The notes below the pieces were generated by a model. That model was not told the DNA's origin. It ran no database searches and saw only the letters and a program-made list of their open reading frames with translations. Positions 1 through 64,000 of a stretch of 64,000 nucleotides of DNA are shown here, one piece after another. How positions within the stretch are numbered: the stretch's first letter is position 1; every line of letters begins with the position of its first letter. The DNA is from Polaribacter marinus. Its GTDB lineage: Bacteria > Bacteroidota > Bacteroidia > Flavobacteriales > Flavobacteriaceae. The stretch lies in NCBI RefSeq assembly GCF_022662535.1, contig NZ_JAKQYM010000010.1:1-64000 (forward strand), written 5' to 3'. The position numbers and the translations under genes were made by a program.

Positions 1-53
1 AAACCAACAAAGAAAATGATTTTATAAAATAGTTTTTTTTGTTTTTTCGTCAT
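1..53 (-). CDS. Start of a truncated cassette gene
   Basis: An ATG at 51-53 on the minus strand opens a reading frame that runs off the left edge of the window. The 17 visible codons read MTKKQKKLFYKIIFFVG, a lysine-rich start followed by a hydrophobic run, as in a signal peptide or first membrane segment. It starts 21 bases from the GTT core of site S1, matching the layout of the other cassette genes. The visible part is too short to assign a function or be sure it is real. Confidence 0.4.
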   Translation of the reverse strand, partial: MTKKQKKLFYKIIFFVG

Positions 54-67
54 TTTGGGTAAATGTT

Positions 68-200
68 TGCCAACGGTCTCGTATAACCGTCAGTTACGGG
101 TTTAAAGTTAATAATTTTCGGTTAAGAACTGACGTTAACAATTCCGAGTGGATTCGGACGTAGTCGAATCCGCCGTAATTGCGGTTATACATTGTTGTAG
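68..200. repeat. attC-like site S1
   Basis: The left core is TGCCAAC (68-74) and the right core GTTGTAG (194-200). The central hairpin differs from the other sites: GGATTCG pairs with CGAATCC, so only the overall architecture is shared. The right core with its flank, GTTGTAGCAC at 194-203, is exactly complementary to the left flank and core of S2 at 791-800. Confidence 0.65.
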
Positions 201-204
201 CACG

Positions 205-768
205 TTATTTTTTGTTTTTATACAGTTCAATCGCTTTTAAATAATTCATTCCGCCACTCTTTGTTTGGTCGTTCAAAAACCCATTCAATTCAGGTTGATT
301 TTCCGCAATCCAATTTACAAGTTCATCTCTGTTTTTAACAAATTCCTCAACGTTAAATGATGCAGAAGTCCTATTGATATTTTTTATTTTATTGCCCTCA
401 AATTGTATGATTTCGTCTGTGATAATAGGTTCGTGATGAAGAAATGAAATTCGCTTGTCCGTTTTTGAAATTTTAGCTTTTATAATTCCATTTTCTTTTT
501 CGATTTTGAGTATTTTGTAAGTCGGTTGGAATACAGAGTCCCATTTTACCCATTCAGCATATTCATTTTCGCTATATTTCTGTTCAAATCCGTCGTCAAT
601 GGTCGTAAATCTCTCCGTGATTAATTCAGTCGTTTTTGAAGGATTTGAATTGTCAATTGCAATGTAGAATTTTTCAGCAATTTCCAATTCATCAATTTCC
701 TTTTCAGAATTTTTGCAGGAAATAATTCCGATTGTTATGAGTAATAAAAGAACTGTGAATTTATTCAT
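205..768 (-). CDS. Predicted lipoprotein, unknown function (cassette gene)
   Basis: This 187-residue protein begins with a lipoprotein signal: a hydrophobic stretch followed by GIISC, whose Cys18 would be lipidated. The rest is soluble, rich in Glu, Lys and Ile, and has no motif I can name. The N-terminal half after the signal (residues 28-60) resembles the start of small NTF2/SnoaL-like ligand-binding folds, but this is only an impression. It is the only gene in its cassette (194-800). It starts 22 bases inside the S2 boundary and stops right beside the right core of S1, so nearly the whole unit is coding. Expression may depend on an upstream promoter or one within S2. Confidence 0.7.
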   Translation of the reverse strand: MNKFTVLLLLITIGIISCKNSEKEIDELEIAEKFYIAIDNSNPSKTTELITERFTTIDDGFEQKYSENEYAEWVKWDSVFQPTYKILKIEKENGIIKAKISKTDKRISFLHHEPIITDEIIQFEGNKIKNINRTSASFNVEEFVKNRDELVNWIAENQPELNGFLNDQTKSGGMNYLKAIELYKNKK

Positions 769-793
769 TTTACGTTTGGTTGGTCATAATGTG

Positions 794-925
794 CTACAAC
801 GTTGTTGTATAAGATTAGTTGCGTGTTTTAAGGACTAAAGTTAGCAAATAAATCACAGATAGAAAGTCCGCGAGGACTTTCGTAAACTGGCTAAAACCAG
901 CAATTAATTTTATACGGTGTTAGCA
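794..925. repeat. attC-like site S2
   Basis: The left core is CTACAAC (794-800) and the right core GTTAGCA (919-925). The central hairpin pairs GAAAGTCC (862-869) with GGACTTTC (874-881) around the loop GCGA. The outer arms GTATAAGATTAGTTGC and GCAATTAATTTTATAC also pair, with three more bases between core and arm on the left. The flanked right core GTTAGCATTA (919-928) is exactly complementary to 2299-2308. Confidence 0.75.
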
Positions 926-1971
926 TTAGTTATTTCTCCGATTATTCTTTCAATTTGTTCTGCAAGATTTCCGATTACAATATCTTCCGTTTCAAATAAT
1001 AATGGTCTTAAACCTATAAAAATTCCTCTGTTATTTGGATAAGGAACTAAAGTCAGATTTTGTCTTACACTCAAACTTTCAATTGATTGTGTAAGTTTTT
1101 CGTTTAGAAACCAACCTTTTTCAGTTACTCCACCAATTGACAACCAAAATGGCGTGTCTGCACATTTTTCCCACAAGTCTAATTTAAGAGCGAAATTCAT
1201 TCCTAATTCGGAAGTTGCGAAATATCTGTGATAACCATATCTCTGTGGTGTTTTTACTAATCCTTTTGTTGAAATTCCTTTATTTCTGTTTTTTAATTCA
1301 TCCACAACTTTATCTACAATTTCGTAATACGAATTTATGTTTTTTGGGATTTTAGGCGATAAATCTTCGTCTGTTATTGGCTGAAAAGAATTTTGGTCAA
1401 TTGAATCACAAAGTCCAATAATTTGGTTTAAATCCGAAATTAAATTTATGTTGTTTGTTTGCTCAATTTTAGATTTGATTGAGTTCAAAACTTCGTTCCA
1501 ACTTTTAATAAATATGTGTTTGTTCGAGGATTTTATTAATATTTTTAAATTCTCCGAGTCAATTTCTAAATCTTGATTTTCCTCTAAAATTCGAGTTTTT
1601 ACTTCTTCAAAAACTGTTCTTGTTCTTAAAGTTGGAACAAGAAAAATTAAAACAGTATTATCTTTCAGCCTTTTTAAATATCCGTTTGGTTGATTGTGAG
1701 TTAATGAAGCCCAAAATTTTGCTTCTATAAGCAAAACTTCTTTTCCTGTTTCATCTTTTCCACTAATATCAGGTCTTTCCAAATCCTTTCCAACGTTTTG
1801 AGTTTGAAACGACAAATCTGAAAATGTCAAATTAGTATTTGCTTTTACTATTTGATTAATAACTTTTCTGCTTTCTAAAGATTGTTTTAAAATATATACT
1901 AAACCTTCTGACGCAATATCTTCTTGCGAACCTCTAATTCTGTTGTAAAATTGACCTAATAATGATTGCAT
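910..1971 (-). CDS. PD-(D/E)XK nuclease-like protein (cassette gene)
   Basis: This 353-residue protein has a likely PD-(D/E)XK nuclease core. RPDI supplies Asp68, followed about 15 residues later by LIEAK (Glu83-Ala-Lys85). That spacing is typical of restriction-endonuclease-fold proteins that bind a metal through Asp and Glu. A longer C-terminal domain is unassigned. I place the start at the ATG at 1971, two bases after the stop of the upstream gene; a longer frame to 2034 would overlap that gene. The stop codon lies inside S2, so the last residues (NANTV) are encoded by the recombination site. It forms a two-gene unit with the next gene and is a candidate defence or mobile-element function, which is inferred. 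Confidence 0.6.
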   Translation of the reverse strand: MQSLLGQFYNRIRGSQEDIASEGLVYILKQSLESRKVINQIVKANTNLTFSDLSFQTQNVGKDLERPDISGKDETGKEVLLIEAKFWASLTHNQPNGYLKRLKDNTVLIFLVPTLRTRTVFEEVKTRILEENQDLEIDSENLKILIKSSNKHIFIKSWNEVLNSIKSKIEQTNNINLISDLNQIIGLCDSIDQNSFQPITDEDLSPKIPKNINSYYEIVDKVVDELKNRNKGISTKGLVKTPQRYGYHRYFATSELGMNFALKLDLWEKCADTPFWLSIGGVTEKGWFLNEKLTQSIESLSVRQNLTLVPYPNNRGIFIGLRPLLFETEDIVIGNLAEQIERIIGEITNANTV

Positions 1972-1972
1972 A

Positions 1973-2284
1973 TTATTCTTTAAAATTTTCTGGTAATCTT
2001 CCGTTTTTTTCTCTTTCGTGATAAGTGTCCGCAATTACGCAACGATTTATTATATTTTCCATATGCCAATAAGTAAAACCATTATGCTCAAAATATATTT
2101 GTTTCGTTTTATAAAAATAACTTTCGTATCCAAAATTGTCAATGTGATTTGCTAATTCTAAATACAAGTCATTATCCACTCTTTCTTGAACAATATATTC
2201 GTGAGGCCAAGTTTTGGCATAAGTTTTCGCAAAAATCCATTGTTGATTTTCTATAAATTCCTTCAGTTTGTTGTTTAGTTCCAA
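1973..2284 (-). CDS. Small conserved hypothetical protein (cassette gene)
   Basis: This 103-residue soluble protein is rich in aromatic residues and histidine, for example KTWPHEYIVQ near residue 25 and GFTYWHME near residue 68. Similar small proteins occur widely in bacterial accessory regions, but I know of no assigned function. It has no signal peptide or membrane segment. It is the first gene of the two-gene cassette 919-2308 and ends one base before the start of the nuclease-like gene. The tight coupling suggests a functional pair, perhaps nuclease plus modulator. Confidence 0.65.
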   Translation of the reverse strand: MELNNKLKEFIENQQWIFAKTYAKTWPHEYIVQERVDNDLYLELANHIDNFGYESYFYKTKQIYFEHNGFTYWHMENIINRCVIADTYHEREKNGRLPENFKE

Positions 2285-2301
2285 AGTTCGTTTTTAATTA
2301 A

Positions 2302-2436
2302 TGCTAACGTTGTTGTGTTATGAAAAGTTGCGATTAAAATGAACGGCTATTTTCCGAAGGAAAATAGAAGTTTATATAAATGCGACTAATTTTTATTAAG
2401 CTAAAATTAAGCAATTTTTTTTACACGGTGTTGCCT
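2302..2436. repeat. attC-like site S3
   Basis: The left core is TGCTAAC (2302-2308) and the right core GTTGCCT (2430-2436). The central hairpin is CTATTTTCC (2347-2355) with GGAAAATAG (2359-2367) around GAA. Its sequence differs from most other sites but it pairs perfectly. The outer arms include GTTGCGA and GCAATT near the ends. Confidence 0.7.
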
Positions 2437-2880
2437 AAAGTTGTTTTTTGTTTTTCCTATTTTGGTTATTATTTTCGAGATTTAGCGTTCGAGTGACAAT
2501 TCCGCCAATATTTTTAATTCCGCAATATTGGGAATTCAACAATTGAGTGTTTTTTCATGTTTTGACTTACGAGATCTTTCCTAATTTTTAAATTTAGCGT
2601 TCGAGTGACAATTCCGCCAAGATTTTCATTCCGCAATAATTGGAAATTCAACATTTGAGTGGTTTCTTTTATTCTTAAAAAACGAGATTTCTCCGCCTTT
2701 TTAAGTTTTAAGTTTGAGTAAAAATTCCACAAACTTTGTTTTAAGAATCTATATATTTTCAACCTTTTTTCATTTTTATTAAAAACTAAATTTTTGACTC
2801 GCGAGAGAGTGTCTAACATTTTAAACTTCAAGAGTTTTATTGTTTTTTTTCCAACGGTTTGAGTGGTTCTGGACAATTTT
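2437..2880. other. Cassette without a credible gene, with internal tandem repeats
   Basis: The unit between S3 and S4 has no convincing coding sequence. It contains a direct repeat of period 112: the same 28-base segment, starting TTTAGCGTTCGAGTGAC, occurs at 2481-2508 and 2593-2620. A shared tail follows each copy (TTCCGCAATA, then AATTCAAC and TTGAGTG). A more degraded third copy follows from about 2691. One minus-strand frame of 139 codons crosses the region, but it is very Lys/Arg/Leu-rich, runs into S4 and simply translates the repeats. The unit may carry an RNA, a decayed gene or sequence acquired without a gene. Its ends still match: GTTGCC at 2430-2435 and GGCAAC at 2882-2887. Confidence 0.5.
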
Positions 2881-3011
2881 TGGCAACGGTTTTGTATATG
2901 ATACGTTGCGTGGTTTAGCACGTAATTTAGCAAATAAAAACCAGATAGAAAATCCGCGAGGATTTTCGTAAGTAGGCTAGTACTAGCAATGGATTATATA
3001 CGTTGTTGGCA
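2881..3011. repeat. attC-like site S4
   Basis: The left core is TGGCAAC (2881-2887) and the right core GTTGGCA (3005-3011). The central hairpin is of the GAAAATCC / GGATTTTC type around GCGA. This is the shortest site, at 131 bp. The flanked right core GTTGGCAAAT (3005-3014) matches 3543-3552 at 9 of 10 complementary positions. Confidence 0.75.
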
Positions 3012-3021
3012 AATCGTATTT

Positions 3022-3540
3022 TTATTCAGATTTAGTTTTTTCTTTATACTCAGAATATTTATCAGTCCATTTCGCAAAAATAATTATTCCGTCAAATTTA
3101 TTTTCAGAGTTTGTGTAGACTCGAATTTCGGCAATATTTTCTGTTTTTGAAAAGGTTGCTTTATATCGAAAAAATTTATTTCCAGTTTTGTTAGTTAGAA
3201 TTTCCGATATTTTTATTTCTAATAATTTTCCATAAGCGGAATTGTAACTATCACAAGTTTCGATAACCTTACTTTTATCAGTTTTCCACAATTTTACTAA
3301 TCTTTCAGTAGCATTTTCCGTTGTGAGTTCAGGGAATTCATAAGTGTCACAATTCGTAAATGTTTGATATGCAAAATCGTATGCTGATTTCTTTTCAATT
3401 TCAGCAACTGTGTCAATCGCTAATTTTGTCTTTTTTGATTCATCAGGTTTTAATTCAGATTCAGTTTTTGCTTTTTGAGCATAACAACTAAAAGTTAAAC
3501 TAAAAACCAGAGTTAATAATATGTAATTGCGTTTTGTCAT
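3022..3540 (-). CDS. Secreted hypothetical protein (cassette gene)
   Basis: This 172-residue protein has a signal peptide ending in FSCYAQ. The likely cleavage after Gln follows the Flavobacteriaceae style, although the Cys could also act as a lipobox. The mature part is hydrophilic with four further cysteine or aromatic clusters and no motif I recognise. The gene starts only two bases from the boundary match of S5, so the sequence from GTT core to ATG is about 12 bases. That leaves almost no room for a private promoter and implies transcription from upstream. It is the only gene of cassette 3005-3552. Confidence 0.7.
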   Translation of the reverse strand: MTKRNYILLTLVFSLTFSCYAQKAKTESELKPDESKKTKLAIDTVAEIEKKSAYDFAYQTFTNCDTYEFPELTTENATERLVKLWKTDKSKVIETCDSYNSAYGKLLEIKISEILTNKTGNKFFRYKATFSKTENIAEIRVYTNSENKFDGIIIFAKWTDKYSEYKEKTKSE

Positions 3541-3545
3541 ATGTT

Positions 3546-3677
3546 TGCCAACGTGTTTGTATATGGTTTGTTGCGTGGTTAAGCAACTAAGTTAACAAAT
3601 AAAAACCGAATAGAAAATCCGCGAGGATTTTCGTAAGTAGACTAGAACCAAGCAATAAATTATATACAGTGTTGGCA
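3546..3677. repeat. attC-like site S5
   Basis: The left core is TGCCAAC (3546-3552) and the right core GTTGGCA (3671-3677). The central hairpin pairs GAAAATCC (3613-3620) with GGATTTTC (3625-3632). The flanked right core GTTGGCAGTA (3671-3680) is exactly complementary to 4443-4452. Confidence 0.75.
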
Positions 3678-3762
3678 GTAGTATTTGTTTTACTAAATGT
3701 AAAGTATGTTTGTCAAATAGTTTTATTTGTTTTACATTTGTTTAAACTTAAATTCGAATATT

Positions 3763-4239
3763 ATGAAAGCAAATTATTTATTTCCCAATAAGTTCAAAAG
3801 AATAGGTTGGTTTATTCTTATTCCATCCGCAATTATTGGTTTGATAACACTTATTTATGAATATGAGCCAAGTTTTTTAGATTTCAATGTTCCTGCTATT
3901 TTTGTAGATGACTTTTTTACGGATAAAAAATTATTCGGAATGGTTAAGAATAATATATTGAATGAAATTTTCGGGGTTTTAATTATTATCAGTTCCTTAT
4001 TTGTTGCTTTTTCAAAAGAGAATTCAGAAGATGAATATATATCAAAAATTAGATTAGAGTCATTGGTTTGGGCTGTTTATGTTAATTATGCAATCCTTTT
4101 GTTTTCGTTTTTGTTCATTTTCGATTTTTCTTTTTTATGGGTAATGATATTCAATATGTTCACAGTCTTGTTATTCTTCATAATTAGATTTAACTGGCAA
4201 ATTTCTAAACTTAAAAAATCAGCTAATTATGAAGAATAG
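3763..4239 (+). CDS. Four-helix membrane protein paired with Xre regulator (cassette gene)
   Basis: This 158-residue protein has about four transmembrane segments: near residues 11-29, 65-83, and two in the stretch 98-145. I use the ATG at 3763; a TTG twelve codons upstream would begin inside less plausible sequence. It overlaps the following Xre-type regulator by 11 bases. The pairing of a small membrane protein with a short Xre regulator is common in Bacteroidetes and Firmicutes. The membrane protein may sense or counteract a signal for the regulator, which is inferred. This is the only cassette transcribed rightward, opposite to all others. Confidence 0.7.
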   Translation: MKANYLFPNKFKRIGWFILIPSAIIGLITLIYEYEPSFLDFNVPAIFVDDFFTDKKLFGMVKNNILNEIFGVLIIISSLFVAFSKENSEDEYISKIRLESLVWAVYVNYAILLFSFLFIFDFSFLWVMIFNMFTVLLFFIIRFNWQISKLKKSANYEE

Positions 4240-4435
4240 TATTAAAGTCGAAAGAGCAAAAAAGAATATTACTCAAGCTGAATTAGCTAAATTGGCAAAA
4301 GTTAGTAGACAAACAATTAATGCAATGGAATTAGGTAAATATGTTCCATCAACTGTTTTGGCATTGAGATTAGCTCAAATTTTTGAAGTTGAAATAAGCG
4401 AAATCTTTACTCTGGAAGATTCTGATTGGGTTTAG
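4229..4435 (+). CDS. Xre-family small transcriptional regulator (cassette gene)
   Basis: This 68-residue protein is almost entirely one Xre-type helix-turn-helix. AELAKLAKVSRQTINAME is the HTH unit and is followed by GKYVPSTVLALRLAQIFEV, which matches the standard HTH_3 fold. Very short regulators of this kind resemble YozG-like proteins. It overlaps the 3' end of the membrane-protein gene, so the two are translationally coupled. It probably regulates its own unit. The cassette has room (3680-3763) for its own promoter, unlike the minus-strand cassettes with short leaders. Confidence 0.85.
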   Translation: MKNSIKVERAKKNITQAELAKLAKVSRQTINAMELGKYVPSTVLALRLAQIFEVEISEIFTLEDSDWV

Positions 4436-4445
4436 GTCATATTAC

Positions 4446-4579
4446 TGCCAACGTTGTTGTATAAGTAAAGTTGCGGTTTTGTCAGCGAGGAATTTCCGAA
4501 GGAAATTCAGAAGTTGGCAAAAATGCAACTGCCTTTAATTTAGCACTAATTTAGCAATTTTTTTTATACGGTGTTGTAA
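4446..4579. repeat. attC-like site S6
   Basis: The left core is TGCCAAC (4446-4452) and the right core GTTGTAA (4573-4579). The central hairpin is GAATTTCC (4490-4497) with GGAAATTC (4501-4508) around GAA. The flanked right core GTTGTAAACA (4573-4582) is exactly complementary to 4972-4981. Confidence 0.75.
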
Positions 4580-4602
4580 ACAGTGCTTTTTCAGTTCTAA
4601 TT

Positions 4603-4950
4603 TTAATTCAGACTTCCAACTATAAAATTCAAGAGTTTATACGCTCCAATTCCTAATCCAGTTCCAATTAACATCCAGTAAATTCTTTGTTTTTTGTCCG
4701 CTTGAATTATTTGTTTTTCAATTGTCTTTCCATTTTTTAATAATTCTATCTCAATTTCTCTCTTGTCAAACTGTTTGTATTTAGTTTTCAAGATAAAATT
4801 TTCAGAATTCAGATTAAGTTTGTGCTTAATTCCAGAGAATGAGAATTTTTTAGAAATCATTTTTCCGTTCAATAAAACACTTTCAATTCCGAATACAGAA
4901 TTCAGAAATTCTATTTTATGGTTTTCAATAATAAATTCAGCGTATTTCAT
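4603..4950 (-). CDS. Small hypothetical protein with C-terminal membrane segment (cassette gene)
   Basis: This 115-residue protein has a beta-rich N-terminal part (residues 1-80) and one likely C-terminal transmembrane segment (WMLIGTGLGIGAYKLLNFIV, about residues 92-111). It has no signal peptide, so the N-terminal part is expected in the cytoplasm with a tail anchor. No family is recognised. It is the sole gene of cassette 4573-4981. A plus-strand frame over the same bases is a shadow. Confidence 0.65.
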   Translation of the reverse strand: MKYAEFIIENHKIEFLNSVFGIESVLLNGKMISKKFSFSGIKHKLNLNSENFILKTKYKQFDKREIEIELLKNGKTIEKQIIQADKKQRIYWMLIGTGLGIGAYKLLNFIVGSLN

Positions 4951-4974
4951 TTTCGTTCAGTTTTTTTGCATTGT

Positions 4975-5108
4975 TTACAACGTTGTTGTATATGGTTTGT
5001 TGCGTGTTTTAAGCGACTAACTTAGTAAATAATTACTGACCAAGAAAGTCCGCGAGGACTTTCGTAAGTAGGCAATAAGCCAGCAATAAATTATATACGG
5101 TGTTAGCA
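4975..5108. repeat. attC-like site S7
   Basis: The left core is TTACAAC (4975-4981) and the right core GTTAGCA (5102-5108). The central hairpin pairs GAAAGTCC (5044-5051) with GGACTTTC (5056-5063). The flanked right core GTTAGCAAAT (5102-5111) is exactly complementary to 5794-5803. Confidence 0.75.
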
Positions 5109-5115
5109 AATGTTT

Positions 5116-5736
5116 TTATTCCCACTTTACTGTTAAATTCTTAAAAACAATGCTTATGTCATCAGATTTATAGCCAAGTCTTGAATAGAAATCAATCATC
5201 AAAGACTTTATTACAGGAGTTCCTTCTATAATTTGTTCTAATTCAACTGAAAATTTTGTTGGAATGTCTTTATATAATTTATCAATCCTTTTTTCATTTC
5301 CAACCAATACTTTGTAAGAATTAACTCCATTTCCTTTTGGGTCAAATATTTTCGCTTTTTGACCTTGAATAGACCTCAAAACTCCATTATTTACAAAAAT
5401 TCCCTCAACCATAATTTTTCCAGTATTTGAATTTCCAATAACAGAGTTAATTTTAAAATCGAGGTCTTTGTATTTCGTAGAAATTTTTGAATTAAATAAA
5501 TTCAAGGTTTCTTTATAATATTTGATTTCCTCTTTCAATTTTAAAATCTCATTTTCTTTGATATCTACTATTGTTTTTTGTTTTTCATTTTCATTTTTTA
5601 AGTTTTCAATTTGAACAGTCAGTTCAGTGTTTTGTTTTAATAATTCTGATTTAGTTTTTTCAGAAGTTGATTGTTGTCCAAATGAGATTAGCGATGAAAA
5701 CACTAATGATGTAAAAAGTAATTTTGTAAGATTCAT
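5116..5736 (-). CDS. Secreted coiled-coil protein, unknown function (cassette gene)
   Basis: This 206-residue protein has a signal peptide (residues 1-20, ending SFGQ). A coiled-coil stretch follows at about residues 25-80 (LLKQNTELTVQIENLKNEN and similar heptads). A C-terminal domain of about 115 residues is predicted to be beta-rich. It probably acts in the periplasm or on the outer membrane. I do not recognise the family. It is alone in cassette 5102-5803, with a 57-base leader between its start and the boundary match. Confidence 0.7.
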   Translation of the reverse strand: MNLTKLLFTSLVFSSLISFGQQSTSEKTKSELLKQNTELTVQIENLKNENEKQKTIVDIKENEILKLKEEIKYYKETLNLFNSKISTKYKDLDFKINSVIGNSNTGKIMVEGIFVNNGVLRSIQGQKAKIFDPKGNGVNSYKVLVGNEKRIDKLYKDIPTKFSVELEQIIEGTPVIKSLMIDFYSRLGYKSDDISIVFKNLTVKWE

Positions 5737-5796
5737 TTTATTTATTTAATTGTTAATAGTTTTTCTTTTTCGGGTTTTATTTCGGTCTCTAATATT

Positions 5797-5930
5797 TGCT
5801 AACGTATTTGTATAAGCTTTGTTGCGATGATTTAGCAGTAAAGTTACTAAATAATTACCGACCAAGAAAGTCCGGGAGGACTTTCGCAAGTAAGCAAAAA
5901 GCCAGCAATAAAGTTTATACGGTGTTGTAG
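5797..5930. repeat. attC-like site S8
   Basis: The left core is TGCTAAC (5797-5803) and the right core GTTGTAG (5924-5930). The central hairpin pairs GAAAGTCC with GGACTTTC around GGGA. The flanked right core GTTGTAGCAC (5924-5933) is exactly complementary to 6631-6640. It is identical to the one at S1 (194-203). Confidence 0.75.
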
Positions 5931-5941
5931 CACGTTTTTTT

Positions 5942-6601
5942 TCATTCTAAATGTTTTCTTATAATTGACGAAGGGTCAGTTTTTATATTTGTCCAATCCG
6001 CAATACTTGGATGAGTTGCTATAATTACTTTCTCATTATTTTCGTTTTTAAAAACTTGAGTTTTCCAATTTCGATTATTATTCTCAATAAATTCGTCAAT
6101 TAAAATATTTGCTTTCAATTTCTTTTTCACAAAATTTCCAGGCGTTTTTCCGAAACACAGAATAGTTTTAATACTCAAATCGTTAATTACTCTTTCGTGG
6201 AAATTCCAGCATTTTTCAGCGTATTCATTGTATAATTCTTTTATATCTTTTTCTCTCGAAGAACGAACAAATACGACATTACTTGCTGGAACTTCGTGTG
6301 CAGATAATTCCAGCTTTTTCAATAAGTGTAATATTCTTGGTTGTAAACCTTGTGTTCCGGGAACTTGTCCTCTCCAACTTTCATCTTTATATGCTGACCA
6401 ATTCGATGATTTTTCCGAAAGAACTTTTTCTGTATGCCATTTCAAAGTTTCGGTTTTTTGTCTTTCAATATTTCCTCCGGGATTTATTCCTAATAAATAT
6501 AATTTCTTTTTTCCAATGAATGCATTTCGTCCAGAATAAAATACAGAACCCGAAATTTCTCGTAAGTCATTTGGAATTATTTCAGCAAATTTTTCAATCA
6601 T
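5942..6601 (-). CDS. Uracil-DNA glycosylase-fold protein (cassette gene)
   Basis: This 219-residue protein resembles the uracil-DNA glycosylase superfamily. GINPGG (residues 38-43) matches the first active-site loop (GxxPG type), and HPSIADW (197-203) matches the late HPS loop that contacts the DNA backbone. The intervening region contains CFGKTPG (149-155), a short strand-loop found in the same fold. No iron-sulfur cysteine set typical of family 4 is visible, so the activity and substrate are uncertain. Such proteins repair or process deaminated bases. A role tied to phage or single-stranded cassette DNA is speculation. It is the sole gene of cassette 5924-6640. Confidence 0.6.
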   Translation of the reverse strand: MIEKFAEIIPNDLREISGSVFYSGRNAFIGKKKLYLLGINPGGNIERQKTETLKWHTEKVLSEKSSNWSAYKDESWRGQVPGTQGLQPRILHLLKKLELSAHEVPASNVVFVRSSREKDIKELYNEYAEKCWNFHERVINDLSIKTILCFGKTPGNFVKKKLKANILIDEFIENNNRNWKTQVFKNENNEKVIIATHPSIADWTNIKTDPSSIIRKHLE

Positions 6602-6633
6602 TTATAATGGTTTTGAGTTTTTTCGGCAATGTG

Positions 6634-6765
6634 CTACAACGGTTTTGTGTATGATTAGTGGCGTGTTCCACGCAACTAATTTAGCAAATAAAAACCGAAT
6701 AGAAAATCCGCGAGGATTTTCGTAAGTAGGCGAGAACTAGCCATTAATTATACACGTTGTTGGCA
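6634..6765. repeat. attC-like site S9
   Basis: The left core is CTACAAC (6634-6640) and the right core GTTGGCA (6759-6765). The central hairpin is of the GAAAATCC / GGATTTTC type around GCGA. The flanked right core GTTGGCATTA (6759-6768) is exactly complementary to 7854-7863. Confidence 0.75.
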
Positions 6766-7844
6766 TTAGTACTTATTTCAGTTAGTTTATTTACATCTTT
6801 TAATATTCTCTCTAATAAAATACTTAATAAAGTATCATTATTTAATTTGATAGAACGATATATCATACTTTTCCCAAATCGGTTATAATTTTTCCCGTTT
6901 TTAGGATATACTTCATTTTCGTTTACAAAGTCAAATAGAAACCATTTTTTGTCAAGTTGTAACTTATCTGCAATTTCAATTTTCTCTTTTTCCTTTTCTC
7001 CCCAAGCATATAAATAGTGATTGTATCTACCTCCATCGAGCATAATTCCGTAAATAATTTCATCTTGGTCTGAAAAGTCGATATTAATAACTCCTTTTCC
7101 ATTAACTAGAGTCGTGCTAATAACTACTTTGTTTCTATTCGTTTCGTGGGAGTACCTTTTTCCAATTTTAACTTCTTTACTGGTTAAATTAGATTTTAAA
7201 TATTTCTCTATTTCTTTAACTAATTCAGCGTAGTTATATTTGATGTATAAATCGTGAAGTCTTATTTCTTTAAAAAGTGTGTAATCAGAGCCGTAAAAGT
7301 CATAATAAGAATCTTCGATGTTTAAACTTAATGGTTTTAATAAATCTGAAAGATTGTTTATAAAGTAGATGTAATCTTGAATTAATTTTTTATGATAATC
7401 ATCGGTAATTCTATCTATTAAATTAGATAATAAAATTCCTAAATCTCTATATGTTAATAATTCCCAACCTAAATCTTTTAACTCAAAACTTGGCTTTATG
7501 ATTGTAAGTAAAACAAAAATATTATTAGAATTACTTTTTCCTTTGTAATCTATTAGTTGTTGTCTGTCGGGAACACTTTTAACTTTGTTTTCAACGATTA
7601 TTTTGATTTCGTTAAATTCTATTGTTAAATCCAAATTTCTAGTTTCTCGTTGAACTGAAATTATTTTTTTATCTGGAAAATTAAATTTCTCTGCAAAATG
7701 ATTAGCAAGAATTTCTCCAAAACTTATTTGATAATTTTCACAAATCCAAGCAATGAAATTACTATGAAATAATTCTTTTGAACTTAATGACAAGTTAAAT
7801 AAAGGTGATTTTTTTAATTCGGTAATTATTTCAGGTACAGTCAT
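6744..7844 (-). CDS. PDDEXK_4-like nuclease-fold protein (cassette gene)
   Basis: This 366-residue protein fits the PD-(D/E)XK superfamily group often annotated PDDEXK_4. An ELFHSNFIAW motif near residues 24-33 is characteristic. The catalytic-type residues are Asp72 in LDLTIEF and Glu85-Asn-Lys87 in IIVENK. The ATG at 7844 is chosen, nine bases from the boundary match; the frame continues upstream only through S10 sequence. The stop lies inside S9, so the last residues (NANNVYN) come from site sequence, as in the other nuclease-like cassette gene. It could be an antiphage or restriction-like nuclease; the target is unknown. Confidence 0.7.
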   Translation of the reverse strand: MTVPEIITELKKSPLFNLSLSSKELFHSNFIAWICENYQISFGEILANHFAEKFNFPDKKIISVQRETRNLDLTIEFNEIKIIVENKVKSVPDRQQLIDYKGKSNSNNIFVLLTIIKPSFELKDLGWELLTYRDLGILLSNLIDRITDDYHKKLIQDYIYFINNLSDLLKPLSLNIEDSYYDFYGSDYTLFKEIRLHDLYIKYNYAELVKEIEKYLKSNLTSKEVKIGKRYSHETNRNKVVISTTLVNGKGVINIDFSDQDEIIYGIMLDGGRYNHYLYAWGEKEKEKIEIADKLQLDKKWFLFDFVNENEVYPKNGKNYNRFGKSMIYRSIKLNNDTLLSILLERILKDVNKLTEISTNANNVYN

Positions 7845-7856
7845 TTTTCGTATTAA

Positions 7857-7988
7857 TGCCAACGGTCGGGTATATGGTTTGTTGCGTGTTTTAAGCACCT
7901 AATTTAGCAAATAAAAACCGAATATAAAATCCGCAAGGATTTTCGTAAGTAGGCTATAATTAGCAATAAATTATATACTTTGTTGGCT
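7857..7988. repeat. attC-like site S10
   Basis: The left core is TGCCAAC (7857-7863) and the right core GTTGGCT (7982-7988). The central hairpin is AAAATCC / GGATTTT around GCAA. The flanked right core GTTGGCTGTA (7982-7991) is exactly complementary to 8590-8599. Confidence 0.75.
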
Positions 7989-8576
7989 GTAGTAATTTGT
8001 ACAGTTTTCCTTCGTTAATAATTCGCCATTATATTCAACTTTTTCAAATTCAGCATCATCAAAACGTACTCCTGTGATATCTGCATTATTCAAATTCACA
8101 TTGTCCAAAATTGTGTCATAAAAACAGGCTCCTTCTAAATTAGCATTTTCAAAATTCACATTCTTAAATTTTGTTTCTCTAAAATTCACTCCACTTAAAT
8201 CAGAGTTACTAAAATCACAATCTGTAATTATTGATTCCTTGATTTCCAATGGACTTAAAAAAGAATTTTTAAAATTACAGTTTTTTAAAATTACATTATT
8301 CATTTCTGATACACTCCAATATGAATATTCAAACTTTTTTAAAAAATTCATATTTTCAAAATTTCCATTTTCAGATATTATATTACTAAAATCACAATTA
8401 TTTTCAATAACAACATTTTTTAAGTTACAATTCGATAAATTCGATCTGTTAAAATCAATTTTTATTAAACTTAAATTATTTAAGTCAATATTTTTCAAGT
8501 CTAAACCTCTGAAGTTAATTCTTTGATTTCTTGGTTTAGCAATTATTCTTATTATTTCTTTTCTGTTTAAATCCAT
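7971..8576 (-). CDS. Pentapeptide-repeat protein (cassette gene)
   Basis: This 201-residue protein is built mostly of degenerate pentapeptide repeats of the A(N/D)LXX type, for example NLSLI, NFENANLEGACF and NVNLNNADITGVRF. They cover about residues 25-185. Such repeats fold as a right-handed quadrilateral beta-helix. Some members mimic DNA and protect gyrase, such as Qnr, which is itself spread by integron-associated elements; others have no known role. No signal peptide is seen, so it is cytoplasmic. It is alone in cassette 7982-8599 and its C-terminus reaches into S10. Confidence 0.85.
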   Translation of the reverse strand: MDLNRKEIIRIIAKPRNQRINFRGLDLKNIDLNNLSLIKIDFNRSNLSNCNLKNVVIENNCDFSNIISENGNFENMNFLKKFEYSYWSVSEMNNVILKNCNFKNSFLSPLEIKESIITDCDFSNSDLSGVNFRETKFKNVNFENANLEGACFYDTILDNVNLNNADITGVRFDDAEFEKVEYNGELLTKENCTNYYSQQSI

Positions 8577-8592
8577 TTCAGTTTTTTATTAC

Positions 8593-8725
8593 AGCCAACG
8601 TTGTTGTATAAGCTTTGTTGCGTTGTTTAAGCAGTTAATTTAGTAAATAAAACACGAACGGAGAAATTCCGGAGGAATTTCCCAAGTGAGCCAAAACCAG
8701 CAATAAAATTTATACGGTGTTGTGT
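8593..8725. repeat. attC-like site S11
   Basis: The left core is AGCCAAC (8593-8599) and the right core GTTGTGT (8719-8725). The central hairpin pairs GAAATTCC (8663-8670) with GGAATTTC (8674-8681) around GGA. The flanked right core GTTGTGTGCA (8719-8728) is exactly complementary to 9547-9556. Confidence 0.75.
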
Positions 8726-9159
8726 GCAGTTTTTTTATTATTCAGATTTTTTATTTTCAATATTCTATTTATTAAAATTCCTAAATATGAACTTAAAATA
8801 ATTATTAACGATAATATTATTTGCCAATAATCAGATTCGAAATGCTCAAATAATATATCAAATTCAGAAATTTGTGTAACACTTAATGTTATTACTAAAA
8901 TTAAAAAAAATAATAAAGATTTTAAATTCCAACTTTTTGATTTTGGTTTGTAACCAATAATAATTTCTTTTGTATAAATAATTAAAACTCCAAAAGTTAA
9001 TATACTTGGAATAAGTGAATTCCAAATATTATTTTTTCCTGCGATAATATTCCCAAATGATAAATTCAAAAAACTTACCCAACTAAAGACGTAAATCGTA
9101 AATAATACAAGTAAGACCCAAATTAGTTTCAATATTATTTCCAGACTTTTGATTTTCAT
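8710..9159 (-). CDS. Four-helix membrane protein, unknown (cassette gene)
   Basis: This 149-residue protein has four predicted membrane helices, near residues 8-30, 44-64, 80-98 and 112-133. It ends in a lysine/asparagine-rich tail whose final residues are encoded in S11. It has no family motif I recognise. It is the second gene of a two-gene cassette, 10 bases downstream of the 114-residue gene, so the two are probably co-transcribed. Confidence 0.65.
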   Translation of the reverse strand: MKIKSLEIILKLIWVLLVLFTIYVFSWVSFLNLSFGNIIAGKNNIWNSLIPSILTFGVLIIYTKEIIIGYKPKSKSWNLKSLLFFLILVITLSVTQISEFDILFEHFESDYWQIILSLIIILSSYLGILINRILKIKNLNNKKTAHNTV

Positions 9160-9169
9160 ATTTAAACTA

Positions 9170-9514
9170 TTATTTTTTTAGTCTAAATTGATTCATTCCG
9201 ATTTCAAATACTAATTTATTATTAAGCTCAATTTGTTTTCCTTTTTTGTCGTAAAATTCCGCAAATATTTTGTTTTTATTAATTATTTCTAAAACAACTC
9301 CTTTTTGTCCTGATTTTAATCTTTCATTAAGGCTTTTAGTCAGTTCAATTTTTTTATAGAGAAATTTTTTCTCCAATATTTTAATTGGCTCAATTTCCTT
9401 TTTAGTTCCAGTAAATAATTCGCCCATTTTATTAAAACCTTTTCCTAAAAATCTAAAAAACTTATAAATAATTCCTTCGAGAATTATTTCGGTAAAAATT
9501 TCAAAAATTATCAT
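9170..9514 (-). CDS. Small hypothetical protein (cassette gene)
   Basis: This 114-residue protein has an amphipathic or weakly hydrophobic N-terminus (residues 1-30) followed by a basic linker. Its compact C-terminal part contains GQKGVVLEI and KIFAEFYDKKGKQIEL, which look like a small beta-barrel of the kind seen in proteins that bind a partner or nucleic acid. No named family is recognised. It is the first gene of the cassette 8719-9556 and shares it with the membrane protein downstream. Association with the membrane through the N-terminus is plausible. Confidence 0.6.
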   Translation of the reverse strand: MIIFEIFTEIILEGIIYKFFRFLGKGFNKMGELFTGTKKEIEPIKILEKKFLYKKIELTKSLNERLKSGQKGVVLEIINKNKIFAEFYDKKGKQIELNNKLVFEIGMNQFRLKK

Positions 9515-9549
9515 TTCAATTCAGTTTTTTGGGTCAATTCGGTAATTGC

Positions 9550-9681
9550 ACACAACGTGTTTGTATAAGATTAGTTGCGTAGGTTAAGTAATGAATTTAA
9601 TAAATAAAAACTGAATAAAAAGAGTGCAAGTATTTTCCCAAATAAGCTAAAAATAGCAATTAATTTTATACGGTGTTGGCA
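9550..9681. repeat. attC-like site S12
   Basis: The left core is ACACAAC (9550-9556) and the right core GTTGGCA (9675-9681). The outer arms are well kept (GTATAAGATTAGTTGC and GCAATTAATTTTATAC), but the central hairpin is decayed. The flanked right core GTTGGCAAC (9675-9683) is complementary to 16389-16397 beside the recombinase, 6.7 kb away. Confidence 0.7.
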
Positions 9682-9699
9682 ACTGGGCATTATTTTAAT

Positions 9700-9877
9700 A
9701 TTTCAAACTATTCAATTATTAATTCAGATTGCTATATTTATAATTTAGATTAAGATATTCGTAATTCAGACTATTTAATTACTAAAATAGATTCATAAAA
9801 TATACTTTCAGGTTATTAGTTTTGTAATTTAGGTTGAAAGAATATAAAATTAGATTGATATATTTATAAATTGGTTT
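9700..9877. repeat. Array of 10-bp motifs at exact 21-bp spacing
   Basis: The motif AATTYAGRYT, with variants, starts at 9700, 9721, 9742, 9763, 9784, 9805, 9826 and 9847, each exactly 21 bases apart. A poor ninth copy is at 9868. The 11-base spacers are not conserved. A 21-bp period equals two helical turns, so all copies face the same side of the DNA. The array fills the space between the stop of the 239-residue gene and S12. It could be a protein-binding array or the remnant of a heptapeptide-coding repeat; the minus-strand frame shows NLNYKYS-like units broken by stops. Confidence 0.75.
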
Positions 9878-9889
9878 GTTAGTTTTATA

Positions 9890-10609
9890 TTAACTTGAAG
9901 TAAATTTTATTTTTGAGATATTAGAATATTCAGGCGAGGTTGCTCCATATATGCTTTTTACATATTTTTTAACATTTTGAGCAATTGTATATAGACCTGT
10001 ACCACTTTTGTATAAGATGTTATTCCTTTCTATTAATTTGGTGTTTAATACAGCTTCTGTAATATCTACATTTTTTGTACTTTCTACTAAAGTTGTATGA
10101 TAAGCTATTAAATTCACTAATTTTAATTCTTCTAAATTTGGGTTGTATGTTGGAATGGTAGCTAATAATTGTAATATTTTAGAAAAATTATCTGCTAATT
10201 GAGTGTAAGACTGACGAGAAGTAGAAACAGTTTTGCTTTCTTCTCCTGTTTCTTCATCTACTTCCTTCTTTTTCTTTTTACTGCCTTGTATTAAGTTATT
10301 CAATGATTTTGCTTGTGCTAAAACACCTTCTGAAAGCCCTAATATTTCTAATTGATTGATGATTCTTGTAGAAGTAGATTTTAAATTCAAATATGCTTGT
10401 TGTCTTGTATGTATCGCATTTTTATTCGCATTTCTTTTTTCTTCTACTTCTGTAACTGCATTTAGAGAATTAATATATAAAGTATTTAGATTTACAATTT
10501 TTAAATTATCGACTGGTGGATTGTAGGCAGTATATACTGTTACTTGTTCAATTAGTTTTTGAAGATCAGCTACATTTTTAGCATTTCCTGTTTCATATTG
10601 CTTGCTCAT
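9890..10609 (-). CDS. Helical hypothetical protein with internal duplication
   Basis: This 239-residue protein has no signal peptide or membrane segment and is predicted to be mostly helical. It contains two related halves. One begins TAYNPPVDNLKIVNLNTLY (from about residue 28) and the other IPTYNPNLEELKLVNLIAY (from about residue 145). They are separated by a charged linker rich in Lys and Glu (about residues 112-128). Proteins with such repeated YNP units are frequent in Bacteroidetes genomes, but I know no function. It lies just downstream of the exporter gene on the same strand, with a 105-base gap, so its link to the bacteriocin locus is uncertain. Confidence 0.7.
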   Translation of the reverse strand: MSKQYETGNAKNVADLQKLIEQVTVYTAYNPPVDNLKIVNLNTLYINSLNAVTEVEEKRNANKNAIHTRQQAYLNLKSTSTRIINQLEILGLSEGVLAQAKSLNNLIQGSKKKKKEVDEETGEESKTVSTSRQSYTQLADNFSKILQLLATIPTYNPNLEELKLVNLIAYHTTLVESTKNVDITEAVLNTKLIERNNILYKSGTGLYTIAQNVKKYVKSIYGATSPEYSNISKIKFTSS

Positions 10610-10713
10610 TTTTTTAATTTTTAAAAGTTATTATTGTAAATATAACGAATTCTTTTAAAAGTATATTGTGTTTTTGACTGACAATGAGTATGTAAGGCAT
10701 TAATTGTTTTAAA

Positions 10714-12888
10714 TTAAATAATAAGTTCTTTCCAAAAATCGCTATAAAAATTAGTAGTTTCCATTAATTTTTTGTGATTACCAAAATTAGAAATTATTCC
10801 GTTTTCTAATACATAAATTGTGTCTGCAATTTGAGGTAAAGAATGTAATCTATGAGATATGAAAATGATAGTGATTTCAGATTTTAGTTTCTTTAATAAG
10901 TTTAAAACAAACTTTTCTGTTTTCCTATCCATTGCTGATGTAAATTCATCTAAAAGTACTAATTGAGGTTTCTTATACAAAACTCTCATTAAAGCAATGA
11001 TTTGTTTTTGTCCACCTGATAAATTAATACCTTCTTCTCCTAAAATTGTAGCAAAGCCTTGAGGTAAACTGTTTATAAATGCAGTAAATCCGTATTCCTC
11101 ACAAAAAACCTGAATGTTTTCAGGTGTATCTTTTTTGCCTAATAAAATATTTGTGATTACATTACCACTAAATATGGTGATGTCTTGTGGGATGATACCA
11201 ATAATATTACGCCAATCTTCTGTATTTATATCTGGAAGATTAAATTGATTATTAACGATTATCGTTCCATTTTCAAAAGGATAAAATTTTTGTAATACTT
11301 GACCTAATGTACTTTTACCACTGCCACTTTCTCCAACAATTGCGATACATTCATTTTGATTTACAGATATATTTATATTTTTAAAGAGTTCTTTTCTACC
11401 TGCAAAACGAAAAGAAAGGTTTTTAATTTCTAAAGAATTAAATTTTGATAGTGATATGTTTCCTTTATTTTCTTCTTCTATGGAAGTAAATTCATACATT
11501 CTGTTAAATGCTACTTTGGCTTCGTTAATTGGTATTGTAATTAATGCTAAACTTGCAACAGAGGGTAGTAGAGAACCTGCAATACCTAAAATTGCCATTA
11601 ACTCTCCTAATTGCATAACTTCATTATATACTTGTGTAGAAGTGTATATTAAAATACTAATTAAGAATAGTACACTAAAAATACCTGAAAAAATAGATAA
11701 GCGTACATTTATTTTGCCAAGATTAAATACCTTTTCTTGAAAGTTACCATAAATAAATTGATTGATTTTTTGGAATATAGATTGTCTATTGTTATTTTTA
11801 ATAGTTGCAATACCTTGTATTGATGTTATATAATTACTTTCATTAAAAGCATATCCTTGCATCATTTCTTTCTGTGCATTGATTATTTTTTTATTAAAAC
11901 TATAAATTAATAAAAAATAAAAAGGTAAACTAATAGAAGCTATTAAACCTGTTTGCCAAGAATAAAAAAATAAAAAACCTAAAGAAACAATAGTGACTAA
12001 TATGTTAATAGCTGTATTACCGATAATTTGACTAATAACTCTTTGGACACGTTGTGTATCGTTTAATCTTGCAACTAATTCGCCAATTTTACGAGTATCG
12101 AAAAATGGTTTAGGTAAATGTAAAAGGGAAGTGTAAAAACTATCTATAATTCTATTATTAAAGTCTTTGGATTGTGTGATTAAGAAAAAGTCTCTTAAAG
12201 CAGTAAACAATACTCTAATTAATAAAAGAAATGCAACTAAAATAATACCTGTAATTAATTTAGTAAAATCTTTTGACGGTAAAATATCGTCGATTAGTTT
12301 TTGTGAAAATATTGCCATTGCCATACCTAAAATAGCAATACCTAAACCTAAAATGATGCTAAAACTAATTAATTTTGAATCTTCTTTAACTAATTTTATA
12401 AACCATTTTTTTTTGTTATTGGTTTGTGTTTTAGATTTTACAAAATTATTATTTGGTGTTAATGTCAAGCAAGTTTTAGATTTCCAAATTTTTTCTAATT
12501 CTTCTTTTGTTAATTCAATAATACCTTTTGCAGGGTCTCCAATAATAAATTTATTATTTTCATAACCATAACAAATAACATAATGTTGTAAATGTTCTTC
12601 AATTACTACGTGAAGTATTAATGGTTCTTTATGGTCTATGATTGCTTGAATGTCTGCCTCATTACCTTGTGATGTAAAACCTAATTGGTTTGACGCTTGA
12701 TACAGACCTAATAAGGTTGTACCTTGTTTTGTTGTACCACTTAATTCTCTTAACTTTTCTAATGAATTATTACCCTCATAATATTGAATGATTGATAATA
12801 AACAGGCAACACCACAGTCTGATTGATCTTGTTGAAGTTTAAAAGTTTGTTGTATTTGTTTTCGAGTTGGTAAGATTGGTTTAGTCAT
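10714..12888 (-). CDS. C39 peptidase-containing ABC exporter (PCAT)
   Basis: This 724-residue bacteriocin exporter has three parts. Residues 1-145 form a C39 cysteine peptidase domain with Gln19, Cys25 (DCGVACL), His102 and Asp118 all present. Residues about 165-450 form the membrane domain. Residues about 475-724 form the ATPase, with GESGSGKST, LSGGQKQ, LLDEFTSA and FISHR. Such proteins cut the leader peptide at a double-glycine-type site and export the mature peptide across the inner membrane. The gene overlaps the upstream thioredoxin-like gene by eight bases. No HlyD-type adaptor gene is nearby, although Gram-negative PCATs usually need one, so a distant adaptor is likely. Confidence 0.93.
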   Translation of the reverse strand: MTKPILPTRKQIQQTFKLQQDQSDCGVACLLSIIQYYEGNNSLEKLRELSGTTKQGTTLLGLYQASNQLGFTSQGNEADIQAIIDHKEPLILHVVIEEHLQHYVICYGYENNKFIIGDPAKGIIELTKEELEKIWKSKTCLTLTPNNNFVKSKTQTNNKKKWFIKLVKEDSKLISFSIILGLGIAILGMAMAIFSQKLIDDILPSKDFTKLITGIILVAFLLLIRVLFTALRDFFLITQSKDFNNRIIDSFYTSLLHLPKPFFDTRKIGELVARLNDTQRVQRVISQIIGNTAINILVTIVSLGFLFFYSWQTGLIASISLPFYFLLIYSFNKKIINAQKEMMQGYAFNESNYITSIQGIATIKNNNRQSIFQKINQFIYGNFQEKVFNLGKINVRLSIFSGIFSVLFLISILIYTSTQVYNEVMQLGELMAILGIAGSLLPSVASLALITIPINEAKVAFNRMYEFTSIEEENKGNISLSKFNSLEIKNLSFRFAGRKELFKNINISVNQNECIAIVGESGSGKSTLGQVLQKFYPFENGTIIVNNQFNLPDINTEDWRNIIGIIPQDITIFSGNVITNILLGKKDTPENIQVFCEEYGFTAFINSLPQGFATILGEEGINLSGGQKQIIALMRVLYKKPQLVLLDEFTSAMDRKTEKFVLNLLKKLKSEITIIFISHRLHSLPQIADTIYVLENGIISNFGNHKKLMETTNFYSDFWKELII

Positions 12889-13408
12889 TTTGATATAATG
12901 CTCTTAAAATTCCGTTTGCGTTTAATTGCCCTTTATGTTTTTTAACTAGTTCGTTTTTTTGATTGTAAATTAAAATATACGGAATAGAATTTGCATTAAA
13001 TTGAATAGAAAAATCTCCTTTTTTGTCTTCTAAAAAAACAATGTTTTCTTGATTATTTAATTTGTATAATTCTGCAAACTTTTTAATGGCTTCTGTTTCC
13101 TCGAAAGAAACAAAAATAAACTGAACGTTTTTAAATTTCTCTAAATTTTGACTAATACTTTCTGCTTCGTGATGGCAAAAATCGCAATCGCTATTGAAGT
13201 AAATGAAGATTGTAGAAGTGTTTTGTTTTAAATCTGCATTTGAAAAAGAAATGTTTTCTAATGTTTTTAATTCAAACTTTGGAATGGTTTGTAATTGTTT
13301 TGAAATTTGATTTTTTTCTTTTGCTTTAATAGTAATGTTATAGCCTAAAAAGGATAGTAAGCTAATTATCGTGATAATTATTATGATAAGTATTTTCTTT
13401 TTGTTCAT
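12881..13408 (-). CDS. Membrane-anchored thioredoxin-like protein
   Basis: This 175-residue protein has one N-terminal membrane segment (about residues 6-24) and a periplasmic thioredoxin/TlpA-like domain. The redox motif is Cys75-Asp-Phe-Cys78, within FNSDCDFCHHE. A cis-proline-type SIPYIL lies near residue 151. Proteins of this type reduce or form disulfides outside the inner membrane. The bacteriocin precursor in this locus has exactly two cysteines in its core, so a role in setting its disulfide is a reasonable inference. It overlaps the exporter gene and follows the 210-residue membrane-protein gene closely, indicating one operon. Confidence 0.8.
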   Translation of the reverse strand: MNKKKILIIIIITIISLLSFLGYNITIKAKEKNQISKQLQTIPKFELKTLENISFSNADLKQNTSTIFIYFNSDCDFCHHEAESISQNLEKFKNVQFIFVSFEETEAIKKFAELYKLNNQENIVFLEDKKGDFSIQFNANSIPYILIYNQKNELVKKHKGQLNANGILRALYQND

Positions 13409-13410
13409 AT

Positions 13411-14043
13411 TTAGCTAACATTTAGTGTTAAAAACATAACTAAACCTAACCAAATAGTCAAACCTAAACCATAACTTATAGCAATAATTTCAAAACTTTT
13501 AATATATTTATTTTTCAACAATTTGTGTAAACCATTTACTAACACAAAAAAGTATGCAACTTCAAATAAGTTAATAATTTGTAAAGGATAAATTAACCAA
13601 GGTTCTAAATTATCTATATTTAAGAAATTAATATAACTGAAAGGATAAAATTGTTGTAAATCTTCTAAAGTATAAGTTGTATCAATAAAATAAAAATAAA
13701 CTACTTTAGATAAGCCAACTAAAATTAAAACAAATTCTCCTAATAGAGCTATTCTAAATATTTTTTTAAATTTTATTTTATTTTCTATATTGTAAAAAAA
13801 TACACCTACTTCAATACAAAAAGCAACTAAACTTGTTCTTAAAAGAATTAATATAGGCATAATTAAGTAATTAATCCAAGACCATTTTTTTTGATTTTCT
13901 AATAGTTCTCCTATTTGTTCTTTAGCTAATTGTTCTGAATAAAAATTATAAATTAAACCATCAATATTTAATAGGTAATTAAATAGAAATGTTGATACCA
14001 ATACTAAAACTATTATCAATAAAAATAAAATTTTATTATTCAT
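13411..14043 (-). CDS. Polytopic membrane protein of the bacteriocin operon
   Basis: This 210-residue protein has about five membrane helices: an N-terminal one at 5-25, then around 58-80, 95-115, 150-172 and 183-207. I recognise no family. It overlaps the ABC ATPase gene by eight bases and lies two bases from the thioredoxin-like gene, so it is co-transcribed with processing and immunity genes. It may be part of the immunity system or help the exporter. Its placement is the only evidence. Confidence 0.7.
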   Translation of the reverse strand: MNNKILFLLIIVLVLVSTFLFNYLLNIDGLIYNFYSEQLAKEQIGELLENQKKWSWINYLIMPILILLRTSLVAFCIEVGVFFYNIENKIKFKKIFRIALLGEFVLILVGLSKVVYFYFIDTTYTLEDLQQFYPFSYINFLNIDNLEPWLIYPLQIINLFEVAYFFVLVNGLHKLLKNKYIKSFEIIAISYGLGLTIWLGLVMFLTLNVS

Positions 14044-14686
14044 TTTTAAATAAAATTTTATTATTTATTAATTTATATTCAGCACTATTAGGGAAATCAA
14101 AAGGTTTAATTTGAGAAATATGTGTAGTTATTAAAAAACTTTTATTTTCTTTAGAAAGTGTTTTAATTTTACAGATTAGTTTTGGAACAAAATTCTTGTC
14201 AAGCCCAGAAAAAGGTTCATCCCAAATAAATACATTAGGATTGTGCAGCATTGATGCCAAAAGTCTTGTTCTTTTAACAAAACCTGTTGATAATTCAGAA
14301 ATTTGTAGACTCATATAATCATCTAATTCGAAAAAACTAATTAAATTTTCTTGATATAACTTGTTTAAATTTATATCATTTTTATAAATATAATTTAATA
14401 AACTTATGTATTCCTTTAAACTTAATTGTGTAGGATATGAAGGGTAATCTATTAAAAAACCAATATTTTTTTTGTAAGAATTATCTTTAAAATTAATACT
14501 TTTATTATTAATCAAAATTGAACCTGAATTTTTATTAATAACACCTGCTAAAATATTTATGAAAGTAGATTTACCAGTACCATTATCGCCCAATAGGAAT
14601 GATACATTTTCCTTAAAGTGAACATTTACATTATTCAAAATAATATTTGAGCCGTATTTTTTTGTTAAATTTTTAATTGTTATCAT
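14036..14686 (-). CDS. ABC transporter ATPase, putative bacteriocin immunity
   Basis: This 216-residue ATPase is of the CcmA/LanF type. It has Walker A GDNGTGKST (residues 33-41), Walker B FIWDEPFSGLD and an H-loop LITTHIS. The signature motif reads LSTGFVKR instead of the usual LSGGQ. That variant is known among antibiotic and lantibiotic immunity ATPases (consensus LSxGxxxR). It overlaps both neighbours and is followed upstream by two membrane-protein genes that would form its permease. Together these resemble LanFEG-type exporters that remove a bacteriocin from the producer's membrane. Confidence 0.85.
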   Translation of the reverse strand: MITIKNLTKKYGSNIILNNVNVHFKENVSFLLGDNGTGKSTFINILAGVINKNSGSILINNKSINFKDNSYKKNIGFLIDYPSYPTQLSLKEYISLLNYIYKNDINLNKLYQENLISFFELDDYMSLQISELSTGFVKRTRLLASMLHNPNVFIWDEPFSGLDKNFVPKLICKIKTLSKENKSFLITTHISQIKPFDFPNSAEYKLINNKILFKNE

Positions 14687-15251
14687 TTAAATTTAAGCTT
14701 CGATTAAAATAATTAATTGTGATGAAAAAAATAGTTAATACTGCAAGAGAGCCTACAAAAGGAGCTTTTAAACCAGTAATAGTTAAACTAAATAAAAAAT
14801 AAAATAAAATGAGAATAATAGATTTTCTAATAAAAGAGTATTCTATATTTTTAAAAGGGATTATAAATTTTAGTATAAATGATATTAGAATTAAAGAATT
14901 TAAAATATAAAAATTTTCACTAATTTCTATAATATTTGTTTTTTTAATTATCACTAATAAAAATGATATTAACAAAAAAATGATGTTGTTAATCCAAAAA
15001 TTAATTAAAACTAATTTTTTTATTTTTGCACCTGAAATGAGAAATATTGGTTCTATAAATTTAGTATGAGTGTAGTTTAGAATAGTACTTTGTATTAAAA
15101 AAACAGAAATAGAAATTTTTAATATTTTAGGAAAAGAATATAAATAATTTGTATTGACAAAAAAACTGAAAATTATTATATCTATTATCGATAAATTGAT
15201 AAAATTTTTCTTAAAAATAATTAAAAAATTTTTGATTTTAAACTCTATCAT
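14673..15251 (-). CDS. ABC permease subunit, putative bacteriocin immunity
   Basis: This 192-residue protein is very hydrophobic and AT-rich in coding, with about five or six membrane helices. It has no enzymatic motif. It overlaps the ATPase gene by 14 bases and the other membrane-protein gene by 14 bases, so the three are translationally coupled. By position and character it is one half of the permease of an ABC-2-like exporter. The assignment as a permease is inferred from context, because such proteins have little sequence conservation. Confidence 0.65.
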   Translation of the reverse strand: MIEFKIKNFLIIFKKNFINLSIIDIIIFSFFVNTNYLYSFPKILKISISVFLIQSTILNYTHTKFIEPIFLISGAKIKKLVLINFWINNIIFLLISFLLVIIKKTNIIEISENFYILNSLILISFILKFIIPFKNIEYSFIRKSIILILFYFLFSLTITGLKAPFVGSLAVLTIFFITINYFNRSLNLNDNN

Positions 15252-15936
15252 ATTTTACGTTTATAAAATAGAGTATAACTATTAAAGTTAGAATTGATAT
15301 TAATGAAAAATTAAAAAATATATATACTGTTTTTGAATTATTTAAATCTATTAAATTATAGTTTTCATTAAATGTCATTAATATGAATATTAAGACAATA
15401 AATAGTTTTAAATAATTTTTATGAGAATTTTGAATTTTATTTTTAATTAAATCTTTTACTATTCTAATAAATAAACAAGAGTTTATATAAGTCGTAATTA
15501 TAAGAAAAAAACCGATAAAAGATATATTTTCAAAGAGTATTAAATCATATGTTAAACAAAATGGTATATAGGCAATTAAAAAACATAAGATAAATAATAT
15601 TTTATAACTAAATAGCTCTACAAGGGTATCAATAAATATAATTTTTGAGGTTTTAAAGGGGTATAACAATTTAAAATATTGATAGTTTGGGTCATAAAAC
15701 TTATACATAAAAATGTCACTCAAAATCGGAGCGATAAAATAGAATAAAGCAATAATATTAAAATTCATAATTTTTTTTTCATACACTATCAATGATTCCT
15801 CTGAAGAAACACCAATAAAAATCACAGAAAATAATGCAGTAACTATAAAAAAAGCTATATATTCAGGAGCAAATTGATATTTAGATATTTTAAAACGAGA
15901 TAATGTAAGAAAATTGTATTGTAATATTTTTATCAT
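15238..15936 (-). CDS. ABC permease subunit, putative bacteriocin immunity
   Basis: This 232-residue protein has about six predicted membrane helices, including FIAFFIVTALFSVIFIGV-like segments near residues 27-45 and a final one near 205-226. It is the first gene of the overlapping operon 15936 to 10714 and follows the precursor gene across a hairpin (15966-15997). With the next gene it would form a heterodimeric permease for the ATPase. No conserved motif allows a firmer assignment. Confidence 0.65.
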   Translation of the reverse strand: MIKILQYNFLTLSRFKISKYQFAPEYIAFFIVTALFSVIFIGVSSEESLIVYEKKIMNFNIIALFYFIAPILSDIFMYKFYDPNYQYFKLLYPFKTSKIIFIDTLVELFSYKILFILCFLIAYIPFCLTYDLILFENISFIGFFLIITTYINSCLFIRIVKDLIKNKIQNSHKNYLKLFIVLIFILMTFNENYNLIDLNNSKTVYIFFNFSLISILTLIVILYFINVKYDRV

Positions 15937-15965
15937 TTTTCTAAATTATTAGGAAGTATAGATTA

Positions 15966-16003
15966 AAGAAAACTTAAACCATTTGGTTTAAGTTTTCTTT
16001 TTT
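15966..16003. terminator. Hairpin between precursor and transport genes
   Basis: AAAACTTAAACC (15969-15980) pairs perfectly with GGTTTAAGTTTT (15985-15996) around a four-base loop, with runs of T or A on both sides. It sits between the bacteriocin precursor and the transport/immunity operon. In the gene direction the downstream T-run is short, so it may act as a partial terminator giving more precursor mRNA than transporter mRNA, as is common in bacteriocin operons. Confidence 0.7.
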
Positions 16004-16013
16004 CATTTTATAG

Positions 16014-16214
16014 CTATGAGACACCAGCACCTACACCGCCAATAACACATCCAACAATTGCAGCGCCTGCAAGACCCCACCAACCACCAACTATTACTGC
16101 TGCTGCATTTCCTGCGTATGCAATAGCTAATCCAGATCCGCCTCCTGCGCAACCTTTCCAACTCCATCCTTCTCCATAGATGTTTTCCATTTGATTTAAT
16201 TCTAAACTTTTCAT
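16014..16214 (-). CDS. Class II bacteriocin-like precursor peptide
   Basis: This 66-residue peptide has an N-terminal leader, MKSLELNQMENIYGE, with the hydrophobic spacing of double-glycine leaders: Leu4, Met9 and Ile12 at about -12, -7 and -4. The cleavage site would be Gly14-Glu15 before Gly16, so the usual second glycine is replaced by Glu. The 51-residue core is extremely rich in Gly, Ala and Val, has GxxxG-like patterns, only one charged residue (Lys20), and two cysteines (22 and 56) suited to a disulfide. The C39 exporter downstream would process it. It is probably a pore-forming antimicrobial peptide, though activity is unproven. Lengths and composition resemble two-peptide or leaderless-like bacteriocins, but only one peptide gene is seen. 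Confidence 0.8.
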   Translation of the reverse strand: MKSLELNQMENIYGEGWSWKGCAGGGSGLAIAYAGNAAAVIVGGWWGLAGAAIVGCVIGGVGAGVS

Positions 16215-16234
16215 AATAAAATAATTTTAGTTAT

Positions 16235-16309
16235 GTCATTCTTGTTTTTTAAATTTTAGAAATTGAGAATGACGTTCAACTTCTAATTTTTTTTTCTGTA
16301 AAAACAGAA
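16235..16309. promoter_or_regulatory. Two inverted repeats upstream of the bacteriocin precursor
   Basis: GTCATTCT (16235-16242) pairs with AGAATGAC (16266-16273) over a 23-base gap. TTCTGT (16294-16299) pairs with ACAGAA (16304-16309) over four bases. Both lie within 100 bases upstream of the precursor start and could be operator or leader structures. I see no complete Bacteroidetes promoter (TTG plus TAnnTTTG) here. Confidence 0.35.
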
Positions 16310-16388
16310 TGCAATTGTACACTTTAATTTAATAATAAACAAGTAGTTTTTTATTTTTTTTCATTTCAGCCGTTTGATGGGAAGCCTT

Positions 16389-16430
16389 GTTGCCAACTCG
16401 TTATATAAAAACAAATATATTATTTATCCA
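16389..16430 (-). other. attI-like half-site with possible cassette promoter
   Basis: GTTGCCAAC (16389-16397) is followed by TCGTTATATAAAA, which resembles the left arm of the attC-like sites (AAC, spacer, GTATAAG). No matching right arm (GCAATTA, then TATAC, then GTT) follows within 150 bases. It is therefore a simple single-core site, as an integron attI would be, next to the recombinase stop codon at 16431. On the minus strand TATATTTG (16419-16412) matches the Bacteroidetes -7 box TAnnTTTG and would start transcription just before the core, like an integron Pc. A -33 TTG is not evident. Confidence 0.45.
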
Positions 16431-17588
16431 TTAAATATTTCCGGATAATAAAAGTTTTTTCTTGTCTTTATCTATTTTGTTTAATTTTTGTAATGCGGTA
16501 TCTAGTGGGTTTTGAATTTCCATTAAATCTTTTCTTTTTACGTGTGTATAGATCATTGTGGTTTCTGGTTTCGCATGCCCTAATAACGATTGTATATATC
16601 TAATGTCAACACCATTTTCTAATAAATGGGTTGCATAACTGTGTCGTAAAGTATGTGGTGTAACTGTTTTTTTTATGTTAGCTTTTGCACAACTCTTTCT
16701 TAAAAATTGTCTTACACTTTCTGTACTGTATTTTACGTTATTTTTTCCTTCAACGAAATATCTATTTGGCTTATAACTATAATAATAGTTAGATAATAAG
16801 GGTAAAAAACTTTCCGCTAAACTTACATATCTATCTTTTCTGCCTTTTCCATTTCTTATAATCAGTTGTTTTCTTTCAATGTGAAAATCTTTTAATTCTA
16901 AATTAATCAATTCACTTATACGTAATCCGCAAGAATATATTAAGGCAATAATGGCTCTATGTTTTAAATTTTTAGTAACTTGAATAATACGTATTATTTC
17001 TTCTTGTGATAAAACATTTGGTAGCTTTCTAGATTTTTTTGGCCTCTCTAAGATTAAATCATTAATTTTTGTTTTTGGATAAAAGTTAATAAAAATCTTT
17101 AAGGCACTTATAAATTGTCTTTGTGAACTTATAGAGTAGCTTCTTTCTATGAATACTTTTTCTATAAAAAGCTCAACATCTCTATTTGTTAATTCTTCTA
17201 AAGGTGTTTTTGTATGAAAGTTTACGAAATCTGCAACAAAGAAAGTATAAGTTTGTATGGTGCTTATACTGTATCTTTTTCCTTTTAAATAGATGTAAAA
17301 ATTATTTAGAAGCTTCTTTTGGGCTTCTGTTAAATTCCTTTTAAAAACATTTTTTTTAGATATTTTACTGGTATCAATGCTTGTAATATCTTTAAAAGTA
17401 TTTATAATTAAAGCTAAATTTTCTTTGCTGTCTTTTATATACCAAGACTTTATTGTGTTGCTCCATTTAGCATCAGGAATTTTTCTTAACAAATTGATAA
17501 TAGTATCGTTATACTTAAATTTGATAAGTAATTGAGGTTTCTTTCTATGAACCTTTTGCTCTAAAAAAAGGGTAGGTATTTTATTCAT
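16431..17588 (-). CDS. Tyrosine recombinase, integron-integrase-like
   Basis: This 385-residue site-specific recombinase has all catalytic residues: Arg223 (SCGLRISEL), Lys248 (GKGRKDR), His312 and Arg315 (HTLRHSYATHLL), His338 (LLGHAKPETT) and Tyr347 (MIYTHV). The C-terminal block, including the final PLD at 361-363, closely follows integron integrases. The IntI-specific insertion of about 20-40 residues between the Lys and HxxR regions is absent, as in XerC/XerD. An N-terminal extension (about residues 1-75, containing AKWSNTIKSWYI) precedes the SAM-like core-binding domain (about 87-180). It is the best candidate to move the cassettes. The ATG at 17588 is preferred to a TTG at 17597. Confidence 0.9.
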   Translation of the reverse strand: MNKIPTLFLEQKVHRKKPQLLIKFKYNDTIINLLRKIPDAKWSNTIKSWYIKDSKENLALIINTFKDITSIDTSKISKKNVFKRNLTEAQKKLLNNFYIYLKGKRYSISTIQTYTFFVADFVNFHTKTPLEELTNRDVELFIEKVFIERSYSISSQRQFISALKIFINFYPKTKINDLILERPKKSRKLPNVLSQEEIIRIIQVTKNLKHRAIIALIYSCGLRISELINLELKDFHIERKQLIIRNGKGRKDRYVSLAESFLPLLSNYYYSYKPNRYFVEGKNNVKYSTESVRQFLRKSCAKANIKKTVTPHTLRHSYATHLLENGVDIRYIQSLLGHAKPETTMIYTHVKRKDLMEIQNPLDTALQKLNKIDKDKKKLLLSGNI

Positions 17589-17745
17589 TCTTCTCAAATA
17601 GCATTTAAAATTAATTAAAAAAAAAGTATTAACAAAGTGTTTTTAAAAAATATAATTCTTATACTATTGATTTAGTTTCAGCAATTTTAGAGTTATTAAT
17701 AATTATTGTTATATAGGTTTGTTGAGCCCATTTGGTTTTAAGTTG

Positions 17746-19308
17746 TTATGCTTTTATCTTACATTTTTTTGGTAACCAAGATTTAATCTTTGCTAATTCT
17801 GCTGCAGAAATCTTTGTTTTCTTAATATTTAATTCTTTTAGATTTTTTAAATTTTTAATTGACTGAGGAAGTGACTTAATCTGAGTTCTACTTAAGTTTA
17901 ATTTTTTTAAATTGACCAATTTACCAATAGCTTCAGGAATACTAGAAACAGAACTAGCAGTAAGGTTAATCTCTATTAGATTGGTCATATTACCTATTTC
18001 CGCAGGGATATTTGTAAAAGAATAACCACCGGTAAAGACCATTCCTTTTACATCAAGTTGGGTAACTTCAATAGGAAACTTATTTAAATCTCCATCATAC
18101 ATAGTCATCATGATTAAAGTTGAGCCATATCGTCCTTGTCTAATGTTTTTTTTGTAAATACTTCCACCACTAGCAGTAATAGAAGCTTTCTTTTTGGCTT
18201 CTTTAGAGTAAAAATGATGACGTGTTTCTAACTCATTAGCCATGGCTTCTCCTAAGTCTTCTACCTGGATATTTACTTTACGAGTAGATTTAATCTTTTT
18301 ATTTAAAACAGTAAAATCTTTGGATAGTTTAGTGTTGGCTGTAAGCCCTCTTTGTTGATCTGTAATGAGTTTTGAAAGATAGATTATACCTTGATCTGTG
18401 CCTTTAAATGTAGGGTTACTATAAGTATCTCCATGTAGTCCCAAGTATTTTATAGCCTTTTTAAAATCGCGAATCTGAAAGTATGCCGTAGCTAAATTTA
18501 GATACAAACCTTGAGCTACTTTTCTATTAATTTTAGCTTTTTTGTTATTTAAATTAATTTGGTCTACATATTTTAACCAGGTATTAATAGGAATTGTTAG
18601 TTGGTTGATAGACTGCTGATTAATTACACCTTCTTTAGCTATTTTATTATAAGTAGCAATGGCTTGTTTTTGTGCTTCATTCAATTCACTATAATCATTT
18701 CCTTTGCCTCCCTTACCTGTATATACATTTACAGAATAATTTACATAACCAAATTTAAATATAGATTGAGCAATTTTTTGAGCATTTTCGAAAATACCAG
18801 CCTTAATTTTTTCATGCTGAATTTTCTTCCACTCTTTTTGGTCTTCTTTCCAAGTTTTTTCTAATACCTGAGGGTGCCAATAGCATTTTTTTTCTCCATA
18901 AATTACTTTGATTGTTTGATTTATTAGGCTACCTGTTTTTTTAAAGTTGTTAAACTCTTCTGTATAAAGTATATCACCTTTAGGTGTTTCTATGATGAGA
19001 AAGGCATTTTTTATTTCTGCCGGAACACTATATTTAAATACTTTTATATTCTTTGCATCCTTAATAATATTTTTACTTCCTGAAGCTACACATACTTCTT
19101 TTGATTCAAATATTTTTGGTGTTTTAAAACTCGTTTTACCCATTGCAAATGAGTAGTTGAATTTGTTAGGATTTGCTGTTTCTAGGTTGTAAGGAGGAAT
19201 AGAAAGGTAAACAGAAGTAGCCTTTTTAGACGTAGCTCTCTGTGAAAAAATAGATGTATTATATGAAACTAGCGATAGTAATAAAATGATTTGAAGTCTA
19301 TATTGCAT
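17746..19308 (-). CDS. Secreted leucine-rich-repeat protein
   Basis: This 520-residue protein has a signal peptide (residues 1-22, ending FSQR). A middle region (about 160-330) is helical and TPR-like (AQGLYLNLATAYFQIRDFKKAI). The C-terminal leucine-rich repeats at about 410-505 carry units such as LIEINLTASSVSSIPEAIG and LKKLNLSRTQIKSLPQSI, with about 23 residues per unit. It probably acts in the periplasm or at the cell surface in protein-protein contacts. It lies just upstream of the recombinase gene on the same strand, but the 150-base gap suggests separate transcription. No enzymatic domain is visible. Confidence 0.8.
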   Translation of the reverse strand: MQYRLQIILLLSLVSYNTSIFSQRATSKKATSVYLSIPPYNLETANPNKFNYSFAMGKTSFKTPKIFESKEVCVASGSKNIIKDAKNIKVFKYSVPAEIKNAFLIIETPKGDILYTEEFNNFKKTGSLINQTIKVIYGEKKCYWHPQVLEKTWKEDQKEWKKIQHEKIKAGIFENAQKIAQSIFKFGYVNYSVNVYTGKGGKGNDYSELNEAQKQAIATYNKIAKEGVINQQSINQLTIPINTWLKYVDQINLNNKKAKINRKVAQGLYLNLATAYFQIRDFKKAIKYLGLHGDTYSNPTFKGTDQGIIYLSKLITDQQRGLTANTKLSKDFTVLNKKIKSTRKVNIQVEDLGEAMANELETRHHFYSKEAKKKASITASGGSIYKKNIRQGRYGSTLIMMTMYDGDLNKFPIEVTQLDVKGMVFTGGYSFTNIPAEIGNMTNLIEINLTASSVSSIPEAIGKLVNLKKLNLSRTQIKSLPQSIKNLKNLKELNIKKTKISAAELAKIKSWLPKKCKIKA

Positions 19309-19455
19309 GTTTTGATTTTTCTAATTAGCATTTTACAAATTATGATTAATTTTTTTATTGATCTTCAACATTATTTAAAGCATATTTTGCGAGTCATTTA
19401 TAATTGTAAGGATAGCTTGTAATTACACACCTCATTTAGTTTTTTTGATAGTAGA

Positions 19456-20031
19456 TTAAATTGTGATTTTTGCTCCCATAATTTTTAAAAACTCTCTGAT
19501 AAAACTTGGGTGTGCAGGCCATGCAGGAGAAGTAACAAGGTTTCCATCAACAAAAACACCATCAGCTGGAATGGATTGAAATTCACCTCCTGCTAATGTT
19601 ACTTCAGGTCCAACGGCAGGGTATGCAGTTAGTTTTCGTCCCTTAACAACATTTGCTGCAGTTAAAATTTGTATTCCGTGACAAATGGAAGCAACGGGTT
19701 TATTGGTCTTAAAAAAATGTTTTACCATTTCTAATAAGTTAGTATTTAATCTTAGGTATTCAGGAGCTCTTCCTCCTGCAATAACTAATCCGTCATAATC
19801 ATCAACGTTTACATCATCAAAACTATAATTTAATGTAAAATTATGTCCTGGTTTTTCGGTGTAAGTTTGATCTCCTTCAAAGTCGTGGATTGCTGTCTTA
19901 ATAATATCTCCTTTTTTCTTGTCTGGACAAACGGTATGTACTGTGTATCCAACCATTTCTAACATTTGAAAGGGAACCATAGTTTCATAATCTTCAGTGA
20001 AATCTCCCGTTAAAAATAATACTTTCTTCAT
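19456..20031 (-). CDS. DJ-1/PfpI family protein
   Basis: This 191-residue protein is a DJ-1/PfpI superfamily member. The nucleophile-elbow cysteine is Cys117 in [11 protein letters not shown], followed by His118 as in PfpI-type hydrolases. The Rossmann-like start [15 protein letters not shown] carries the conserved Glu in TEDYE. Family members act as glyoxalases, deglycases, chaperones or stress proteins, and the exact activity cannot be read from sequence. It has no signal peptide. It is a single gene divergent from the sigma-factor gene across 206 bases. Confidence 0.88.
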
Positions 20032-20200
20032 TGCTTTATATTTATAATTAATACTATTATGTTTTAATTTCTTCTAAATGTATAAATATAAAAAAAGTAT
20101 AAAGAAGTTTTTAAAATTTATGGAGATAAAATGTAAGATTTAACATTGAAGACACATAGGTGTTAATGTTGATCGCTTATTTCAATTAAACTTAAAATAG

Positions 20201-20208
20201 TACATTTG
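20201..20208 (+). promoter_or_regulatory. Possible -7 promoter element before the sigma-factor gene
   Basis: TACATTTG matches the Bacteroidetes -7 box TAnnTTTG, 30 bases before the start codon. A TTG at the usual 19-21 base spacing upstream is missing, so the call is weak. Confidence 0.3.
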
Positions 20209-20237
20209 ATTTGTAAAAACTACATACTTAAATTTTT

Positions 20238-20819
20238 ATGGAAGAGGGCAAAGAAAACGCCAAAATCATTTTTAAAAAATGGGTTAGTGAGTTTAGTGAT
20301 GTGCTTTATTCTTGGGCATTGTATAAGACTTCGTCTAAAGAAACTGCAGAAGATTTAGTACAAGATACTTTTGTTTCTGCTTATCATAAAATTGATAGTT
20401 TTAAAAGAAAAAGCAGTCCTAAAACATGGTTGTTTTCTATTTTAAATAATAAAATCATCGATTTTTATCGAAAAAATTCGAGAGTTAAAAAACATGAATT
20501 TAAGATTTCGGAAATGACTGGTTATGAGTTGTCTGATAATTTATTTGATGAAAATAACACATGGAAATCTAGAGAAATACACCAAATTTGGGAACAAGAG
20601 GAACATTTATTAGATAATGTTGACTTTAATGGTGTTATGGCCAACTGTATTGATCGTTTACCCCAAAAATGGAAAGTAGCTATTACTTCTAAATATTTAA
20701 CAGATAAAAAGGCTAATGAAATTTGTCAGGATTTAGATATAACTGTGTCGAATTATTGGCAGATAGTACATAGAGCTAAACTTTTACTAAAAGAATGTTT
20801 AGAAACAAATTGGGAATAA
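20238..20819 (+). CDS. ECF-type RNA polymerase sigma factor
   Basis: This 193-residue sigma-70-family factor is of the extracytoplasmic-function type. Region 2 spans about residues 15-75 (KETAEDLVQDTFVSAYHKID and KTWLFSILNNKIIDFYRK) and region 4 about 135-190 (LPQKWKVAITSKYLTDKKANEICQDLDI and the recognition helix near VSNYWQIVHRAK). It is followed after 13 bases by a small zinc-binding-type anti-sigma gene, the usual partner. The OB-fold and YceI genes just downstream on the same strand are candidate regulon members; that is inferred. Confidence 0.9.
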   Translation: MEEGKENAKIIFKKWVSEFSDVLYSWALYKTSSKETAEDLVQDTFVSAYHKIDSFKRKSSPKTWLFSILNNKIIDFYRKNSRVKKHEFKISEMTGYELSDNLFDENNTWKSREIHQIWEQEEHLLDNVDFNGVMANCIDRLPQKWKVAITSKYLTDKKANEICQDLDITVSNYWQIVHRAKLLLKECLETNWE

Positions 20820-20832
20820 AAAACAGAATTGA

Positions 20833-21111
20833 ATGAAAAAATTAACGCAAAAGTTACTAAACAAATTCATAAACTCTTGTAAAAAGACAACAGAGTTAAT
20901 TGATAAGAAAACTTTTTCTAGACTTTCTTTTCTTGAAAAAGCACAGTTAAGATTGCATAAATCGGTGTGTAAAACTTGTAATGCTTATGAGAAAAGATCG
21001 CAATTTTTAGATAAGTCTTTAGAGAATTTGTTCAATCATAATACATCACATAATAAGGCCCAACTTTCAGAAGATAGAAAGGCTAAAATTCTAGAAGAAT
21101 TAAAAAAATAA
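20833..21111 (+). CDS. Small zinc-type anti-sigma factor
   Basis: This 92-residue protein carries HKSVCKTC (His-x3-Cys-x2-Cys, about residues 43-50), the core of the ZAS zinc-binding anti-sigma domain, preceded by LSFLEKAQLRLH. It has no membrane segment, so it is a soluble anti-sigma factor that may respond to oxidation or metal through the zinc site. It lies 13 bases after the sigma-factor gene, which it probably binds. Confidence 0.7.
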   Translation: MKKLTQKLLNKFINSCKKTTELIDKKTFSRLSFLEKAQLRLHKSVCKTCNAYEKRSQFLDKSLENLFNHNTSHNKAQLSEDRKAKILEELKK

Positions 21112-21187
21112 TTTTTTTTTAATTTATTTTGTCAGGAATTAAAAACTCATAGTCTATTCTTTGGTAAAACAAAAAATAGATAATAAA

Positions 21188-21655
21188 ATGAGTATCAGAA
21201 AAAAAATAATTATAATCTTAGGAATAGGAATTATAATTGCAGGCATCATAGTAGTTATGATGTTTTTTAAGCCTCATAGGGATGTTCAAAACACTGCAAC
21301 CGACTTCCGTTATAAGGCAAGTGAAATTGTAAATGAATATTTAGCCGATGCTGATAAAGCAAACAATAAATATTTAGATGAAGAAGGGAATTCTAAAATT
21401 TTAGAAATTGAGGGTATGGTTGCCCAAATTTCTGAAGACTTCAACCATCAAAAAGTTATTCTTTTAAAATCTACTACAGATAAAGCAGGTGTAAGTTGCA
21501 CATTTACACAAAACACGAATTCTCATACTACAAGTATTAAAACAGGAGATATCATCATTGTTAAAGGTGTCATACGCTCTGGGGCCACTTTTGATGAGGA
21601 TTTAGATATGTACGAAAATATAATCCTTGAAAAGTGTGATATCATCACTCAATAA
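21188..21655 (+). CDS. OB-fold (tRNA_anti-like) membrane-anchored protein
   Basis: This 155-residue protein has an N-terminal membrane helix (about residues 6-27) and an outside domain. ILEIEGMVAQISED, then GVSCTFTQN, then IKTGDIIIVKGVIRSGATFDEDLDMYENIILEKCDII follow the tRNA_anti-like OB-fold family seen in Bacteroidetes. The function is not known. I choose the ATG at 21188; an in-frame start nine codons earlier is possible. It is followed closely by the YceI gene. Confidence 0.65.
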   Translation: MSIRKKIIIILGIGIIIAGIIVVMMFFKPHRDVQNTATDFRYKASEIVNEYLADADKANNKYLDEEGNSKILEIEGMVAQISEDFNHQKVILLKSTTDKAGVSCTFTQNTNSHTTSIKTGDIIIVKGVIRSGATFDEDLDMYENIILEKCDIITQ

Positions 21656-21707
21656 ATTATCTAGTAAATAATAAATCAAATAAATAATAATTAAAACCTT
21701 TAAAAAA

Positions 21708-22253
21708 ATGAAAAAATCATTCTTAACAATCGTTGCCTTAGTAATTATCTCATTAAGTGCATTTGCTCAAAAACAAGTTAGTACCAATACGCATATAAAA
21801 TTTTTCTCAACAACACCGGTAGAAGATATAGAAGCGAATAATTTTAAATCAGTAAGTACTATTGATACTACTACAGGAGATATTGTGTTTTCTGTACCTA
21901 TGCAAAGTTTTGAATTTGAAAAATCACTAATGCAAAAACATTTCAACAGTAAAAAGTTTTTAAATACAAAAGCAAATCCTAAAGCAAAATTGAAAGGGAA
22001 AATAACAAATCTTAATGCTGTAAAGTTTAATAAAGATGGCTCTTATATGGTAAACGTAGAAGGAGTTTTAACTATAAACGGTGTTAGTAAATCTATAAAA
22101 GAAGGCGTAACTTTTACCATAAAAGAAGGGAAAGTTAATCTTACATCTAAATTCAATGTAACATTGGCAGATTATGAAGTGGCTTTTAAAAAAGGAAAAC
22201 CTTCTAAAAATATTGCTAAAATTGTTGAAGTTACCGTTGAAGCAAATTATTAG
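21708..22253 (+). CDS. YceI-like family protein
   Basis: This 181-residue protein has a signal peptide (residues 1-20, ending SAFAQ) and a YceI-like lipocalin-type beta-barrel. Supporting features are the VSTNTHIKFFSTTPVEDIEA start, LMQKHFNSKKFLNTKANPKAK in the middle, and GVTFTIKEGKVNLTSKFNVTLADYEV near the end. Members bind isoprenoid-like lipids in the periplasm and are often stress-induced. A hairpin terminator follows directly. Confidence 0.85.
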   Translation: MKKSFLTIVALVIISLSAFAQKQVSTNTHIKFFSTTPVEDIEANNFKSVSTIDTTTGDIVFSVPMQSFEFEKSLMQKHFNSKKFLNTKANPKAKLKGKITNLNAVKFNKDGSYMVNVEGVLTINGVSKSIKEGVTFTIKEGKVNLTSKFNVTLADYEVAFKKGKPSKNIAKIVEVTVEANY

Positions 22254-22275
22254 TTAACAGCAATTTTATTTTTAA

Positions 22276-22312
22276 GAAAACCCAAAGTAAACTCTTTTAC
22301 CTTGGGTTTTTC
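22276..22312 (+). terminator. Terminator after the YceI gene
   Basis: AAAACCCAAAG (22277-22287) pairs with CTTGGGTTTT (22301-22310) around a 13-base loop, with a T-rich tail at 22307-22312. It lies 24 bases past the stop codon. Confidence 0.7.
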
Positions 22313-22390
22313 GTTTTCATAATAAAAAAATGTCAGGAAAATGATTTGTAAACGTCGAATAATTAAACCAATGATGTTGAAGTAAATAAA

Positions 22391-22852
22391 ATGATTATTA
22401 ATTATAAACATATCATTAAAAAAATAAAGGCACCTTTTCAAGAAGGTTTAAGCACAAAAGAGGTAACAAAAGCTATAATTGTTAGTTTGTTATTTACTGT
22501 ATTTCCTGTTTTTGGAGTAACAACATTGTTAATCACACTTGTTTCAGTAAAACTGAAATTGAATTTGCCTATTATGATTGTTGTCAGTTATTTGGCTTCT
22601 CCGTTACAATATCTTTTTTTTCTACCTTTTATTCATTTTGGAGAGAGTATTATGGATATCAATCATACTCTATTAACCATCCAAGAAATTAAAAATGCTT
22701 ATGATGTTTCTTTTTTTAACACGATGCAAAGTTTGTTTTTTGAATTGGTTTGTGGTGTAAGTGGATGGTTATTAATAGCATTGCCAATTAGCTTGCTGGC
22801 CTTGTTTTTAAACAATAAAATAAGTTCTAACTATTGTTTACTAAAAAAATAA
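22391..22852 (+). CDS. DUF2062 membrane protein
   Basis: This 153-residue protein has three membrane helices (about 28-52, 62-84 and 110-138) and the DUF2062 pattern. It starts with an amphipathic stretch, then SLLFTVFPVFGVTTLLIT and a YLASPLQYLFFLPFIHFGE segment. Its function is unknown; relatives are often encoded near glycosyltransferases or hydrolases. The alpha/beta hydrolase gene follows after 13 bases, so the two are probably co-transcribed. Confidence 0.75.
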   Translation: MIINYKHIIKKIKAPFQEGLSTKEVTKAIIVSLLFTVFPVFGVTTLLITLVSVKLKLNLPIMIVVSYLASPLQYLFFLPFIHFGESIMDINHTLLTIQEIKNAYDVSFFNTMQSLFFELVCGVSGWLLIALPISLLALFLNNKISSNYCLLKK

Positions 22853-22865
22853 AAAAGAAATTTAA

Positions 22866-23624
22866 ATGAAAGAAAAAATAAAATTTAAAAATAATCAAGG
22901 TCAACATTTAGCGGCATTATTAGAGTTTCCAGATGAAAAAATAATAGGTTATGCCATTTTTGCACATTGTTTTACTTGCAATAAAAACTTAACAGCAGTA
23001 AGAAACATTGGTAAGGCATTAAATAGCAAAGGAATCGCTGTTTTTAGATTTGATTTTACAGGTTTAGGAGAAAGTGAAGGTGATTTTGAAGATACAAATT
23101 TTACGAGTAATGTAGATGATTTAATTGCTGCTGCAGATTATTTAAAAACCAATTATAAAGCTCCTTCTATTTTGATTGGTCACTCATTAGGTGGTGCTGC
23201 CGTTCTTTTTGCAAAACATCAAATACCATCAATTAAAGCAGTTGTAACTATTGGTGCCCCTTCAAATCCTTCTCATGTTTCTCATTTGTTTAGTGGTAGT
23301 GTATCTAAAATTATAGAAAATGGAGAAGCAGAATTATCTATTGGAGGAAGACCTTTTAAAATAAAAGAACAATTTTTAAATGATATAAAAAGTAAAAAAA
23401 TTGAAAAAGTAACTGTAAACTTAAATGTTCCCTTACTTATTTTTCATTCGCCCATAGATACTACAGTAGAGATTGAGAATGCTGCTAAAATTTATAAATC
23501 AGCAAAACACCCTAAGTCATTTATTTCATTAGATAAAGCAGATCATTTGTTAAGTAATAAAGAAGACTCTGAATTTGTTGGATTGATGATTTCAGTTTGG
23601 TCCAAAAGGTATTTGAATGATTAA
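22866..23624 (+). CDS. Alpha/beta hydrolase
   Basis: This 252-residue protein is an alpha/beta hydrolase. The nucleophile elbow is GHSLGG with Ser107, an oxyanion-type HCFTC lies near residue 34, the acid is likely Asp in HSPIDTTV, and the base His is in KADHLLS near the C-terminus. Similar proteins in other bacteria carry a C-terminal OsmC domain, which is absent here. No signal peptide is present. The substrate is unknown; small esters or acyl groups are plausible. Confidence 0.85.
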   Translation: MKEKIKFKNNQGQHLAALLEFPDEKIIGYAIFAHCFTCNKNLTAVRNIGKALNSKGIAVFRFDFTGLGESEGDFEDTNFTSNVDDLIAAADYLKTNYKAPSILIGHSLGGAAVLFAKHQIPSIKAVVTIGAPSNPSHVSHLFSGSVSKIIENGEAELSIGGRPFKIKEQFLNDIKSKKIEKVTVNLNVPLLIFHSPIDTTVEIENAAKIYKSAKHPKSFISLDKADHLLSNKEDSEFVGLMISVWSKRYLND

Positions 23625-23673
23625 CCTTCTTATAAAAATATTATATAAAAAGAAACTTTTTTAAAACTTTTGG

Positions 23674-24726
23674 ATGATACAAAAAGCACTCTATTTTATG
23701 CCAGATATTAGTGGGTTTACAAACTTTGTGAATCATACAGAAGTGGAGCATAGTATCCATATAATATCAGAATTATTAGAAATATTATTAGATATTGCTA
23801 CAGAAGATTTTGAACTAGTAGAAATTGAAGGAGATGCTCTTTTTCTTTTTGCAACTAAAATTCCTGATTATAAAAGACTTATTAATCAAACAACACAAAT
23901 GCTCGAAAAGTTTCATGAGCATACAAAAAGTTACGAAACAAAACGTATTTGTAATTGTGGATCTTGCAGAACTACTACAAATTTAGAACTTAAATTTTTA
24001 GTGCATTATGGTGCGTTAAATTTTATAAAAGTTAAACATATTAAAAAACCATACGGAAGAGAGGTTATAACAATTCATAGGTTGCTGAAAAATAAGATAC
24101 CTATAAATGAATATTTGTTATTAACAGAAAATGCCTATAATTTATATCATAATTCATTAAACCAAACTTGGACAAAGTCTAGTGAAACTTATGATTTAAA
24201 GAAGCTAGATTATTTTTATAAAAACTTTGGGTATGTCAAAGAAACAATTAATCATAAAATAGATTTAAAGAAAAATAATAAAGATTATACAAGCCCTTTC
24301 TTAAAGTTTAAACATGTCTTTGAGGCTAATATTGATGAGGTATACAAATATGTGAGTGAGTTAAAATATCGTCACCTTTGGGATAAAGAAGCTAAAAGAA
24401 TAGAATTTGACGAAAACAAATTAAACAGAATTGGTACACAGCACAATTGTGTGTTAAATATTGGAAATCTTAATTTTGAAACAATATCTTCTTACGATAG
24501 AAATCAATTGGCTTATGGAGAAACTACAGAAGATTTAATGCTTACAAGGCATTTTTCTTATCTTATAAAGTTAGAAAAAGAAACGGAAACAAGTACTAAA
24601 GTTATCACAGAATTGTATGCAGAGTTAACAACGGTTGGCTCTTTTATGAAATCGAATTTTACTAGAATGATGAAAAAATCGTGGGAAAACAAGTTAAACA
24701 ACCTACAAAATGTTTGTGAAAAATAA
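23674..24726 (+). CDS. DUF2652 cyclase-like domain fused to SRPBCC domain
   Basis: This 350-residue protein has two domains. Residues 1-165 resemble class III nucleotide cyclase folds (DISGFTNFV and EIEGDALFLF, the DUF2652 pattern). A CNCGSC cluster near residue 92 could bind metal. Residues about 205-345 form an SRPBCC/START-like ligand-binding domain (VFEANIDEVYKYVSELKYRHLWD). Cyclase catalysis is doubtful because the second metal-binding Asp is not evident. It probably binds a hydrophobic ligand or a nucleotide. It has no signal peptide and stands 50 bases after the hydrolase gene. Confidence 0.75.
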   Translation: MIQKALYFMPDISGFTNFVNHTEVEHSIHIISELLEILLDIATEDFELVEIEGDALFLFATKIPDYKRLINQTTQMLEKFHEHTKSYETKRICNCGSCRTTTNLELKFLVHYGALNFIKVKHIKKPYGREVITIHRLLKNKIPINEYLLLTENAYNLYHNSLNQTWTKSSETYDLKKLDYFYKNFGYVKETINHKIDLKKNNKDYTSPFLKFKHVFEANIDEVYKYVSELKYRHLWDKEAKRIEFDENKLNRIGTQHNCVLNIGNLNFETISSYDRNQLAYGETTEDLMLTRHFSYLIKLEKETETSTKVITELYAELTTVGSFMKSNFTRMMKKSWENKLNNLQNVCEK

Positions 24727-24794
24727 TTTTGATACTGCATAATGTATTGATAAAGAGTTTTCTTAATTTAGCAAATAATTAACCCCCAGTTATT

Positions 24795-26501
24795 ATGCCT
24801 CCTAATGTAGTTCTAAAATTAGTTACTTTCTTCTTTTTAATAAATTACACATTTTCGTTTGGACAATATAGGCAAACTCTTCACAAACCATACAAGGACA
24901 AAGTTGATGATATTGATGTGTTATACAGAAATATAATTAATAAAAGCCGTAAAGATAGTTTGTTTGCACATGACTATACACAAGAAATGAAGTTGTGGGC
25001 TATAGAAAACAATGATTTAGAACTTGTCTTAGAAGCAGAATTATTAGAAGCATATGCTTATTGGTTTCTGTATGGATATAAATATCCAGAGTTAATCAAT
25101 AATTTAATTAATGTAGTTGATAAAAGTAAAAAAGAAGGTATTCTTCATGTAGAGGAAAGAGCGATACAAGTTATTTCTAATCATTATTGGAATATCAAAA
25201 AATATGAAAAAGCATTTGAGTGGTTATTGCAATCTTCAAAGCTTTTAGATAAGATGGATGCAGAGAACTTTCCAAACATGTCTTATCATTTAAATTATAT
25301 CGGACGATGTTATTATTTTTTTAAAGATTATGATAAGTCCATTACCTATTATAAAAAGTCTAGTAACTTAAAAAAAACAGAATTCAATAAAAAAGCTGTT
25401 TTAGAAGCTCAAAATTCAGTAGGGTTGTGTTATCAAAACATGGGGGAATTAAAACTTGCAGAATCGTATTTTCTAAAAATAATTGAAGATACTTCTGAAT
25501 TTAAAATGAAAACTTGGAAAGGGATTGCTTCCGGAAATTTAGGATATAATTATTATTTAGAAGGTAATTATAAAAAAGCAATTCCTTTATTTAAAGAAGA
25601 TATTAAAAATGCATTGGCGATTAAAGAAACTGGATTGGCTGCAGGAGCAACCATTTCTTTAGCCGACATTTATTTAAAACAAAACAGACTTGTAGAAGCA
25701 AAACAGAAAATAGACGAATCTAGACGTTTTATTAAGCAATCCAATCAGGTTGATCGTTTACGGAAATTATATCCAATAATGAGTAAATGGTATGCAGTTA
25801 ATAATGAAGCAGATTTAAGTGCTGTGTATCTAGATTCTACAATGATGGCTGTTAATACTTATAACGATAAATACAATAGCCTAAAGTTATTACGAGCCAA
25901 TCAAAAAGCACAAGAGCAAGAGTTAGTTATCGAAGTTGGAAAACTAAAGACAGAAAGTCAATTAAAAATTACCCAAAGAAATTTTATTATTACATTAATT
26001 GGGATATTGTTGTTGTTTAGTTTTATTGCCTATTGGTTTAGAAACAAGTATTTTTTAGATAAACAAGAAATTAAAGATTTAGAATTAGAAAATACAGAAA
26101 TAGCGTTAAGTAATGCTAAAACTCAATTAAAAAATTTAACTCAAAAAATTAGACAAGACAACAATTTAATAACTGAATTAAATAAAGAGAATAATTCAGA
26201 TTTGCTTTCTCAGTTAAAGGGAAAAAACATTTTAACCCAAAATGATTGGAAACAGTTTCAAGGCTTATTTAATGAAGTGTATCCTAAGTTTATTCCTTCT
26301 ATTATTACAAATTATCCAATTTTGACTCAAGCAGAAGTGCGTTGTTTGTGTTTAGAAAGACTAGATTTAAATAATAACGAAATGGGATTAGTACTAGGTA
26401 TTTCTACAAATACAATACGTGTAACAAAACATCGTATTCGAAAAAAATTAGATATAGATAGTCAAAAAGATTTGTATGAGTTTGTTCAAAAATTTAAATA
26501 A
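24795..26501 (+). CDS. Membrane-tethered TPR protein with C-terminal HTH
   Basis: This 568-residue regulator is of a type common in Bacteroidetes. It has a signal peptide (1-23), a periplasmic region of TPR repeats (about 100-330), one membrane helix (about 396-416), a cytoplasmic coiled coil (about 420-475) and a LuxR/GerE-like HTH at 505-565 (LTQAEVRCLCLERLDLNNNE, then MGLVLGISTNTIRVTKHRIRKKL). It probably senses a periplasmic or cell-surface condition and binds DNA while anchored in the membrane. The target genes are not evident from the neighbourhood. Confidence 0.85.
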   Translation: MPPNVVLKLVTFFFLINYTFSFGQYRQTLHKPYKDKVDDIDVLYRNIINKSRKDSLFAHDYTQEMKLWAIENNDLELVLEAELLEAYAYWFLYGYKYPELINNLINVVDKSKKEGILHVEERAIQVISNHYWNIKKYEKAFEWLLQSSKLLDKMDAENFPNMSYHLNYIGRCYYFFKDYDKSITYYKKSSNLKKTEFNKKAVLEAQNSVGLCYQNMGELKLAESYFLKIIEDTSEFKMKTWKGIASGNLGYNYYLEGNYKKAIPLFKEDIKNALAIKETGLAAGATISLADIYLKQNRLVEAKQKIDESRRFIKQSNQVDRLRKLYPIMSKWYAVNNEADLSAVYLDSTMMAVNTYNDKYNSLKLLRANQKAQEQELVIEVGKLKTESQLKITQRNFIITLIGILLLFSFIAYWFRNKYFLDKQEIKDLELENTEIALSNAKTQLKNLTQKIRQDNNLITELNKENNSDLLSQLKGKNILTQNDWKQFQGLFNEVYPKFIPSIITNYPILTQAEVRCLCLERLDLNNNEMGLVLGISTNTIRVTKHRIRKKLDIDSQKDLYEFVQKFK

Positions 26502-26580
26502 ACTAAGCTTTTTTTTAGAAAAATTCTTAAAAAGTGTTTTTATTGATTTTTAATATGCTTGAATTTAGTTAGTTAAAAAT

Positions 26581-26642
26581 TGTAACGCTTTTGTAACGCT
26601 ATATGAATTAAAATGTTGGCTAATTTTTTACAACTTAGCCAA
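26581..26642 (+). promoter_or_regulatory. Direct repeat and hairpin before a small ORF
   Basis: TGTAACGCT occurs twice, at 26581-26589 and 26592-26600. It is followed by TTGGCTAA (26616-26623) and its complement TTAGCCAA (26635-26642), which ends immediately before the ATG at 26643. The hairpin would cover the ribosome-binding region of the small ORF, so it may control translation. Confidence 0.4.
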
Positions 26643-26786
26643 ATGTTAAAGAAAAGAGATAGAAAATTTTTTGCTTTAGTTTTTACTTTACTATTAGGTG
26701 TAATATTGATTTGGTTTGTTTGGTGTTTTTATAATGCAGAATTATTAGAAATAGATAAAAACATTAAAACATTAAAGATGAAATAA
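26643..26786 (+). CDS. Small membrane peptide (47 residues)
   Basis: A short frame starts at ATG 26643 and encodes 47 residues. A basic N-terminus (MLKKRDRKFF) is followed by a membrane helix (ALVFTLLLGVILIWFVWCFY, about residues 11-30) and a charged tail ending IKTLKMK. It sits directly after a hairpin and lies alone in the 390-base gap between the TPR/HTH gene and the efflux operon. The composition looks like a genuine single-span peptide, but no relatives can be checked here. Confidence 0.5.
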   Translation: MLKKRDRKFFALVFTLLLGVILIWFVWCFYNAELLEIDKNIKTLKMK

Positions 26787-26894
26787 ATAAAATATTTTTG
26801 CTCTTTTTTGTTGATGTTGAGTCTCAAACGTTAATAATATCAAGGATGTTTAGATCTAAAAATAAAGTTATAAAATTGGATATCATTTAGAGTT

Positions 26895-27572
26895 TTATAT
26901 AATTTTACCGTCATCTAGTTCTATAATGCGTCCTGTTTTTTTTGCAAAATTTAGATCATGAGTTACCACTAATAATGTTTTGTTATAAGCCTCTGTAAGT
27001 TCTTTAAATATATTGAATACAATATCAGCGTTCTTGGTGTCTAAATTCCCAGTAGGTTCATCACACATAATAACAAGTGGATCATTAATTAGGGCTCTTG
27101 CTATTGCAACACGTTGTTTTTCTCCACCAGATAATTGATATGCCATTTTATGCGCTAATTTTTCAATTCCTAAATCTTTTAAGAATTCATAGGCATTATG
27201 TTCTAATTCTTCTTCACTTAATTTATCTAACTTAAAACCTGGTAGCATTACATTTTTTAATGCAGTAAACTCATTTAATAGGTAATGGAATTGAAAAACA
27301 AATCCTATTTTTTCATTTCTAACGGCAGCAAGTTGTTTTTCTGTTTTTCCACGAATGCTAATTCCATCAATGATGAGTTCACCAGTAAAGTCTGTGTCCA
27401 TTGTAGAAAGAATATAGAGTAAGGTAGATTTTCCGCTTCCTGATCTACCAATGATAGAAGCATATTCGCCACGAGTAAGGTTAAAGTTGATATCCTTTAA
27501 GACATCTACTTTTACCGGATTGTAAAAAGATTTATTGATAGATTTAGCTTCTAAGACTATTTTATTTTTCAT
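26895..27572 (-). CDS. ABC transporter ATPase (LolD/MacB type)
   Basis: This 225-residue ATPase is of the LolD/MacB group. Its motifs are GRSGSGKSTL (Walker A, about residues 42-51), LSGGEKQRVAIARAL (signature), MCDEPTGNLD (Walker B) and VTHDL (H-loop). It lies immediately downstream of an FtsX-like permease and a periplasmic adaptor, so the three form a tripartite MacA/MacB-like exporter. The substrate cannot be read from sequence; lipoproteins, peptides or drugs are candidates. Confidence 0.9.
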   Translation of the reverse strand: MKNKIVLEAKSINKSFYNPVKVDVLKDINFNLTRGEYASIIGRSGSGKSTLLYILSTMDTDFTGELIIDGISIRGKTEKQLAAVRNEKIGFVFQFHYLLNEFTALKNVMLPGFKLDKLSEEELEHNAYEFLKDLGIEKLAHKMAYQLSGGEKQRVAIARALINDPLVIMCDEPTGNLDTKNADIVFNIFKELTEAYNKTLLVVTHDLNFAKKTGRIIELDDGKII

Positions 27573-28832
27573 TTACTTTCCTCGAATTATAATTACAGGA
27601 TCAATTTTACTTGCTTTTTTAGCAGGAAACCATCCTGCTAAAAAAGTAGTAATTAAAGCAAATATAGCAGCTATAGAATAATATTGTATTCCATAATCAA
27701 TTGGATAAGTTGTTACGGTTGGTAGCGATGGTGAATTAAAAGGAATTGCATCGATAGATAGAGAGAGTAAAAAACCAAAAAGCAAACCCGTTATTGCACC
27801 TGTAATTCCAATACTTAATGAAATTGAAATAAAGATTTTTTTAACATCTGTACCAGCAAATCCAGTTGCTTTTAAAATGGCAATTGTATCCATTTTTTCA
27901 TAGATAAGCATGTTTAGAATATTGTAAATTCCAAATCCAGATACAATCAGTAAAGTAACCCCAACGGCATATGAAATAATAGAGCGAACACTGCTACCTG
28001 TTTCAAATTGAGCATTGGCAGTTTGTATGTCTTCTGCATCAATTTTAAAAAAACTCTCATATTCATGGGCTAGGGTAGGCGCTAAGGACATCTCTTTAAG
28101 TTTTATTTGAATATCGCTAATATAATTACTGTTCTTTCCAAGTATTTTTTGGGTAGTTGATATATTAGCATAACTTTGAACCTTATCTATTTCTGCAATA
28201 CCCGACTTAAAGAAACCTACAACTTTCAAAGAAAATTGTTCTCCTTCAGTAGAAGTAACGGTAATGATATCTCCTACTTTGGCTCTCATTGTATTTGCTG
28301 CTCCTTGTCCGAGTATAATGCTATTTAAGGTTGTTTTAAGTTTTTGTAGATTTCCTCCAACAACGTAATCATTAAAAGAAAAAAGTTCAGCTTCTTTATC
28401 AACATCCACACCGTTTATAATTCCATTTAAGTCAATATTTCCAAGATTATAAAACACTTGAGCAGTTATTTTAGGACTTACACCTAAAACTCGTTGATCT
28501 TTGTTTAGTTTATTTATAATCTGCGTTGCATTGTAAATTTCTTTACGGGTATTTGTTGGTTTTACAGAACTGATAAAATTATGATGATTTTTGTAAGTAG
28601 CGTTTAGATCAATTGGTTGTTTTTTAGAAGGAAGAATATCGTTGTAAAGCCGTATGTGCGGAGTGCGGTTTAAAACGATTCCATCTAGTAATTGATTTAA
28701 ACCTTCCATAAAGCCCAAAAGAGAGATAAAAAAAGCAATACTAAAGGTAACACCAACAATTGCAACAAGTGTTTGTTTCCATCTAGCACGCATAAGAGCA
28801 CCAGAAATTTCTGTGATGTGTTTTATTTTCAT
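27573..28832 (-). CDS. FtsX/MacB-like ABC permease
   Basis: This 419-residue permease has one membrane helix near residues 22-42, a large periplasmic domain (about 45-285) and three C-terminal helices (about 290-315, 340-365 and 385-405). This is the MacB_PCD plus FtsX arrangement. The sequence IYNILNMLIYEKMDTIAILKATGF is typical of the coupling region. It overlaps the adaptor gene by one base and precedes the ATPase by one base, so the three genes are tightly coupled. Confidence 0.88.
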   Translation of the reverse strand: MKIKHITEISGALMRARWKQTLVAIVGVTFSIAFFISLLGFMEGLNQLLDGIVLNRTPHIRLYNDILPSKKQPIDLNATYKNHHNFISSVKPTNTRKEIYNATQIINKLNKDQRVLGVSPKITAQVFYNLGNIDLNGIINGVDVDKEAELFSFNDYVVGGNLQKLKTTLNSIILGQGAANTMRAKVGDIITVTSTEGEQFSLKVVGFFKSGIAEIDKVQSYANISTTQKILGKNSNYISDIQIKLKEMSLAPTLAHEYESFFKIDAEDIQTANAQFETGSSVRSIISYAVGVTLLIVSGFGIYNILNMLIYEKMDTIAILKATGFAGTDVKKIFISISLSIGITGAITGLLFGFLLSLSIDAIPFNSPSLPTVTTYPIDYGIQYYSIAAIFALITTFLAGWFPAKKASKIDPVIIIRGK

Positions 28833-29914
28833 TATTGCGGTAATTCGATTTTTGTGGTTTTATTTAAACCACTTTTTATTTCAACCAAATCATAATCCAT
28901 TAGCCCTATTTCTATTTTTTGAAGAGTGCCACCTTTAAGAATAACAGTTGTGTCGTTAAGTAAATAATTTCTTGGAATTGTTAGTGCTTTTTGTTTTGTG
29001 TTGATAAGGATATTTGCTTCAACAGTAAGGTTTGGGAAAAGTTCTGTAGGATTTTTGGTGAATATTGCATCTGCTTGAAAAGATCGAGTTCGTATATTCA
29101 TCATTGGGTTAATTGCTATAATTTTGGCTTCAAAAACTTGAGATTTATAGCTATCCATTCTTATGAATACTTGTTGATCTTTTTTTATTTTTACAATATC
29201 AAGCTCGTCGATGTTTAATTCTATTTTAAATTGATCTTCACCAATAATAGCTACAGGTTCTGTTCCATTTACAAATTCACCGTTTTCTTTATTTATTTTA
29301 TAAACAATTCCATTTAATTTACTTCTAACAATAAAATCGTCTTCTAATCTCTCTGCTATTTTTAAGTTATTTTTACTTTGTTGGGATAACAGTTTTAATT
29401 CGCGTTTTAGTACTTCGTAATTGGTCTTGATATTATTTAAATTTACTTTTGAGTTTTCAAAATTTAATTCTTTTTGTTCAAATTCAATTTTACTTCCTAT
29501 GTTTTTGCTCCAAAGGTTTTTTTGTCTATAAAAAAGTAAAGAATCGTTATGGAGTTTTTTTTTAGCCAATTCAATTGCTTTTTGAGCATCAAGTAATTTA
29601 TCAGCGTTGGTATGATAGTCAGAAGCAGTTGAAACCAGTTTTGCGTTTTCTGTGGCTAGTTTTAAATTTTTATCGTCTAATTGAAAAATTGGATCACCTT
29701 TTTTAACATGCATTCCTTCGGTAACAAAAACCTTCTTTATAAGACCATTGGAAAGACTATATACATCATATTGATTTTTACTTTTGATAAACCCAGAGGC
29801 ATACACACTTTCGGTAATATTTTTAACTTCGGGTGTTATCGTTTCTTTTTTATGAGTGCAGGATAAAGAAAAGACAATTAATATTGCATATAAGAATAGT
29901 AATTTTTTATTCAT
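28832..29914 (-). CDS. Periplasmic adaptor subunit (HlyD/MacA type)
   Basis: This 360-residue membrane-fusion protein has a lipoprotein signal (SLSC, Cys19). A biotinyl-lipoyl-like half follows (NGLIKKVFVTEGMHVKKGDPIFQLDD), then a coiled-coil hairpin at about 90-180, the second lipoyl half (RSKLNGIVYKINKENGEFVNG), and a beta-barrel ending in IPRNYLL. It is the first gene of the exporter operon and would link the inner-membrane pump to an outer-membrane channel encoded elsewhere. Confidence 0.88.
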   Translation of the reverse strand: MNKKLLFLYAILIVFSLSCTHKKETITPEVKNITESVYASGFIKSKNQYDVYSLSNGLIKKVFVTEGMHVKKGDPIFQLDDKNLKLATENAKLVSTASDYHTNADKLLDAQKAIELAKKKLHNDSLLFYRQKNLWSKNIGSKIEFEQKELNFENSKVNLNNIKTNYEVLKRELKLLSQQSKNNLKIAERLEDDFIVRSKLNGIVYKINKENGEFVNGTEPVAIIGEDQFKIELNIDELDIVKIKKDQQVFIRMDSYKSQVFEAKIIAINPMMNIRTRSFQADAIFTKNPTELFPNLTVEANILINTKQKALTIPRNYLLNDTTVILKGGTLQKIEIGLMDYDLVEIKSGLNKTTKIELPQ

Positions 29915-30053
29915 CAGATTTTAATTTTTGAAGTAGGATTTTTCCAATTTCGCTAATATCATATCTAGATATTAGCTTGATTGAGAGTTGTTGTGGTATT
30001 AATCATAGTAAAGTATTTTTTTTACTAAAGTCAATATTAAATAACTCTTTCAT

Positions 30054-30950
30054 CTATTTCAAGAAATCCGGATTTTTATATGAAGGTTTTGGATATTTAT
30101 AAAAACCTTCACCTGTAGAAACACCTAATTTGTTTTTATCAATAAAATTTTCTTTAAGATAAGCTACGGTTTCTAGTTTAATAGGATCTTCTGTTTTTTC
30201 AGCAGTCATTTTATTAATGTTATAAGCTGTGGTAATTCCAACAATGTCCAATATCGCAAAAGGGCCAACAGGAGCACCGGTAGCTTTCATCCACGTCTTG
30301 TCTATTGTTTCGGGGTCTGCAACTCCTTTTATCAGTAAATCTGTAGCTGCGCTTAATAGTGGTACTAATAAAGAGTTTAATATATATCCAGGTTGTTCTT
30401 TGTGTAGAGGTAGTGTTAACATACCAATTGCTTTAGCAAAAGCAACAACATCTTCAAATACTTTAGGATCTGTAGCTGGATGCCCCATAATTTCTGCTGT
30501 ATTATGAAGCCAAATATCGTTGGCGAAATGTAAAGCTAAAAATTTTGAAGGTCTTCCTGTTGAATCGGCAAACTGACTCGGAAGAAGAGTAGATGAATTT
30601 GTAGCAAAAATAGTTTTTTTAGGGGCTACTTTTGCTAGTTTTTCATAAAAATCAATTTTTATAGTTGGATTTTCAGGGACGGCTTCAATCAATAAATCAG
30701 CGTCTTTAACAGACTCTTTTAAATCTGAAGTATAGTTTAAATTTTCAAATGTTTGTTCTAATTGTTCTTGTGTAGCATTTAAGTCTCGTTTAAATGCTTT
30801 ACTCATTAAATTAAATTTTGCTTTTGCTTTATCTAAAACTTCATCATTAATGTCATAAACAGTAACCCTAAATCCATGAAATGCAGATTGAAAAGCAATT
30901 TGATATCCTAAAACTCCGCTTCCTGCTATGGTGATATTTGTATAGTTCAT
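30054..30950 (-). CDS. 3-hydroxyacyl-CoA dehydrogenase family protein
   Basis: This 298-residue protein fits the short 3-hydroxybutyryl/3-hydroxyacyl-CoA dehydrogenases. It has an NAD-binding GSGVLGYQIAF (residues 10-20) with acidic Asp35 after the second strand, FATNSSTLLPSQ and LHFANDIWLH around the catalytic His, and a C-terminal dimerisation domain (GPFAILDIVGI). It oxidises or reduces the hydroxyl of a 3-hydroxyacyl-CoA, in fatty acid or amino acid breakdown. It is slightly longer than the usual 285 residues. It stands alone, without thiolase or hydratase genes nearby. Confidence 0.88.
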   Translation of the reverse strand: MNYTNITIAGSGVLGYQIAFQSAFHGFRVTVYDINDEVLDKAKAKFNLMSKAFKRDLNATQEQLEQTFENLNYTSDLKESVKDADLLIEAVPENPTIKIDFYEKLAKVAPKKTIFATNSSTLLPSQFADSTGRPSKFLALHFANDIWLHNTAEIMGHPATDPKVFEDVVAFAKAIGMLTLPLHKEQPGYILNSLLVPLLSAATDLLIKGVADPETIDKTWMKATGAPVGPFAILDIVGITTAYNINKMTAEKTEDPIKLETVAYLKENFIDKNKLGVSTGEGFYKYPKPSYKNPDFLK

Positions 30951-31049
30951 TTTTATGAATTTAAATTGATGATACTAAGATACAACTAATTAAAAATTAT
31001 AGATATATTTAAAATCAGTATTTGTGATTTTTAATGTATTAAACTCTCA

Positions 31050-32894
31050 TTAAATACTATCTACAAACCTTAAAAACACCTTTTTATGCATTTCAAGATC
31101 CATATTACCAGAGAGTGATGCACGTACAATATAATCCTTGTCTCCTTCTTTGGTTGTTCCTTGGGTAGAGGTTGCAGGAATTGTCCAATAGCAGCCTTTT
31201 AATTGCCCATAGCTTACACAGAACTTACTTTCATCAGGGATTTCATTAATCATCAAATTGATGAGTCTTAAGTTTAAGGCTCTTTTGTAAGTTTCTCTTT
31301 CTTCGTCGGTATTTCCTTTTGTAGGAAGGTCTAATGAAAATACAGAAGGTGTAAAACCTTGTGTTGCCAATGCTTCTGAAACAAAATTGATTTTTGCTTC
31401 TGGTAAGGTTTTGTGGATAAAGTTTACAAATTCACGCGTGTTTTTATAAGCATCAATAATTCTTTGCTTCATTGATGGCATTTGTTTGGCTAATATTTCA
31501 TATTGAAGAGCTGTAGCTTCATTGTCGCAAAGAGCTAAGTGCTGTTCTATTTTTTTAACCAATGCAATGGTTTTTTGATTTCCTACACAGTAACCCGCTG
31601 TACATTTTCCACCACTAGGGAATTTAGATCCACTTGCAAATGAAATAGTTCTTACAGTTGAAAGAATTTCATTATCTCCTAAAAAGTGTACATTAGGACA
31701 AAAAGTTTGATCTAAAATAAATACAGGATCAATTGCTATTGTACCGGATGCTGTTTTACGTTCTTGACTTAATACTTTTTTTAATTCAATTAAATTAGGA
31801 ACTTCTACTCTAGGGTTGGTAGGGATTTCTGCAATAATGTATGGCACAGCATCTTCTTTTGCAATTTTAGCTAAAACAAGATCAATACTTTGTACCATGT
31901 CGTTTCCACCATCTACGGGTAAGTCTACAATCTCAACATTATCAATACAAGCTGCAACACGTCTTGCTTGATCGTTTGTTCCTCCATAACAGTTTGGAGG
32001 AACTATAATTTTGATAGCTTTTCCTTTGTGATTTTCTACAGCATCATGAATCAATCCCATTAAAATAGCATACTGAATAGACAATCCGCTAGAAGCTACA
32101 AGTGCCTGTGTGGTTGTTCCTGTAATATTGTTTATTGAATTTAAGACACTTTTTTTGTTTGCTTTAATAGTCTTTTTATTAGGTGTATCAGAAGGTTGTT
32201 TTACTAGCAATTTTAGAGCAGTAAGACAATTGGCAGGTGTCATGGCAATGGTTTCTCTTCTTCTAACATGCTGAATATCGGAAACGTAATTTTCATTTTG
32301 CTTTCCGTTTACAATCAAAATACTCCCTAATTCTTCATGAAGATTGATAAAGAAATCAATATTTGAGTTGAGGTTAATACTCCCAATTTCTTCTTGTTCT
32401 GAAATAAAAATAGTACTACCATTAAAGTCAGAAATAGCTTCTGTATCTTCTATCTTCTTTAGCTCAAATTTATAGCCATAAATCTGTTTTAAAACTTCTG
32501 CATCAAAATTCTTAGGCAATTTATCACTGTAAATAATTTGAGTGTTCTTATGCTCTAATAAGTTTTTTCTTAAAATGGCTAAAATAGGAATTGTTTTTGA
32601 AGAAAAACTTATTACATTTTCAGGTGATAACTGATGCAAATGTGCAATTCCCCATTCTAAAACACAAGACAAAGGGTGACCTAAACGAATATAATCATAA
32701 GCAGTAGGTAATTCATTTAATACAGATGAAGTAGCATTATTGATATTAAATAAAGCTTCAAATTGTTGTAAAAATTCTATTTTGGCTAGTTTTTCATCAT
32801 AAATATCTAATCTATGGGTTGTTATACTTAACCATCCTGTAGGCATGTTTTTTAATACCTCTTTTATATAATTGAATATTTTATTGTCTTTCAT
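31050..32894 (-). CDS. PLP-dependent Cys/Met-metabolism-like enzyme, long form
   Basis: This 614-residue protein has a C-terminal fold-type I PLP domain (about 200-614). SFASGSKFPSGGKCTAGY (near residue 420) carries the lysine that would bind PLP, and PPNCYGGTNDQARRV and AEIPTNPRVEVPN follow cystathionine-gamma-synthase relatives. The N-terminal 200 residues look like a second, degenerate domain of similar type (ISFSSKTIPILAILRKN). The length exceeds normal family members (about 390). The substrate is not known. A -7-like TATCTTTG lies on the minus strand at 32924-32917. Confidence 0.75.
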   Translation of the reverse strand: MKDNKIFNYIKEVLKNMPTGWLSITTHRLDIYDEKLAKIEFLQQFEALFNINNATSSVLNELPTAYDYIRLGHPLSCVLEWGIAHLHQLSPENVISFSSKTIPILAILRKNLLEHKNTQIIYSDKLPKNFDAEVLKQIYGYKFELKKIEDTEAISDFNGSTIFISEQEEIGSINLNSNIDFFINLHEELGSILIVNGKQNENYVSDIQHVRRRETIAMTPANCLTALKLLVKQPSDTPNKKTIKANKKSVLNSINNITGTTTQALVASSGLSIQYAILMGLIHDAVENHKGKAIKIIVPPNCYGGTNDQARRVAACIDNVEIVDLPVDGGNDMVQSIDLVLAKIAKEDAVPYIIAEIPTNPRVEVPNLIELKKVLSQERKTASGTIAIDPVFILDQTFCPNVHFLGDNEILSTVRTISFASGSKFPSGGKCTAGYCVGNQKTIALVKKIEQHLALCDNEATALQYEILAKQMPSMKQRIIDAYKNTREFVNFIHKTLPEAKINFVSEALATQGFTPSVFSLDLPTKGNTDEERETYKRALNLRLINLMINEIPDESKFCVSYGQLKGCYWTIPATSTQGTTKEGDKDYIVRASLSGNMDLEMHKKVFLRFVDSI

Positions 32895-33000
32895 AATCGT
32901 CCTCTTTAGATAGCTGCAAAGATAGGATAATTAGATTTTTTTAAAGAATATGTAATGTTTTGTTAAGAGGTATATTGACTTTTTAAATAAGAAGATTTTT

Positions 33001-34035
33001 TTATGAATAGTATTTTTTCTTTAGCCAAAAAGAAACTCTAACTAAAACAATTAAAGCAGGTACTTCTACCAAAGGACCTATAACTCCTGCAAATGCCTGT
33101 CCTGAGTTTAATCCAAAAACAGCAATAGCAACAGCAATAGCCAATTCAAAATTATTACCCGCAGCTGTAAAAGCTACTGAAGCTGTTTTATCGTATTCTC
33201 CTCCCATAGCTTTTGTAAAGAAAAAACCAATGAGAAACATTAATGTAAAGTAAATTAATAAAGGCAATGCAATAATTAAAACATCGGTAGGAATTTGTAC
33301 AATCAATTCTCCTTTTAATGAAAACATCACTATAATGGTAAACAATAATGCAATTAAAGTTAAAGGAGATATGGTTGGAATAAACTTTTGAGTATACCAT
33401 TCTTCTCCTTTTAGTTTTACTAAAATAAATCGACTTAAAATTCCTAGTAAGAAAGGAATTCCTAAATAAATAACTACACTTTCTGCAATAGTTCCTATAG
33501 AAATGTCTACAATTGCTCCTTCAAAACCAAAATAAGGAGGTAGTATCGTTATAAAAAGCCATGCATAAAAACTATACGCAAAAACTTGAAAAATACTATT
33601 TAAGGCAACTAATCCAGCACCATATTCATTGCTTCCTTCTGCAAGGTCATTCCAAACTAATACCATAGCAATGCAACGAGCTAAACCAATCAATATAAGT
33701 CCAACCATATACTCTGGATAATCACGTAAAAAAGTAATTGCCAAAACAAACATTAAAACCGGACCGATAATCCAATTTAAGATTAAGGAAATAGAAAGAA
33801 TTTTTGTGTCTTTAAAAACCTTAGGTAACAAAGCGTAATTTACTTTAGCCAAAGGTGGATACATCATTAAAATTAAACCGATTGCAATTGGAATGTTTGT
33901 TGTACCGCTATTAAATGTATTTATAATATTTGGAAAACTAGGAAAAAAATACCCCAGTCCAATACCAAAAAGCATTGCAACAAAAATCCAAAGTGTTAAA
34001 TTTTTATCTAGAAAACTTAATTTTTTTGTTCCCAT
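33001..34035 (-). CDS. acr3: Arsenite efflux transporter, Acr3 type
   Basis: This 344-residue protein has about ten membrane helices and matches Acr3. The conserved cysteine in the fourth helix is in [16 protein letters not shown], and [12 protein letters not shown] and [21 protein letters not shown] carry the other family blocks. It exports arsenite or antimonite using the proton gradient. It follows the arsenate reductase gene by three bases in a four-gene ars operon. Confidence 0.92.
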
Positions 34036-34038
34036 TTG

Positions 34039-34671
34039 TTAAGAATTTATTTGAGAGAAAACGTAAAATAACTCGGTAGCAATTTGCATACTTCTTTCTT
34101 TATATTTTTTAGCTTGTAGAGGAGTGTTGTCAAAGGCTTTCGGGTCTTCAAAAGTAATTGGAATGCGTTTTTCTGCACCAGCAATAAAAGGGCAACCACC
34201 ATCGGCTTGTGAACAAGTCATTATAGCAGCAAATTTAGATTCTGGGTTAAAATCATCATCTAACGTTTTAGAAAAACCAATAATTGGATGTTCATTAGCT
34301 GTATATTGAATAGCATAAATAGGATTGTTTCCTTCCGAAATTGTTTTTACTTGAAACCCAGAATTTTTAAAAGTTTCTGCTACCATAGGATACAAAGCTG
34401 TAGCTTCTGTACCGCCCGAATAACAAAATACATTTTTAATATTGAAAAAGTGTGCCATTGTTTGTGCCCAAACTTGGGATAAATGACTTCTTCTTGAATT
34501 GTGAGTGCAAATAAAATTGATTCGTATTTCTTGATTGTTTATTACTTTTGATTGTATAAAATCTATTAAAGGTTGTAAAATAGTTTTACGATCATTTGTA
34601 ATCGTTTTAGGGTTTATTTCCTTTATTAAGTTTTCTATTTCAGAAAACAAAGTAGTTTGTGTAGTTGTCAT
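34039..34671 (-). CDS. arsC: Arsenate reductase-like, low-molecular-weight phosphatase fold
   Basis: This 210-residue protein starts with a phosphatase loop, Cys55-THNSR-Arg (CX5R, FICTHNSRRSH). It then has MTCSQADGGC (Cys153 and Cys160), the pair that forms the disulfide relay in thioredoxin-coupled ArsC. EDP lies shortly after. It would reduce arsenate to arsenite for Acr3. The N-terminal 45 residues extend beyond the usual 130-140 residue enzyme. It is third in the ars operon. Confidence 0.85.
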   Translation of the reverse strand: MTTTQTTLFSEIENLIKEINPKTITNDRKTILQPLIDFIQSKVINNQEIRINFICTHNSRRSHLSQVWAQTMAHFFNIKNVFCYSGGTEATALYPMVAETFKNSGFQVKTISEGNNPIYAIQYTANEHPIIGFSKTLDDDFNPESKFAAIMTCSQADGGCPFIAGAEKRIPITFEDPKAFDNTPLQAKKYKERSMQIATELFYVFSQINS

Positions 34672-34691
34672 CTTTTTTTAAGTTCTATTTT

Positions 34692-35159
34692 TTAGCAGCA
34701 ACCACTTCCTGGTTTACAAGAATTTACAGCTTGGATTTCAGAAAATTGTAATTTTGGTTTTTCAGCAGGAATTCCACATTGGTCTTTTGCTAAACAGTCG
34801 GTTTGTTTAGAGGTAAGCAGGAAGTGTTTTCCATCAAAATCTAATCCGAATTTCTCTATCGTATTTCCTTGATATTCTACTTCTATTTCTTCATCTGATA
34901 AACCTAAGGTTTTTTCTGAGAGCTCAATAATATGAACTAATTTTTCTGGATGTAATCTATGGTCATAATCATCTGCATTCCATAGTTGAAAGTTTACAAC
35001 CTCTTCTTTTCTAACGGTACCTCCACAATCTATAAAGTGTTTTGTAATTTTACCAACCTCTGTAACGTGAAAATGATTGGGTACCAACTCTCCATTTGGT
35101 AATTGAAAACCGATAGTTTTTAATTTGTTTAGAGCTACTTTTACTTCTGATAGTTTCAT
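34692..35159 (-). CDS. DUF6428 family protein of ars operons
   Basis: This 155-residue protein belongs to a family regularly found in Bacteroidetes ars operons. It carries metal-ligand-like residues: HFHVTEVGKITKHFIDCGG near the start, a CLAKDQCG motif and a terminal CKPGSGCC. The cysteines suggest arsenite or metal binding, perhaps handing arsenic to the reductase or pump. This is inferred from context. It is 20 bases upstream of arsC. Confidence 0.8.
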   Translation of the reverse strand: MKLSEVKVALNKLKTIGFQLPNGELVPNHFHVTEVGKITKHFIDCGGTVRKEEVVNFQLWNADDYDHRLHPEKLVHIIELSEKTLGLSDEEIEVEYQGNTIEKFGLDFDGKHFLLTSKQTDCLAKDQCGIPAEKPKLQFSEIQAVNSCKPGSGCC

Positions 35160-35207
35160 TGTTTTATTTGTTTATTGCGATTATACGATTGATGTGCTCA
35201 AATTTTT

Positions 35208-35540
35208 TTAACAGCAATCTTGTTTTTGTATTAAATCTTGATTAAGAAATTCTGACATTACTTTTTTCATTGCAGTCCAATTTTCATTATGAATGCAATA
35301 GCAAACTCTTGTTCCTTCTACATTTCCTTTTATTAATCCTAAGTGTTTTAATTCTTTTAAATGTTGTGAAATGGTGGGTTGTGCTAAGCCTATTTCATTT
35401 ACCAAATCACCACAAACACAAGAGTTTATTTTGAATAAATGTTGTAAGATAGAAACTCTTGCAGGATGCCCAAAAACTTTAGCAAAAAGCGCTATTTGAT
35501 TTTGTTGTTCTGTAAACATTTCTGTTTTTGTTAATCCCAT
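35208..35540 (-). CDS. arsR: ArsR-family transcriptional repressor
   Basis: This repressor of about 110 residues contains a winged helix. The arsenic-binding CVCGDLV sits at the start of the DNA-binding part, followed by QPTISQHLKELKHLGLIK and EGTRVCYCIH. A terminal QKDCC adds further cysteines. It represses the ars operon and releases DNA when arsenite binds. I use the ATG at 35540; a start eight codons upstream at 35564 is also possible. Confidence 0.9.
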   Translation of the reverse strand: MGLTKTEMFTEQQNQIALFAKVFGHPARVSILQHLFKINSCVCGDLVNEIGLAQPTISQHLKELKHLGLIKGNVEGTRVCYCIHNENWTAMKKVMSEFLNQDLIQKQDCC

Positions 35541-35634
35541 TTTAGCTGTATTTGTTGATTGCAATATTACGATTAATATTTATACTGTCAAAATTTTTAT
35601 TAAACTTAATTAATGATATGTAATAGATAAGAAA

Positions 35635-35682
35635 AAACCATCTCTAAATTCCGAAAATTATTCAGAATAAATGAGATGGTTT
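35635..35682 (-). terminator. Terminator downstream of gcvP
   Basis: AAACCATCTC (35635-35644) pairs with GAGATGGTTT (35673-35682), and an inner stem ATTCCGAA / TTCAGAAT adds to it. It lies between gcvP and arsR, both on the minus strand, and ends the gcvP transcript. Confidence 0.7.
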
Positions 35683-35705
35683 ATTTATTTAAAATATGCA
35701 AGGTG

Positions 35706-38543
35706 CTACATATAATCTTCAATAGGATTACAAGAACACATTAAGTTTCTATCTCCAAAAGCATCATCAACTCTCCTAACACTAGGCCAAAATTTGTTTT
35801 CGGAAATATAATCTAAAGGAAAAGCAGCTTGTTTTCTAGTATATGGTAATGACCATTCATCTGAAGTTAACATTTCTTCTGTATGTGGGGCATTTTTTAA
35901 TAGATTGTTTTCATCTCCTTTGGTAGTATTATCAATTTCTTTTTTGATAGCAATTAGTGCATCACAAAAACGATCTAATTCAGCTTTACTTTCAGACTCT
36001 GTAGGTTCTATCATTAAAGTTCCTCCTACAGGAAAAGATACAGTTGGAGCATGGAAACCATAATCCATTAAACGTTTAGCAATATCTACGACTTCAATAC
36101 CATTTTGTTTAAAATCTCTACAGTCTAAAATCATTTCATGTGCGGCACGATTCATTTCTCCTGTATACAATGTTTTGTAGTGATCTTGTAAACGATCTTT
36201 GATATAGTTAGCATTTAAGATCGCATTTATGGTAGAATTTTTTAAACCATCTGCACCTAACATAGTAATGTATCCGTATGAAATTAAACAAACCAATGCA
36301 GAACCCCAAGGAGCTGCAGATACGGCTGTTATAGCATTATTACCACCTGTTTTTATAACAGGGTTTGTAGGTAGAAAAGGGACTAATTGTGGAGCAACAC
36401 AAATTGGTCCAACACCAGGGCCACCGCCACCATGAGGAATGGCAAATGTTTTGTGTAAGTTTAAGTGACAAACATCTGCACCTATTGTAGCCGGATTTGT
36501 CAATCCTACTTGCGCATTCATATTGGCTCCATCCATATAAACTTGCCCACCATTTTCATGAATAATTTGTGTGATCTCTTTAATTGCTTTTTCGTATACA
36601 CCATGAGTAGATGGATATGTTACCATTAAAGCAGATAAATTATCTTTATATTCAATAGCTTTTGCTCGTAAATCCTCTACATCAATATTTCCTTTTTCAT
36701 CGGTTTTTGTAACAACTACTTTCATACCTGCCATTACAGCAGAAGCAGGATTTGTACCGTGAGCAGAAGCAGGAATTAAACAAATGTTTCTATGCGAATT
36801 TCCATTGGCTTGATGATAAGCTCGTATTGTCATCAATCCGGTAAATTCTCCTTGCGCACCTGAATTTGGTTGTAATGATGTTGCTGCAAAACCAGTAATA
36901 ATATTTAATTGATGTTCTAACTTTTTTAAAACTTCTTGATATCCTTTTGCTTGATTTAAAGGTACAAAAGGATGAATGTTTCCCCACTGCGGATTACTTA
37001 ATGGCAGCATTTCTGAAGCCGCATTTAATTTCATTGTACAAGAACCTAAAGAAATCATAGAATGATTTAAAGCTAAATCTTTACGTTCTAATTTCTTTAT
37101 ATAACGCATCATATCAGTTTCTGATTGATACGTATTAAAAATAGCATTCTCTAAAAAGGGTGTATTTCTTAATAAATTATCTGGGATTGCTTTTATAGGT
37201 AATGGTAAATCACCACTTTTTAAATTAAAAGCTTTTTCAAAACAATTTACAATAGCTTTTAGCTCTTTAAGTCCTACAGTTTCATTTATAGATATTGAAA
37301 CATGTTTATCATCTATATAATTAAAATTGATTTTATGAGCCTCTGCAATGGTTTTTAATTTAGCAACTTCTACTTCTACTAATATGGTATCAAAAAAAGA
37401 GGTGTTTAGTTGTTTAAAACCTAAATCTTCTAAAACAATTGCTAATGTTTTGGTATTTTTATGAACTTTATCAGCAATATTTTGGAGCCCATTTTTTCCG
37501 TGATAAACGGCATACATTCCTGCCATAACTGCTAATAATACTTGTGCAGTACAAATATTTGAAGTAGCTTTTTCTCGTTTGATATGTTGCTCTCTTGTTT
37601 GTAGCGCCATTCTTAAAGCACGGTTTCCATTTTTATCCTTGGTTACCCCAATAATACGTCCGGGAATGCTTCTTTTGTATTTTTCTTTGGTAGCAAAATA
37701 AGCAGCATGTGGACCTCCATATCCTAAAGGAATTCCAAAACGTTGTGTAGTACCTACAACCACATCAACTCCAAATTCTGCAGGAGCTTTTAACTTTACT
37801 AATGATAAAATATCAGCAGCAACCGCAACTTTGATATTGTTTTCATTTGCTTTGGCAACAAAATCTGTATAATCGAAAACTTGACCATGTTTTCCAGGGT
37901 ATTGTAAAATTACACCGAAAAAATCATCAGAAAAATCAAAATTTTCATGATTTCCAACAACTAACTCTATGCCAATTGGATTAGAGCGAGTTTGCAGAAC
38001 AGATAGTGTTTGTGGTAAAATCTCTTCAGAAACAAAGAATTTATTTACTCCAGCTTTTTTTTGTGATCTATCTCTAATATCAAATAATAAAGCCATTGCT
38101 TCTGCAGCTGCTGTACTTTCATCTAATAAAGAAGCATTTGCCAATTCCATTCCTGTTAAATCACAAACCATGGTCTGAAAATTTAAAAGGGCTTCTAATC
38201 TTCCTTGTGCAATTTCAGCTTGATAAGGAGTATAGGCTGTATACCAACTTGGGTTTTCTAAAATATTACGTAGGATAACACTTGGTACAATTGCCTCATG
38301 ATAACCTAATCCAATATAAGTTTTAAAAACTAAGTTTTTTTCAGACAACTCTTTAATATGAGCTAAATACTTATATTCGCTCATTGCGGGTTCTAAATCT
38401 AAATCGTTTTTTAAACGGATATCATCAGGGAGAGTTTCGAAAATTAGTTGATTTAAATCTTTGGCTTTTATAGTTGCCAACATTTGTTCTTGTTCATTTT
38501 GGTTTGGACCAATATGTCTTAATTGAAACGAATTTGTATTCAT
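35706..38543 (-). CDS. gcvP: Glycine dehydrogenase (decarboxylating), P-protein
   Basis: This 945-residue protein is a full-length P-protein with two PLP-type halves, as in the homodimeric form. The PLP-lysine block is NLHKTFAIPHGGGGPGVGP in the C-terminal half. Other blocks include LYTPYQAEIAQGRLEALLNFQT in the N-half and PNSGAQGEFTGLMTIR. It decarboxylates glycine in the glycine cleavage system; gcvT and gcvH are not in this window. A TATTTTTG box on the minus strand at 38609-38602 is a candidate -7 element. Confidence 0.97.
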   Translation of the reverse strand: MNTNSFQLRHIGPNQNEQEQMLATIKAKDLNQLIFETLPDDIRLKNDLDLEPAMSEYKYLAHIKELSEKNLVFKTYIGLGYHEAIVPSVILRNILENPSWYTAYTPYQAEIAQGRLEALLNFQTMVCDLTGMELANASLLDESTAAAEAMALLFDIRDRSQKKAGVNKFFVSEEILPQTLSVLQTRSNPIGIELVVGNHENFDFSDDFFGVILQYPGKHGQVFDYTDFVAKANENNIKVAVAADILSLVKLKAPAEFGVDVVVGTTQRFGIPLGYGGPHAAYFATKEKYKRSIPGRIIGVTKDKNGNRALRMALQTREQHIKREKATSNICTAQVLLAVMAGMYAVYHGKNGLQNIADKVHKNTKTLAIVLEDLGFKQLNTSFFDTILVEVEVAKLKTIAEAHKINFNYIDDKHVSISINETVGLKELKAIVNCFEKAFNLKSGDLPLPIKAIPDNLLRNTPFLENAIFNTYQSETDMMRYIKKLERKDLALNHSMISLGSCTMKLNAASEMLPLSNPQWGNIHPFVPLNQAKGYQEVLKKLEHQLNIITGFAATSLQPNSGAQGEFTGLMTIRAYHQANGNSHRNICLIPASAHGTNPASAVMAGMKVVVTKTDEKGNIDVEDLRAKAIEYKDNLSALMVTYPSTHGVYEKAIKEITQIIHENGGQVYMDGANMNAQVGLTNPATIGADVCHLNLHKTFAIPHGGGGPGVGPICVAPQLVPFLPTNPVIKTGGNNAITAVSAAPWGSALVCLISYGYITMLGADGLKNSTINAILNANYIKDRLQDHYKTLYTGEMNRAAHEMILDCRDFKQNGIEVVDIAKRLMDYGFHAPTVSFPVGGTLMIEPTESESKAELDRFCDALIAIKKEIDNTTKGDENNLLKNAPHTEEMLTSDEWSLPYTRKQAAFPLDYISENKFWPSVRRVDDAFGDRNLMCSCNPIEDYM

Positions 38544-38707
38544 TATTTAGTTGTTAGTTATTGCTAATTTCAATCGATTTAGTGTTGCTTTTTTTGCGTT
38601 TCAAAAATACGGATTTTAATAGAGTATTTCATTGCTGTTGCTGTATAAAAATCAGTTAATTATTAACTAAATATAAAGGTTATGAACAGAAAGCCTATTT
38701 TTGTAAT

Positions 38708-39529
38708 ATGAGATTTCTAAAATTAATATTAGATTTTTATTTAAATTCGAGTATGCATGTGGCTTTGTCTGCATTTGCTTTTGTACGAATTACAGAGTTT
38801 TATTTTGGATTACCTTTTAATCAAAACTTAGATTATTTTGTTTTTTTTAGTACAATTACTGGGTATAATTTTGTAAAATATGCAGGAGTAGCAAAATTGC
38901 ATCATAGAAGTTTAACAAAGTCATTAAAAATAATTCAAATATTTTCTTTTATTTGCTTTTTTGCAATGTGTTTTTTTGCATATAAAGTTTCTTTAAAAAC
39001 ATTAATGTTTTGTATTCCTTTTGAGTTCTTAACTTTTTTATATGCCATTCCTTTTTTTAGTGGATTTCATAGGAATTTACGAGACGTTAGTTATTTAAAA
39101 ATCATTGTTGTTGCTCTGGTTTGGGCAGGTATTACTGTTTTAGTACCTGTTGTAGATGCAGGTTTAGGTCTTTCGTTAAATATTGGATTATTATTTCTTC
39201 AACGATTTTTAATAGTGATTGTTTTGATACTTCCTTTTGACATTAGAGATGTAAAGTATGATGCCATTTCTTTACAAACAATTCCTAAAAAAATAGGCGT
39301 TCAGCATACTAAAAGATTGGGGTTGTCATTACTTGTTTTTAGTATGTTGATTGAATTTATGATTACGCCAACAGTGCAAACAAAAAACAGTTTTATGCTC
39401 TTTTTCTTTTTAATTCTTATCTTTTTAATGAGATCAAAAATCAATCAATCTAAATACTACAGTTCTTTTTTTGTAGAAGCATTACCCATTTTTTGGTGGT
39501 TACTTCTTTTAGGAATCTATAATTTTTAG
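38708..39529 (+). CDS. UbiA-superfamily-like membrane protein
   Basis: This 273-residue protein has about eight membrane helices and the look of a UbiA-type prenyltransferase. The second Asp-rich region is visible in LPFDIRDVKYDAISLQTIP. The first (usually NDxxDxxxD) is degenerate in GYNFVKYAG, which casts doubt on classic activity. Divergent members of this shape are common in Flavobacteriia. A TATTTTTG box at 38696-38703 lies so close to the ATG that the transcript may be nearly leaderless. Confidence 0.6.
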   Translation: MRFLKLILDFYLNSSMHVALSAFAFVRITEFYFGLPFNQNLDYFVFFSTITGYNFVKYAGVAKLHHRSLTKSLKIIQIFSFICFFAMCFFAYKVSLKTLMFCIPFEFLTFLYAIPFFSGFHRNLRDVSYLKIIVVALVWAGITVLVPVVDAGLGLSLNIGLLFLQRFLIVIVLILPFDIRDVKYDAISLQTIPKKIGVQHTKRLGLSLLVFSMLIEFMITPTVQTKNSFMLFFFLILIFLMRSKINQSKYYSSFFVEALPIFWWLLLLGIYNF

Positions 39530-39669
39530 CCATTTTAGAAAGGTTTTTTGTCAATTGTATAATTTTTATATTTATTACGATTGATATAATAAAACTTTAA
39601 AATAGCTTTATAATAAACTATTTACTTTGTAGCTTTACAGCTTAAAATTATTCGTTTAGATTCTAAAAA

Positions 39670-41562
39670 ATGAGTTCAAAAAAAAGAAATTATATTTTCG
39701 ATTTCGACAGTACTTTAACAAGAGTTGAAGCACTAGATGTTTTAGCAGAAATTACGCTAGCAAATAATCCTAAAAAAGATGAAATTATTGAAGAAATAAT
39801 TAACATCACCAATCTAGGAATTGACGGTGAAATTTCATTTACGGAATCCTTAGAAAAAAGAATTAAGCTATTAAAAGCTAATAAATCTGATTTATCTCCA
39901 TTAGTAGATGAATTAAAAAAACAAGTTTCATCATCTATAGAAAGAAATAAAGAGTTTTTTGAGCTTTTTGCAGAAGATATTTATGTGATTTCTTGTGGGT
40001 TTAAAGAGTTTATAGATCCTATTGTAGCAGAATATAATATTCCTTCTAAAAGAGTTTTTGCAAATACTTTTGAATTTGCAAAGGATGGAGAAATTATTGG
40101 ATTTGATGCAGGCAATGAACTTTCTAAACACAATGGAAAAATTGAATGTTTACAAAACTTAAAGCTAGAAGGAGAAGTACAAGTAATTGGAGATGGTTAT
40201 AGCGATTACGTAACTCGTGAAGCAGGTGTAGCAGATACTTTTTTTGCATATACAGAAAATGTTTCTAGAGACAAAACGACAGAAAATGCAGATCATATTG
40301 CACCAAATTTGGATGAGTTTTTATATGTAAATAAATTACCAAGAAATATTTCGTATCCAAAGCATAGAATTAAAATTTTATTGTTAGAAAATGTTCACCC
40401 AGATGCATTTAAAAAATTATCAAAAGACGGATTTACAGTAGAAACGGTTGCTAAAAGTTTGTCTGAAGATGAGTTGATAGAAAAATTAAAGGATGTACAT
40501 GTTTTAGGAATTCGTTCTAAAACACAAGTAACCAAAAAAGTAATTGAAGCTGCAGAAAAATTAATGGTAGTTGGGGCATTTTGCATTGGTACAAAACAAA
40601 TTGATTTAGAAACTTGTAAAGAAAACGGAATTGTAGTATTTAATGCGCCTTATAGTAATACGCGTTCTGTGGTTGAATTGGCAATCGGAGAAATTATTAT
40701 GTTAATGCGAAGCGTTTTTCAACGTAGTACAGAATTGCATAATGGCCAGTGGAATAAAACAGCTCAAGGTTCTAGAGAAGTTCGTGGTAAAAAATTAGGA
40801 ATTATTGGTTATGGAAATATAGGAAAACAACTTTCAATCCTTGCAGAAGCTTTAGGGATGGATGTCTATTATTATGATGTTGAAGATCAATTAGCGTTAG
40901 GAAATGCGACTAAAACAGATACTTTAAAAGAGCTGCTAGAAATTTCTGATGTGGTTACTTTGCATGTAGATGATAATGCAGCTAATAAAAATTTCTTTGG
41001 TGAAAAAGAAATTGCGCAAATGAAAGATGGTGCTCATTTAGTAAATCTTTCTCGTGGTTTTGTTGTTGATATCAAAGCTTTGGTTGCGGGATTAAAAAGC
41101 GGAAAGTTAGCAGGAACTGCAGTAGATGTTTATCCTGAAGAACCAAGAAAAAATGGAGCATTTTATACAGAATTAAAAGGATTACCAAATGTAATTTTAA
41201 CACCTCATGTGGGAGGAAGTACAGAAGAAGCTCAGAAAGATATTGCAGATTTTGTACCTAATAAAATTATGGCATATATGAATTCTGGAAATACTGTAGA
41301 TGCAGTAAATTTTCCAAATATTCGTTTACCTAGACAAACCAATGCACACCGATTTTTACATATTCATAAGAATGTACCTGGTGTAATGGCCAAAATAAAT
41401 AAGATACTTGCCCAATTTGATTTAAATATTACAGGTCAGTATTTATCAACAGATGAAAAAGTAGGATATGTAATTACAGATTTGTCTAAAAAATACAATC
41501 ATAAAGTAATAACAAAATTAAAAGAAGTAGAAGGTACAATTAAGTTTAGAGTATTGTATTAA
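39670..41562 (+). CDS. serA: Phosphoserine phosphatase fused to phosphoglycerate dehydrogenase
   Basis: This 630-residue protein has a HAD phosphatase domain at residues 1-205 (IFDFDSTLTRVEAL with the nucleophile and acid Asp, then VIGDGYSDY). A D-3-phosphoglycerate dehydrogenase follows at about 235-540 (NAD-binding IGYGNIGKQLSILAEALG; catalytic-type PHVGGSTEEAQ). An ACT domain closes it at about 558-630. The fusion joins the first and last steps of serine synthesis from 3-phosphoglycerate. It is a fixed form in many Flavobacteriaceae, as far as I know. SerC is not in this window. A strong terminator follows. Confidence 0.93.
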   Translation: MSSKKRNYIFDFDSTLTRVEALDVLAEITLANNPKKDEIIEEIINITNLGIDGEISFTESLEKRIKLLKANKSDLSPLVDELKKQVSSSIERNKEFFELFAEDIYVISCGFKEFIDPIVAEYNIPSKRVFANTFEFAKDGEIIGFDAGNELSKHNGKIECLQNLKLEGEVQVIGDGYSDYVTREAGVADTFFAYTENVSRDKTTENADHIAPNLDEFLYVNKLPRNISYPKHRIKILLLENVHPDAFKKLSKDGFTVETVAKSLSEDELIEKLKDVHVLGIRSKTQVTKKVIEAAEKLMVVGAFCIGTKQIDLETCKENGIVVFNAPYSNTRSVVELAIGEIIMLMRSVFQRSTELHNGQWNKTAQGSREVRGKKLGIIGYGNIGKQLSILAEALGMDVYYYDVEDQLALGNATKTDTLKELLEISDVVTLHVDDNAANKNFFGEKEIAQMKDGAHLVNLSRGFVVDIKALVAGLKSGKLAGTAVDVYPEEPRKNGAFYTELKGLPNVILTPHVGGSTEEAQKDIADFVPNKIMAYMNSGNTVDAVNFPNIRLPRQTNAHRFLHIHKNVPGVMAKINKILAQFDLNITGQYLSTDEKVGYVITDLSKKYNHKVITKLKEVEGTIKFRVLY

Positions 41563-41580
41563 TAAATAATTTATAAAATA

Positions 41581-41617
41581 AAAAAAGCCTTTCAATGTTG
41601 AATTGAAGGGCTTTTTT
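41581..41617 (+). terminator. Terminator after serA
   Basis: AAAAAAGCC and GGGCTTTTTT flank an inner stem TTCAAT / ATTGAA with a short loop. The structure ends in six T, 18 bases past the stop codon. It may serve the convergent NlpC/P60 gene as well. Confidence 0.8.
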
Positions 41618-41641
41618 ATGTTTTTGTAAGAAGAGTAAAAC

Positions 41642-42829
41642 CTATAATTTTATTTTTTCTTTTAAGTTGATGATTTTTTCATCCTTTACATTTAAATAGC
41701 GTTTACTTCCTAGGTATCTGTTTTTATTAAATTCATCGTAATTAGATTGTGATGCATCCATAGAACTTATGTGAATGTTTCCTGAAGAATGAATAAATTC
41801 CATTTTACCATTTCCTAACCATATACCAACATGAGTAACACGTTGTTTTTTCTTTTCTGTCGCTTTTTTACCAAAGAATAATAAATCACCTTTTTCTAAG
41901 CCTTCAAACTTCAAATCTTTGTCAACCACTTTTCCTGCATTAATTTGCTGCGAAGCATCTCTAGGAATTACAAATCCATTCATTAAATAGACCATTTTTG
42001 TAAAACCACTACAATCCATTCCTTTAGAAGAAGTTCCACCCCATAAATAAGGAATTCCGTTAAAACTTTTGGCAATGCTTTCTATATTTTCTTTTGAAGT
42101 AATGCTATTTTCTAACCATGAATTATAAATTACAGCTTCATCTTTTTTTAAGAAACCTATTCTGTTATCTGGATATGCTACTTCATAAAAATTTGGTGTT
42201 TCAGAAATGTATTTTAATAAACCACTTAAAGTAATGTCAGAAACAACAGAAGATGTATTATTTTTATTCTCATAAACATATCCGAAATTTTTTGTAAAAA
42301 TTACTTTTTTAGATTGGTTCCAAGTATCAAAATCAGTCTTATTCATTCTTGTAATTCCTCCTCTATCAACCCATGAAATATAATTATCGGGAGTTTGAAT
42401 TCTATAAAAATCACCTTTTTTATCTAATACTTTTAAAGACATACCCAATAAACCTTGTGTGCCCAATTCTGCAGAATGTTTTGGGTTGGAGCGAATATTT
42501 ATAACCGAATTTCTAGCGACTGCAAATTGTTTGTTTCCTACAGCAGAGTCTGGTAATATTCTAACATTATTTATAAACTCTAAATTTCTATTTTTTAAGC
42601 TATCTAAAAGAATCGTAAAAGCTTTTTTAGAAGTAGTTTCTCCTTCTAAAATTAATTGATCATCTGTAAAATTAAAAGTAATGTCAAATAATTCTACTCT
42701 TTTATCTGGAGCATATTCATTTTTTATAGATGAATGAATGGCTTGCAATTCAGTAATGTTTTTTGTATTGTCTTTACAAGAGAATAAAAAAACTAATAAT
42801 AAAACAGAAAAGTATTTAGTTAACTTCAT
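41642..42829 (-). CDS. NlpC/P60 lipoprotein with SH3-like domains
   Basis: This 395-residue cell-wall hydrolase has a lipoprotein signal (LFSC, about Cys18). Two SH3-like segments follow (about 105-165 and 175-235, e.g. VINIRSNPKHSAELGTQGLLGM). The C-terminal C40 peptidase domain has its Cys in WGGTSSKGMDCSGF and His in THVGIWLGNG. It probably cleaves peptide cross-links in peptidoglycan from the outer-membrane side. On the minus strand TAGTTTTG (42862-42855) is a possible -7 box. Confidence 0.88.
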   Translation of the reverse strand: MKLTKYFSVLLLVFLFSCKDNTKNITELQAIHSSIKNEYAPDKRVELFDITFNFTDDQLILEGETTSKKAFTILLDSLKNRNLEFINNVRILPDSAVGNKQFAVARNSVINIRSNPKHSAELGTQGLLGMSLKVLDKKGDFYRIQTPDNYISWVDRGGITRMNKTDFDTWNQSKKVIFTKNFGYVYENKNNTSSVVSDITLSGLLKYISETPNFYEVAYPDNRIGFLKKDEAVIYNSWLENSITSKENIESIAKSFNGIPYLWGGTSSKGMDCSGFTKMVYLMNGFVIPRDASQQINAGKVVDKDLKFEGLEKGDLLFFGKKATEKKKQRVTHVGIWLGNGKMEFIHSSGNIHISSMDASQSNYDEFNKNRYLGSKRYLNVKDEKIINLKEKIKL

Positions 42830-42949
42830 GTGAAATGTATTTTTTGCTAAAATACAAAACTAAATTACTGTTTTGCAAAATGAAGAATATCATTTTTCTA
42901 AATTAATAGCAACCTAATTTTATTAATTTTTGAAATTCGTAGCTAAAAA

Positions 42950-42980
42950 TTGAAATCTAAAAATGATTGTTTTATATTTG
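42950..42980 (+). promoter_or_regulatory. Promoter of the kynurenine operon
   Basis: TTG (42950-42952) and TATATTTG (42973-42980) are spaced by 20 bases, close to the Bacteroidetes consensus of TTG and TAnnTTTG with 19-21 bases between. The box is 26 bases before the kynU start codon. Confidence 0.55.
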
Positions 42981-43006
42981 AAGACAATCATTTTCTATTT
43001 TAAATA

Positions 43007-44269
43007 ATGACGTATAAAAACACACTTGAGTACGCTAAACAACAAGATAAAGACGACCAACTTTCTTCTTTGCGAAATCGATTTCATATTCCTAAAGATA
43101 AAAACGGTAAAGATTGGTTGTATTTTACAGGGAATTCTTTAGGATTACAACCAAAATCTACCAAAGAATATATCAATCAAGAATTAGAAGATTGGGCAAA
43201 TTTGGGTGTAGAAGGTCATTTTGAAGCAAAAAACCCTTGGTTAAATTATCATGAATTATTAACCGATACAATGGCCAAAATTGTTGGGGCAAAACCCATT
43301 GAAGTTGTTGTAATGAATACACTTACAACAAACCTTCATTTGTTAATGGTGTCTTTTTACAGGCCAACAAAAACAAAATATAAGATTGTAATAGAATCGG
43401 ATGCTTTTCCTTCAGATAGATATGCGGTGCAATCTCAGTTAAAATTTCACGGTTTTGATGAAGAGGTAGGTTTAATTGAGTGGAAACCAAGAGAAGGAGA
43501 AGAATTGTTAAATATTGAAGATTTAGAAACAATATTAGAATTTGAGGGTGATGAAGTTGCAATGTTGCTAATTGGAGGCGTAAATTATTACACAGGTCAG
43601 TTTTTAGATTTAAAAAGAATTGCTGAAATAGGACATAAAAAAAACTGTGTCGTTGGTATCGATTTGGCTCATGGAGCAGGAAACATTCAACCAGATTTAC
43701 ATAACTCTGGAGTAGATTTTGCAGCTTGGTGTTCTTATAAATATTTAAATGCTGGCCCAGGAAGTTTGTCGGGATTATTTGTACACGAAAAACATTCTGA
43801 TAATAAAGAATTACCTCGCTTTGGAGGTTGGTGGAATCACAATAAAGAAACTCGTTTTAACATGCGTCAACCTTTTGATGTGATGCAAGGTGCAGAAGGT
43901 TGGCAATTAAGTAATCCGCCCATATTATCTATGGCAGCTATTAAAGCATCTTTAGATTTATTTGATGAAGTTGGCATGGAAGCTTTAAGAGAAAAATCAG
44001 AAAAATTAACAGGGTATTTCGAGTTTTTAATCAATGAAATTGGTTCTGATGATATTAAAATTATTACTCCTTCAAACCCAAAAGAACGAGGTTGTCAATT
44101 ATCCATTCAAGTAAAAAATGCGGATAAAAGTTTGCATAAAAAACTTACAGAGAGAAATGTTATTACAGATTGGAGAGAACCCGATGTTATACGTTGTGCT
44201 CCAGTGCCATTATACAATTCTTTTGAGGATGTATATAAAATGGTTCTTATATTAAAAGACTTATTATAA
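43007..44269 (+). CDS. kynU: Kynureninase
   Basis: This 420-residue PLP enzyme has the kynureninase pattern: YFTGNSLGLQPKST at the start, GVDFAAWCSYKYLNAGPGS carrying the PLP lysine, and WWNHNKETRFNM. It cleaves kynurenine or 3-hydroxykynurenine to anthranilate or 3-hydroxyanthranilate plus alanine. It is the first gene of the operon that leads to 2-aminomuconate. Its stop codon overlaps the kmo start by one base. Confidence 0.94.
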   Translation: MTYKNTLEYAKQQDKDDQLSSLRNRFHIPKDKNGKDWLYFTGNSLGLQPKSTKEYINQELEDWANLGVEGHFEAKNPWLNYHELLTDTMAKIVGAKPIEVVVMNTLTTNLHLLMVSFYRPTKTKYKIVIESDAFPSDRYAVQSQLKFHGFDEEVGLIEWKPREGEELLNIEDLETILEFEGDEVAMLLIGGVNYYTGQFLDLKRIAEIGHKKNCVVGIDLAHGAGNIQPDLHNSGVDFAAWCSYKYLNAGPGSLSGLFVHEKHSDNKELPRFGGWWNHNKETRFNMRQPFDVMQGAEGWQLSNPPILSMAAIKASLDLFDEVGMEALREKSEKLTGYFEFLINEIGSDDIKIITPSNPKERGCQLSIQVKNADKSLHKKLTERNVITDWREPDVIRCAPVPLYNSFEDVYKMVLILKDLL

Positions 44270-45678
44270 TGAACAAAAATGATAAAATATTAATAATTGG
44301 AGCAGGTTTATGTGGAAGTTTACTTGCATTACGATTGGCTCAAAGAGGGTACAAAGTAGAAATGTATGAAAGCAGACCCGATTTAAGAACTACCGATATT
44401 TCAGCAGGAAGATCTATCAATTTAGCATTGTCAGATAGAGGGTTTAAAGCTTTGCGATTGTGTGGTGTAGAAGATAAGGCACGAGAAATTTGTATTTCAA
44501 TGTATGGACGATTAATGCACGATACAAAAGGCAATACGTTTGCATCTAATTATTCTGGAAGGGAAAATGAATATATCAACTCAATTTCTAGAGGAGATTT
44601 AAACGGAATTTTATTAACAGAAGCCGAGAAACACAAAAATGTAAATATTCATTTTAATAAAAAATGTACTTCTGTAGATATAGAAAATACAATTGCTCAT
44701 TTTAAAGATTATAAAACCAAAGAAGAATTTTCGATTAATGCTGAGGTGATTTTTGGAACTGATGGCGCTGGTTCTGTATTAAGAAAAAGCTATTATTTAG
44801 AAAAAAAATTCTTGTTTTCTTATGCTCAAAACTATTTGAATCACGGTTATAAAGAATTAGAAATCCCTGCAGATAACAGTGGGAAACATCAAATTAGCAA
44901 TCAGCATTTACACATTTGGCCTCGTGGCGATTTTATGTTAATTGCCCTACCAAATTTAGATGGAAGTTTTACGGTTACACTTTTCTTAAGTTATGATGAA
45001 GGTGAGTATAATTTTAATAATTTAACATCTGAAGAAAAAATAACACAGTTTTTTGAACAAGAATTCCCCGATGCGTTAGCGTTAATTCCAAAGATTAAGG
45101 AAGAATTTTTAAACAATCCAACAGGTGCATTAGGAACCGTAAAATGTTCGCCTTGGTCTTATCAAAATAACACCATTTTATTGGGAGATGCAGCACATGC
45201 AATTGTACCTTTTTACGGACAAGGAATGAATGCATCGTTTGAAGATGTTACTGTTTTTGATGAAATTTTAGAGAAAGGTTTGAGCAATTGGAACTTGATT
45301 TTTAAAACTTTTGAAAAAGAAAGAAAACAAGATACAGATGCCATTGCAGATTTAGCGATTGATAATTTTTATGAAATGCGAGATCATGTTGCTAATCCAT
45401 TATTTAAAGAAAAAAGAAAGATTGAAATGGATCTAGAAAAACATTTTCCAAATCAATATTCTTCTAAATATTCTATGGTTACTTTTAATGATGAAATTGG
45501 CTATAATGAAGCCATGAAAAAAGGAAGAGCACAAGATAAAGCCTTGTTAAACTTAATTGCTGATGATGAAGTGCATACGCATTTAAACATGAGTAAAGAG
45601 GAACTGAAAGTTATTTTAGAAAAAGTAAAAGTAGAAACGAATAACATTTTAGAAGAAGATAAAATTGCAGGATTATAA
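44269..45678 (+). CDS. kmo: Kynurenine 3-monooxygenase
   Basis: This 469-residue FAD enzyme has an FAD-binding GAGLCGSLLALRLAQRGY at residues 11-28, DISAGRSINLALSDRG, and GDAAHAIVPFYGQGMNASFEDV near residue 305. This matches kynurenine 3-monooxygenase. It hydroxylates kynurenine with NADPH and oxygen. It starts on the last base of the kynU stop codon and abuts the DUF1697 gene. The C-terminal part (about 380-469) lacks a clear membrane segment. Confidence 0.92.
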   Translation: MNKNDKILIIGAGLCGSLLALRLAQRGYKVEMYESRPDLRTTDISAGRSINLALSDRGFKALRLCGVEDKAREICISMYGRLMHDTKGNTFASNYSGRENEYINSISRGDLNGILLTEAEKHKNVNIHFNKKCTSVDIENTIAHFKDYKTKEEFSINAEVIFGTDGAGSVLRKSYYLEKKFLFSYAQNYLNHGYKELEIPADNSGKHQISNQHLHIWPRGDFMLIALPNLDGSFTVTLFLSYDEGEYNFNNLTSEEKITQFFEQEFPDALALIPKIKEEFLNNPTGALGTVKCSPWSYQNNTILLGDAAHAIVPFYGQGMNASFEDVTVFDEILEKGLSNWNLIFKTFEKERKQDTDAIADLAIDNFYEMRDHVANPLFKEKRKIEMDLEKHFPNQYSSKYSMVTFNDEIGYNEAMKKGRAQDKALLNLIADDEVHTHLNMSKEELKVILEKVKVETNNILEEDKIAGL

Positions 45679-46197
45679 ATGAAAACATTTATTGTTTTAT
45701 TACGCGGAATTAATGTCTCAGGAAAAAACAAACTCCCTATGGCAGAATTGCGTAATTTATTAAATATTTTAGATTTTAAAAATGTACAAACGTATATCCA
45801 AAGCGGAAATATTATTTTAGATTCTGAGGATAGTAAATCAATAGTTTGTCAAAAAATAAAAGAAGGGATTTTAAACCAATTTGGTTATGATGTTCCAGTT
45901 ATTGCAAGAACAATATCTGAATGGAAAATAGCAATTGATAATTATCCTTTTTCTTTAGAAAATGAAAAAATAGTTGCGTTTACTTTTTTAGATAGAAGCC
46001 CTAAAATTTCTGAAATTGAAATCAAAAATATAAGAGGAGATCAATTTAAAATTGCAAATGAAGTTGTGTATTTATATTGTCCAATAGGCTTTGGCAAAAC
46101 TAAGATCACTAATAATGTTTTAGAGAAAAAATTAAATGTAATAGCAACCACAAGAAATTTTAAAACCACAGAAAAGTTATTAGAATTGGCAAAATAG
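45679..46197 (+). CDS. DUF1697 family protein
   Basis: This 172-residue protein is a DUF1697 member, with FIVLLRGINVSGKNKLPMAELRNLL, VQTYIQSGNIIL and KKLNVIATTRNFKTTEKLLELA. The family function is unknown. It sits without any gap between kmo and an FAD monooxygenase gene, so it is part of the operon, though a catabolic role is not established. Confidence 0.9.
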   Translation: MKTFIVLLRGINVSGKNKLPMAELRNLLNILDFKNVQTYIQSGNIILDSEDSKSIVCQKIKEGILNQFGYDVPVIARTISEWKIAIDNYPFSLENEKIVAFTFLDRSPKISEIEIKNIRGDQFKIANEVVYLYCPIGFGKTKITNNVLEKKLNVIATTRNFKTTEKLLELAK

Positions 46198-46198
46198 A

Positions 46199-47344
46199 AT
46201 GATGTATACAATTATTGGTGCAGGAATCGGAGGTCTTTCAACAGCATTAGCTTTTGAGGCAAAGGGAATTCCATATCAAATTTTTGAAAAAGCACCAGCG
46301 TTAAATGAAGTGGGGGCAGGGATTTGGTTGGCTCCAAATGCATTACAAGTTTTAGAGGACTTACAAGTATTAGAAGAGGTAAAAGAAAAAGGAAATGCAA
46401 TAGATAGAATTACCATAGGAAAACCAGATTTATCGCCATTGTCAGATATTCAACAAGATATCTTTAAAGACAAATATGGGTTTACAACCATTTCTATTCA
46501 CAGAGCTGCTCTTCAAAAATTACTGTTTGATAAAATTCCGAAAGATAAAATATTTTTAAATAAAGGATTTCAATCTTTTAAAGAATTAAAATCAGGAAAA
46601 ATAGAAATAACTTTTAACGATACTTCTAAAACAGAAACCAATTTTTTAATTGGCGCAGATGGTATAAACTCTAAAGTTAGAAATCAACTGTTTCCAGATA
46701 GTAGAAGAAGGTATTCTGGTCAAACATGTTGGCGTGGAGTTGTAGATTTAAAATTAGATGAAAAATATGCTCATAGAGGCTTTGAGCTTTGGGGAAATCA
46801 AATCCGATTTGGAATTTCTGAAGTAGCAAAAGATAAAGTTTATTGGTTTGCTGTTATTTTATCGGCAGAAAATAGTGAAGATGATAAGAGATTTGTAAAA
46901 GAAAAACTACAGAGTTTATTTTTTGATTTCCATCCTTTAGTTTTAAAATTAATTTCAGAAACACCAGTACATCAAATTTTAAAAAATGATATTAACGATT
47001 TAAAACCTTTACCGAATTGGTATAAAGGAAATATCTGTTTAATTGGTGATGCTGGTCATGCAACAACTCCCAATATGGGGCAGGGAGGTGCACAAGCGAT
47101 AGAGGATGCCTATTATTTAAGTAATTTAATTAATGAAAATACAGGTAAAAACGTATTTAAATTATTTCAAGAGCAAAGGCATAAGAAGGTGAAAACAGTT
47201 GTAAATCAATCTTGGAGTACTGGTAAAATGGCACATTGGAAATACGGAAAAAGGATGAGAAACTTTATTTTAAAGAATATGCCTAAAAAAATAATAGAAA
47301 AAAAGATGTTTGAAATGTATCATATCGATAAATTTCAAAATTAA
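46199..47344 (+). CDS. FAD-dependent monooxygenase
   Basis: This 381-residue class A flavoprotein monooxygenase has GAGIGGLSTALAFEAKG at the N-terminus, a mid motif GADGINSKVR, and GDAGHATTPNMGQGGAQAIEDA near residue 285. This resembles salicylate or 6-hydroxynicotinate hydroxylases. It lies between DUF1697 and RidA genes of the kynurenine operon, so its substrate may be an aromatic intermediate or side product. A second ATG one codon later is an alternative start. Confidence 0.85.
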   Translation: MMYTIIGAGIGGLSTALAFEAKGIPYQIFEKAPALNEVGAGIWLAPNALQVLEDLQVLEEVKEKGNAIDRITIGKPDLSPLSDIQQDIFKDKYGFTTISIHRAALQKLLFDKIPKDKIFLNKGFQSFKELKSGKIEITFNDTSKTETNFLIGADGINSKVRNQLFPDSRRRYSGQTCWRGVVDLKLDEKYAHRGFELWGNQIRFGISEVAKDKVYWFAVILSAENSEDDKRFVKEKLQSLFFDFHPLVLKLISETPVHQILKNDINDLKPLPNWYKGNICLIGDAGHATTPNMGQGGAQAIEDAYYLSNLINENTGKNVFKLFQEQRHKKVKTVVNQSWSTGKMAHWKYGKRMRNFILKNMPKKIIEKKMFEMYHIDKFQN

Positions 47345-47359
47345 TTTTAAACAAAATAA

Positions 47360-47764
47360 ATGTCAGAAAAAAAAGTAACACCCAGAGGCGCATATCCACA
47401 TGTAAAAGTTGTGGGCGATTTTATTTTTGTTTCAGGAACAAGTTCAAGAAGAGCAGATAATACAATTGCAGGAGTTGATATTATTGATGAAATGGGAACA
47501 AAGTATTTAAATATTGAAACTCAAACGCGTGAAGTTTTAAAAAACATCGATAAAACTCTAAAAACAGTTGGTGCAAGCATAAAAGATGTTGTAGATGTTT
47601 CTACATTCTTAGTAAATATGAATGATTTTGCAGGTTATAATAAAGCCTATGCAGAGTTTTTTGACAAAGAAACAGGACCAACAAGAACCACAGTTGCTGT
47701 ACATCAATTACCACATCCAGATTTGGTGGTAGAGATTAAAGTAACGGCTTACAAAAAGTGCTAA
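47360..47764 (+). CDS. RidA/YjgF family protein, likely 2-aminomuconate deaminase
   Basis: This 134-residue protein is of the RidA superfamily. It has [47 protein letters not shown] and [26 protein letters not shown], where the conserved Arg is in PTRTTV. In known 2-aminomuconate pathways a RidA-like enzyme removes ammonia from 2-aminomuconate. The neighbouring aldehyde dehydrogenase and dioxygenase support that role. The gene is directly followed by the dehydrogenase gene. Confidence 0.82.
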
Positions 47765-49207
47765 ATGAAAATTAAAAACTATATCAACGGAGAATTTATA
47801 AATCCAATTCAAAATAACTGGATTGAGAATTATAACCCTGCTATTGGAGAGGTCTATGGACAGATTCCTGATTCTACAAAAGAAGATGTAGAAAAAGCAG
47901 TAGAAGCGGCCAAAAAAGCTTTTCCAAAATGGAGCAATACTACCTTAGATAAAAGAAGTAAAATCTTATCAAAAATTGCAGCTTTAATTTTAGAAAAGTT
48001 AGATTTTTTAGCAGCAGCAGAATCAAAAGATAATGGAAAACCAATCAGTTTAGCAGCACAAATAGATATTCCAAGAGCTGCTGCAAACTTTCAGTTTTTT
48101 GCCAATGCCATTACTCAGTTTTCATCAGAAGCTCACGAAAGTGTTGGTCTAAATGCTATGAATTTTACATTGCGTCAGCCAATAGGTGTTGTAGGATGTA
48201 TTTCTCCTTGGAATTTACCTTTGTATTTATTTACCTGGAAAATTGCACCCGCAATTGCTGCAGGAAATTGTGTCGTTGCAAAACCAAGCGAAGTTACTCC
48301 AATGACCGCTTATCTGTTAGGCGAAATTTGTACAGAAGCTGGGCTTCCTAAAGGTGTTTTAAATATTGTTCATGGTTTGGGAACTTCAACAGGTCAAGCC
48401 ATTGTAGAACATCCAAATATAAAAGCGATTTCATTTACTGGAGGCACAGCAACAGGTGCACATATTGCTAGAGTGGCAGCGCCAATGTTTAAGAAATTAT
48501 CTTTAGAATTGGGAGGCAAAAACCCAAATATCATTTTTGCAGATTGCGATTATGAAAAAATGTTGGCAACTACAATTCGTTCGTCATTTGCCAATCAAGG
48601 ACAAATTTGTTTATGCGGAAGTAGAATTTTTGTGGAAGAAAAAATCTATGATAGATTTAAGCAAGATTTTATTGAAAAAGTAGCAGCTTTAAAAGTTGGA
48701 AATCCTTCTGAAAAAGACACCAATATTGGTGCTTTGGTTTCTAAAGAGCATTTAGAAAAAGTGAAATCTTATATTGATATTGCAGAAAATGAGGGTGGAA
48801 AAATCCTTTTGGGAGGTAGTAAAGTTGTTGTAGAAGGAAATGAAAAAGGGTATTATTTACAACCTACGATTATTGAAGTTTTTGATAATCAATGTAAATT
48901 AAATCAAGAAGAAATTTTCGGACCAGTAGTTACTATAATGTCTTTTAAAACTGATGAAGAAGCCTTAACTTTAGCAAATGATGTAAAATATGGGTTGTCT
49001 GCTACAGTCTGGACAAATAATTTAAATAGAACGATGCAGTTTTCTAAACAATTACAAACAGGAATTGTTTGGGTAAATACTTGGTTAATGAGAGACTTAA
49101 GAACACCTTTTGGTGGGCAAAAAGCAAGCGGTGTAGGACGTGAAGGAGGTTTTGAAGCATTGCAATTTTTTACGGAAGCTAAAAACATTTGTATACAATA
49201 TGAATAA
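47765..49207 (+). CDS. nbaE: Aldehyde dehydrogenase, likely 2-aminomuconic semialdehyde dehydrogenase
   Basis: This 480-residue aldehyde dehydrogenase has its catalytic Glu in LELGGKNPNI and its catalytic Cys in GQICLCGSR. It also has TGGTATG and EEIFGPVVTIM. It probably oxidises 2-aminomuconate 6-semialdehyde with NAD, formed after the ACMSD step encoded later in the operon. The specificity is inferred from position. Its stop overlaps the next small gene. Confidence 0.87.
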   Translation: MKIKNYINGEFINPIQNNWIENYNPAIGEVYGQIPDSTKEDVEKAVEAAKKAFPKWSNTTLDKRSKILSKIAALILEKLDFLAAAESKDNGKPISLAAQIDIPRAAANFQFFANAITQFSSEAHESVGLNAMNFTLRQPIGVVGCISPWNLPLYLFTWKIAPAIAAGNCVVAKPSEVTPMTAYLLGEICTEAGLPKGVLNIVHGLGTSTGQAIVEHPNIKAISFTGGTATGAHIARVAAPMFKKLSLELGGKNPNIIFADCDYEKMLATTIRSSFANQGQICLCGSRIFVEEKIYDRFKQDFIEKVAALKVGNPSEKDTNIGALVSKEHLEKVKSYIDIAENEGGKILLGGSKVVVEGNEKGYYLQPTIIEVFDNQCKLNQEEIFGPVVTIMSFKTDEEALTLANDVKYGLSATVWTNNLNRTMQFSKQLQTGIVWVNTWLMRDLRTPFGGQKASGVGREGGFEALQFFTEAKNICIQYE

Positions 49208-49415
49208 AAATATAAAAGAAAAAATCGTTGCAGTATGTGATGATAAGATTGCTAAAAAAGGAGATAATGTTGGATTATCTTTTTATGCGTTCTTTAAAAA
49301 TAAAAATGACAATCCAACTTTGTTAATGGAAGTTGCAAAATGGTGGATAGAAACTCATAAATTAGATCATTTTGAGAAAGCTGTAAAGATTAAGAAAATG
49401 ATTAAAAATAGTTGA
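49200..49415 (+). CDS. Small hypothetical protein in kynurenine operon
   Basis: This 71-residue soluble protein starts at ATG 49200, inside the last codons of the aldehyde dehydrogenase but in another frame. It is basic and helical (MEVAKWWIETHKLDHFEKAVKIKKMIKNS). It has no recognised family. The overlap suggests translational coupling, and it may be a small accessory factor. Confidence 0.55.
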   Translation: MNKNIKEKIVAVCDDKIAKKGDNVGLSFYAFFKNKNDNPTLLMEVAKWWIETHKLDHFEKAVKIKKMIKNS

Positions 49416-49426
49416 TAAAATTAAAT

Positions 49427-49939
49427 ATGAAAAAATATAAAACAATACTAATATTCTTTTTTTTTACACTTAACTTAATTAGTCAGAATAAAACTGAAGT
49501 ATATGAGACAGATAATTATTTTATTAAATATCCTATCGATTGGAATTTAAATTCTTCGGGTATTGGTAATACAAATTTTGCTGTTACTTCTCCATTATCA
49601 TCTAAAGAAGATGGTTTTAGTGAGAATGTAAATCTAATTATACAAGATTTAAAAGGTATGAAATTTGATTTAGATAGATATACTTCTATTTCTAAACAAC
49701 AATTATTATCAATTCCTAAGGGTGAAATTTTAGATAGTAAGAGAATTAGAACAGAAGGTTTAGAATATCATACGTTAACTTTTAAAGGTTTTTTAGAAAA
49801 CAGAAACTTAAAGGGAAAACAGATTTATATCATTAAAAATAAGAAAGCCTATGTTTTAACTTATACAGCTTTAGAAAAAGATTACGAGTTATATTTAGAA
49901 AAGGCAAACCGAATATTAAAAAGTTTTAAATTAAAATAA
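49427..49939 (+). CDS. Secreted PsbP/DcrB-like protein
   Basis: This 170-residue protein has a signal peptide (FFFFTLNLISQ) and a compact domain in the style of PsbP or DcrB: DNYFIKYPIDWNLNSSGIGNT, SENVNLIIQDLKG, GLEYHTLTFKG. Such proteins are found in many Bacteroidetes with unknown function. The ATG at 49427 is chosen over 49412. It lies in the kynurenine operon, abutting the SDR gene. Confidence 0.65.
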   Translation: MKKYKTILIFFFFTLNLISQNKTEVYETDNYFIKYPIDWNLNSSGIGNTNFAVTSPLSSKEDGFSENVNLIIQDLKGMKFDLDRYTSISKQQLLSIPKGEILDSKRIRTEGLEYHTLTFKGFLENRNLKGKQIYIIKNKKAYVLTYTALEKDYELYLEKANRILKSFKLK

Positions 49940-50719
49940 ATGAATTTAAACCTAAAAAATAAAAACGCACTAGTTTGCGGGAGTACTCAAGGAATTGGAA
50001 AAGCAACAGCAATTTTATTAGCTGAAGAAGGAGCAAATGTGACTTTAATAGCTAGAAATGAAGAAAAGTTAAAAGTAGTTTTGTCGGAACTTTCTAAAAA
50101 TCAGAATCAATGTCATAGTTATTTAGTGGCGGATTTTTCGAATCCAAACGATCTGAAAGATGTTTTAGAAAAATCAAAATTGCAATTTCATATTTTGGTA
50201 AACAATACAGGAGGTCCTGCTGGTGGTCCCATATTTAACGCTAAAATTGAAGAATTTGAAAAAGCTTTTACACAGCATCTAAAATGCAATCATGTGTTAG
50301 TACAAACTTTGGTTCCGTTTATGAAAGAGCAAAGTTTTGGTAGAATTGTTAATATCATTTCCACTTCAGTTAAACAGCCTTTAGATGGTTTGGGAGTTTC
50401 TAATACTATTCGTGGAGCTGTTGCTAGTTGGTCTAAAACTTTAGCAAATGAATTGGGGCAATTTGGAATTACTGTAAACAATGTATTACCAGGAGCAACA
50501 GCAACGGAAAGATTAAATGAGATTATTAAAAATAAGTCTGTTAAAACTGGTTTATCTATTGATGAGGTAGCAAAAAATATGAAAAATGCTTCACCAGCAA
50601 AACGTTTTGCAAAACCAGAAGAAATCGCTGCAGCTGTTGTATTTTTAACGAGTGAAAAAGCAAGTTTTATTAATGGAATTAATGTTCCTGTAGATGGCGG
50701 AAGAACAAAAAGTTTGTAA
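49940..50719 (+). CDS. SDR-family protein without the usual Tyr-Lys pair
   Basis: This 259-residue short-chain dehydrogenase-like protein has a nucleotide-binding GSTQGIGKATA and NNTGGPAGGP. Where the catalytic YxxxK would lie, after IISTSVKQPLDGLGVS, the sequence reads NTIRGAVASW, so the tyrosine and lysine are missing. A group of SDR-like proteins with this SN-xx-R pattern exists; its chemistry may differ. It sits before the dioxygenase gene, in the position where pathway operons may carry a tautomerase or decarboxylase. Confidence 0.82.
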   Translation: MNLNLKNKNALVCGSTQGIGKATAILLAEEGANVTLIARNEEKLKVVLSELSKNQNQCHSYLVADFSNPNDLKDVLEKSKLQFHILVNNTGGPAGGPIFNAKIEEFEKAFTQHLKCNHVLVQTLVPFMKEQSFGRIVNIISTSVKQPLDGLGVSNTIRGAVASWSKTLANELGQFGITVNNVLPGATATERLNEIIKNKSVKTGLSIDEVAKNMKNASPAKRFAKPEEIAAAVVFLTSEKASFINGINVPVDGGRTKSL

Positions 50720-50763
50720 ATTGTCTTAGAATCTGAATATCAAATAATCTAAAAATCGTTGAA

Positions 50764-51291
50764 ATGAATTTAGTACAACCTTTAAATTTTAAAAAGTGGA
50801 TTGATGAACATCGTCATTTATTAAAACCTCCAGTAGGTAACAAACAAGTTTGGGATAATGGAGAATATATTGTGATGGTTGTTGGTGGACCCAATAATAG
50901 AAAAGATTATCATTATAATGAAACTCCTGAGTTTTTCTATCAGGTTGAAGGTGATATGATTTTAAAAATTATAGATGATAAAGGTAAGATGATTGATGTA
51001 GCAATTAATGAAGGTGATATTTATTTGTTACCAGCAAAAGTGCCACACTCTCCCCAAAGAAAAGAAAACACAGTGGGTTTGGTTATAGAATATCCACGCC
51101 CTAAAGGTATGTTAGATGCTTTAGAATGGTATTGTGAAAACTGTGGAAATCCACTATATAGAGAAGAATTTGCTTTAGATAATATTGAAACAGATATGCC
51201 CATAATTTTTGATAAATATTACTCAGATAAACAAAAATGTACCTGTAATAATTGTGGTACAATTATGGAAGCTCCAAATAAAATTAAATAA
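50764..51291 (+). CDS. nbaC: 3-hydroxyanthranilate 3,4-dioxygenase
   Basis: This 175-residue cupin enzyme matches bacterial 3-hydroxyanthranilate 3,4-dioxygenase. Metal ligands lie in DYHYNETPEFFYQVEG and LLPAKVPHSPQR. The C-terminal rubredoxin-like iron site (WYCENCG and KCTCNNCG, two CxxC pairs) is typical of the bacterial form. It cleaves the ring of 3-hydroxyanthranilate. The decarboxylase gene follows without a gap. Confidence 0.94.
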   Translation: MNLVQPLNFKKWIDEHRHLLKPPVGNKQVWDNGEYIVMVVGGPNNRKDYHYNETPEFFYQVEGDMILKIIDDKGKMIDVAINEGDIYLLPAKVPHSPQRKENTVGLVIEYPRPKGMLDALEWYCENCGNPLYREEFALDNIETDMPIIFDKYYSDKQKCTCNNCGTIMEAPNKIK

Positions 51292-52374
51292 ATGAAACGC
51301 AAACTACGCATAAACGGACACTCACATTTATTGCCTTATCCAGAAGAAATTCCTCAGTTTATGAAGGATAAAGAAATTTTTTGGGTAGATGATGAACGTA
51401 AACACATGTTGCAAAAAGGGTGGAAACGTCCTGTTACAGATTCTAGTTTTTTCCTAGATGAAAAACTATTGTGGATGGAAAAAAACAAAATTGATCATGC
51501 AGTAGTTTTAAATCTTTCTCAGTTATATGGAAATGGATTGCGTTTAGAAGAAATGAAAAAAGCACTACGCTTTCAAAACGATTTTAATGCAAAAGTGCAA
51601 AAAGAACATCCATCTAAATTTACTTGTGGTTTTGTAATTCATCCTGGTTTTATTTACGGAGCATTAGATGAAATGAAACGTTGTGTAGAAGAATTAGGGT
51701 TAAAAGTTTTGTGTTTGCCAACACATTTCATGGATTCTATTGGGCATTGGCGTTGTGTTTTTGATGAAGAAAATGATCGCATTTTTGAATTGGCTGATAA
51801 GTATAAATTGGCCATTGAAATTCATCCGTATGATGGCGATAAAATGATAAAATTAGAAAACACCAATTGGCGTTTTCATTTAATTTGGATGTTAGCACAA
51901 TGTGGAGATGCTTATCATTTTTATACCTTAAATGGAATGCAAGAGCGTTTTAAAAATATTAGAACTTGTTTTGCACATGGTGGACAGTTAGCTCAAATGA
52001 ATTTAGGAAGACGAATTCAAGGTTTTGATGGAAGACCCGATTTATTTGAAGGAAAAACACATCCAAGAAAAGCAGTTGGTCATAAAAACATCTTTTTTGA
52101 TACGTTGGTTCATGATACAGATTCTTTAAAATTAATGTTTAAAAGACAAGGTACAAACCAGGTTTTAATGGGTTTAGACGATCCTTATCCTTTAGGAGAA
52201 ATGGAAAGTGATGCTCAGTCTTCTTATCCTGGAAAAATTTTAGATTTAGCCATTGATGAAAAAATTATTACGGAAACAGAAAAAGAGCAAATTTGGGAAG
52301 ATAATGTGTTGCAATGGTTGTTTGGTGATGATGAAATAGCAAAGCAGGAATTGATCAAAAAAATACTTTCTTAA
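51292..52374 (+). CDS. nbaD: 2-amino-3-carboxymuconate-6-semialdehyde decarboxylase (ACMSD)
   Basis: This 360-residue amidohydrolase-fold decarboxylase has zinc ligands HSH in INGHSHLLPYPEE, His in IEIHPYDG, CFAHGGQL and the Asp in LMGLDDPYPLGEM. These features match ACMSD, which acts on the product of the dioxygenase encoded just upstream. It is the last gene of the operon and its transcript ends near a palindromic element at 52390-52440. Confidence 0.93.
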   Translation: MKRKLRINGHSHLLPYPEEIPQFMKDKEIFWVDDERKHMLQKGWKRPVTDSSFFLDEKLLWMEKNKIDHAVVLNLSQLYGNGLRLEEMKKALRFQNDFNAKVQKEHPSKFTCGFVIHPGFIYGALDEMKRCVEELGLKVLCLPTHFMDSIGHWRCVFDEENDRIFELADKYKLAIEIHPYDGDKMIKLENTNWRFHLIWMLAQCGDAYHFYTLNGMQERFKNIRTCFAHGGQLAQMNLGRRIQGFDGRPDLFEGKTHPRKAVGHKNIFFDTLVHDTDSLKLMFKRQGTNQVLMGLDDPYPLGEMESDAQSSYPGKILDLAIDEKIITETEKEQIWEDNVLQWLFGDDEIAKQELIKKILS

Positions 52375-52389
52375 ATTTGTTAAGAGTAC

Positions 52390-52440
52390 ACAGTTGCAGT
52401 ATTCAGAAGTACTGCAAACTGCAACTACCTACAGAATACT
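52390..52440. repeat. Intergenic palindromic element
   Basis: CAGTTGCAGT (52391-52400) pairs with ACTGCAAACTG (52411-52421) apart from one base. It is followed by GCAACTACC and GAATACT. A related element stands after sdaA at 63456-63520. It may be a dispersed intergenic repeat that also ends transcription between the convergent ACMSD and TPR genes. Confidence 0.45.
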
Positions 52441-53062
52441 ATTCTTTACACTGTTTTAAAACAGCTTCAGCTCTTTTTAGCATAAATTTTGGATAAAATT
52501 CTATTTCAATTTTTTCTTTTTTACTTAACTCAATAGCTCTTTCAATTTCTGAGCAATAAGGAGCAGTAGATTTTCCAAAGAATTTAGATGCGCCTATATT
52601 CCATTCTGCTTGTGCCAAAATTACACGTGGGCTTTCAGGTTCAATTTGTAATGCTTTTGCGTAAAGTTGATTGTTTTGTCCGGATAAAGTCATGCCGTAT
52701 TTTTGCCCGTCAAAAGCAATGTAAGCCAAGTTTAAAAAAGCCTGAGCCACTAAGATTTCTGGATTGTTTTCTGAATTTATTTTAGCAACATCTAAAAATT
52801 CTTGAGCTTTAGTTAATTTTGATTTTAAAACGGTTTCGTCTTTTAAACCAAAACTAGTTATGGTTTCTATGGTTGCAACGTAATATGAAGGCATCCATTT
52901 TGTTGGTTCAGCTTTAGAAATTCTTTCAAAAAGTTGCGAAGCTTCCGTCATGTTGCCTTGTTCCCACAAATCAAACGCTTTTTGCATTCCTGTTTGGTAT
53001 TTTGTTTGTGCAGAAATAAGTACAGTAAACAAAAGGACTATAAGTAAGATTGATTTTTTCAT
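52439..53062 (-). CDS. TPR-like secreted protein
   Basis: This 207-residue protein has a signal peptide (residues 1-18, ISAQTK) and helical repeats of TPR character (AFDLWEQGNMTEASQLFERISKAEPT and LILAQAEWNIGASKFFG type). It probably acts in the periplasm in protein contact. It is the last of three genes on the minus strand after the TonB-dependent receptor and a DUF2141 gene, so it may share their transcript. Confidence 0.7.
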   Translation of the reverse strand: MKKSILLIVLLFTVLISAQTKYQTGMQKAFDLWEQGNMTEASQLFERISKAEPTKWMPSYYVATIETITSFGLKDETVLKSKLTKAQEFLDVAKINSENNPEILVAQAFLNLAYIAFDGQKYGMTLSGQNNQLYAKALQIEPESPRVILAQAEWNIGASKFFGKSTAPYCSEIERAIELSKKEKIEIEFYPKFMLKRAEAVLKQCKE

Positions 53063-53089
53063 TTTAAAAAAGTTTTGGTTGGTTTTTAC

Positions 53090-53509
53090 TTAAATTTTAA
53101 TCTCAATTGTTTTGTTTTCTGATAATTGAAATTTTGCATCATCGTATTTTGGAGGTCCCATAAAACCTGTTGCATTGTTAGAACAACCATAATCTTCTTT
53201 TGGGATTCCTAAAAAATTTGTATCCATTTTTTTGTTATCATTTTCATCATGAACAAAGGATACAGCATATTCTCCTTTTGGTAAATCTTTAAAAACAACT
53301 ACAGATTTTTTATCTTTAATTTTTACAATATCTCCTTTAAATTGTTTTTTTAAGAAATTTTCTTTTTTATTGTAAACAGCAATCAGTAAAGTTCCTTTGT
53401 TAGAATTTAAGCCAGAAATGTTTACGGTTAAATCTACAGTTTCTTCTTGAGCGTTTGTGCTTAAAATTCCACTAAAAAAGATGGCAAATATTAAAAGTAA
53501 GTTTTTCAT
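53090..53509 (-). CDS. DUF2141 secreted protein
   Basis: This 139-residue protein has a signal peptide (1-20, STNAQ) and a DUF2141 domain: LTVNISGLNSNKGTLLIAVYNKKENF, KDLPKGEYAVSFVHDENDNKKMDTNFLGIPKEDYG and a final beta hairpin. The family is common in Bacteroidetes and proteobacteria, with no established function. The ATG at 53509 matches the signal peptide. A longer frame starting at 53569 is unlikely. It lies between the TonB receptor and TPR genes. Confidence 0.85.
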   Translation of the reverse strand: MKNLLLIFAIFFSGILSTNAQEETVDLTVNISGLNSNKGTLLIAVYNKKENFLKKQFKGDIVKIKDKKSVVVFKDLPKGEYAVSFVHDENDNKKMDTNFLGIPKEDYGCSNNATGFMGPPKYDDAKFQLSENKTIEIKI

Positions 53510-53612
53510 AATTGTTGTTTTATTTTTTTGATACTTCAAATATCTGAGGTTTTTACCAATTTGAAACAAGAAACATACCGAATTGTTGTTTTTTGATTCT
53601 GAGTTGTTATTT

Positions 53613-55769
53613 CTATAAATTATCTAACTGATTTGTTTTTTTGTTATCGCTAATTGTCCAGAAAAAACCAACAAAAAAGAATCGGTCTGCACTCGGAATT
53701 ATAGCTTGTCTATTAAAATTTCCATTAGACTCTGCGGTGTTTTTGTAATTGTAACCAAATACATTTTGTGTACCTAAAACATTACTTGCAGAAAAATATA
53801 ATATTTTTTGTTGATCGATTAAATAGGCCCAATTAAGGCTTAAAGATTTGTAGTTTTTTGTTTTGTTATTTAAAAAACCAATTTCGTTTGGGTTGGTATA
53901 AGTTCTACCAGAAGCAAAATTGTAACTGAAACCAATCTGACTTTTCCAGTTTTCTACCCAATGTTTGGCAACTACAGAAAGATTGTGTTTAGACGCAAAG
54001 TTAGGTGTTGCAGTAGTTGGATAATTTTTATACTCTCTTTCTGCATCTAAATAGGAGTAAGAAACCCAATAATCTGTGTTTTTAATTTTACCGTTTTGTC
54101 TCCAAAAAACATCGAAACCTTTTGCATAACCTTCGCCGTTATTGTTAAAATTACTAGTGTATACGGCGTAATTATCATTGTATTTTACTAGGTTTTTATA
54201 ATCTTTAAAATAAGCTTCTATTCTAAAAATTTGACCTTGTTTTGTATGTTGATAATTGGCAATTAAATGCGATGTGTTTTCGGCTTTAAAATTGTGATTG
54301 AATTTTAAATATTCATTTTTTGGGTTCTGATAAAATTGTCCGTATGCTAATGAAAATTGCGCGTTTTTATTCACTTTATAAGCGATAGAAGTTCTTGGAG
54401 AAAGTGTAAACTCATTTAGTAATTCTGAGTTTTCTGCTCGAATTCCGATTTTTACAGCCAAGTTTTTAGAAAAGAAAATATCTGTTTCTACAAAAGAGGC
54501 AAAAATGTTATTGTTAAATCCGTATGTATATTGTTGATTTGTATCTGTTGTGTAATCTTCATCAAAATCAGTTAAAAAATATTCAGAACCAAAGCTAATT
54601 TTGAATTGATTAGAAAAGGATTTTTTTAGCTTTACTTTAAAGTGCATTGAGTTTTCATTATCGGTAACAACATCCTCTATAATCTTAATGTTAGAATGAT
54701 CATTGGTAAAACTAAAACCAGTTTCTAATCTCCAATTATTTCCAAATTTGTTCTTGTAAGAAGTATTAAAATAGAGGTTTCTGTTTTTTAAACCAAAGCG
54801 AAAACCATCTTCATAATTAATATCATCCTGAATCACATCAAAATCTGTATAACTAAAGGCTCCGTACATTTTTAAAAGAGATTGATTCTTAAATTTATGT
54901 CTAAAAACCATTTCTCCGTTTAAAGATTGTACAGGTTTTTTATAGGTATTTCTATCCGGAAAAGCTTCTTGATATGGCGCTAAATTGATATATGAAGTAT
55001 TGATACTAAAAGAATTATTATCCCAAATTTGTGTATTTCCAACGCCCAAACCTAAGGTCATAAAAGATAAGTCTGTTTTTTCTTCTACAGGTTCATCAAT
55101 CGTATTTAACTGTAAAAGACTCGATAAAGCTTGTCCGTATTCAGCAGAATATCCTCCAGTAGAAAAAGCAATTCCTTTAAATAAAAAAGGTGAAAATCGT
55201 CCGCGACTTGGTATGTTATTAGAACTTGGTGTATAAGGTGTAAAAACACGAATTCCATCAATAAAAATCTGTGTTTCTTCTGCTTCTCCGCCACGCACAA
55301 ACAAACGTCCGTCTTCATCTACAGTAGAAGTTCCTGGTAAGGTTTGTAAAGCACCCATAACATCGCCCAAAGCACTTGCAGTTGTAACAATGTCTAAAGG
55401 CTTTAAAACGGTTACTTTTGCTTTTTCTCCTGCTTCAAAAGTCCCTGCATTTATTACAACAGCATCTAAAGAATTTACATCGTCTCTTAATTTTATTTTT
55501 AAGTTTTTGAGAGATATAACATTCGCAGTTTTTATAAAAGTTTCAAATGAAACAAATGAAATGACTAAAGTTTGGGTTCCTTTTTCTGAGGTTGTAAATG
55601 AGAATTCTCCTTTTTCATTAGTTGAGGTTCCGTCGTAGGTTCCGTCTAAATAAACGTTTGCTCCTAAAATAGGATTGTTTTTAGTGTCGGTTACTTTCCC
55701 GGAAATAGTGTTTTGTGCAATTAATGAAAATTGAGAAATAATGCATAAAAGATATAAGAGCTGTTTCAT
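53613..55769 (-). CDS. TonB-dependent receptor
   Basis: This 718-residue outer-membrane receptor has a signal peptide (1-18). A CarboxypepD_reg-like beta-sandwich follows at about 20-105 (ISGKVTDTKNNPILGANVYLDG). A plug lies at about 125-215 (TTASALGDVMGALQTLPG and EAEETQIFIDGIRVFTPY), and the rest is a beta-barrel to the C-terminus. No SusD partner is nearby, so this is more likely a metal or small-ligand receptor than a SusC type. The downstream small secreted genes may help. Confidence 0.9.
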   Translation of the reverse strand: MKQLLYLLCIISQFSLIAQNTISGKVTDTKNNPILGANVYLDGTYDGTSTNEKGEFSFTTSEKGTQTLVISFVSFETFIKTANVISLKNLKIKLRDDVNSLDAVVINAGTFEAGEKAKVTVLKPLDIVTTASALGDVMGALQTLPGTSTVDEDGRLFVRGGEAEETQIFIDGIRVFTPYTPSSNNIPSRGRFSPFLFKGIAFSTGGYSAEYGQALSSLLQLNTIDEPVEEKTDLSFMTLGLGVGNTQIWDNNSFSINTSYINLAPYQEAFPDRNTYKKPVQSLNGEMVFRHKFKNQSLLKMYGAFSYTDFDVIQDDINYEDGFRFGLKNRNLYFNTSYKNKFGNNWRLETGFSFTNDHSNIKIIEDVVTDNENSMHFKVKLKKSFSNQFKISFGSEYFLTDFDEDYTTDTNQQYTYGFNNNIFASFVETDIFFSKNLAVKIGIRAENSELLNEFTLSPRTSIAYKVNKNAQFSLAYGQFYQNPKNEYLKFNHNFKAENTSHLIANYQHTKQGQIFRIEAYFKDYKNLVKYNDNYAVYTSNFNNNGEGYAKGFDVFWRQNGKIKNTDYWVSYSYLDAEREYKNYPTTATPNFASKHNLSVVAKHWVENWKSQIGFSYNFASGRTYTNPNEIGFLNNKTKNYKSLSLNWAYLIDQQKILYFSASNVLGTQNVFGYNYKNTAESNGNFNRQAIIPSADRFFFVGFFWTISDNKKTNQLDNL

Positions 55770-55864
55770 CAGTTTTGGTTTTGATGATACAAAGATGTGA
55801 TGTTATTCAATTTTAAAATAAAAACAACTACTGAGTTGTAATTTTTAAATGATGAATTGTAATT

Positions 55865-56782
55865 TTATAAAATAGGAATGCACAGATCAACAATAAATTT
55901 GTTTTCGGGATGTTCAGCTGCGTTGTTGTAATAAATTTCAAAAGGATCAATTTCAGATTTTTTGTAACCATTTGTAACCATAAAAGCAAAAGAAGATTCC
56001 CATGCTTGCTGAAATTCAAAAGGTGTAATTTCTAATCTAGAAACAATACATTTTGTAGGACTTACTATTTTTAAATTCACTTTACCATCTAATTCAATGG
56101 GATCGTTTAAAACAATACAAGCACTCATTCTTAAATTATTTGGATCAGTAATTTTAGGGCTGTCATGATAAATTGTTACCATTCTTGTTTCTTCGTTAAT
56201 CAAACCTTTTGGAGTTGCCCATTTTACTAATTTATTATACACACTAGCAATAGCTTCCATTTTTCCTTTATGAGAGATGCTTGCTAAATCTAATCTGGGA
56301 ATTTTTTTAATTTCTGGATTTGTTTTCATTTGTAACCAATTTAAAGCGTTATTGATGTTGCAAAGATATTGCTGAAAAGTAACAGTTACTTTTCCATTCT
56401 TGCTTTCTGTTTTGTAAATCTTGCTAAATTGATTAGGATTTTTTTCTTTGAATTTGTTTGGTGAAATTCCGTAGAACTTTTTAAAAGATTTTGAAAAAGA
56501 AGAAAGATTATTAAAACCTACCGCTTCTGCAATTTCGGTTATATTTTTTTCTTGTTGATGTAATAAATAAGAAGCTGCTTTTTCAATTCTTTTTCTATTG
56601 ATAAAATTATGTACTGTTTCGCTAACAACAATTTTAAATAAACGATGAAAATGAAAAGGAGAAAAATGTGCTTTTTCTGCAATAATTTCTAAAGGTAAAC
56701 TTTCTGATAAATGATTTTCTATATAGGTGATTGCAGTGTTTAATCTAACTATATTTTCTTTCGCAATTTTATCGGAATTCAT
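55865..56782 (-). CDS. AraC-family regulator with GyrI-like domain
   Basis: This 305-residue protein has an N-terminal AraC HTH (about 12-112): SLPLEIIAEKAHFSPFHFHRLFK and NITEIAEAVGFNNLSSFSKSFKKFYGISP. A C-terminal GyrI-like small-molecule domain (about 150-305) follows, as in Rob/SoxS-type regulators. It probably senses a hydrophobic compound and activates resistance or transport genes. It overlaps the next membrane-protein gene by four bases. Confidence 0.88.
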   Translation of the reverse strand: MNSDKIAKENIVRLNTAITYIENHLSESLPLEIIAEKAHFSPFHFHRLFKIVVSETVHNFINRKRIEKAASYLLHQQEKNITEIAEAVGFNNLSSFSKSFKKFYGISPNKFKEKNPNQFSKIYKTESKNGKVTVTFQQYLCNINNALNWLQMKTNPEIKKIPRLDLASISHKGKMEAIASVYNKLVKWATPKGLINEETRMVTIYHDSPKITDPNNLRMSACIVLNDPIELDGKVNLKIVSPTKCIVSRLEITPFEFQQAWESSFAFMVTNGYKKSEIDPFEIYYNNAAEHPENKFIVDLCIPIL

Positions 56783-57132
56783 TTTTTAGTTTTTTGAAGA
56801 TAGTAGAATACAAATCCACTTACAAAGTATAAAATAACATCTACAATGTCTTTGGTGTATCTTGCTAAATATTTCGGAAAAATATATTCGAATAATAAAC
56901 TATATAAAAAACACAAGTATAAAATGATTGGTAAACTTAAGGTGTAGTTTTTATTATTTTTAGACCATTTTAAGAACTGTAAACAAATAAAAAGAACGAT
57001 TGGAATAATTAAAAAATCGTTTACATAAAAATGAATAATCTTTGGTAAAGGAACCGAAAAATACTGTAGAAAATAAATGATAGTTCCTGTAAGTAAGGAA
57101 AATATAAAATAGTAAAAGAGTGTTTTATTCAT
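56779..57132 (-). CDS. Small membrane protein
   Basis: This 117-residue protein has about four membrane helices (near residues 4-22, 36-55, 65-85 and 95-113). It starts at ATG 57132, two bases after the stop of the zinc-ribbon gene, and overlaps the AraC gene start. No family is recognised. It may act with the regulator, since the overlap indicates one transcript. Confidence 0.6.
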   Translation of the reverse strand: MNKTLFYYFIFSLLTGTIIYFLQYFSVPLPKIIHFYVNDFLIIPIVLFICLQFLKWSKNNKNYTLSLPIILYLCFLYSLLFEYIFPKYLARYTKDIVDVILYFVSGFVFYYLQKTKK

Positions 57133-57133
57133 A

Positions 57134-57442
57134 CTAACCTGCAGCAACCATTGCAATAAACCAAGCTAATCCCGCACCAATTAAACTTACAATCATAATT
57201 GCAGAATATAAAATCCAACCAATAATTCTGTAGAATAAATTTGGATGCTTTTTTAAACGTTCTGCTAAATTGGGGTTTTCTTTTTCGTGAAGAACAACAT
57301 CAATTTGATCTTGTTTAACTTGGGCTTCTTTTATCTGCCTCTTTTTAGTGTCAGAAATTAAAGCATTACAATTTTTACAATATTCTCTATTGGTATTAAA
57401 AACACCACAATTAGAACATTTAATAATTTTTGTAACACTCAT
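57134..57442 (-). CDS. Zinc-ribbon membrane protein
   Basis: This 102-residue protein has a zinc-ribbon at the N-terminus (KCSNCGVFNTNREYCKNC, two CxxC pairs), a charged helix, and a C-terminal hydrophobic segment (about 70-100). It could be a small membrane-tethered zinc protein. It is flush against the NDH-2 gene, so it is probably co-transcribed. Confidence 0.7.
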   Translation of the reverse strand: MSVTKIIKCSNCGVFNTNREYCKNCNALISDTKKRQIKEAQVKQDQIDVVLHEKENPNLAERLKKHPNLFYRIIGWILYSAIMIVSLIGAGLAWFIAMVAAG

Positions 57443-58729
57443 TTAAATTATTGTTTTTTTCTTTTTATAAGGGCGAATAATCAATCTTGTTTCTCTGTCA
57501 AAACGAATATAATTATACATCCAATTTAGAAAAACGATGGCTTTATTTCTAAAACCTATTAAAGAAAATAAATGGACAAACATCCAAACAAACCAAGCAA
57601 AAACTCCTTGAAATTTCCATTTAGGTAAATCTACAACCGCTTTATTTCTACCAATAGTAGCCATGGAACCTTTGTCTTTATAAACAAATGCTTTTTGTTC
57701 TTTGTTAAATAATTTAGCAACGATATTTTTTGCAACTAATCTTCCTTGTTGAATAGCAGGTTGTGCCATCATTGGATGTCCGTAAGGATTTTTTTCTGAA
57801 GACATACAAGCAACATCCCCAATTGCATATATATTTGGATGATGTAGTACTTGGTTAAATTCATCAACTTTAATTCTTGCAGCTCTTTCAATGATACATT
57901 CAGCATGTAAACCATCAATAGTTTTGCCTTTTACACCAGCAGCCCAAATTACAGTTTCTGTTTTAAAATGATCTTCTCCATTTGTAGTTACAATTTTACC
58001 ATTATAATCTAAAACGCGTAAATTTTTCCAAACATTTACACCTAATTTTATTAAGAAATCTTCTGCTTTTTCAGAAGCTTTTTCGCTCATTCCTTTTAAT
58101 AAACAGTCAGAACTTTGAATTAAGTTTATCTGCATTTGTCTAATATCTAAATCCGGATAATCTTTTGGTAAAATACCTTTTTTCATTTCAGCCAAAGCAC
58201 CGGCTAATTCTACACCAGTTGGTCCACCACCAACAATTACAAAGTTCATTAATGCATTTCTTTCTTCAATATTAGATGTTAATAAAGCGTCTTCGAAATT
58301 TTCTATTATTAGACTTCGAATGTTTAAAGATTGCGGAATGGACTTCATTTCCATGGCATATTTTTGAATGTTTGTATTTCCAAAAAAATTAGTTGTGGAA
58401 CCTGTAGCAATAATTAATTGATCGTATTCTAAATTTCCAATAGAAGTTTCTATGGTGTTGTTTTTTGGATTTATTTTTTCTACTTCTGTTAATCTAAAAT
58501 AGAAGTTTTCTACATCGTTAAAACGTTTTCTTAATGGAAAAGCAATAGAGTCGGGTTCTAAACCTCCGGTTGCAACCTGATAGAGTAGTGGTTGAAAAGT
58601 ATGATAATTATGTTTGTCTATTAAAACAACTTGTACTTCTTGCTTTTCAAGTCCTTTTGCAGCTGCTAAACCTGCAAATCCGCCACCAATAATTATAACT
58701 CTTGGAAAGCTAGTTTGTGGAATGTTCAT
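57443..58729 (-). CDS. ndh: Type II NADH dehydrogenase (NDH-2)
   Basis: This 428-residue flavoprotein has FAD- and NAD-binding folds: IIGGGFAGLAAAKGLEK at residues 13-29, FVIVGGGPTGVELAGALAEM near 165, and YAIGDVAC near 300. The C-terminal amphipathic/membrane part (FAWFVWMFVHLFSLIGF) anchors it to the inner membrane. It transfers electrons from NADH to quinone without pumping. A -7-like TAAATTTG on the minus strand lies at 58765-58758. Confidence 0.92.
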   Translation of the reverse strand: MNIPQTSFPRVIIIGGGFAGLAAAKGLEKQEVQVVLIDKHNYHTFQPLLYQVATGGLEPDSIAFPLRKRFNDVENFYFRLTEVEKINPKNNTIETSIGNLEYDQLIIATGSTTNFFGNTNIQKYAMEMKSIPQSLNIRSLIIENFEDALLTSNIEERNALMNFVIVGGGPTGVELAGALAEMKKGILPKDYPDLDIRQMQINLIQSSDCLLKGMSEKASEKAEDFLIKLGVNVWKNLRVLDYNGKIVTTNGEDHFKTETVIWAAGVKGKTIDGLHAECIIERAARIKVDEFNQVLHHPNIYAIGDVACMSSEKNPYGHPMMAQPAIQQGRLVAKNIVAKLFNKEQKAFVYKDKGSMATIGRNKAVVDLPKWKFQGVFAWFVWMFVHLFSLIGFRNKAIVFLNWMYNYIRFDRETRLIIRPYKKKKTII

Positions 58730-58784
58730 GTAGATTTGATGATTTTAAAATCAAATACAAATTTACTGAAAAGATAACTAGTTT

Positions 58785-59309
58785 TTATTTGAAGTTTCTT
58801 TTAATTTCAATCAAAGTTTTATTAGAGTTGATAAAACTAGAAATTATTTCTTTTCTTAAAATAGCTATTTTTTTATCATAGTAATTGGCCCATTTATCCT
58901 CTGTTAAAAGTTGGTTTATATGTTTAATTTTTTTTTGAGCTTCAGAAAATGTAAATAAATAATTTTTGTTTTCTTTTTTATTAGGTGAAATTTTAGCTGT
59001 TTTTTCTTCAAAATTAACATCAATAAAAAATATTTTTTCTTTCGAATTGATAGGGTAGAAGTCACACCATTTAGCATAGCCAATTACTGTTTTTTGGTTC
59101 TTGTAATCTTCATTTGCTATTAATTTCCATCTACAATTGGCAACTCTTCCCCAGTGATTCGATTTTCTATAAACACCTTCATCCGTATAAAAATACATAC
59201 TTTCAGATTTACTTTTATAATTGGTGTCTTCAGGGAATTTAAAGTTTTCTATTTGTGTAAACTCACAAAAAGTATGTTTAAAGAAGTTGGTTTTATTGTA
59301 GATTTTCAA
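58785..59309 (-). CDS. Hypothetical cytoplasmic protein
   Basis: This 174-residue protein has no signal peptide or membrane segment. It has several aromatic pairs and cysteines (HTFCEFTQIENF, GRVANCRWKL, GYAKWCDFYPINS) and a Lys-rich C-terminal helical part. I recognise no family. It stands alone between NDH-2 and dnaK, on the minus strand. Confidence 0.65.
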   Translation of the reverse strand: MKIYNKTNFFKHTFCEFTQIENFKFPEDTNYKSKSESMYFYTDEGVYRKSNHWGRVANCRWKLIANEDYKNQKTVIGYAKWCDFYPINSKEKIFFIDVNFEEKTAKISPNKKENKNYLFTFSEAQKKIKHINQLLTEDKWANYYDKKIAILRKEIISSFINSNKTLIEIKRNFK

Positions 59310-59394
59310 AAAAAATAGAATTTAATGCGAATTTATGAAAGAGAAATTAATTATTTAAATAAAGTTTTTTGTATTATTAGTTATAATACACAAA

Positions 59395-59424
59395 AAAACG
59401 CAACCAAATTAATGGTTGCGTTTT
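59395..59424 (-). terminator. Terminator of dnaK
   Basis: AAAACGCAACCA (59395-59406) and TGGTTGCGTTTT (59413-59424) form a perfect 12-base stem with a six-base loop, 20 bases past the dnaK stop codon. The A-run before it becomes a T-run on the minus strand. Confidence 0.85.
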
Positions 59425-59444
59425 AGTTTAAGTATTGTAAAGTA

Positions 59445-61349
59445 TTATTTTACTTCTTCAAAGTCTACATCTTCAACATTGTCACCTTGAGCATCATTAG
59501 CTTCTGGTTGACCTTGTTGTGCACCTGCATCAGCTCCTCCTGCAGCTTGTTCAGCAGCATACATCTCTTCAGAGGCAACTTTCCAAGCTTCATTAATCTT
59601 TTCCATTGCAGCATCAATTTGTGCCAAATCTTTAGATTCATGAGCAGCTTTTAATTCAACTAAAGCAGCTTCAATTGGTCCTTTTTTATCATCAGATAAT
59701 TTATCACCAAATTCTTTTAATTGCTTTTCTGTTTGAAAAATCATAGAGTCAGCTCCATTTACTTTTTCTGCAGTTTCTTTAGCCGCTTTATCAGCTTCAG
59801 CATTTGCTTCAGCATCTTTTCTCATTTTTTCGATTTCTTCTTCAGATAAACCAGAAGAAGCTTCGATTCTAATTTCGTGAGATTTGTTTGTTCCTTTGTC
59901 CAAAGCAGAAACTTTAATAATACCATTGGCATCAATATCAAAAGTTACTTCAATTTGAGGTATTCCTCTTTGTGCTGGTGGTAAACCATCTAAATGGAAA
60001 CGACCAATAGTATTATTATCTGCAGCCATAGCTCTTTCACCTTGTAAAACGTGAATTTCTACGGATGGTTGATTATCTACAGCTGTAGAGAATACTTGCG
60101 ATTTTTTTGTAGGAATTGTTGTGTTTGCATCAATTAATTTTGTGAAAACATTTCCCATAGTTTCAATACCTAATGATAAAGGTGTAACGTCTAATAACAA
60201 TACATCTTTTACATCTCCAGATAAAACTCCACCTTGAATAGCAGCTCCTAAAGCAACAACTTCATCAGGATTTACACCTTTACTTGGTGCTTTTCCAAAG
60301 AATTTTTCTACAGCTTCTTGTACCGCAGGAATTCTTGTAGAACCACCAACTAATACAATCTCATCAATATCAGAAATAGATAAATCAGCATTTTTTAATG
60401 CAGTTTGACAAGGTTCTATTGTTCTTTTTACTAAATCGTCAATTAATTGCTCAAATTTAGCTCTAGACAAGGTTCTTACCAAGTGTTTTGGTCCACTAGC
60501 AGTAGCCGTTACATAAGGTAAATTAATTTCTGTAGAAGCAGAAGAAGATAATTCAATCTTCGCTTTTTCAGCAGCCTCTTTTAAACGTTGTAAAGCCATA
60601 GGATCTTCTCTTAAGTCCATGTTTTCATCAGCTTTAAACTCTTCAGCTAACCAGTTAATGATTTTTTCGTCAACATCATCACCACCTAAATGCGTATCTC
60701 CATCAGTTGCTAATACTTCAAAAACTCCGTCTCCTAATTCTAAGATAGAAACATCATGTGTTCCACCACCAAAATCAAAAACAACAATTTTTTTATCGTC
60801 GTTAGACTTGTCTAAACCATAAGCTAATGCAGCAGCAGTAGGCTCATTTATAATTCTTTTTACTTGTAAACCTGCTATTTCACCCGCTTCTTTAGTAGCT
60901 TGTCTTTGTGCATCGTTAAAGTATGCTGGTACAGTAATTACTGCCTCAGTAACGTCAGTTCCTAAATAGTCTTCAGCAGTTTTTTTCATTTTTTGTAACA
61001 CCATAGCAGAAATTTCTTGAGGCGTATATAAACGACCATCAATATCTACTCTTGGAGTATCATTATCTCCTTTTACAACTTTGTAAGGAACTCTTTTTAC
61101 TTCTTGAGAAGATTCAGAGAACTTATTTCCCATAAAACGTTTAATAGAATAAACAGTTTTTGTTGGGTTAGTTACAGCTTGTCTTTTTGCAGGATCTCCA
61201 ACTTTACGTTCTCCTCCTTCAACAAAGGCAACGATAGATGGTGTAGTTCTTTTACCTTCTGCGTTAGGAATTACAACTGGCTCATTTCCTTCCATTACGG
61301 AAACACATGAGTTTGTTGTTCCTAAATCGATTCCAATTATTTTACTCAT
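59445..61349 (-). CDS. dnaK: Hsp70 chaperone DnaK
   Basis: This 634-residue protein is a full-length DnaK. The ATPase domain (1-385) starts [18 protein letters not shown] and contains [19 protein letters not shown] and [14 protein letters not shown]. The linker [16 protein letters not shown] leads to the substrate-binding domain and the C-terminal lid, ending [13 protein letters not shown] as in many DnaK proteins. dnaJ and grpE are not in the window. A sigma-54-like element lies upstream. Confidence 0.98.
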
Positions 61350-61401
61350 AATAATTTATTTATATTAATTTTTTAAATTCAATTTTACATTATTCTATTT
61401 G

Positions 61402-61418
61402 TCAAACTGTGTGCCAAC
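61402..61418 (-). promoter_or_regulatory. Sigma-54-like promoter of dnaK
   Basis: On the minus strand TTGGCACACAGTTTGAC reads close to the sigma-54 consensus TGGCAC-N5-TTGC, with one mismatch at the last base (A for C). The spacing is the expected one. It lies about 55-70 bases before the dnaK start. Bacteroidetes heat-shock genes with sigma-54-like boxes are not something I can confirm, so this is a candidate only. Confidence 0.4.
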
Positions 61419-61598
61419 TGTTTTTTTATTGTAAAATGTCAGTTTTTTTAAAAAAATAATGAATATTGTTGTGACATTATGACACAAATTGTATCTAATT
61501 TATTGAAAAGGAAGAATTTTTGAAAAGACTTTTAAATTTCATATATTTGGATAATTCAAATAACCCTAATTATTATTTAATAAAAAAAACAAAAAATC

Positions 61599-61940
61599 AT
61601 GAGTAAATTTGACGAAAAAGTAGCATTGTATAAAAAGTTTATGGACGATAGAGATCTACGTTCAAATACAGATTTATTAGCAGCCGTAACTAAAGGTTTA
61701 GGACCTTCTATTTATAAAGCAGATGCAGAAACAGTTTCTGGTTCTGATGCTAAAGAACTAGCAACTGTAAAAAATAATTTTTTAATTAAAAAGTTAGGTT
61801 TAACAGATAGTAAAGAATTAGATGAAGGAATTGAGGAGGTAATGGAAAGAATTGGTAAATCTGAAAGAAAAAAATATAGAGCAGTAGTTTACTATATGCT
61901 AATGAAAAAGTTTGATAAAGAAGCTGTTTACGGTTTTTAA
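61599..61940 (+). CDS. DUF2853 family protein
   Basis: This 113-residue soluble helical protein is of the DUF2853 family: KVALYKKFMDDRDLRSNTDLLAAVTKGLGPSIYKADAETV, LATVKNNFLIKKLGL and RKKYRAVVYYMLMKKFDKEAVYGF. It has no known function, although it is frequent in Flavobacteriia and proteobacteria. It stands alone and ends in a clear terminator. Confidence 0.88.
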   Translation: MSKFDEKVALYKKFMDDRDLRSNTDLLAAVTKGLGPSIYKADAETVSGSDAKELATVKNNFLIKKLGLTDSKELDEGIEEVMERIGKSERKKYRAVVYYMLMKKFDKEAVYGF

Positions 61941-61967
61941 GTTTTTAACTTTTTATTAATATAAAAA

Positions 61968-61996
61968 AAAATCCAACTCATTGAGTTGGATTTTTT
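61968..61996 (+). terminator. Terminator after DUF2853
   Basis: AAAATCCAACTCA (61968-61980) pairs with TGAGTTGGATTTT (61982-61994) over a one-base loop, with a T-tail. It separates the DUF2853 gene from sdaA. Confidence 0.85.
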
Positions 61997-62030
61997 ACAT
62001 TTACAACATAAATTTTAATCATTTTTAAGA

Positions 62031-63455
62031 ATGTCTCAATTTATTAGTGTCTTTGATATGCTCAAAATAGGTGTTGGTCCATCAAGTTCTCATACTTTAG
62101 GTCCTTGGAGAGCGGCACAAGAATATGTTTCTAAGCTAAAAGAAACCAATAAATTTGATTTGATTGATAAAATTCAAGTTGATTTATATGGCTCTCTTTC
62201 TTTAACAGGAAAAGGCCATGCAACAGATTTAGCTGTTTTATTAGGCTTAAGTGAGGCAGATCCAGAATACATTCCTATTGAAGATATTTTTATTATTGTT
62301 GAAAGAATAAATACTCAAGAAGAAATTTTATTTAAAGGAGGGAAATCGATTCCTTTTTTCAAAAATTCAATTGTTTTTAATAGAGAATTTTTACCATTTC
62401 ATGCAAATGGGATGACATTTAGAGGTTATAAAGAGGGTGAAGAAATTTCTAATGAAACCTATTTTTCTATAGGTGGCGGTTTTATTGTACAAGAAAATGA
62501 TAACTTAGAAGAAGAAATTAAAATTAATAAAAAGAATTTTCCTTATCCTATCAATAGAGCTATTCAATTAGAAGAATATTGTGAAAAAGAAAATTTACAA
62601 ATTTCTGAAATTGTTTTCAAAAATGAATTAGAATTAAGATATGCATCTGAAATTGATTTTGAATTGAATAGAATCTGGGAAACCATGTTAGAATGTATGT
62701 ACATTGGTTGTCATACAGAAGGCAAGCTTCCAGGTGGGTTAAATGTAAAAAGACGCGCTTTTGATACACATCAAAGATTAATAAAAGACACTAGCTATCA
62801 AAATCCAAAAGAATGGATTACAGCGATTAGAAGTACAGAAGTAAAGTTTAGAGAAATTTTAAAATGGGTTAGTTGTTTTGCATTATCTGTAAATGAAGTA
62901 AATGCAGCTTTGGGTAGAGTGGTAACTGCACCAACAAATGGAAGTGCAGGTGTAATTCCAGCTGTTTTAATGTATTATTTAGTGATAGAAAACCATCAAG
63001 CAGATTTTAATGACATTAAAAAATTCTTATTAACCGCTGGCGAAATTGGCAGTATTTTTAAGAAAAATGCTACAATTTCTGCAGCTATGGGAGGATGTCA
63101 GGCAGAAATTGGAGTTTCTTCTGCAATGGCAGCAGGAGCTTTGACAGAGTTATTAGGAGGAACAGCAGCACAATGTTTATCGGCAGCAGAAATTGCTATG
63201 GAACATCATTTAGGTTTAACTTGTGATCCTATTGGAGGTTTAGTGCAAGTGCCTTGTATAGAACGAAATTCTATGGGTGCCATAAAAGCTATTCATGCAG
63301 CAGAAATTGCTTTAGAAACAAATCCTAAAGAATCGTTAGTACATTTAGACAACGTAATTGACACCATGTGGGAAACTGCGAAAGATATGAATAAAAACTA
63401 CAAAGAAACCTCGGAAGGTGGTTTGGCAGTTACTGTAAGAATTGTAGATTGCTAA
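62031..63455 (+). CDS. sdaA: L-serine ammonia-lyase (iron-sulfur type)
   Basis: This 474-residue protein is a single-chain iron-sulfur L-serine dehydratase. The N-terminal beta subunit part has IGVGPSSSHTLGPWRAA. The alpha part has RVVTAPTNGSAGVIPAVL, GGCQAEIGVSSAMAAG, CLSAAEIAMEHHLGLTCDPIGG and VPCIERNSMGAIKA, which hold the cluster cysteines. It deaminates serine to pyruvate and ammonia, the opposite direction of carbon flow to the serB-serA fusion. Confidence 0.94.
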   Translation: MSQFISVFDMLKIGVGPSSSHTLGPWRAAQEYVSKLKETNKFDLIDKIQVDLYGSLSLTGKGHATDLAVLLGLSEADPEYIPIEDIFIIVERINTQEEILFKGGKSIPFFKNSIVFNREFLPFHANGMTFRGYKEGEEISNETYFSIGGGFIVQENDNLEEEIKINKKNFPYPINRAIQLEEYCEKENLQISEIVFKNELELRYASEIDFELNRIWETMLECMYIGCHTEGKLPGGLNVKRRAFDTHQRLIKDTSYQNPKEWITAIRSTEVKFREILKWVSCFALSVNEVNAALGRVVTAPTNGSAGVIPAVLMYYLVIENHQADFNDIKKFLLTAGEIGSIFKKNATISAAMGGCQAEIGVSSAMAAGALTELLGGTAAQCLSAAEIAMEHHLGLTCDPIGGLVQVPCIERNSMGAIKAIHAAEIALETNPKESLVHLDNVIDTMWETAKDMNKNYKETSEGGLAVTVRIVDC

Positions 63456-63520
63456 TCAGTGGGCAGTTTTCAGTAACCGTTAATAGTGATAAATTGAAAA
63501 CTGCCACTGAATACTGTAAA
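63456..63520. repeat. Intergenic palindromic element
   Basis: TCAGTGGGCAGTTTTCA (63456-63472) pairs with TTGAAAACTGCCACTGA (63494-63510), save one extra base, over a 21-base loop. GAATACTGTAAAC follows. It lies between convergent sdaA and yaaA and is related to the element at 52390-52440 by the GCAGT and GAATACT parts. It could serve as a bidirectional terminator. Confidence 0.5.
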
Positions 63521-63526
63521 CTATTT

Positions 63527-64000
63527 TTAACGTGTAAACACCAAATCATTTCCAGAAGACATTTCTTCAGAAAAACGATATTTATCAACATTAAAACCTT
63601 TTAATTCTTCAATAGTTTTTACGTTATTTTCAATAATATAACGCACCATTAAACCACGTGCTTTTTTAGCATAGGTCATTACAATTTTATAATTCCCATT
63701 TTTATAATCTTTAAAAATAGGTGTAATCATAGGTGTTTTTAATACCTTTTTTGGAATTACTTTAAAGTATTCTGTACTTGCCAAATTTATTAATAATTCA
63801 TCATCTTTTAGCTCTTCATTTAAAGCTTCTGCTATAGTTGTATCCCAAAATTTATATAAATTTTCTTTTGTACCAACCTTTAATTTAGTTCCCATTTCTA
63901 AACGATATGGTTGTATTAAATCTAAAGGTTTTAATAAACCATAGAGTCCAGATAGAATGCGTAAATTTTCTTGTAATACAGGTAGTTTTTTTTTATCTAA
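63527..64000 (-). CDS. yaaA: Peroxide-stress protein YaaA (DUF328), truncated by the window
   Basis: The gene enters from the right edge of the window: the reading frame is open to base 64000 without a start. Visible residues include LRILSGLYGLLKPLDLIQPY, then RLEMGTKLKVG, the classic YaaA signature, followed by YKFWDTTIAEAL and the C-terminal ARGLMVRYIIENN. In Escherichia coli YaaA limits free iron during peroxide stress. An internal Met at 63895 is not the real start. Confidence 0.92.
   Translation of the reverse strand, partial: LDKKKLPVLQENLRILSGLYGLLKPLDLIQPYRLEMGTKLKVGTKENLYKFWDTTIAEALNEELKDDELLINLASTEYFKVIPKKVLKTPMITPIFKDYKNGNYKIVMTYAKKARGLMVRYIIENNVKTIEELKGFNVDKYRFSEEMSSGNDLVFTR

Follow-up and report, generated by a model that had tools for sequence, protein, structure and literature searches.

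Twelve attC-like sites, their cassettes and an adjoining integrase gene in Polaribacter marinus: very probably the attI-proximal end of a large chromosomal integron

The window analysed here is a stretch of 64,000 nucleotides, the first base of which is also the start of its contig. Its left part carries twelve attC-like sites at 68-200, 794-925, 2302-2436, 2881-3011, 3546-3677, 4446-4579, 4975-5108, 5797-5930, 6634-6765, 7857-7988, 8593-8725 and 9550-9681, all given on the plus strand, which folds stably and is the bottom strand for the cassette genes. All twelve are present as an earlier sequence-only reading had described them, being 131-135 bp long and of the form nnnnAAC...GTTnnnn. The limits of the array, which that reading had placed at 68 and 9681, do not hold: the array runs off the contig start at one end, and at the other the last site is the attC of one more unit, which extends from 9682 up to an attI-like box at 16395-16411. 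The box (TATATAACGAG|TT, minus strand), with its insertion point at G|TT, lies just 3' of the gene of an integron-like integrase, a tyrosine recombinase of about 388 aa (16431-17597, minus strand).

The eleven units between the sites had been taken for single-gene cassettes. They are gene-sized, but three hold two genes and one holds no convincing gene. On the minus strand, cassette genes without a Pfam family encode proteins of 187 aa (205-768) and 172 aa (3022-3540), and two cassettes hold gene pairs, namely about 353 aa (910-1971) with 103 aa (1973-2284), without a family above cut-off, and 149 aa with 114 aa (8710-9514), without a family. The other genes on this strand encode proteins of 115 aa (4603-4950; genome G016 has a homologous cassette with 80% DNA identity), 206 aa (5116-5736), 219 aa (5942-6601; uracil-DNA-glycosylase-like, a weak match under the cut-off), 366 aa (6744-7844; PD-(D/E)XK nuclease superfamily) and 201 aa (7971-8576; pentapeptide repeats). 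The third two-gene cassette (3727-4435, plus strand) runs against the array direction and combines a 170-aa protein, membrane-like by eye, with a 68-aa HTH_3 repressor. The cassette without a convincing gene (2437-2880) has relatives elsewhere in the genome, at L118:1189-1630 (95%) and L110:4153-4596 (88%). Of 229 units in which an ORF reaches 50 aa or more, 216 share the cassette direction. In the 204 units whose forward ORF has a length of roughly 80 aa or above, a median of 9 nt separates the gene stop from the site and a median of 30 nt separates the leading GTT from the ATG; leaders as short as these fit promoters lying outside the cassettes.

The attI-proximal unit (9682-16394, minus strand) spans 6.7 kb and eight genes: a small peptide gene (16014-16214), four genes (13411-15936) of which one encodes an ABC ATPase and the others look membrane-like by eye, a thioredoxin-like gene (12881-13408), a C39-peptidase ABC exporter (10714-12888) and a gene for a 239-aa protein (9890-10609). 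By inference, this is a bacteriocin-like operon. An internal attC-like site was looked for between 9682 and 16394 and none was found, and both ends of the unit match like cassette ends, with one mismatch; the predicted operon as a whole is the attI-proximal cassette. With one cassette carrying a whole bacteriocin-like operon, cassette load can far exceed single genes.

Regarding their fold, the sites share a helix of 23 pairs, and compensatory changes were seen at 11 of these among the twelve sites of the window. Among 149 site rows of the genome (E<=10, a set in which contig ends cut some sites and halves of one site are possibly counted apart), 17/23 pairs carry double-sided changes and 96.3% of cells pair, a level reached by 0/500 shuffles. 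The strand given is the one with the more stable predicted fold in 366/372 sites. These data establish a strand-specific, covarying structure at the level of sequence. The earlier description of pairing outer arms does not hold for the outermost arms, which are mostly unpaired within their own site. The canonical R box has the consensus GTTRRRY (RYYYAAC); judged by base composition, the present sites conserve GTTR alone and the positions that follow are not RRY. In canonical attC sites, strand choice is set by extrahelical bases in the L'' arm, according to a passage of PMC2727003, whereas the inner arm of the consensus helix here lacks a single extrahelical base and contains a 3-nt bulge together with near-invariant G·T pairs, which would give the strand bias. 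Strand choice seems to be coded by G·T/A·C pairs.

The outermost bases pair across cassettes. By eye, the outer 4 nt are fully complementary within 1/12 sites of the window as against across 10/11 cassettes. Counted over 340 units delimited by adjacent sites, 4-nt complementarity is perfect between the two ends of the cassette in 304 and short of perfect in 36, while the ends of the same site are perfectly complementary in 41/340; within-genome shuffles (n = 1000) yielded a mean of 40.8 and a maximum of 59 of 340. Matching covers 6-7 nt, followed by a T·G pair in 88% of cases (the T in 318/318) and then by 2-3 further positions; the cassette-end stem is about 14 bp long and includes a G·T wobble that hardly varies. 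In two canonical units examined by eye, in contrast, it extends 5-6 nt beyond GTT. In 12/13 integrase copies, TATAACNNGTT lies directly 3' of the integrase stop (by eye), and the thirteenth (G017) has a one-base variant of it further down; the region is conserved across copies up to G|TT and divergent beyond. First-cassette ends match at the attI G|TT in 8/8 copies tested, 6/8 perfectly over GTT plus 7 positions and 2/8, including the 6.7-kb unit, with one mismatch. The attI and its insertion point are thereby established from sequence comparison.

The history of the cassettes can be followed through their duplicates. In recent duplicates the 3' site is identical and the 5' site unrelated: five copies in G009 (10 pairs) have interiors that are 100% identical, a 3'-site identity of 1.00 and a mean 5'-site identity of 0.63. 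The same polarity was found in 2/2 pairs at >=90% in the present genome (G000) and in 1/1 in G016, and among 650 duplicate pairs in G013 the 3' site is more alike in 439 and the 5' site in 51. Pairs below 90% in G000 are mixed, with 3'-site identities of 0.54-0.95 and one pair that favours the 5' site. G000 and G016 share a 1159-bp cassette at 98.1% identity (core gene, 75%). Polarity, as well as past transfer or duplication of single cassettes, is established by these comparisons. However, the 3'-site identity of that pair is 0.59, and over seven cross-species pairs it averages 0.67 (range 0.57-0.80) with a background of 0.69; these pairs give no clear sign of a 3' site moving along with its gene, and simple cassette transfer does not explain them. 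For only 5/88 cassette ORFs of this genome (>=80 aa) was a homologue found among the sampled arrays of six congeners, and no neighbouring pair among these ORFs has both homologues in one other genome, so cassette order cannot be compared between congeners. Fixed, syntenic repeats without gain or loss of the genes between them are therefore not what is seen. It could still be asked whether the sites are static dispersed repeats, i.e., REP- or terminator-like palindromes lying between genes by chance, as their number, palindromic form and proximity to gene 3' ends would allow. Cassette-end complementarity, attI, duplicate polarity and the small share of cassettes common to congeners all argue against this, and we regard it as extremely improbable.

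The integrase comprises an N-terminal domain of about 80 aa, a SAM-like domain and a catalytic domain with R-K-H-R-H-Y. Between anchors in the catalytic domain it has 27 residues, as compared with 59-60 in 12 IntI rows, i.e., the IntI insertion of about 32 residues is absent. Its score against TIGR02249 (IntI), 212.6 bits, is under the 265-bit cut-off, while that against NF040815 (XerA), 220.6 bits, is barely over the cut-off of 220. The predicted enzyme is not a canonical IntI. Its lack of the insertion counts against the integron reading, since a passage of PMC8138268 calls the insertion essential for integron function; the same passage states that it is not fully conserved in the subgroup concerned. 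An SOS (LexA) box before the integron integrase gene is common, not universal; the motif forms GGA-N5-TCC and CTAA-N5-TTAG, taken from a passage of PMC8565304, are absent from the 300 nt upstream of nine integrase copies. For the N-terminal domain, where a HARP/XPB damage-recognition-like DNA-binding fold is a candidate, Foldseek gave weak matches, to YciH (E 0.042, the best), HARP (E 0.047) and XPB (E 0.065), and in VIA-align XPB (2fz4; Z 7.0, rmsd 1.9, 60 aligned) and CASTOR1 (Z 7.0, rmsd 3.3, 72 aligned) tie, with an eIF1 row at 6.8.

The genome has other Phage_integrase-family genes as well (12 matches to the family). The cassettes might be real and yet be moved by another enzyme, host Xer or an integrase elsewhere, the linked recombinase being a passenger, and some congeners do retain sites without a long intact integrase. 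Such a passenger is very unlikely with attI abutting the integrase gene in 12/13 copies and with more sites in genomes that have a long integrase. The median is 38 sites with one (15 genomes) and 8 without (9 genomes; Mann-Whitney p 0.0007), where counts of 86 mean at least 86, kinship is ignored, and classing was by the analyst, with G005 and G018 (one flagged stop each) and the contig-cut G014 counted as intact. The adjoining recombinase is most likely the mover of the cassettes.

Several of the features that define an integron functionally are found here: a gene for a tyrosine recombinase that adjoins both attI and an array of cassettes, cassettes made up of a gene with its own 3' attC and having complementary ends (the site travels with the gene in recent duplicates, not in cross-species pairs), a first cassette inserted at the attI G|TT, and genes mostly reading one way, away from the integrase. 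Together, cassette-end complementarity, the attI insertion point, the linked integrase, duplicate polarity and the interspecies cassette bear out the initial proposal of integron attC sites and gene cassettes. The region very probably belongs to a large chromosomal integron, of which it is the portion next to attI, and the tyrosine recombinase at 16431-17597 would act on attI and attC-like hairpins. As in Vibrio-type superintegrons (sedentary chromosomal, IntI of TIGR02249), an attI-proximal integrase gene accompanies an array of attC-bearing cassettes, insertion is at G|TT, cassettes consist of an ORF and a 3' attC in mostly one orientation, ORF-less cassettes occur, and folding, here predicted, favours the bottom strand. 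Unlike the Vibrio-type IntI, the integrase has an extra N-terminal domain, lacks the catalytic-domain insertion and scores below the TIGR02249 cut-off.

By sequence profile, the closest solved chains are of the XerA type (NF040815; PDB 4a8e and 5hxy), two archaeal XerA scoring 216.7 and 212 bits and IntI 192.4 bits; 4a8e also gives the closest fit by structure (Z 22.5, rmsd 9.1, 255 aligned), and IntI 2a3v, tied with 5hxy, ranks with the nearest solved structures. XerA acts at dif to resolve chromosome dimers. The present system differs from it by the cassette array, the attI and the added N-terminal domain. In a quick tree, IntI with the insertion form a clade (SH-aLRT 96) apart from the Bacteroidota integrase clade (100), and this tree places the integrase in a Bacteroidota lineage that lacks the IntI insertion.

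Two readings of this ancestry can be weighed. The integrase could be a divergent sister of IntI, its insertion lost or never gained, in an ordinary integron that shares origin and mechanism with known ones. In its favour, a tree in which the window clade and IntI make up one side of a branch is not rejected by an AU test (p 0.656) and exceeds the quick free tree by 12 log units. In addition, 2a3v is one of the nearest structures, and the attI, the polarity of attC and the insertion at G|TT agree with those of integrons. Treponema-type integrons, as described in a passage of PMC3607928, already have an integrase gene that reads toward attI and the same way as the cassette genes, with attI just 3' of it; they are likened here by description only, and that enzyme is treated as an IntI, whereas the present one lacks the insertion. 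The separate clades of the quick tree, the higher XerA profile scores and the unconserved GTTRRRY speak against this sister relationship, which we hold to be a serious possibility that falls short of being probable. Somewhat favoured is an own Bacteroidota integron class, distinct from all IntI integrons, with an insertion-less integrase lineage, an added DNA-structure-binding N-terminal domain, strand recognition through fixed G·T pairs, and a private 14-bp cassette-end stem; its arrays of >100 cassettes would have been overlooked because searches were built on IntI and canonical attC. In its boldest form, such a class would have originated independently from XerA-like recombinases.

Mechanistically, the recombinase would recognise the attI box that lies a short way 3' of the integrase gene as well as the hairpins formed by one strand of the attC-like sites of about 133 nt, presumably as a single-stranded substrate. 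Circular cassettes, each a gene with its 3' attC, would enter attI by strand exchange at G|TT, oriented so that their genes point away from the integrase, and could be excised or reshuffled. In place of canonical extrahelical bases, the asymmetric 3-nt bulge and G·T (as opposed to A·C) pairs may tell the strands apart, and the N-terminal domain may help to bind the folded site. If the integrase works without the IntI insertion, a new account of folded-site and strand recognition is needed, and this is directly testable.

With regard to distribution, the draft genome carries about 145 attC-like sites (145 matches at E<=1e-8, on 23 contigs), and more than 100 sites are found in at least two genomes, G000 (Polaribacter marinus, this genome) and G013. 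Linkage of integrase and array is established in several genomes, long integrases lying near arrays in congeners such as G001 (twice), G009, G010, G013, G016, G020 and G021. Arrays can persist without a long integrase, since G015 has 23 sites and no long integrase was found there. Integrons have been reported as very rare in Bacteroidota in a passage of the literature, and a complete one is named for Salinibacter ruber M1, of the same phylum, in a passage of the IntegronFinder 2.0 paper (PMC9024848); it is set beside the present system by description only. The sequence-only reading had called an array in such a phylum notable; the array is large, but related sites are not confined to it, a sequence model finding at least one in 40/296 sampled Bacteroidota genomes and 27/139 genera (strict filter, 11 candidates per genome). 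Integrons may be a major gene-exchange system in Bacteroidota. Sites occur at 14/80 loci with related integrases, and in seven other loci the ends match in 23/28 units. Among the cases of sites beside related integrases in other Bacteroidota, one lies on a plasmid, which suggests that the system can be mobile.

The sequence-only reading had described twelve attC-like sites of 131–135 bp at 68-9681, with pairing outer arms, and all twelve are present at those coordinates. The beginning of an integron cassette is complementary to the beginning of its attC, since the two meet when the cassette is a circle. This was tested on 340 pairs of neighbouring sites from seven genomes: in 304 pairs the four nucleotides following GTT of one site are perfectly complementary to the four preceding AAC of the next, while 1000 within-genome shuffles average 40.8 such pairs and never exceed 59. 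The outer arms thus pair across cassettes but mostly not within their own site, whose two ends are perfectly complementary over 4 nt in 41 of 340 cases, as in the shuffles. Within the window, 10 of the 11 units are complementary over 4 nt, as read by eye. The match profile of 318 units of 60–2500 bp runs over 6–7 nt, a T/G position and about three positions above chance before becoming random, and the wobble position carries T on one side in 318/318 units and G on the other in 281/318. By this profile, every cassette has its own stem of about 14 bp, in which a single G·T pair is almost fixed. As a canonical control, an automatic GTTRRRY search of nine loci with IntI, the canonical integron integrase, gave no output; read by eye, the IntI-bearing Calditrichia locus L204 has two units that match just 5–6 nt past GTT, a very small control.

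The fold of each site is a hairpin of 23 pairs interrupted by an asymmetric bulge of 3 nt, and compensatory changes occur in 11 pairs among the twelve window sites. In 149 sites of the same genome, whose alignment was fitted to the covariance model and so leans towards the structure, double-sided changes are seen in 17 of the 23 pairs and 96.3% of cells pair, a level reached by 0/500 shuffles (best slid control, 57.4%). At the level of predicted folding, this structure is strand-specific: the plus strand of the window folds better than its complement at 12/12 sites and the site strand gives the stabler fold in 366 of 372 sites from seven genomes, because G·T pairs that are near-invariant at two positions (141/142 and 142/145 sequences) become A·C mismatches on the opposite strand. 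An Rfam search of window positions 1-18000 returned no attC-like family at threshold, its sole row being one match under the gathering score, and no tRNA was found in the window.

Directly 3' of the stop of the integrase gene (16431-17597, minus strand) lies the attI-like box TATAACNNGTT (16395-16411), which is kept up to G|TT and followed by sequence that differs from genome to genome. Thirteen integrase copies from 12 genus genomes were read by eye: 12 have the box, and the 13th has a one-base variant further downstream. Eight copies (7 genomes) had the first site in the same locus, and in all of them the far end of the first unit is matched by the bases that follow the attI GTT, position 8 always differing as A/G; the first seven positions match perfectly in six copies, and with one mismatch each in G009, a relative, and in the window. 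As read from these ends, the insertion point lies at the GTT of attI. The match also makes window positions 9682-16394 (6.7 kb) the first cassette, with eight genes including those for a small peptide, ABC and membrane-like proteins, a thioredoxin-like protein and a C39-peptidase ABC exporter. By inference from its genes, this unit appears to be a bacteriocin-like operon, apparently carried as one whole cassette. By the same end-match measure, the first unit of another relative, G016, is 6.4 kb long. When 10 window cassette proteins were compared with defence families, only weak PDC matches were obtained, from the 366 aa PD-(D/E)XK nuclease cassette (6744-7844).

In recently duplicated cassettes, the site at the 3' end (in gene direction) has been copied along and the 5' site has not. 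Five copies in G009 give 10 pairs with 100% identical interiors, a 3'-site identity of 1.00 and a mean 5'-site identity of 0.63. The same polarity is found in 2/2 pairs at ≥90% in the window's own genome and in 1/1 in G016, and among dozens of near-identical units in the relative G013 the 3' site is favoured in 439 of 650 pairs, the 5' site in 51 and neither in the remainder. On this sequence record, the moving unit is the gene plus its 3' site, cut at the GTT of the preceding site. Pairs below 90% in the window's genome are of mixed polarity, one favouring the 5' site. An ORF of 50 aa is absent from 124 of 353 units, and the longest ORF lies in the cassette direction in 216 of the 229 others. 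One ORF-less unit is found in the window (2437-2880), and much of the G013 array (loci L133-L138) is taken up by AT-rich cassettes of about 300–490 bp that lack an ORF, dozens of them nearly identical, in families of 29, 17, 12, 9 and 7 copies.

Mobile cassettes had been proposed against fixed, syntenic repeats with no gain or loss, and cassette content favours the former: of the 88 cassette ORFs in the window's genome that reach 80 aa, just 5 have homologues in arrays sampled from six congeners, and no neighbouring cassette pair has both homologues in one other genome. A 1159-bp cassette is 98.1% identical between the window's genome and G016 (L113:4512-5670 and L132:160-1318) and its neighbours are absent from the shared cassettes; a core gene is 75% identical between the two, and 71–79% across congeners with a full-length match. 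A static repeat reading is ruled out by cassette-end complementarity, duplicate polarity, the attI and first-unit ends and the little shared cassette content. The 3' site of the 98.1% cassette is not common to both species (identity 0.59 vs a background of 0.69 within the window's genome), and seven cross-species cassette pairs have a mean 3'-site identity of 0.67 (0.57–0.80). Such unshared sites count against the simplest picture of exchange; one possibility is that each host replaces its site bodies or makes them uniform.

The window begins at the contig start, which truncates the array at base 1. As the sequence-only reading had proposed, the twelve window sites were made into a covariance model and used for a genome search; among 39 genomes, the window's own and those of relatives, it gave matches at E ≤ 0.01 in 27: 23/24 of the genus and 4/15 others, with at most 86 candidates scored per genome. 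In the window's own 3.39-Mb draft, matches at E ≤ 1e-8 number 145 and are spread over 23 contigs (150 candidates scored, 149 rows at E ≤ 10; contig-end matches may be halves of one site). Its contigs (e.g., C1, C13, C14, C18, and C28) often start some 63–70 bp short of a site or stop within one, breaks that seem to be an effect of short-read assembly. Complete genomes have long arrays, e.g., G013, where a single strand carries more than 100 sites in a 120-kb stretch. Site numbers are higher in the 15 genus genomes with a long integrase than in the 9 that lack one (p 0.0007, with kinship ignored, integrases classed by the author and counts of at most 86 candidates per genome). One genome, G015, has 23 sites without a long integrase, and another, G001, carries two integrase copies on one chromosome (C1:2233248 and C1:2343133), both accompanied by an attI box of their own and by nearby sites.

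The integrase has SAM-like and catalytic domains with the catalytic residues, and scores 220.6 for the XerA family NF040815 (cut-off 220) and 212.6 for the integron integrase TIGR02249 (cut-off 265). The IntI insertion is missing, since two anchors are just 27 residues apart; this spacing is 26–29 in 68 of 99 tree rows, 34–36 in 19 mostly Xer-like rows and 59–60 in 12 IntI rows. A quick tree places the IntI rows in a clade of their own (SH-aLRT 96) and the window integrase in a Bacteroidota clade of 28 (100). A grouping of this clade with IntI is not rejected by the AU test (p 0.656), the constrained tree being better than the free one, so the window integrase may be sister to IntI. Its predicted structure (pLDDT 87.8) is nearest to XerA 4a8e (Z 22.5, rmsd 9.1, 255 aligned), followed by a tie of XerA 5hxy (Z 19.9, rmsd 14.7, 247) and IntI 2a3v (Z 19.0, rmsd 3.8, 255). 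The N-terminal 80 residues are predicted as a confident small domain (pLDDT 91), for which a fold search gave weak matches only, including the SMARCAL1 HARP and XPB damage-recognition domains, and no proof of a new fold; a role in binding DNA structure would be a guess. No SOS box was found in the 300 nt upstream of nine integrase copies. In a viral collection, for none of the best 80 loci (576 encoded relatives) did the listed match include query residues 1–57, and none of 62 matches in phage records covered 80%.

The best-supported scheme builds on what the sequences show of the insertion point, the moving unit, its polarity and the strand-specific structure; for the enzyme, its single-strand substrate, the strand code and expression it is inferred. 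The recombinase would bind attI as a double strand and attC as one strand of the folded site, strand exchange would take place at G|TT, and circles would be inserted at attI with the cassette genes read away from the integrase. Expression could come from the integrase's own transcript, which is possible because leaders are short (median 30 nt, 204 units). As far as sequence can test, the system works like an integron and agrees with the functional definition of one, but unlike canonical IntI integrons it fails the IntI sequence test and lacks the GTTRRRY consensus and the extrahelical-base feature. A deeper separateness from known integrons is possible. In PMC8138268 the IntI insertion is described as essential for integrons to function, albeit incompletely conserved in its subgroup, and PMC9024848 names one complete integron in Bacteroidetes. 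Excerpts elsewhere place Bacteroidota among the phyla carrying integrons (PMC8618304) and the Bacteroidetes/Chlorobi group among integron carriers (PMC2426708), so that, by these listings, integrons in Bacteroidota as such are not new. In open-licence PMC literature without preprints, no description of flavobacterial integrons of this type was found by title or abstract start, a weak absence.

Beyond the genus, sites at E ≤ 0.01 accompany related integrases in 14 of the best 80 loci (40 matches), including Seonamhaeicola, Winogradskyella, Algibacter, Zunongwangia, Flavobacterium, Algoriphagus, and Aquiflexum as well as Bacteroidales and Sphingobacteriales MAGs, and a match at 1e-6 is found in 40 of 296 phylum genomes. 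The closest named integrases among the matches listed are from Flavobacteriaceae. At 13 of the 14 loci the sites are located past the 3' end of the integrase gene, on the other strand; at L177 they lie upstream (84-216 and 1558-1691) on the same strand as the integrase. On a Chryseobacterium plasmid (L229, NZ_CP041688.1), the integrase is followed downstream by four site matches below E 0.003; the downstream genes include a group II intron gene and transposases. Over six of the 14 loci and this plasmid, 23/28 units match at 6 or more of 7 end positions, and two of the five misses are ill-defined plasmid sites. A second integrase clade, apart from the window clade in the quick tree, adjoins very similar sites at L168 (Winogradskyella), L165 (S0862), and L179 (Seonamhaeicola). 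At L186, L187, and L193, the last with three sites, related integrases lie in open frames of 676–720 residues between stops, and perhaps have a much longer N-terminal part.
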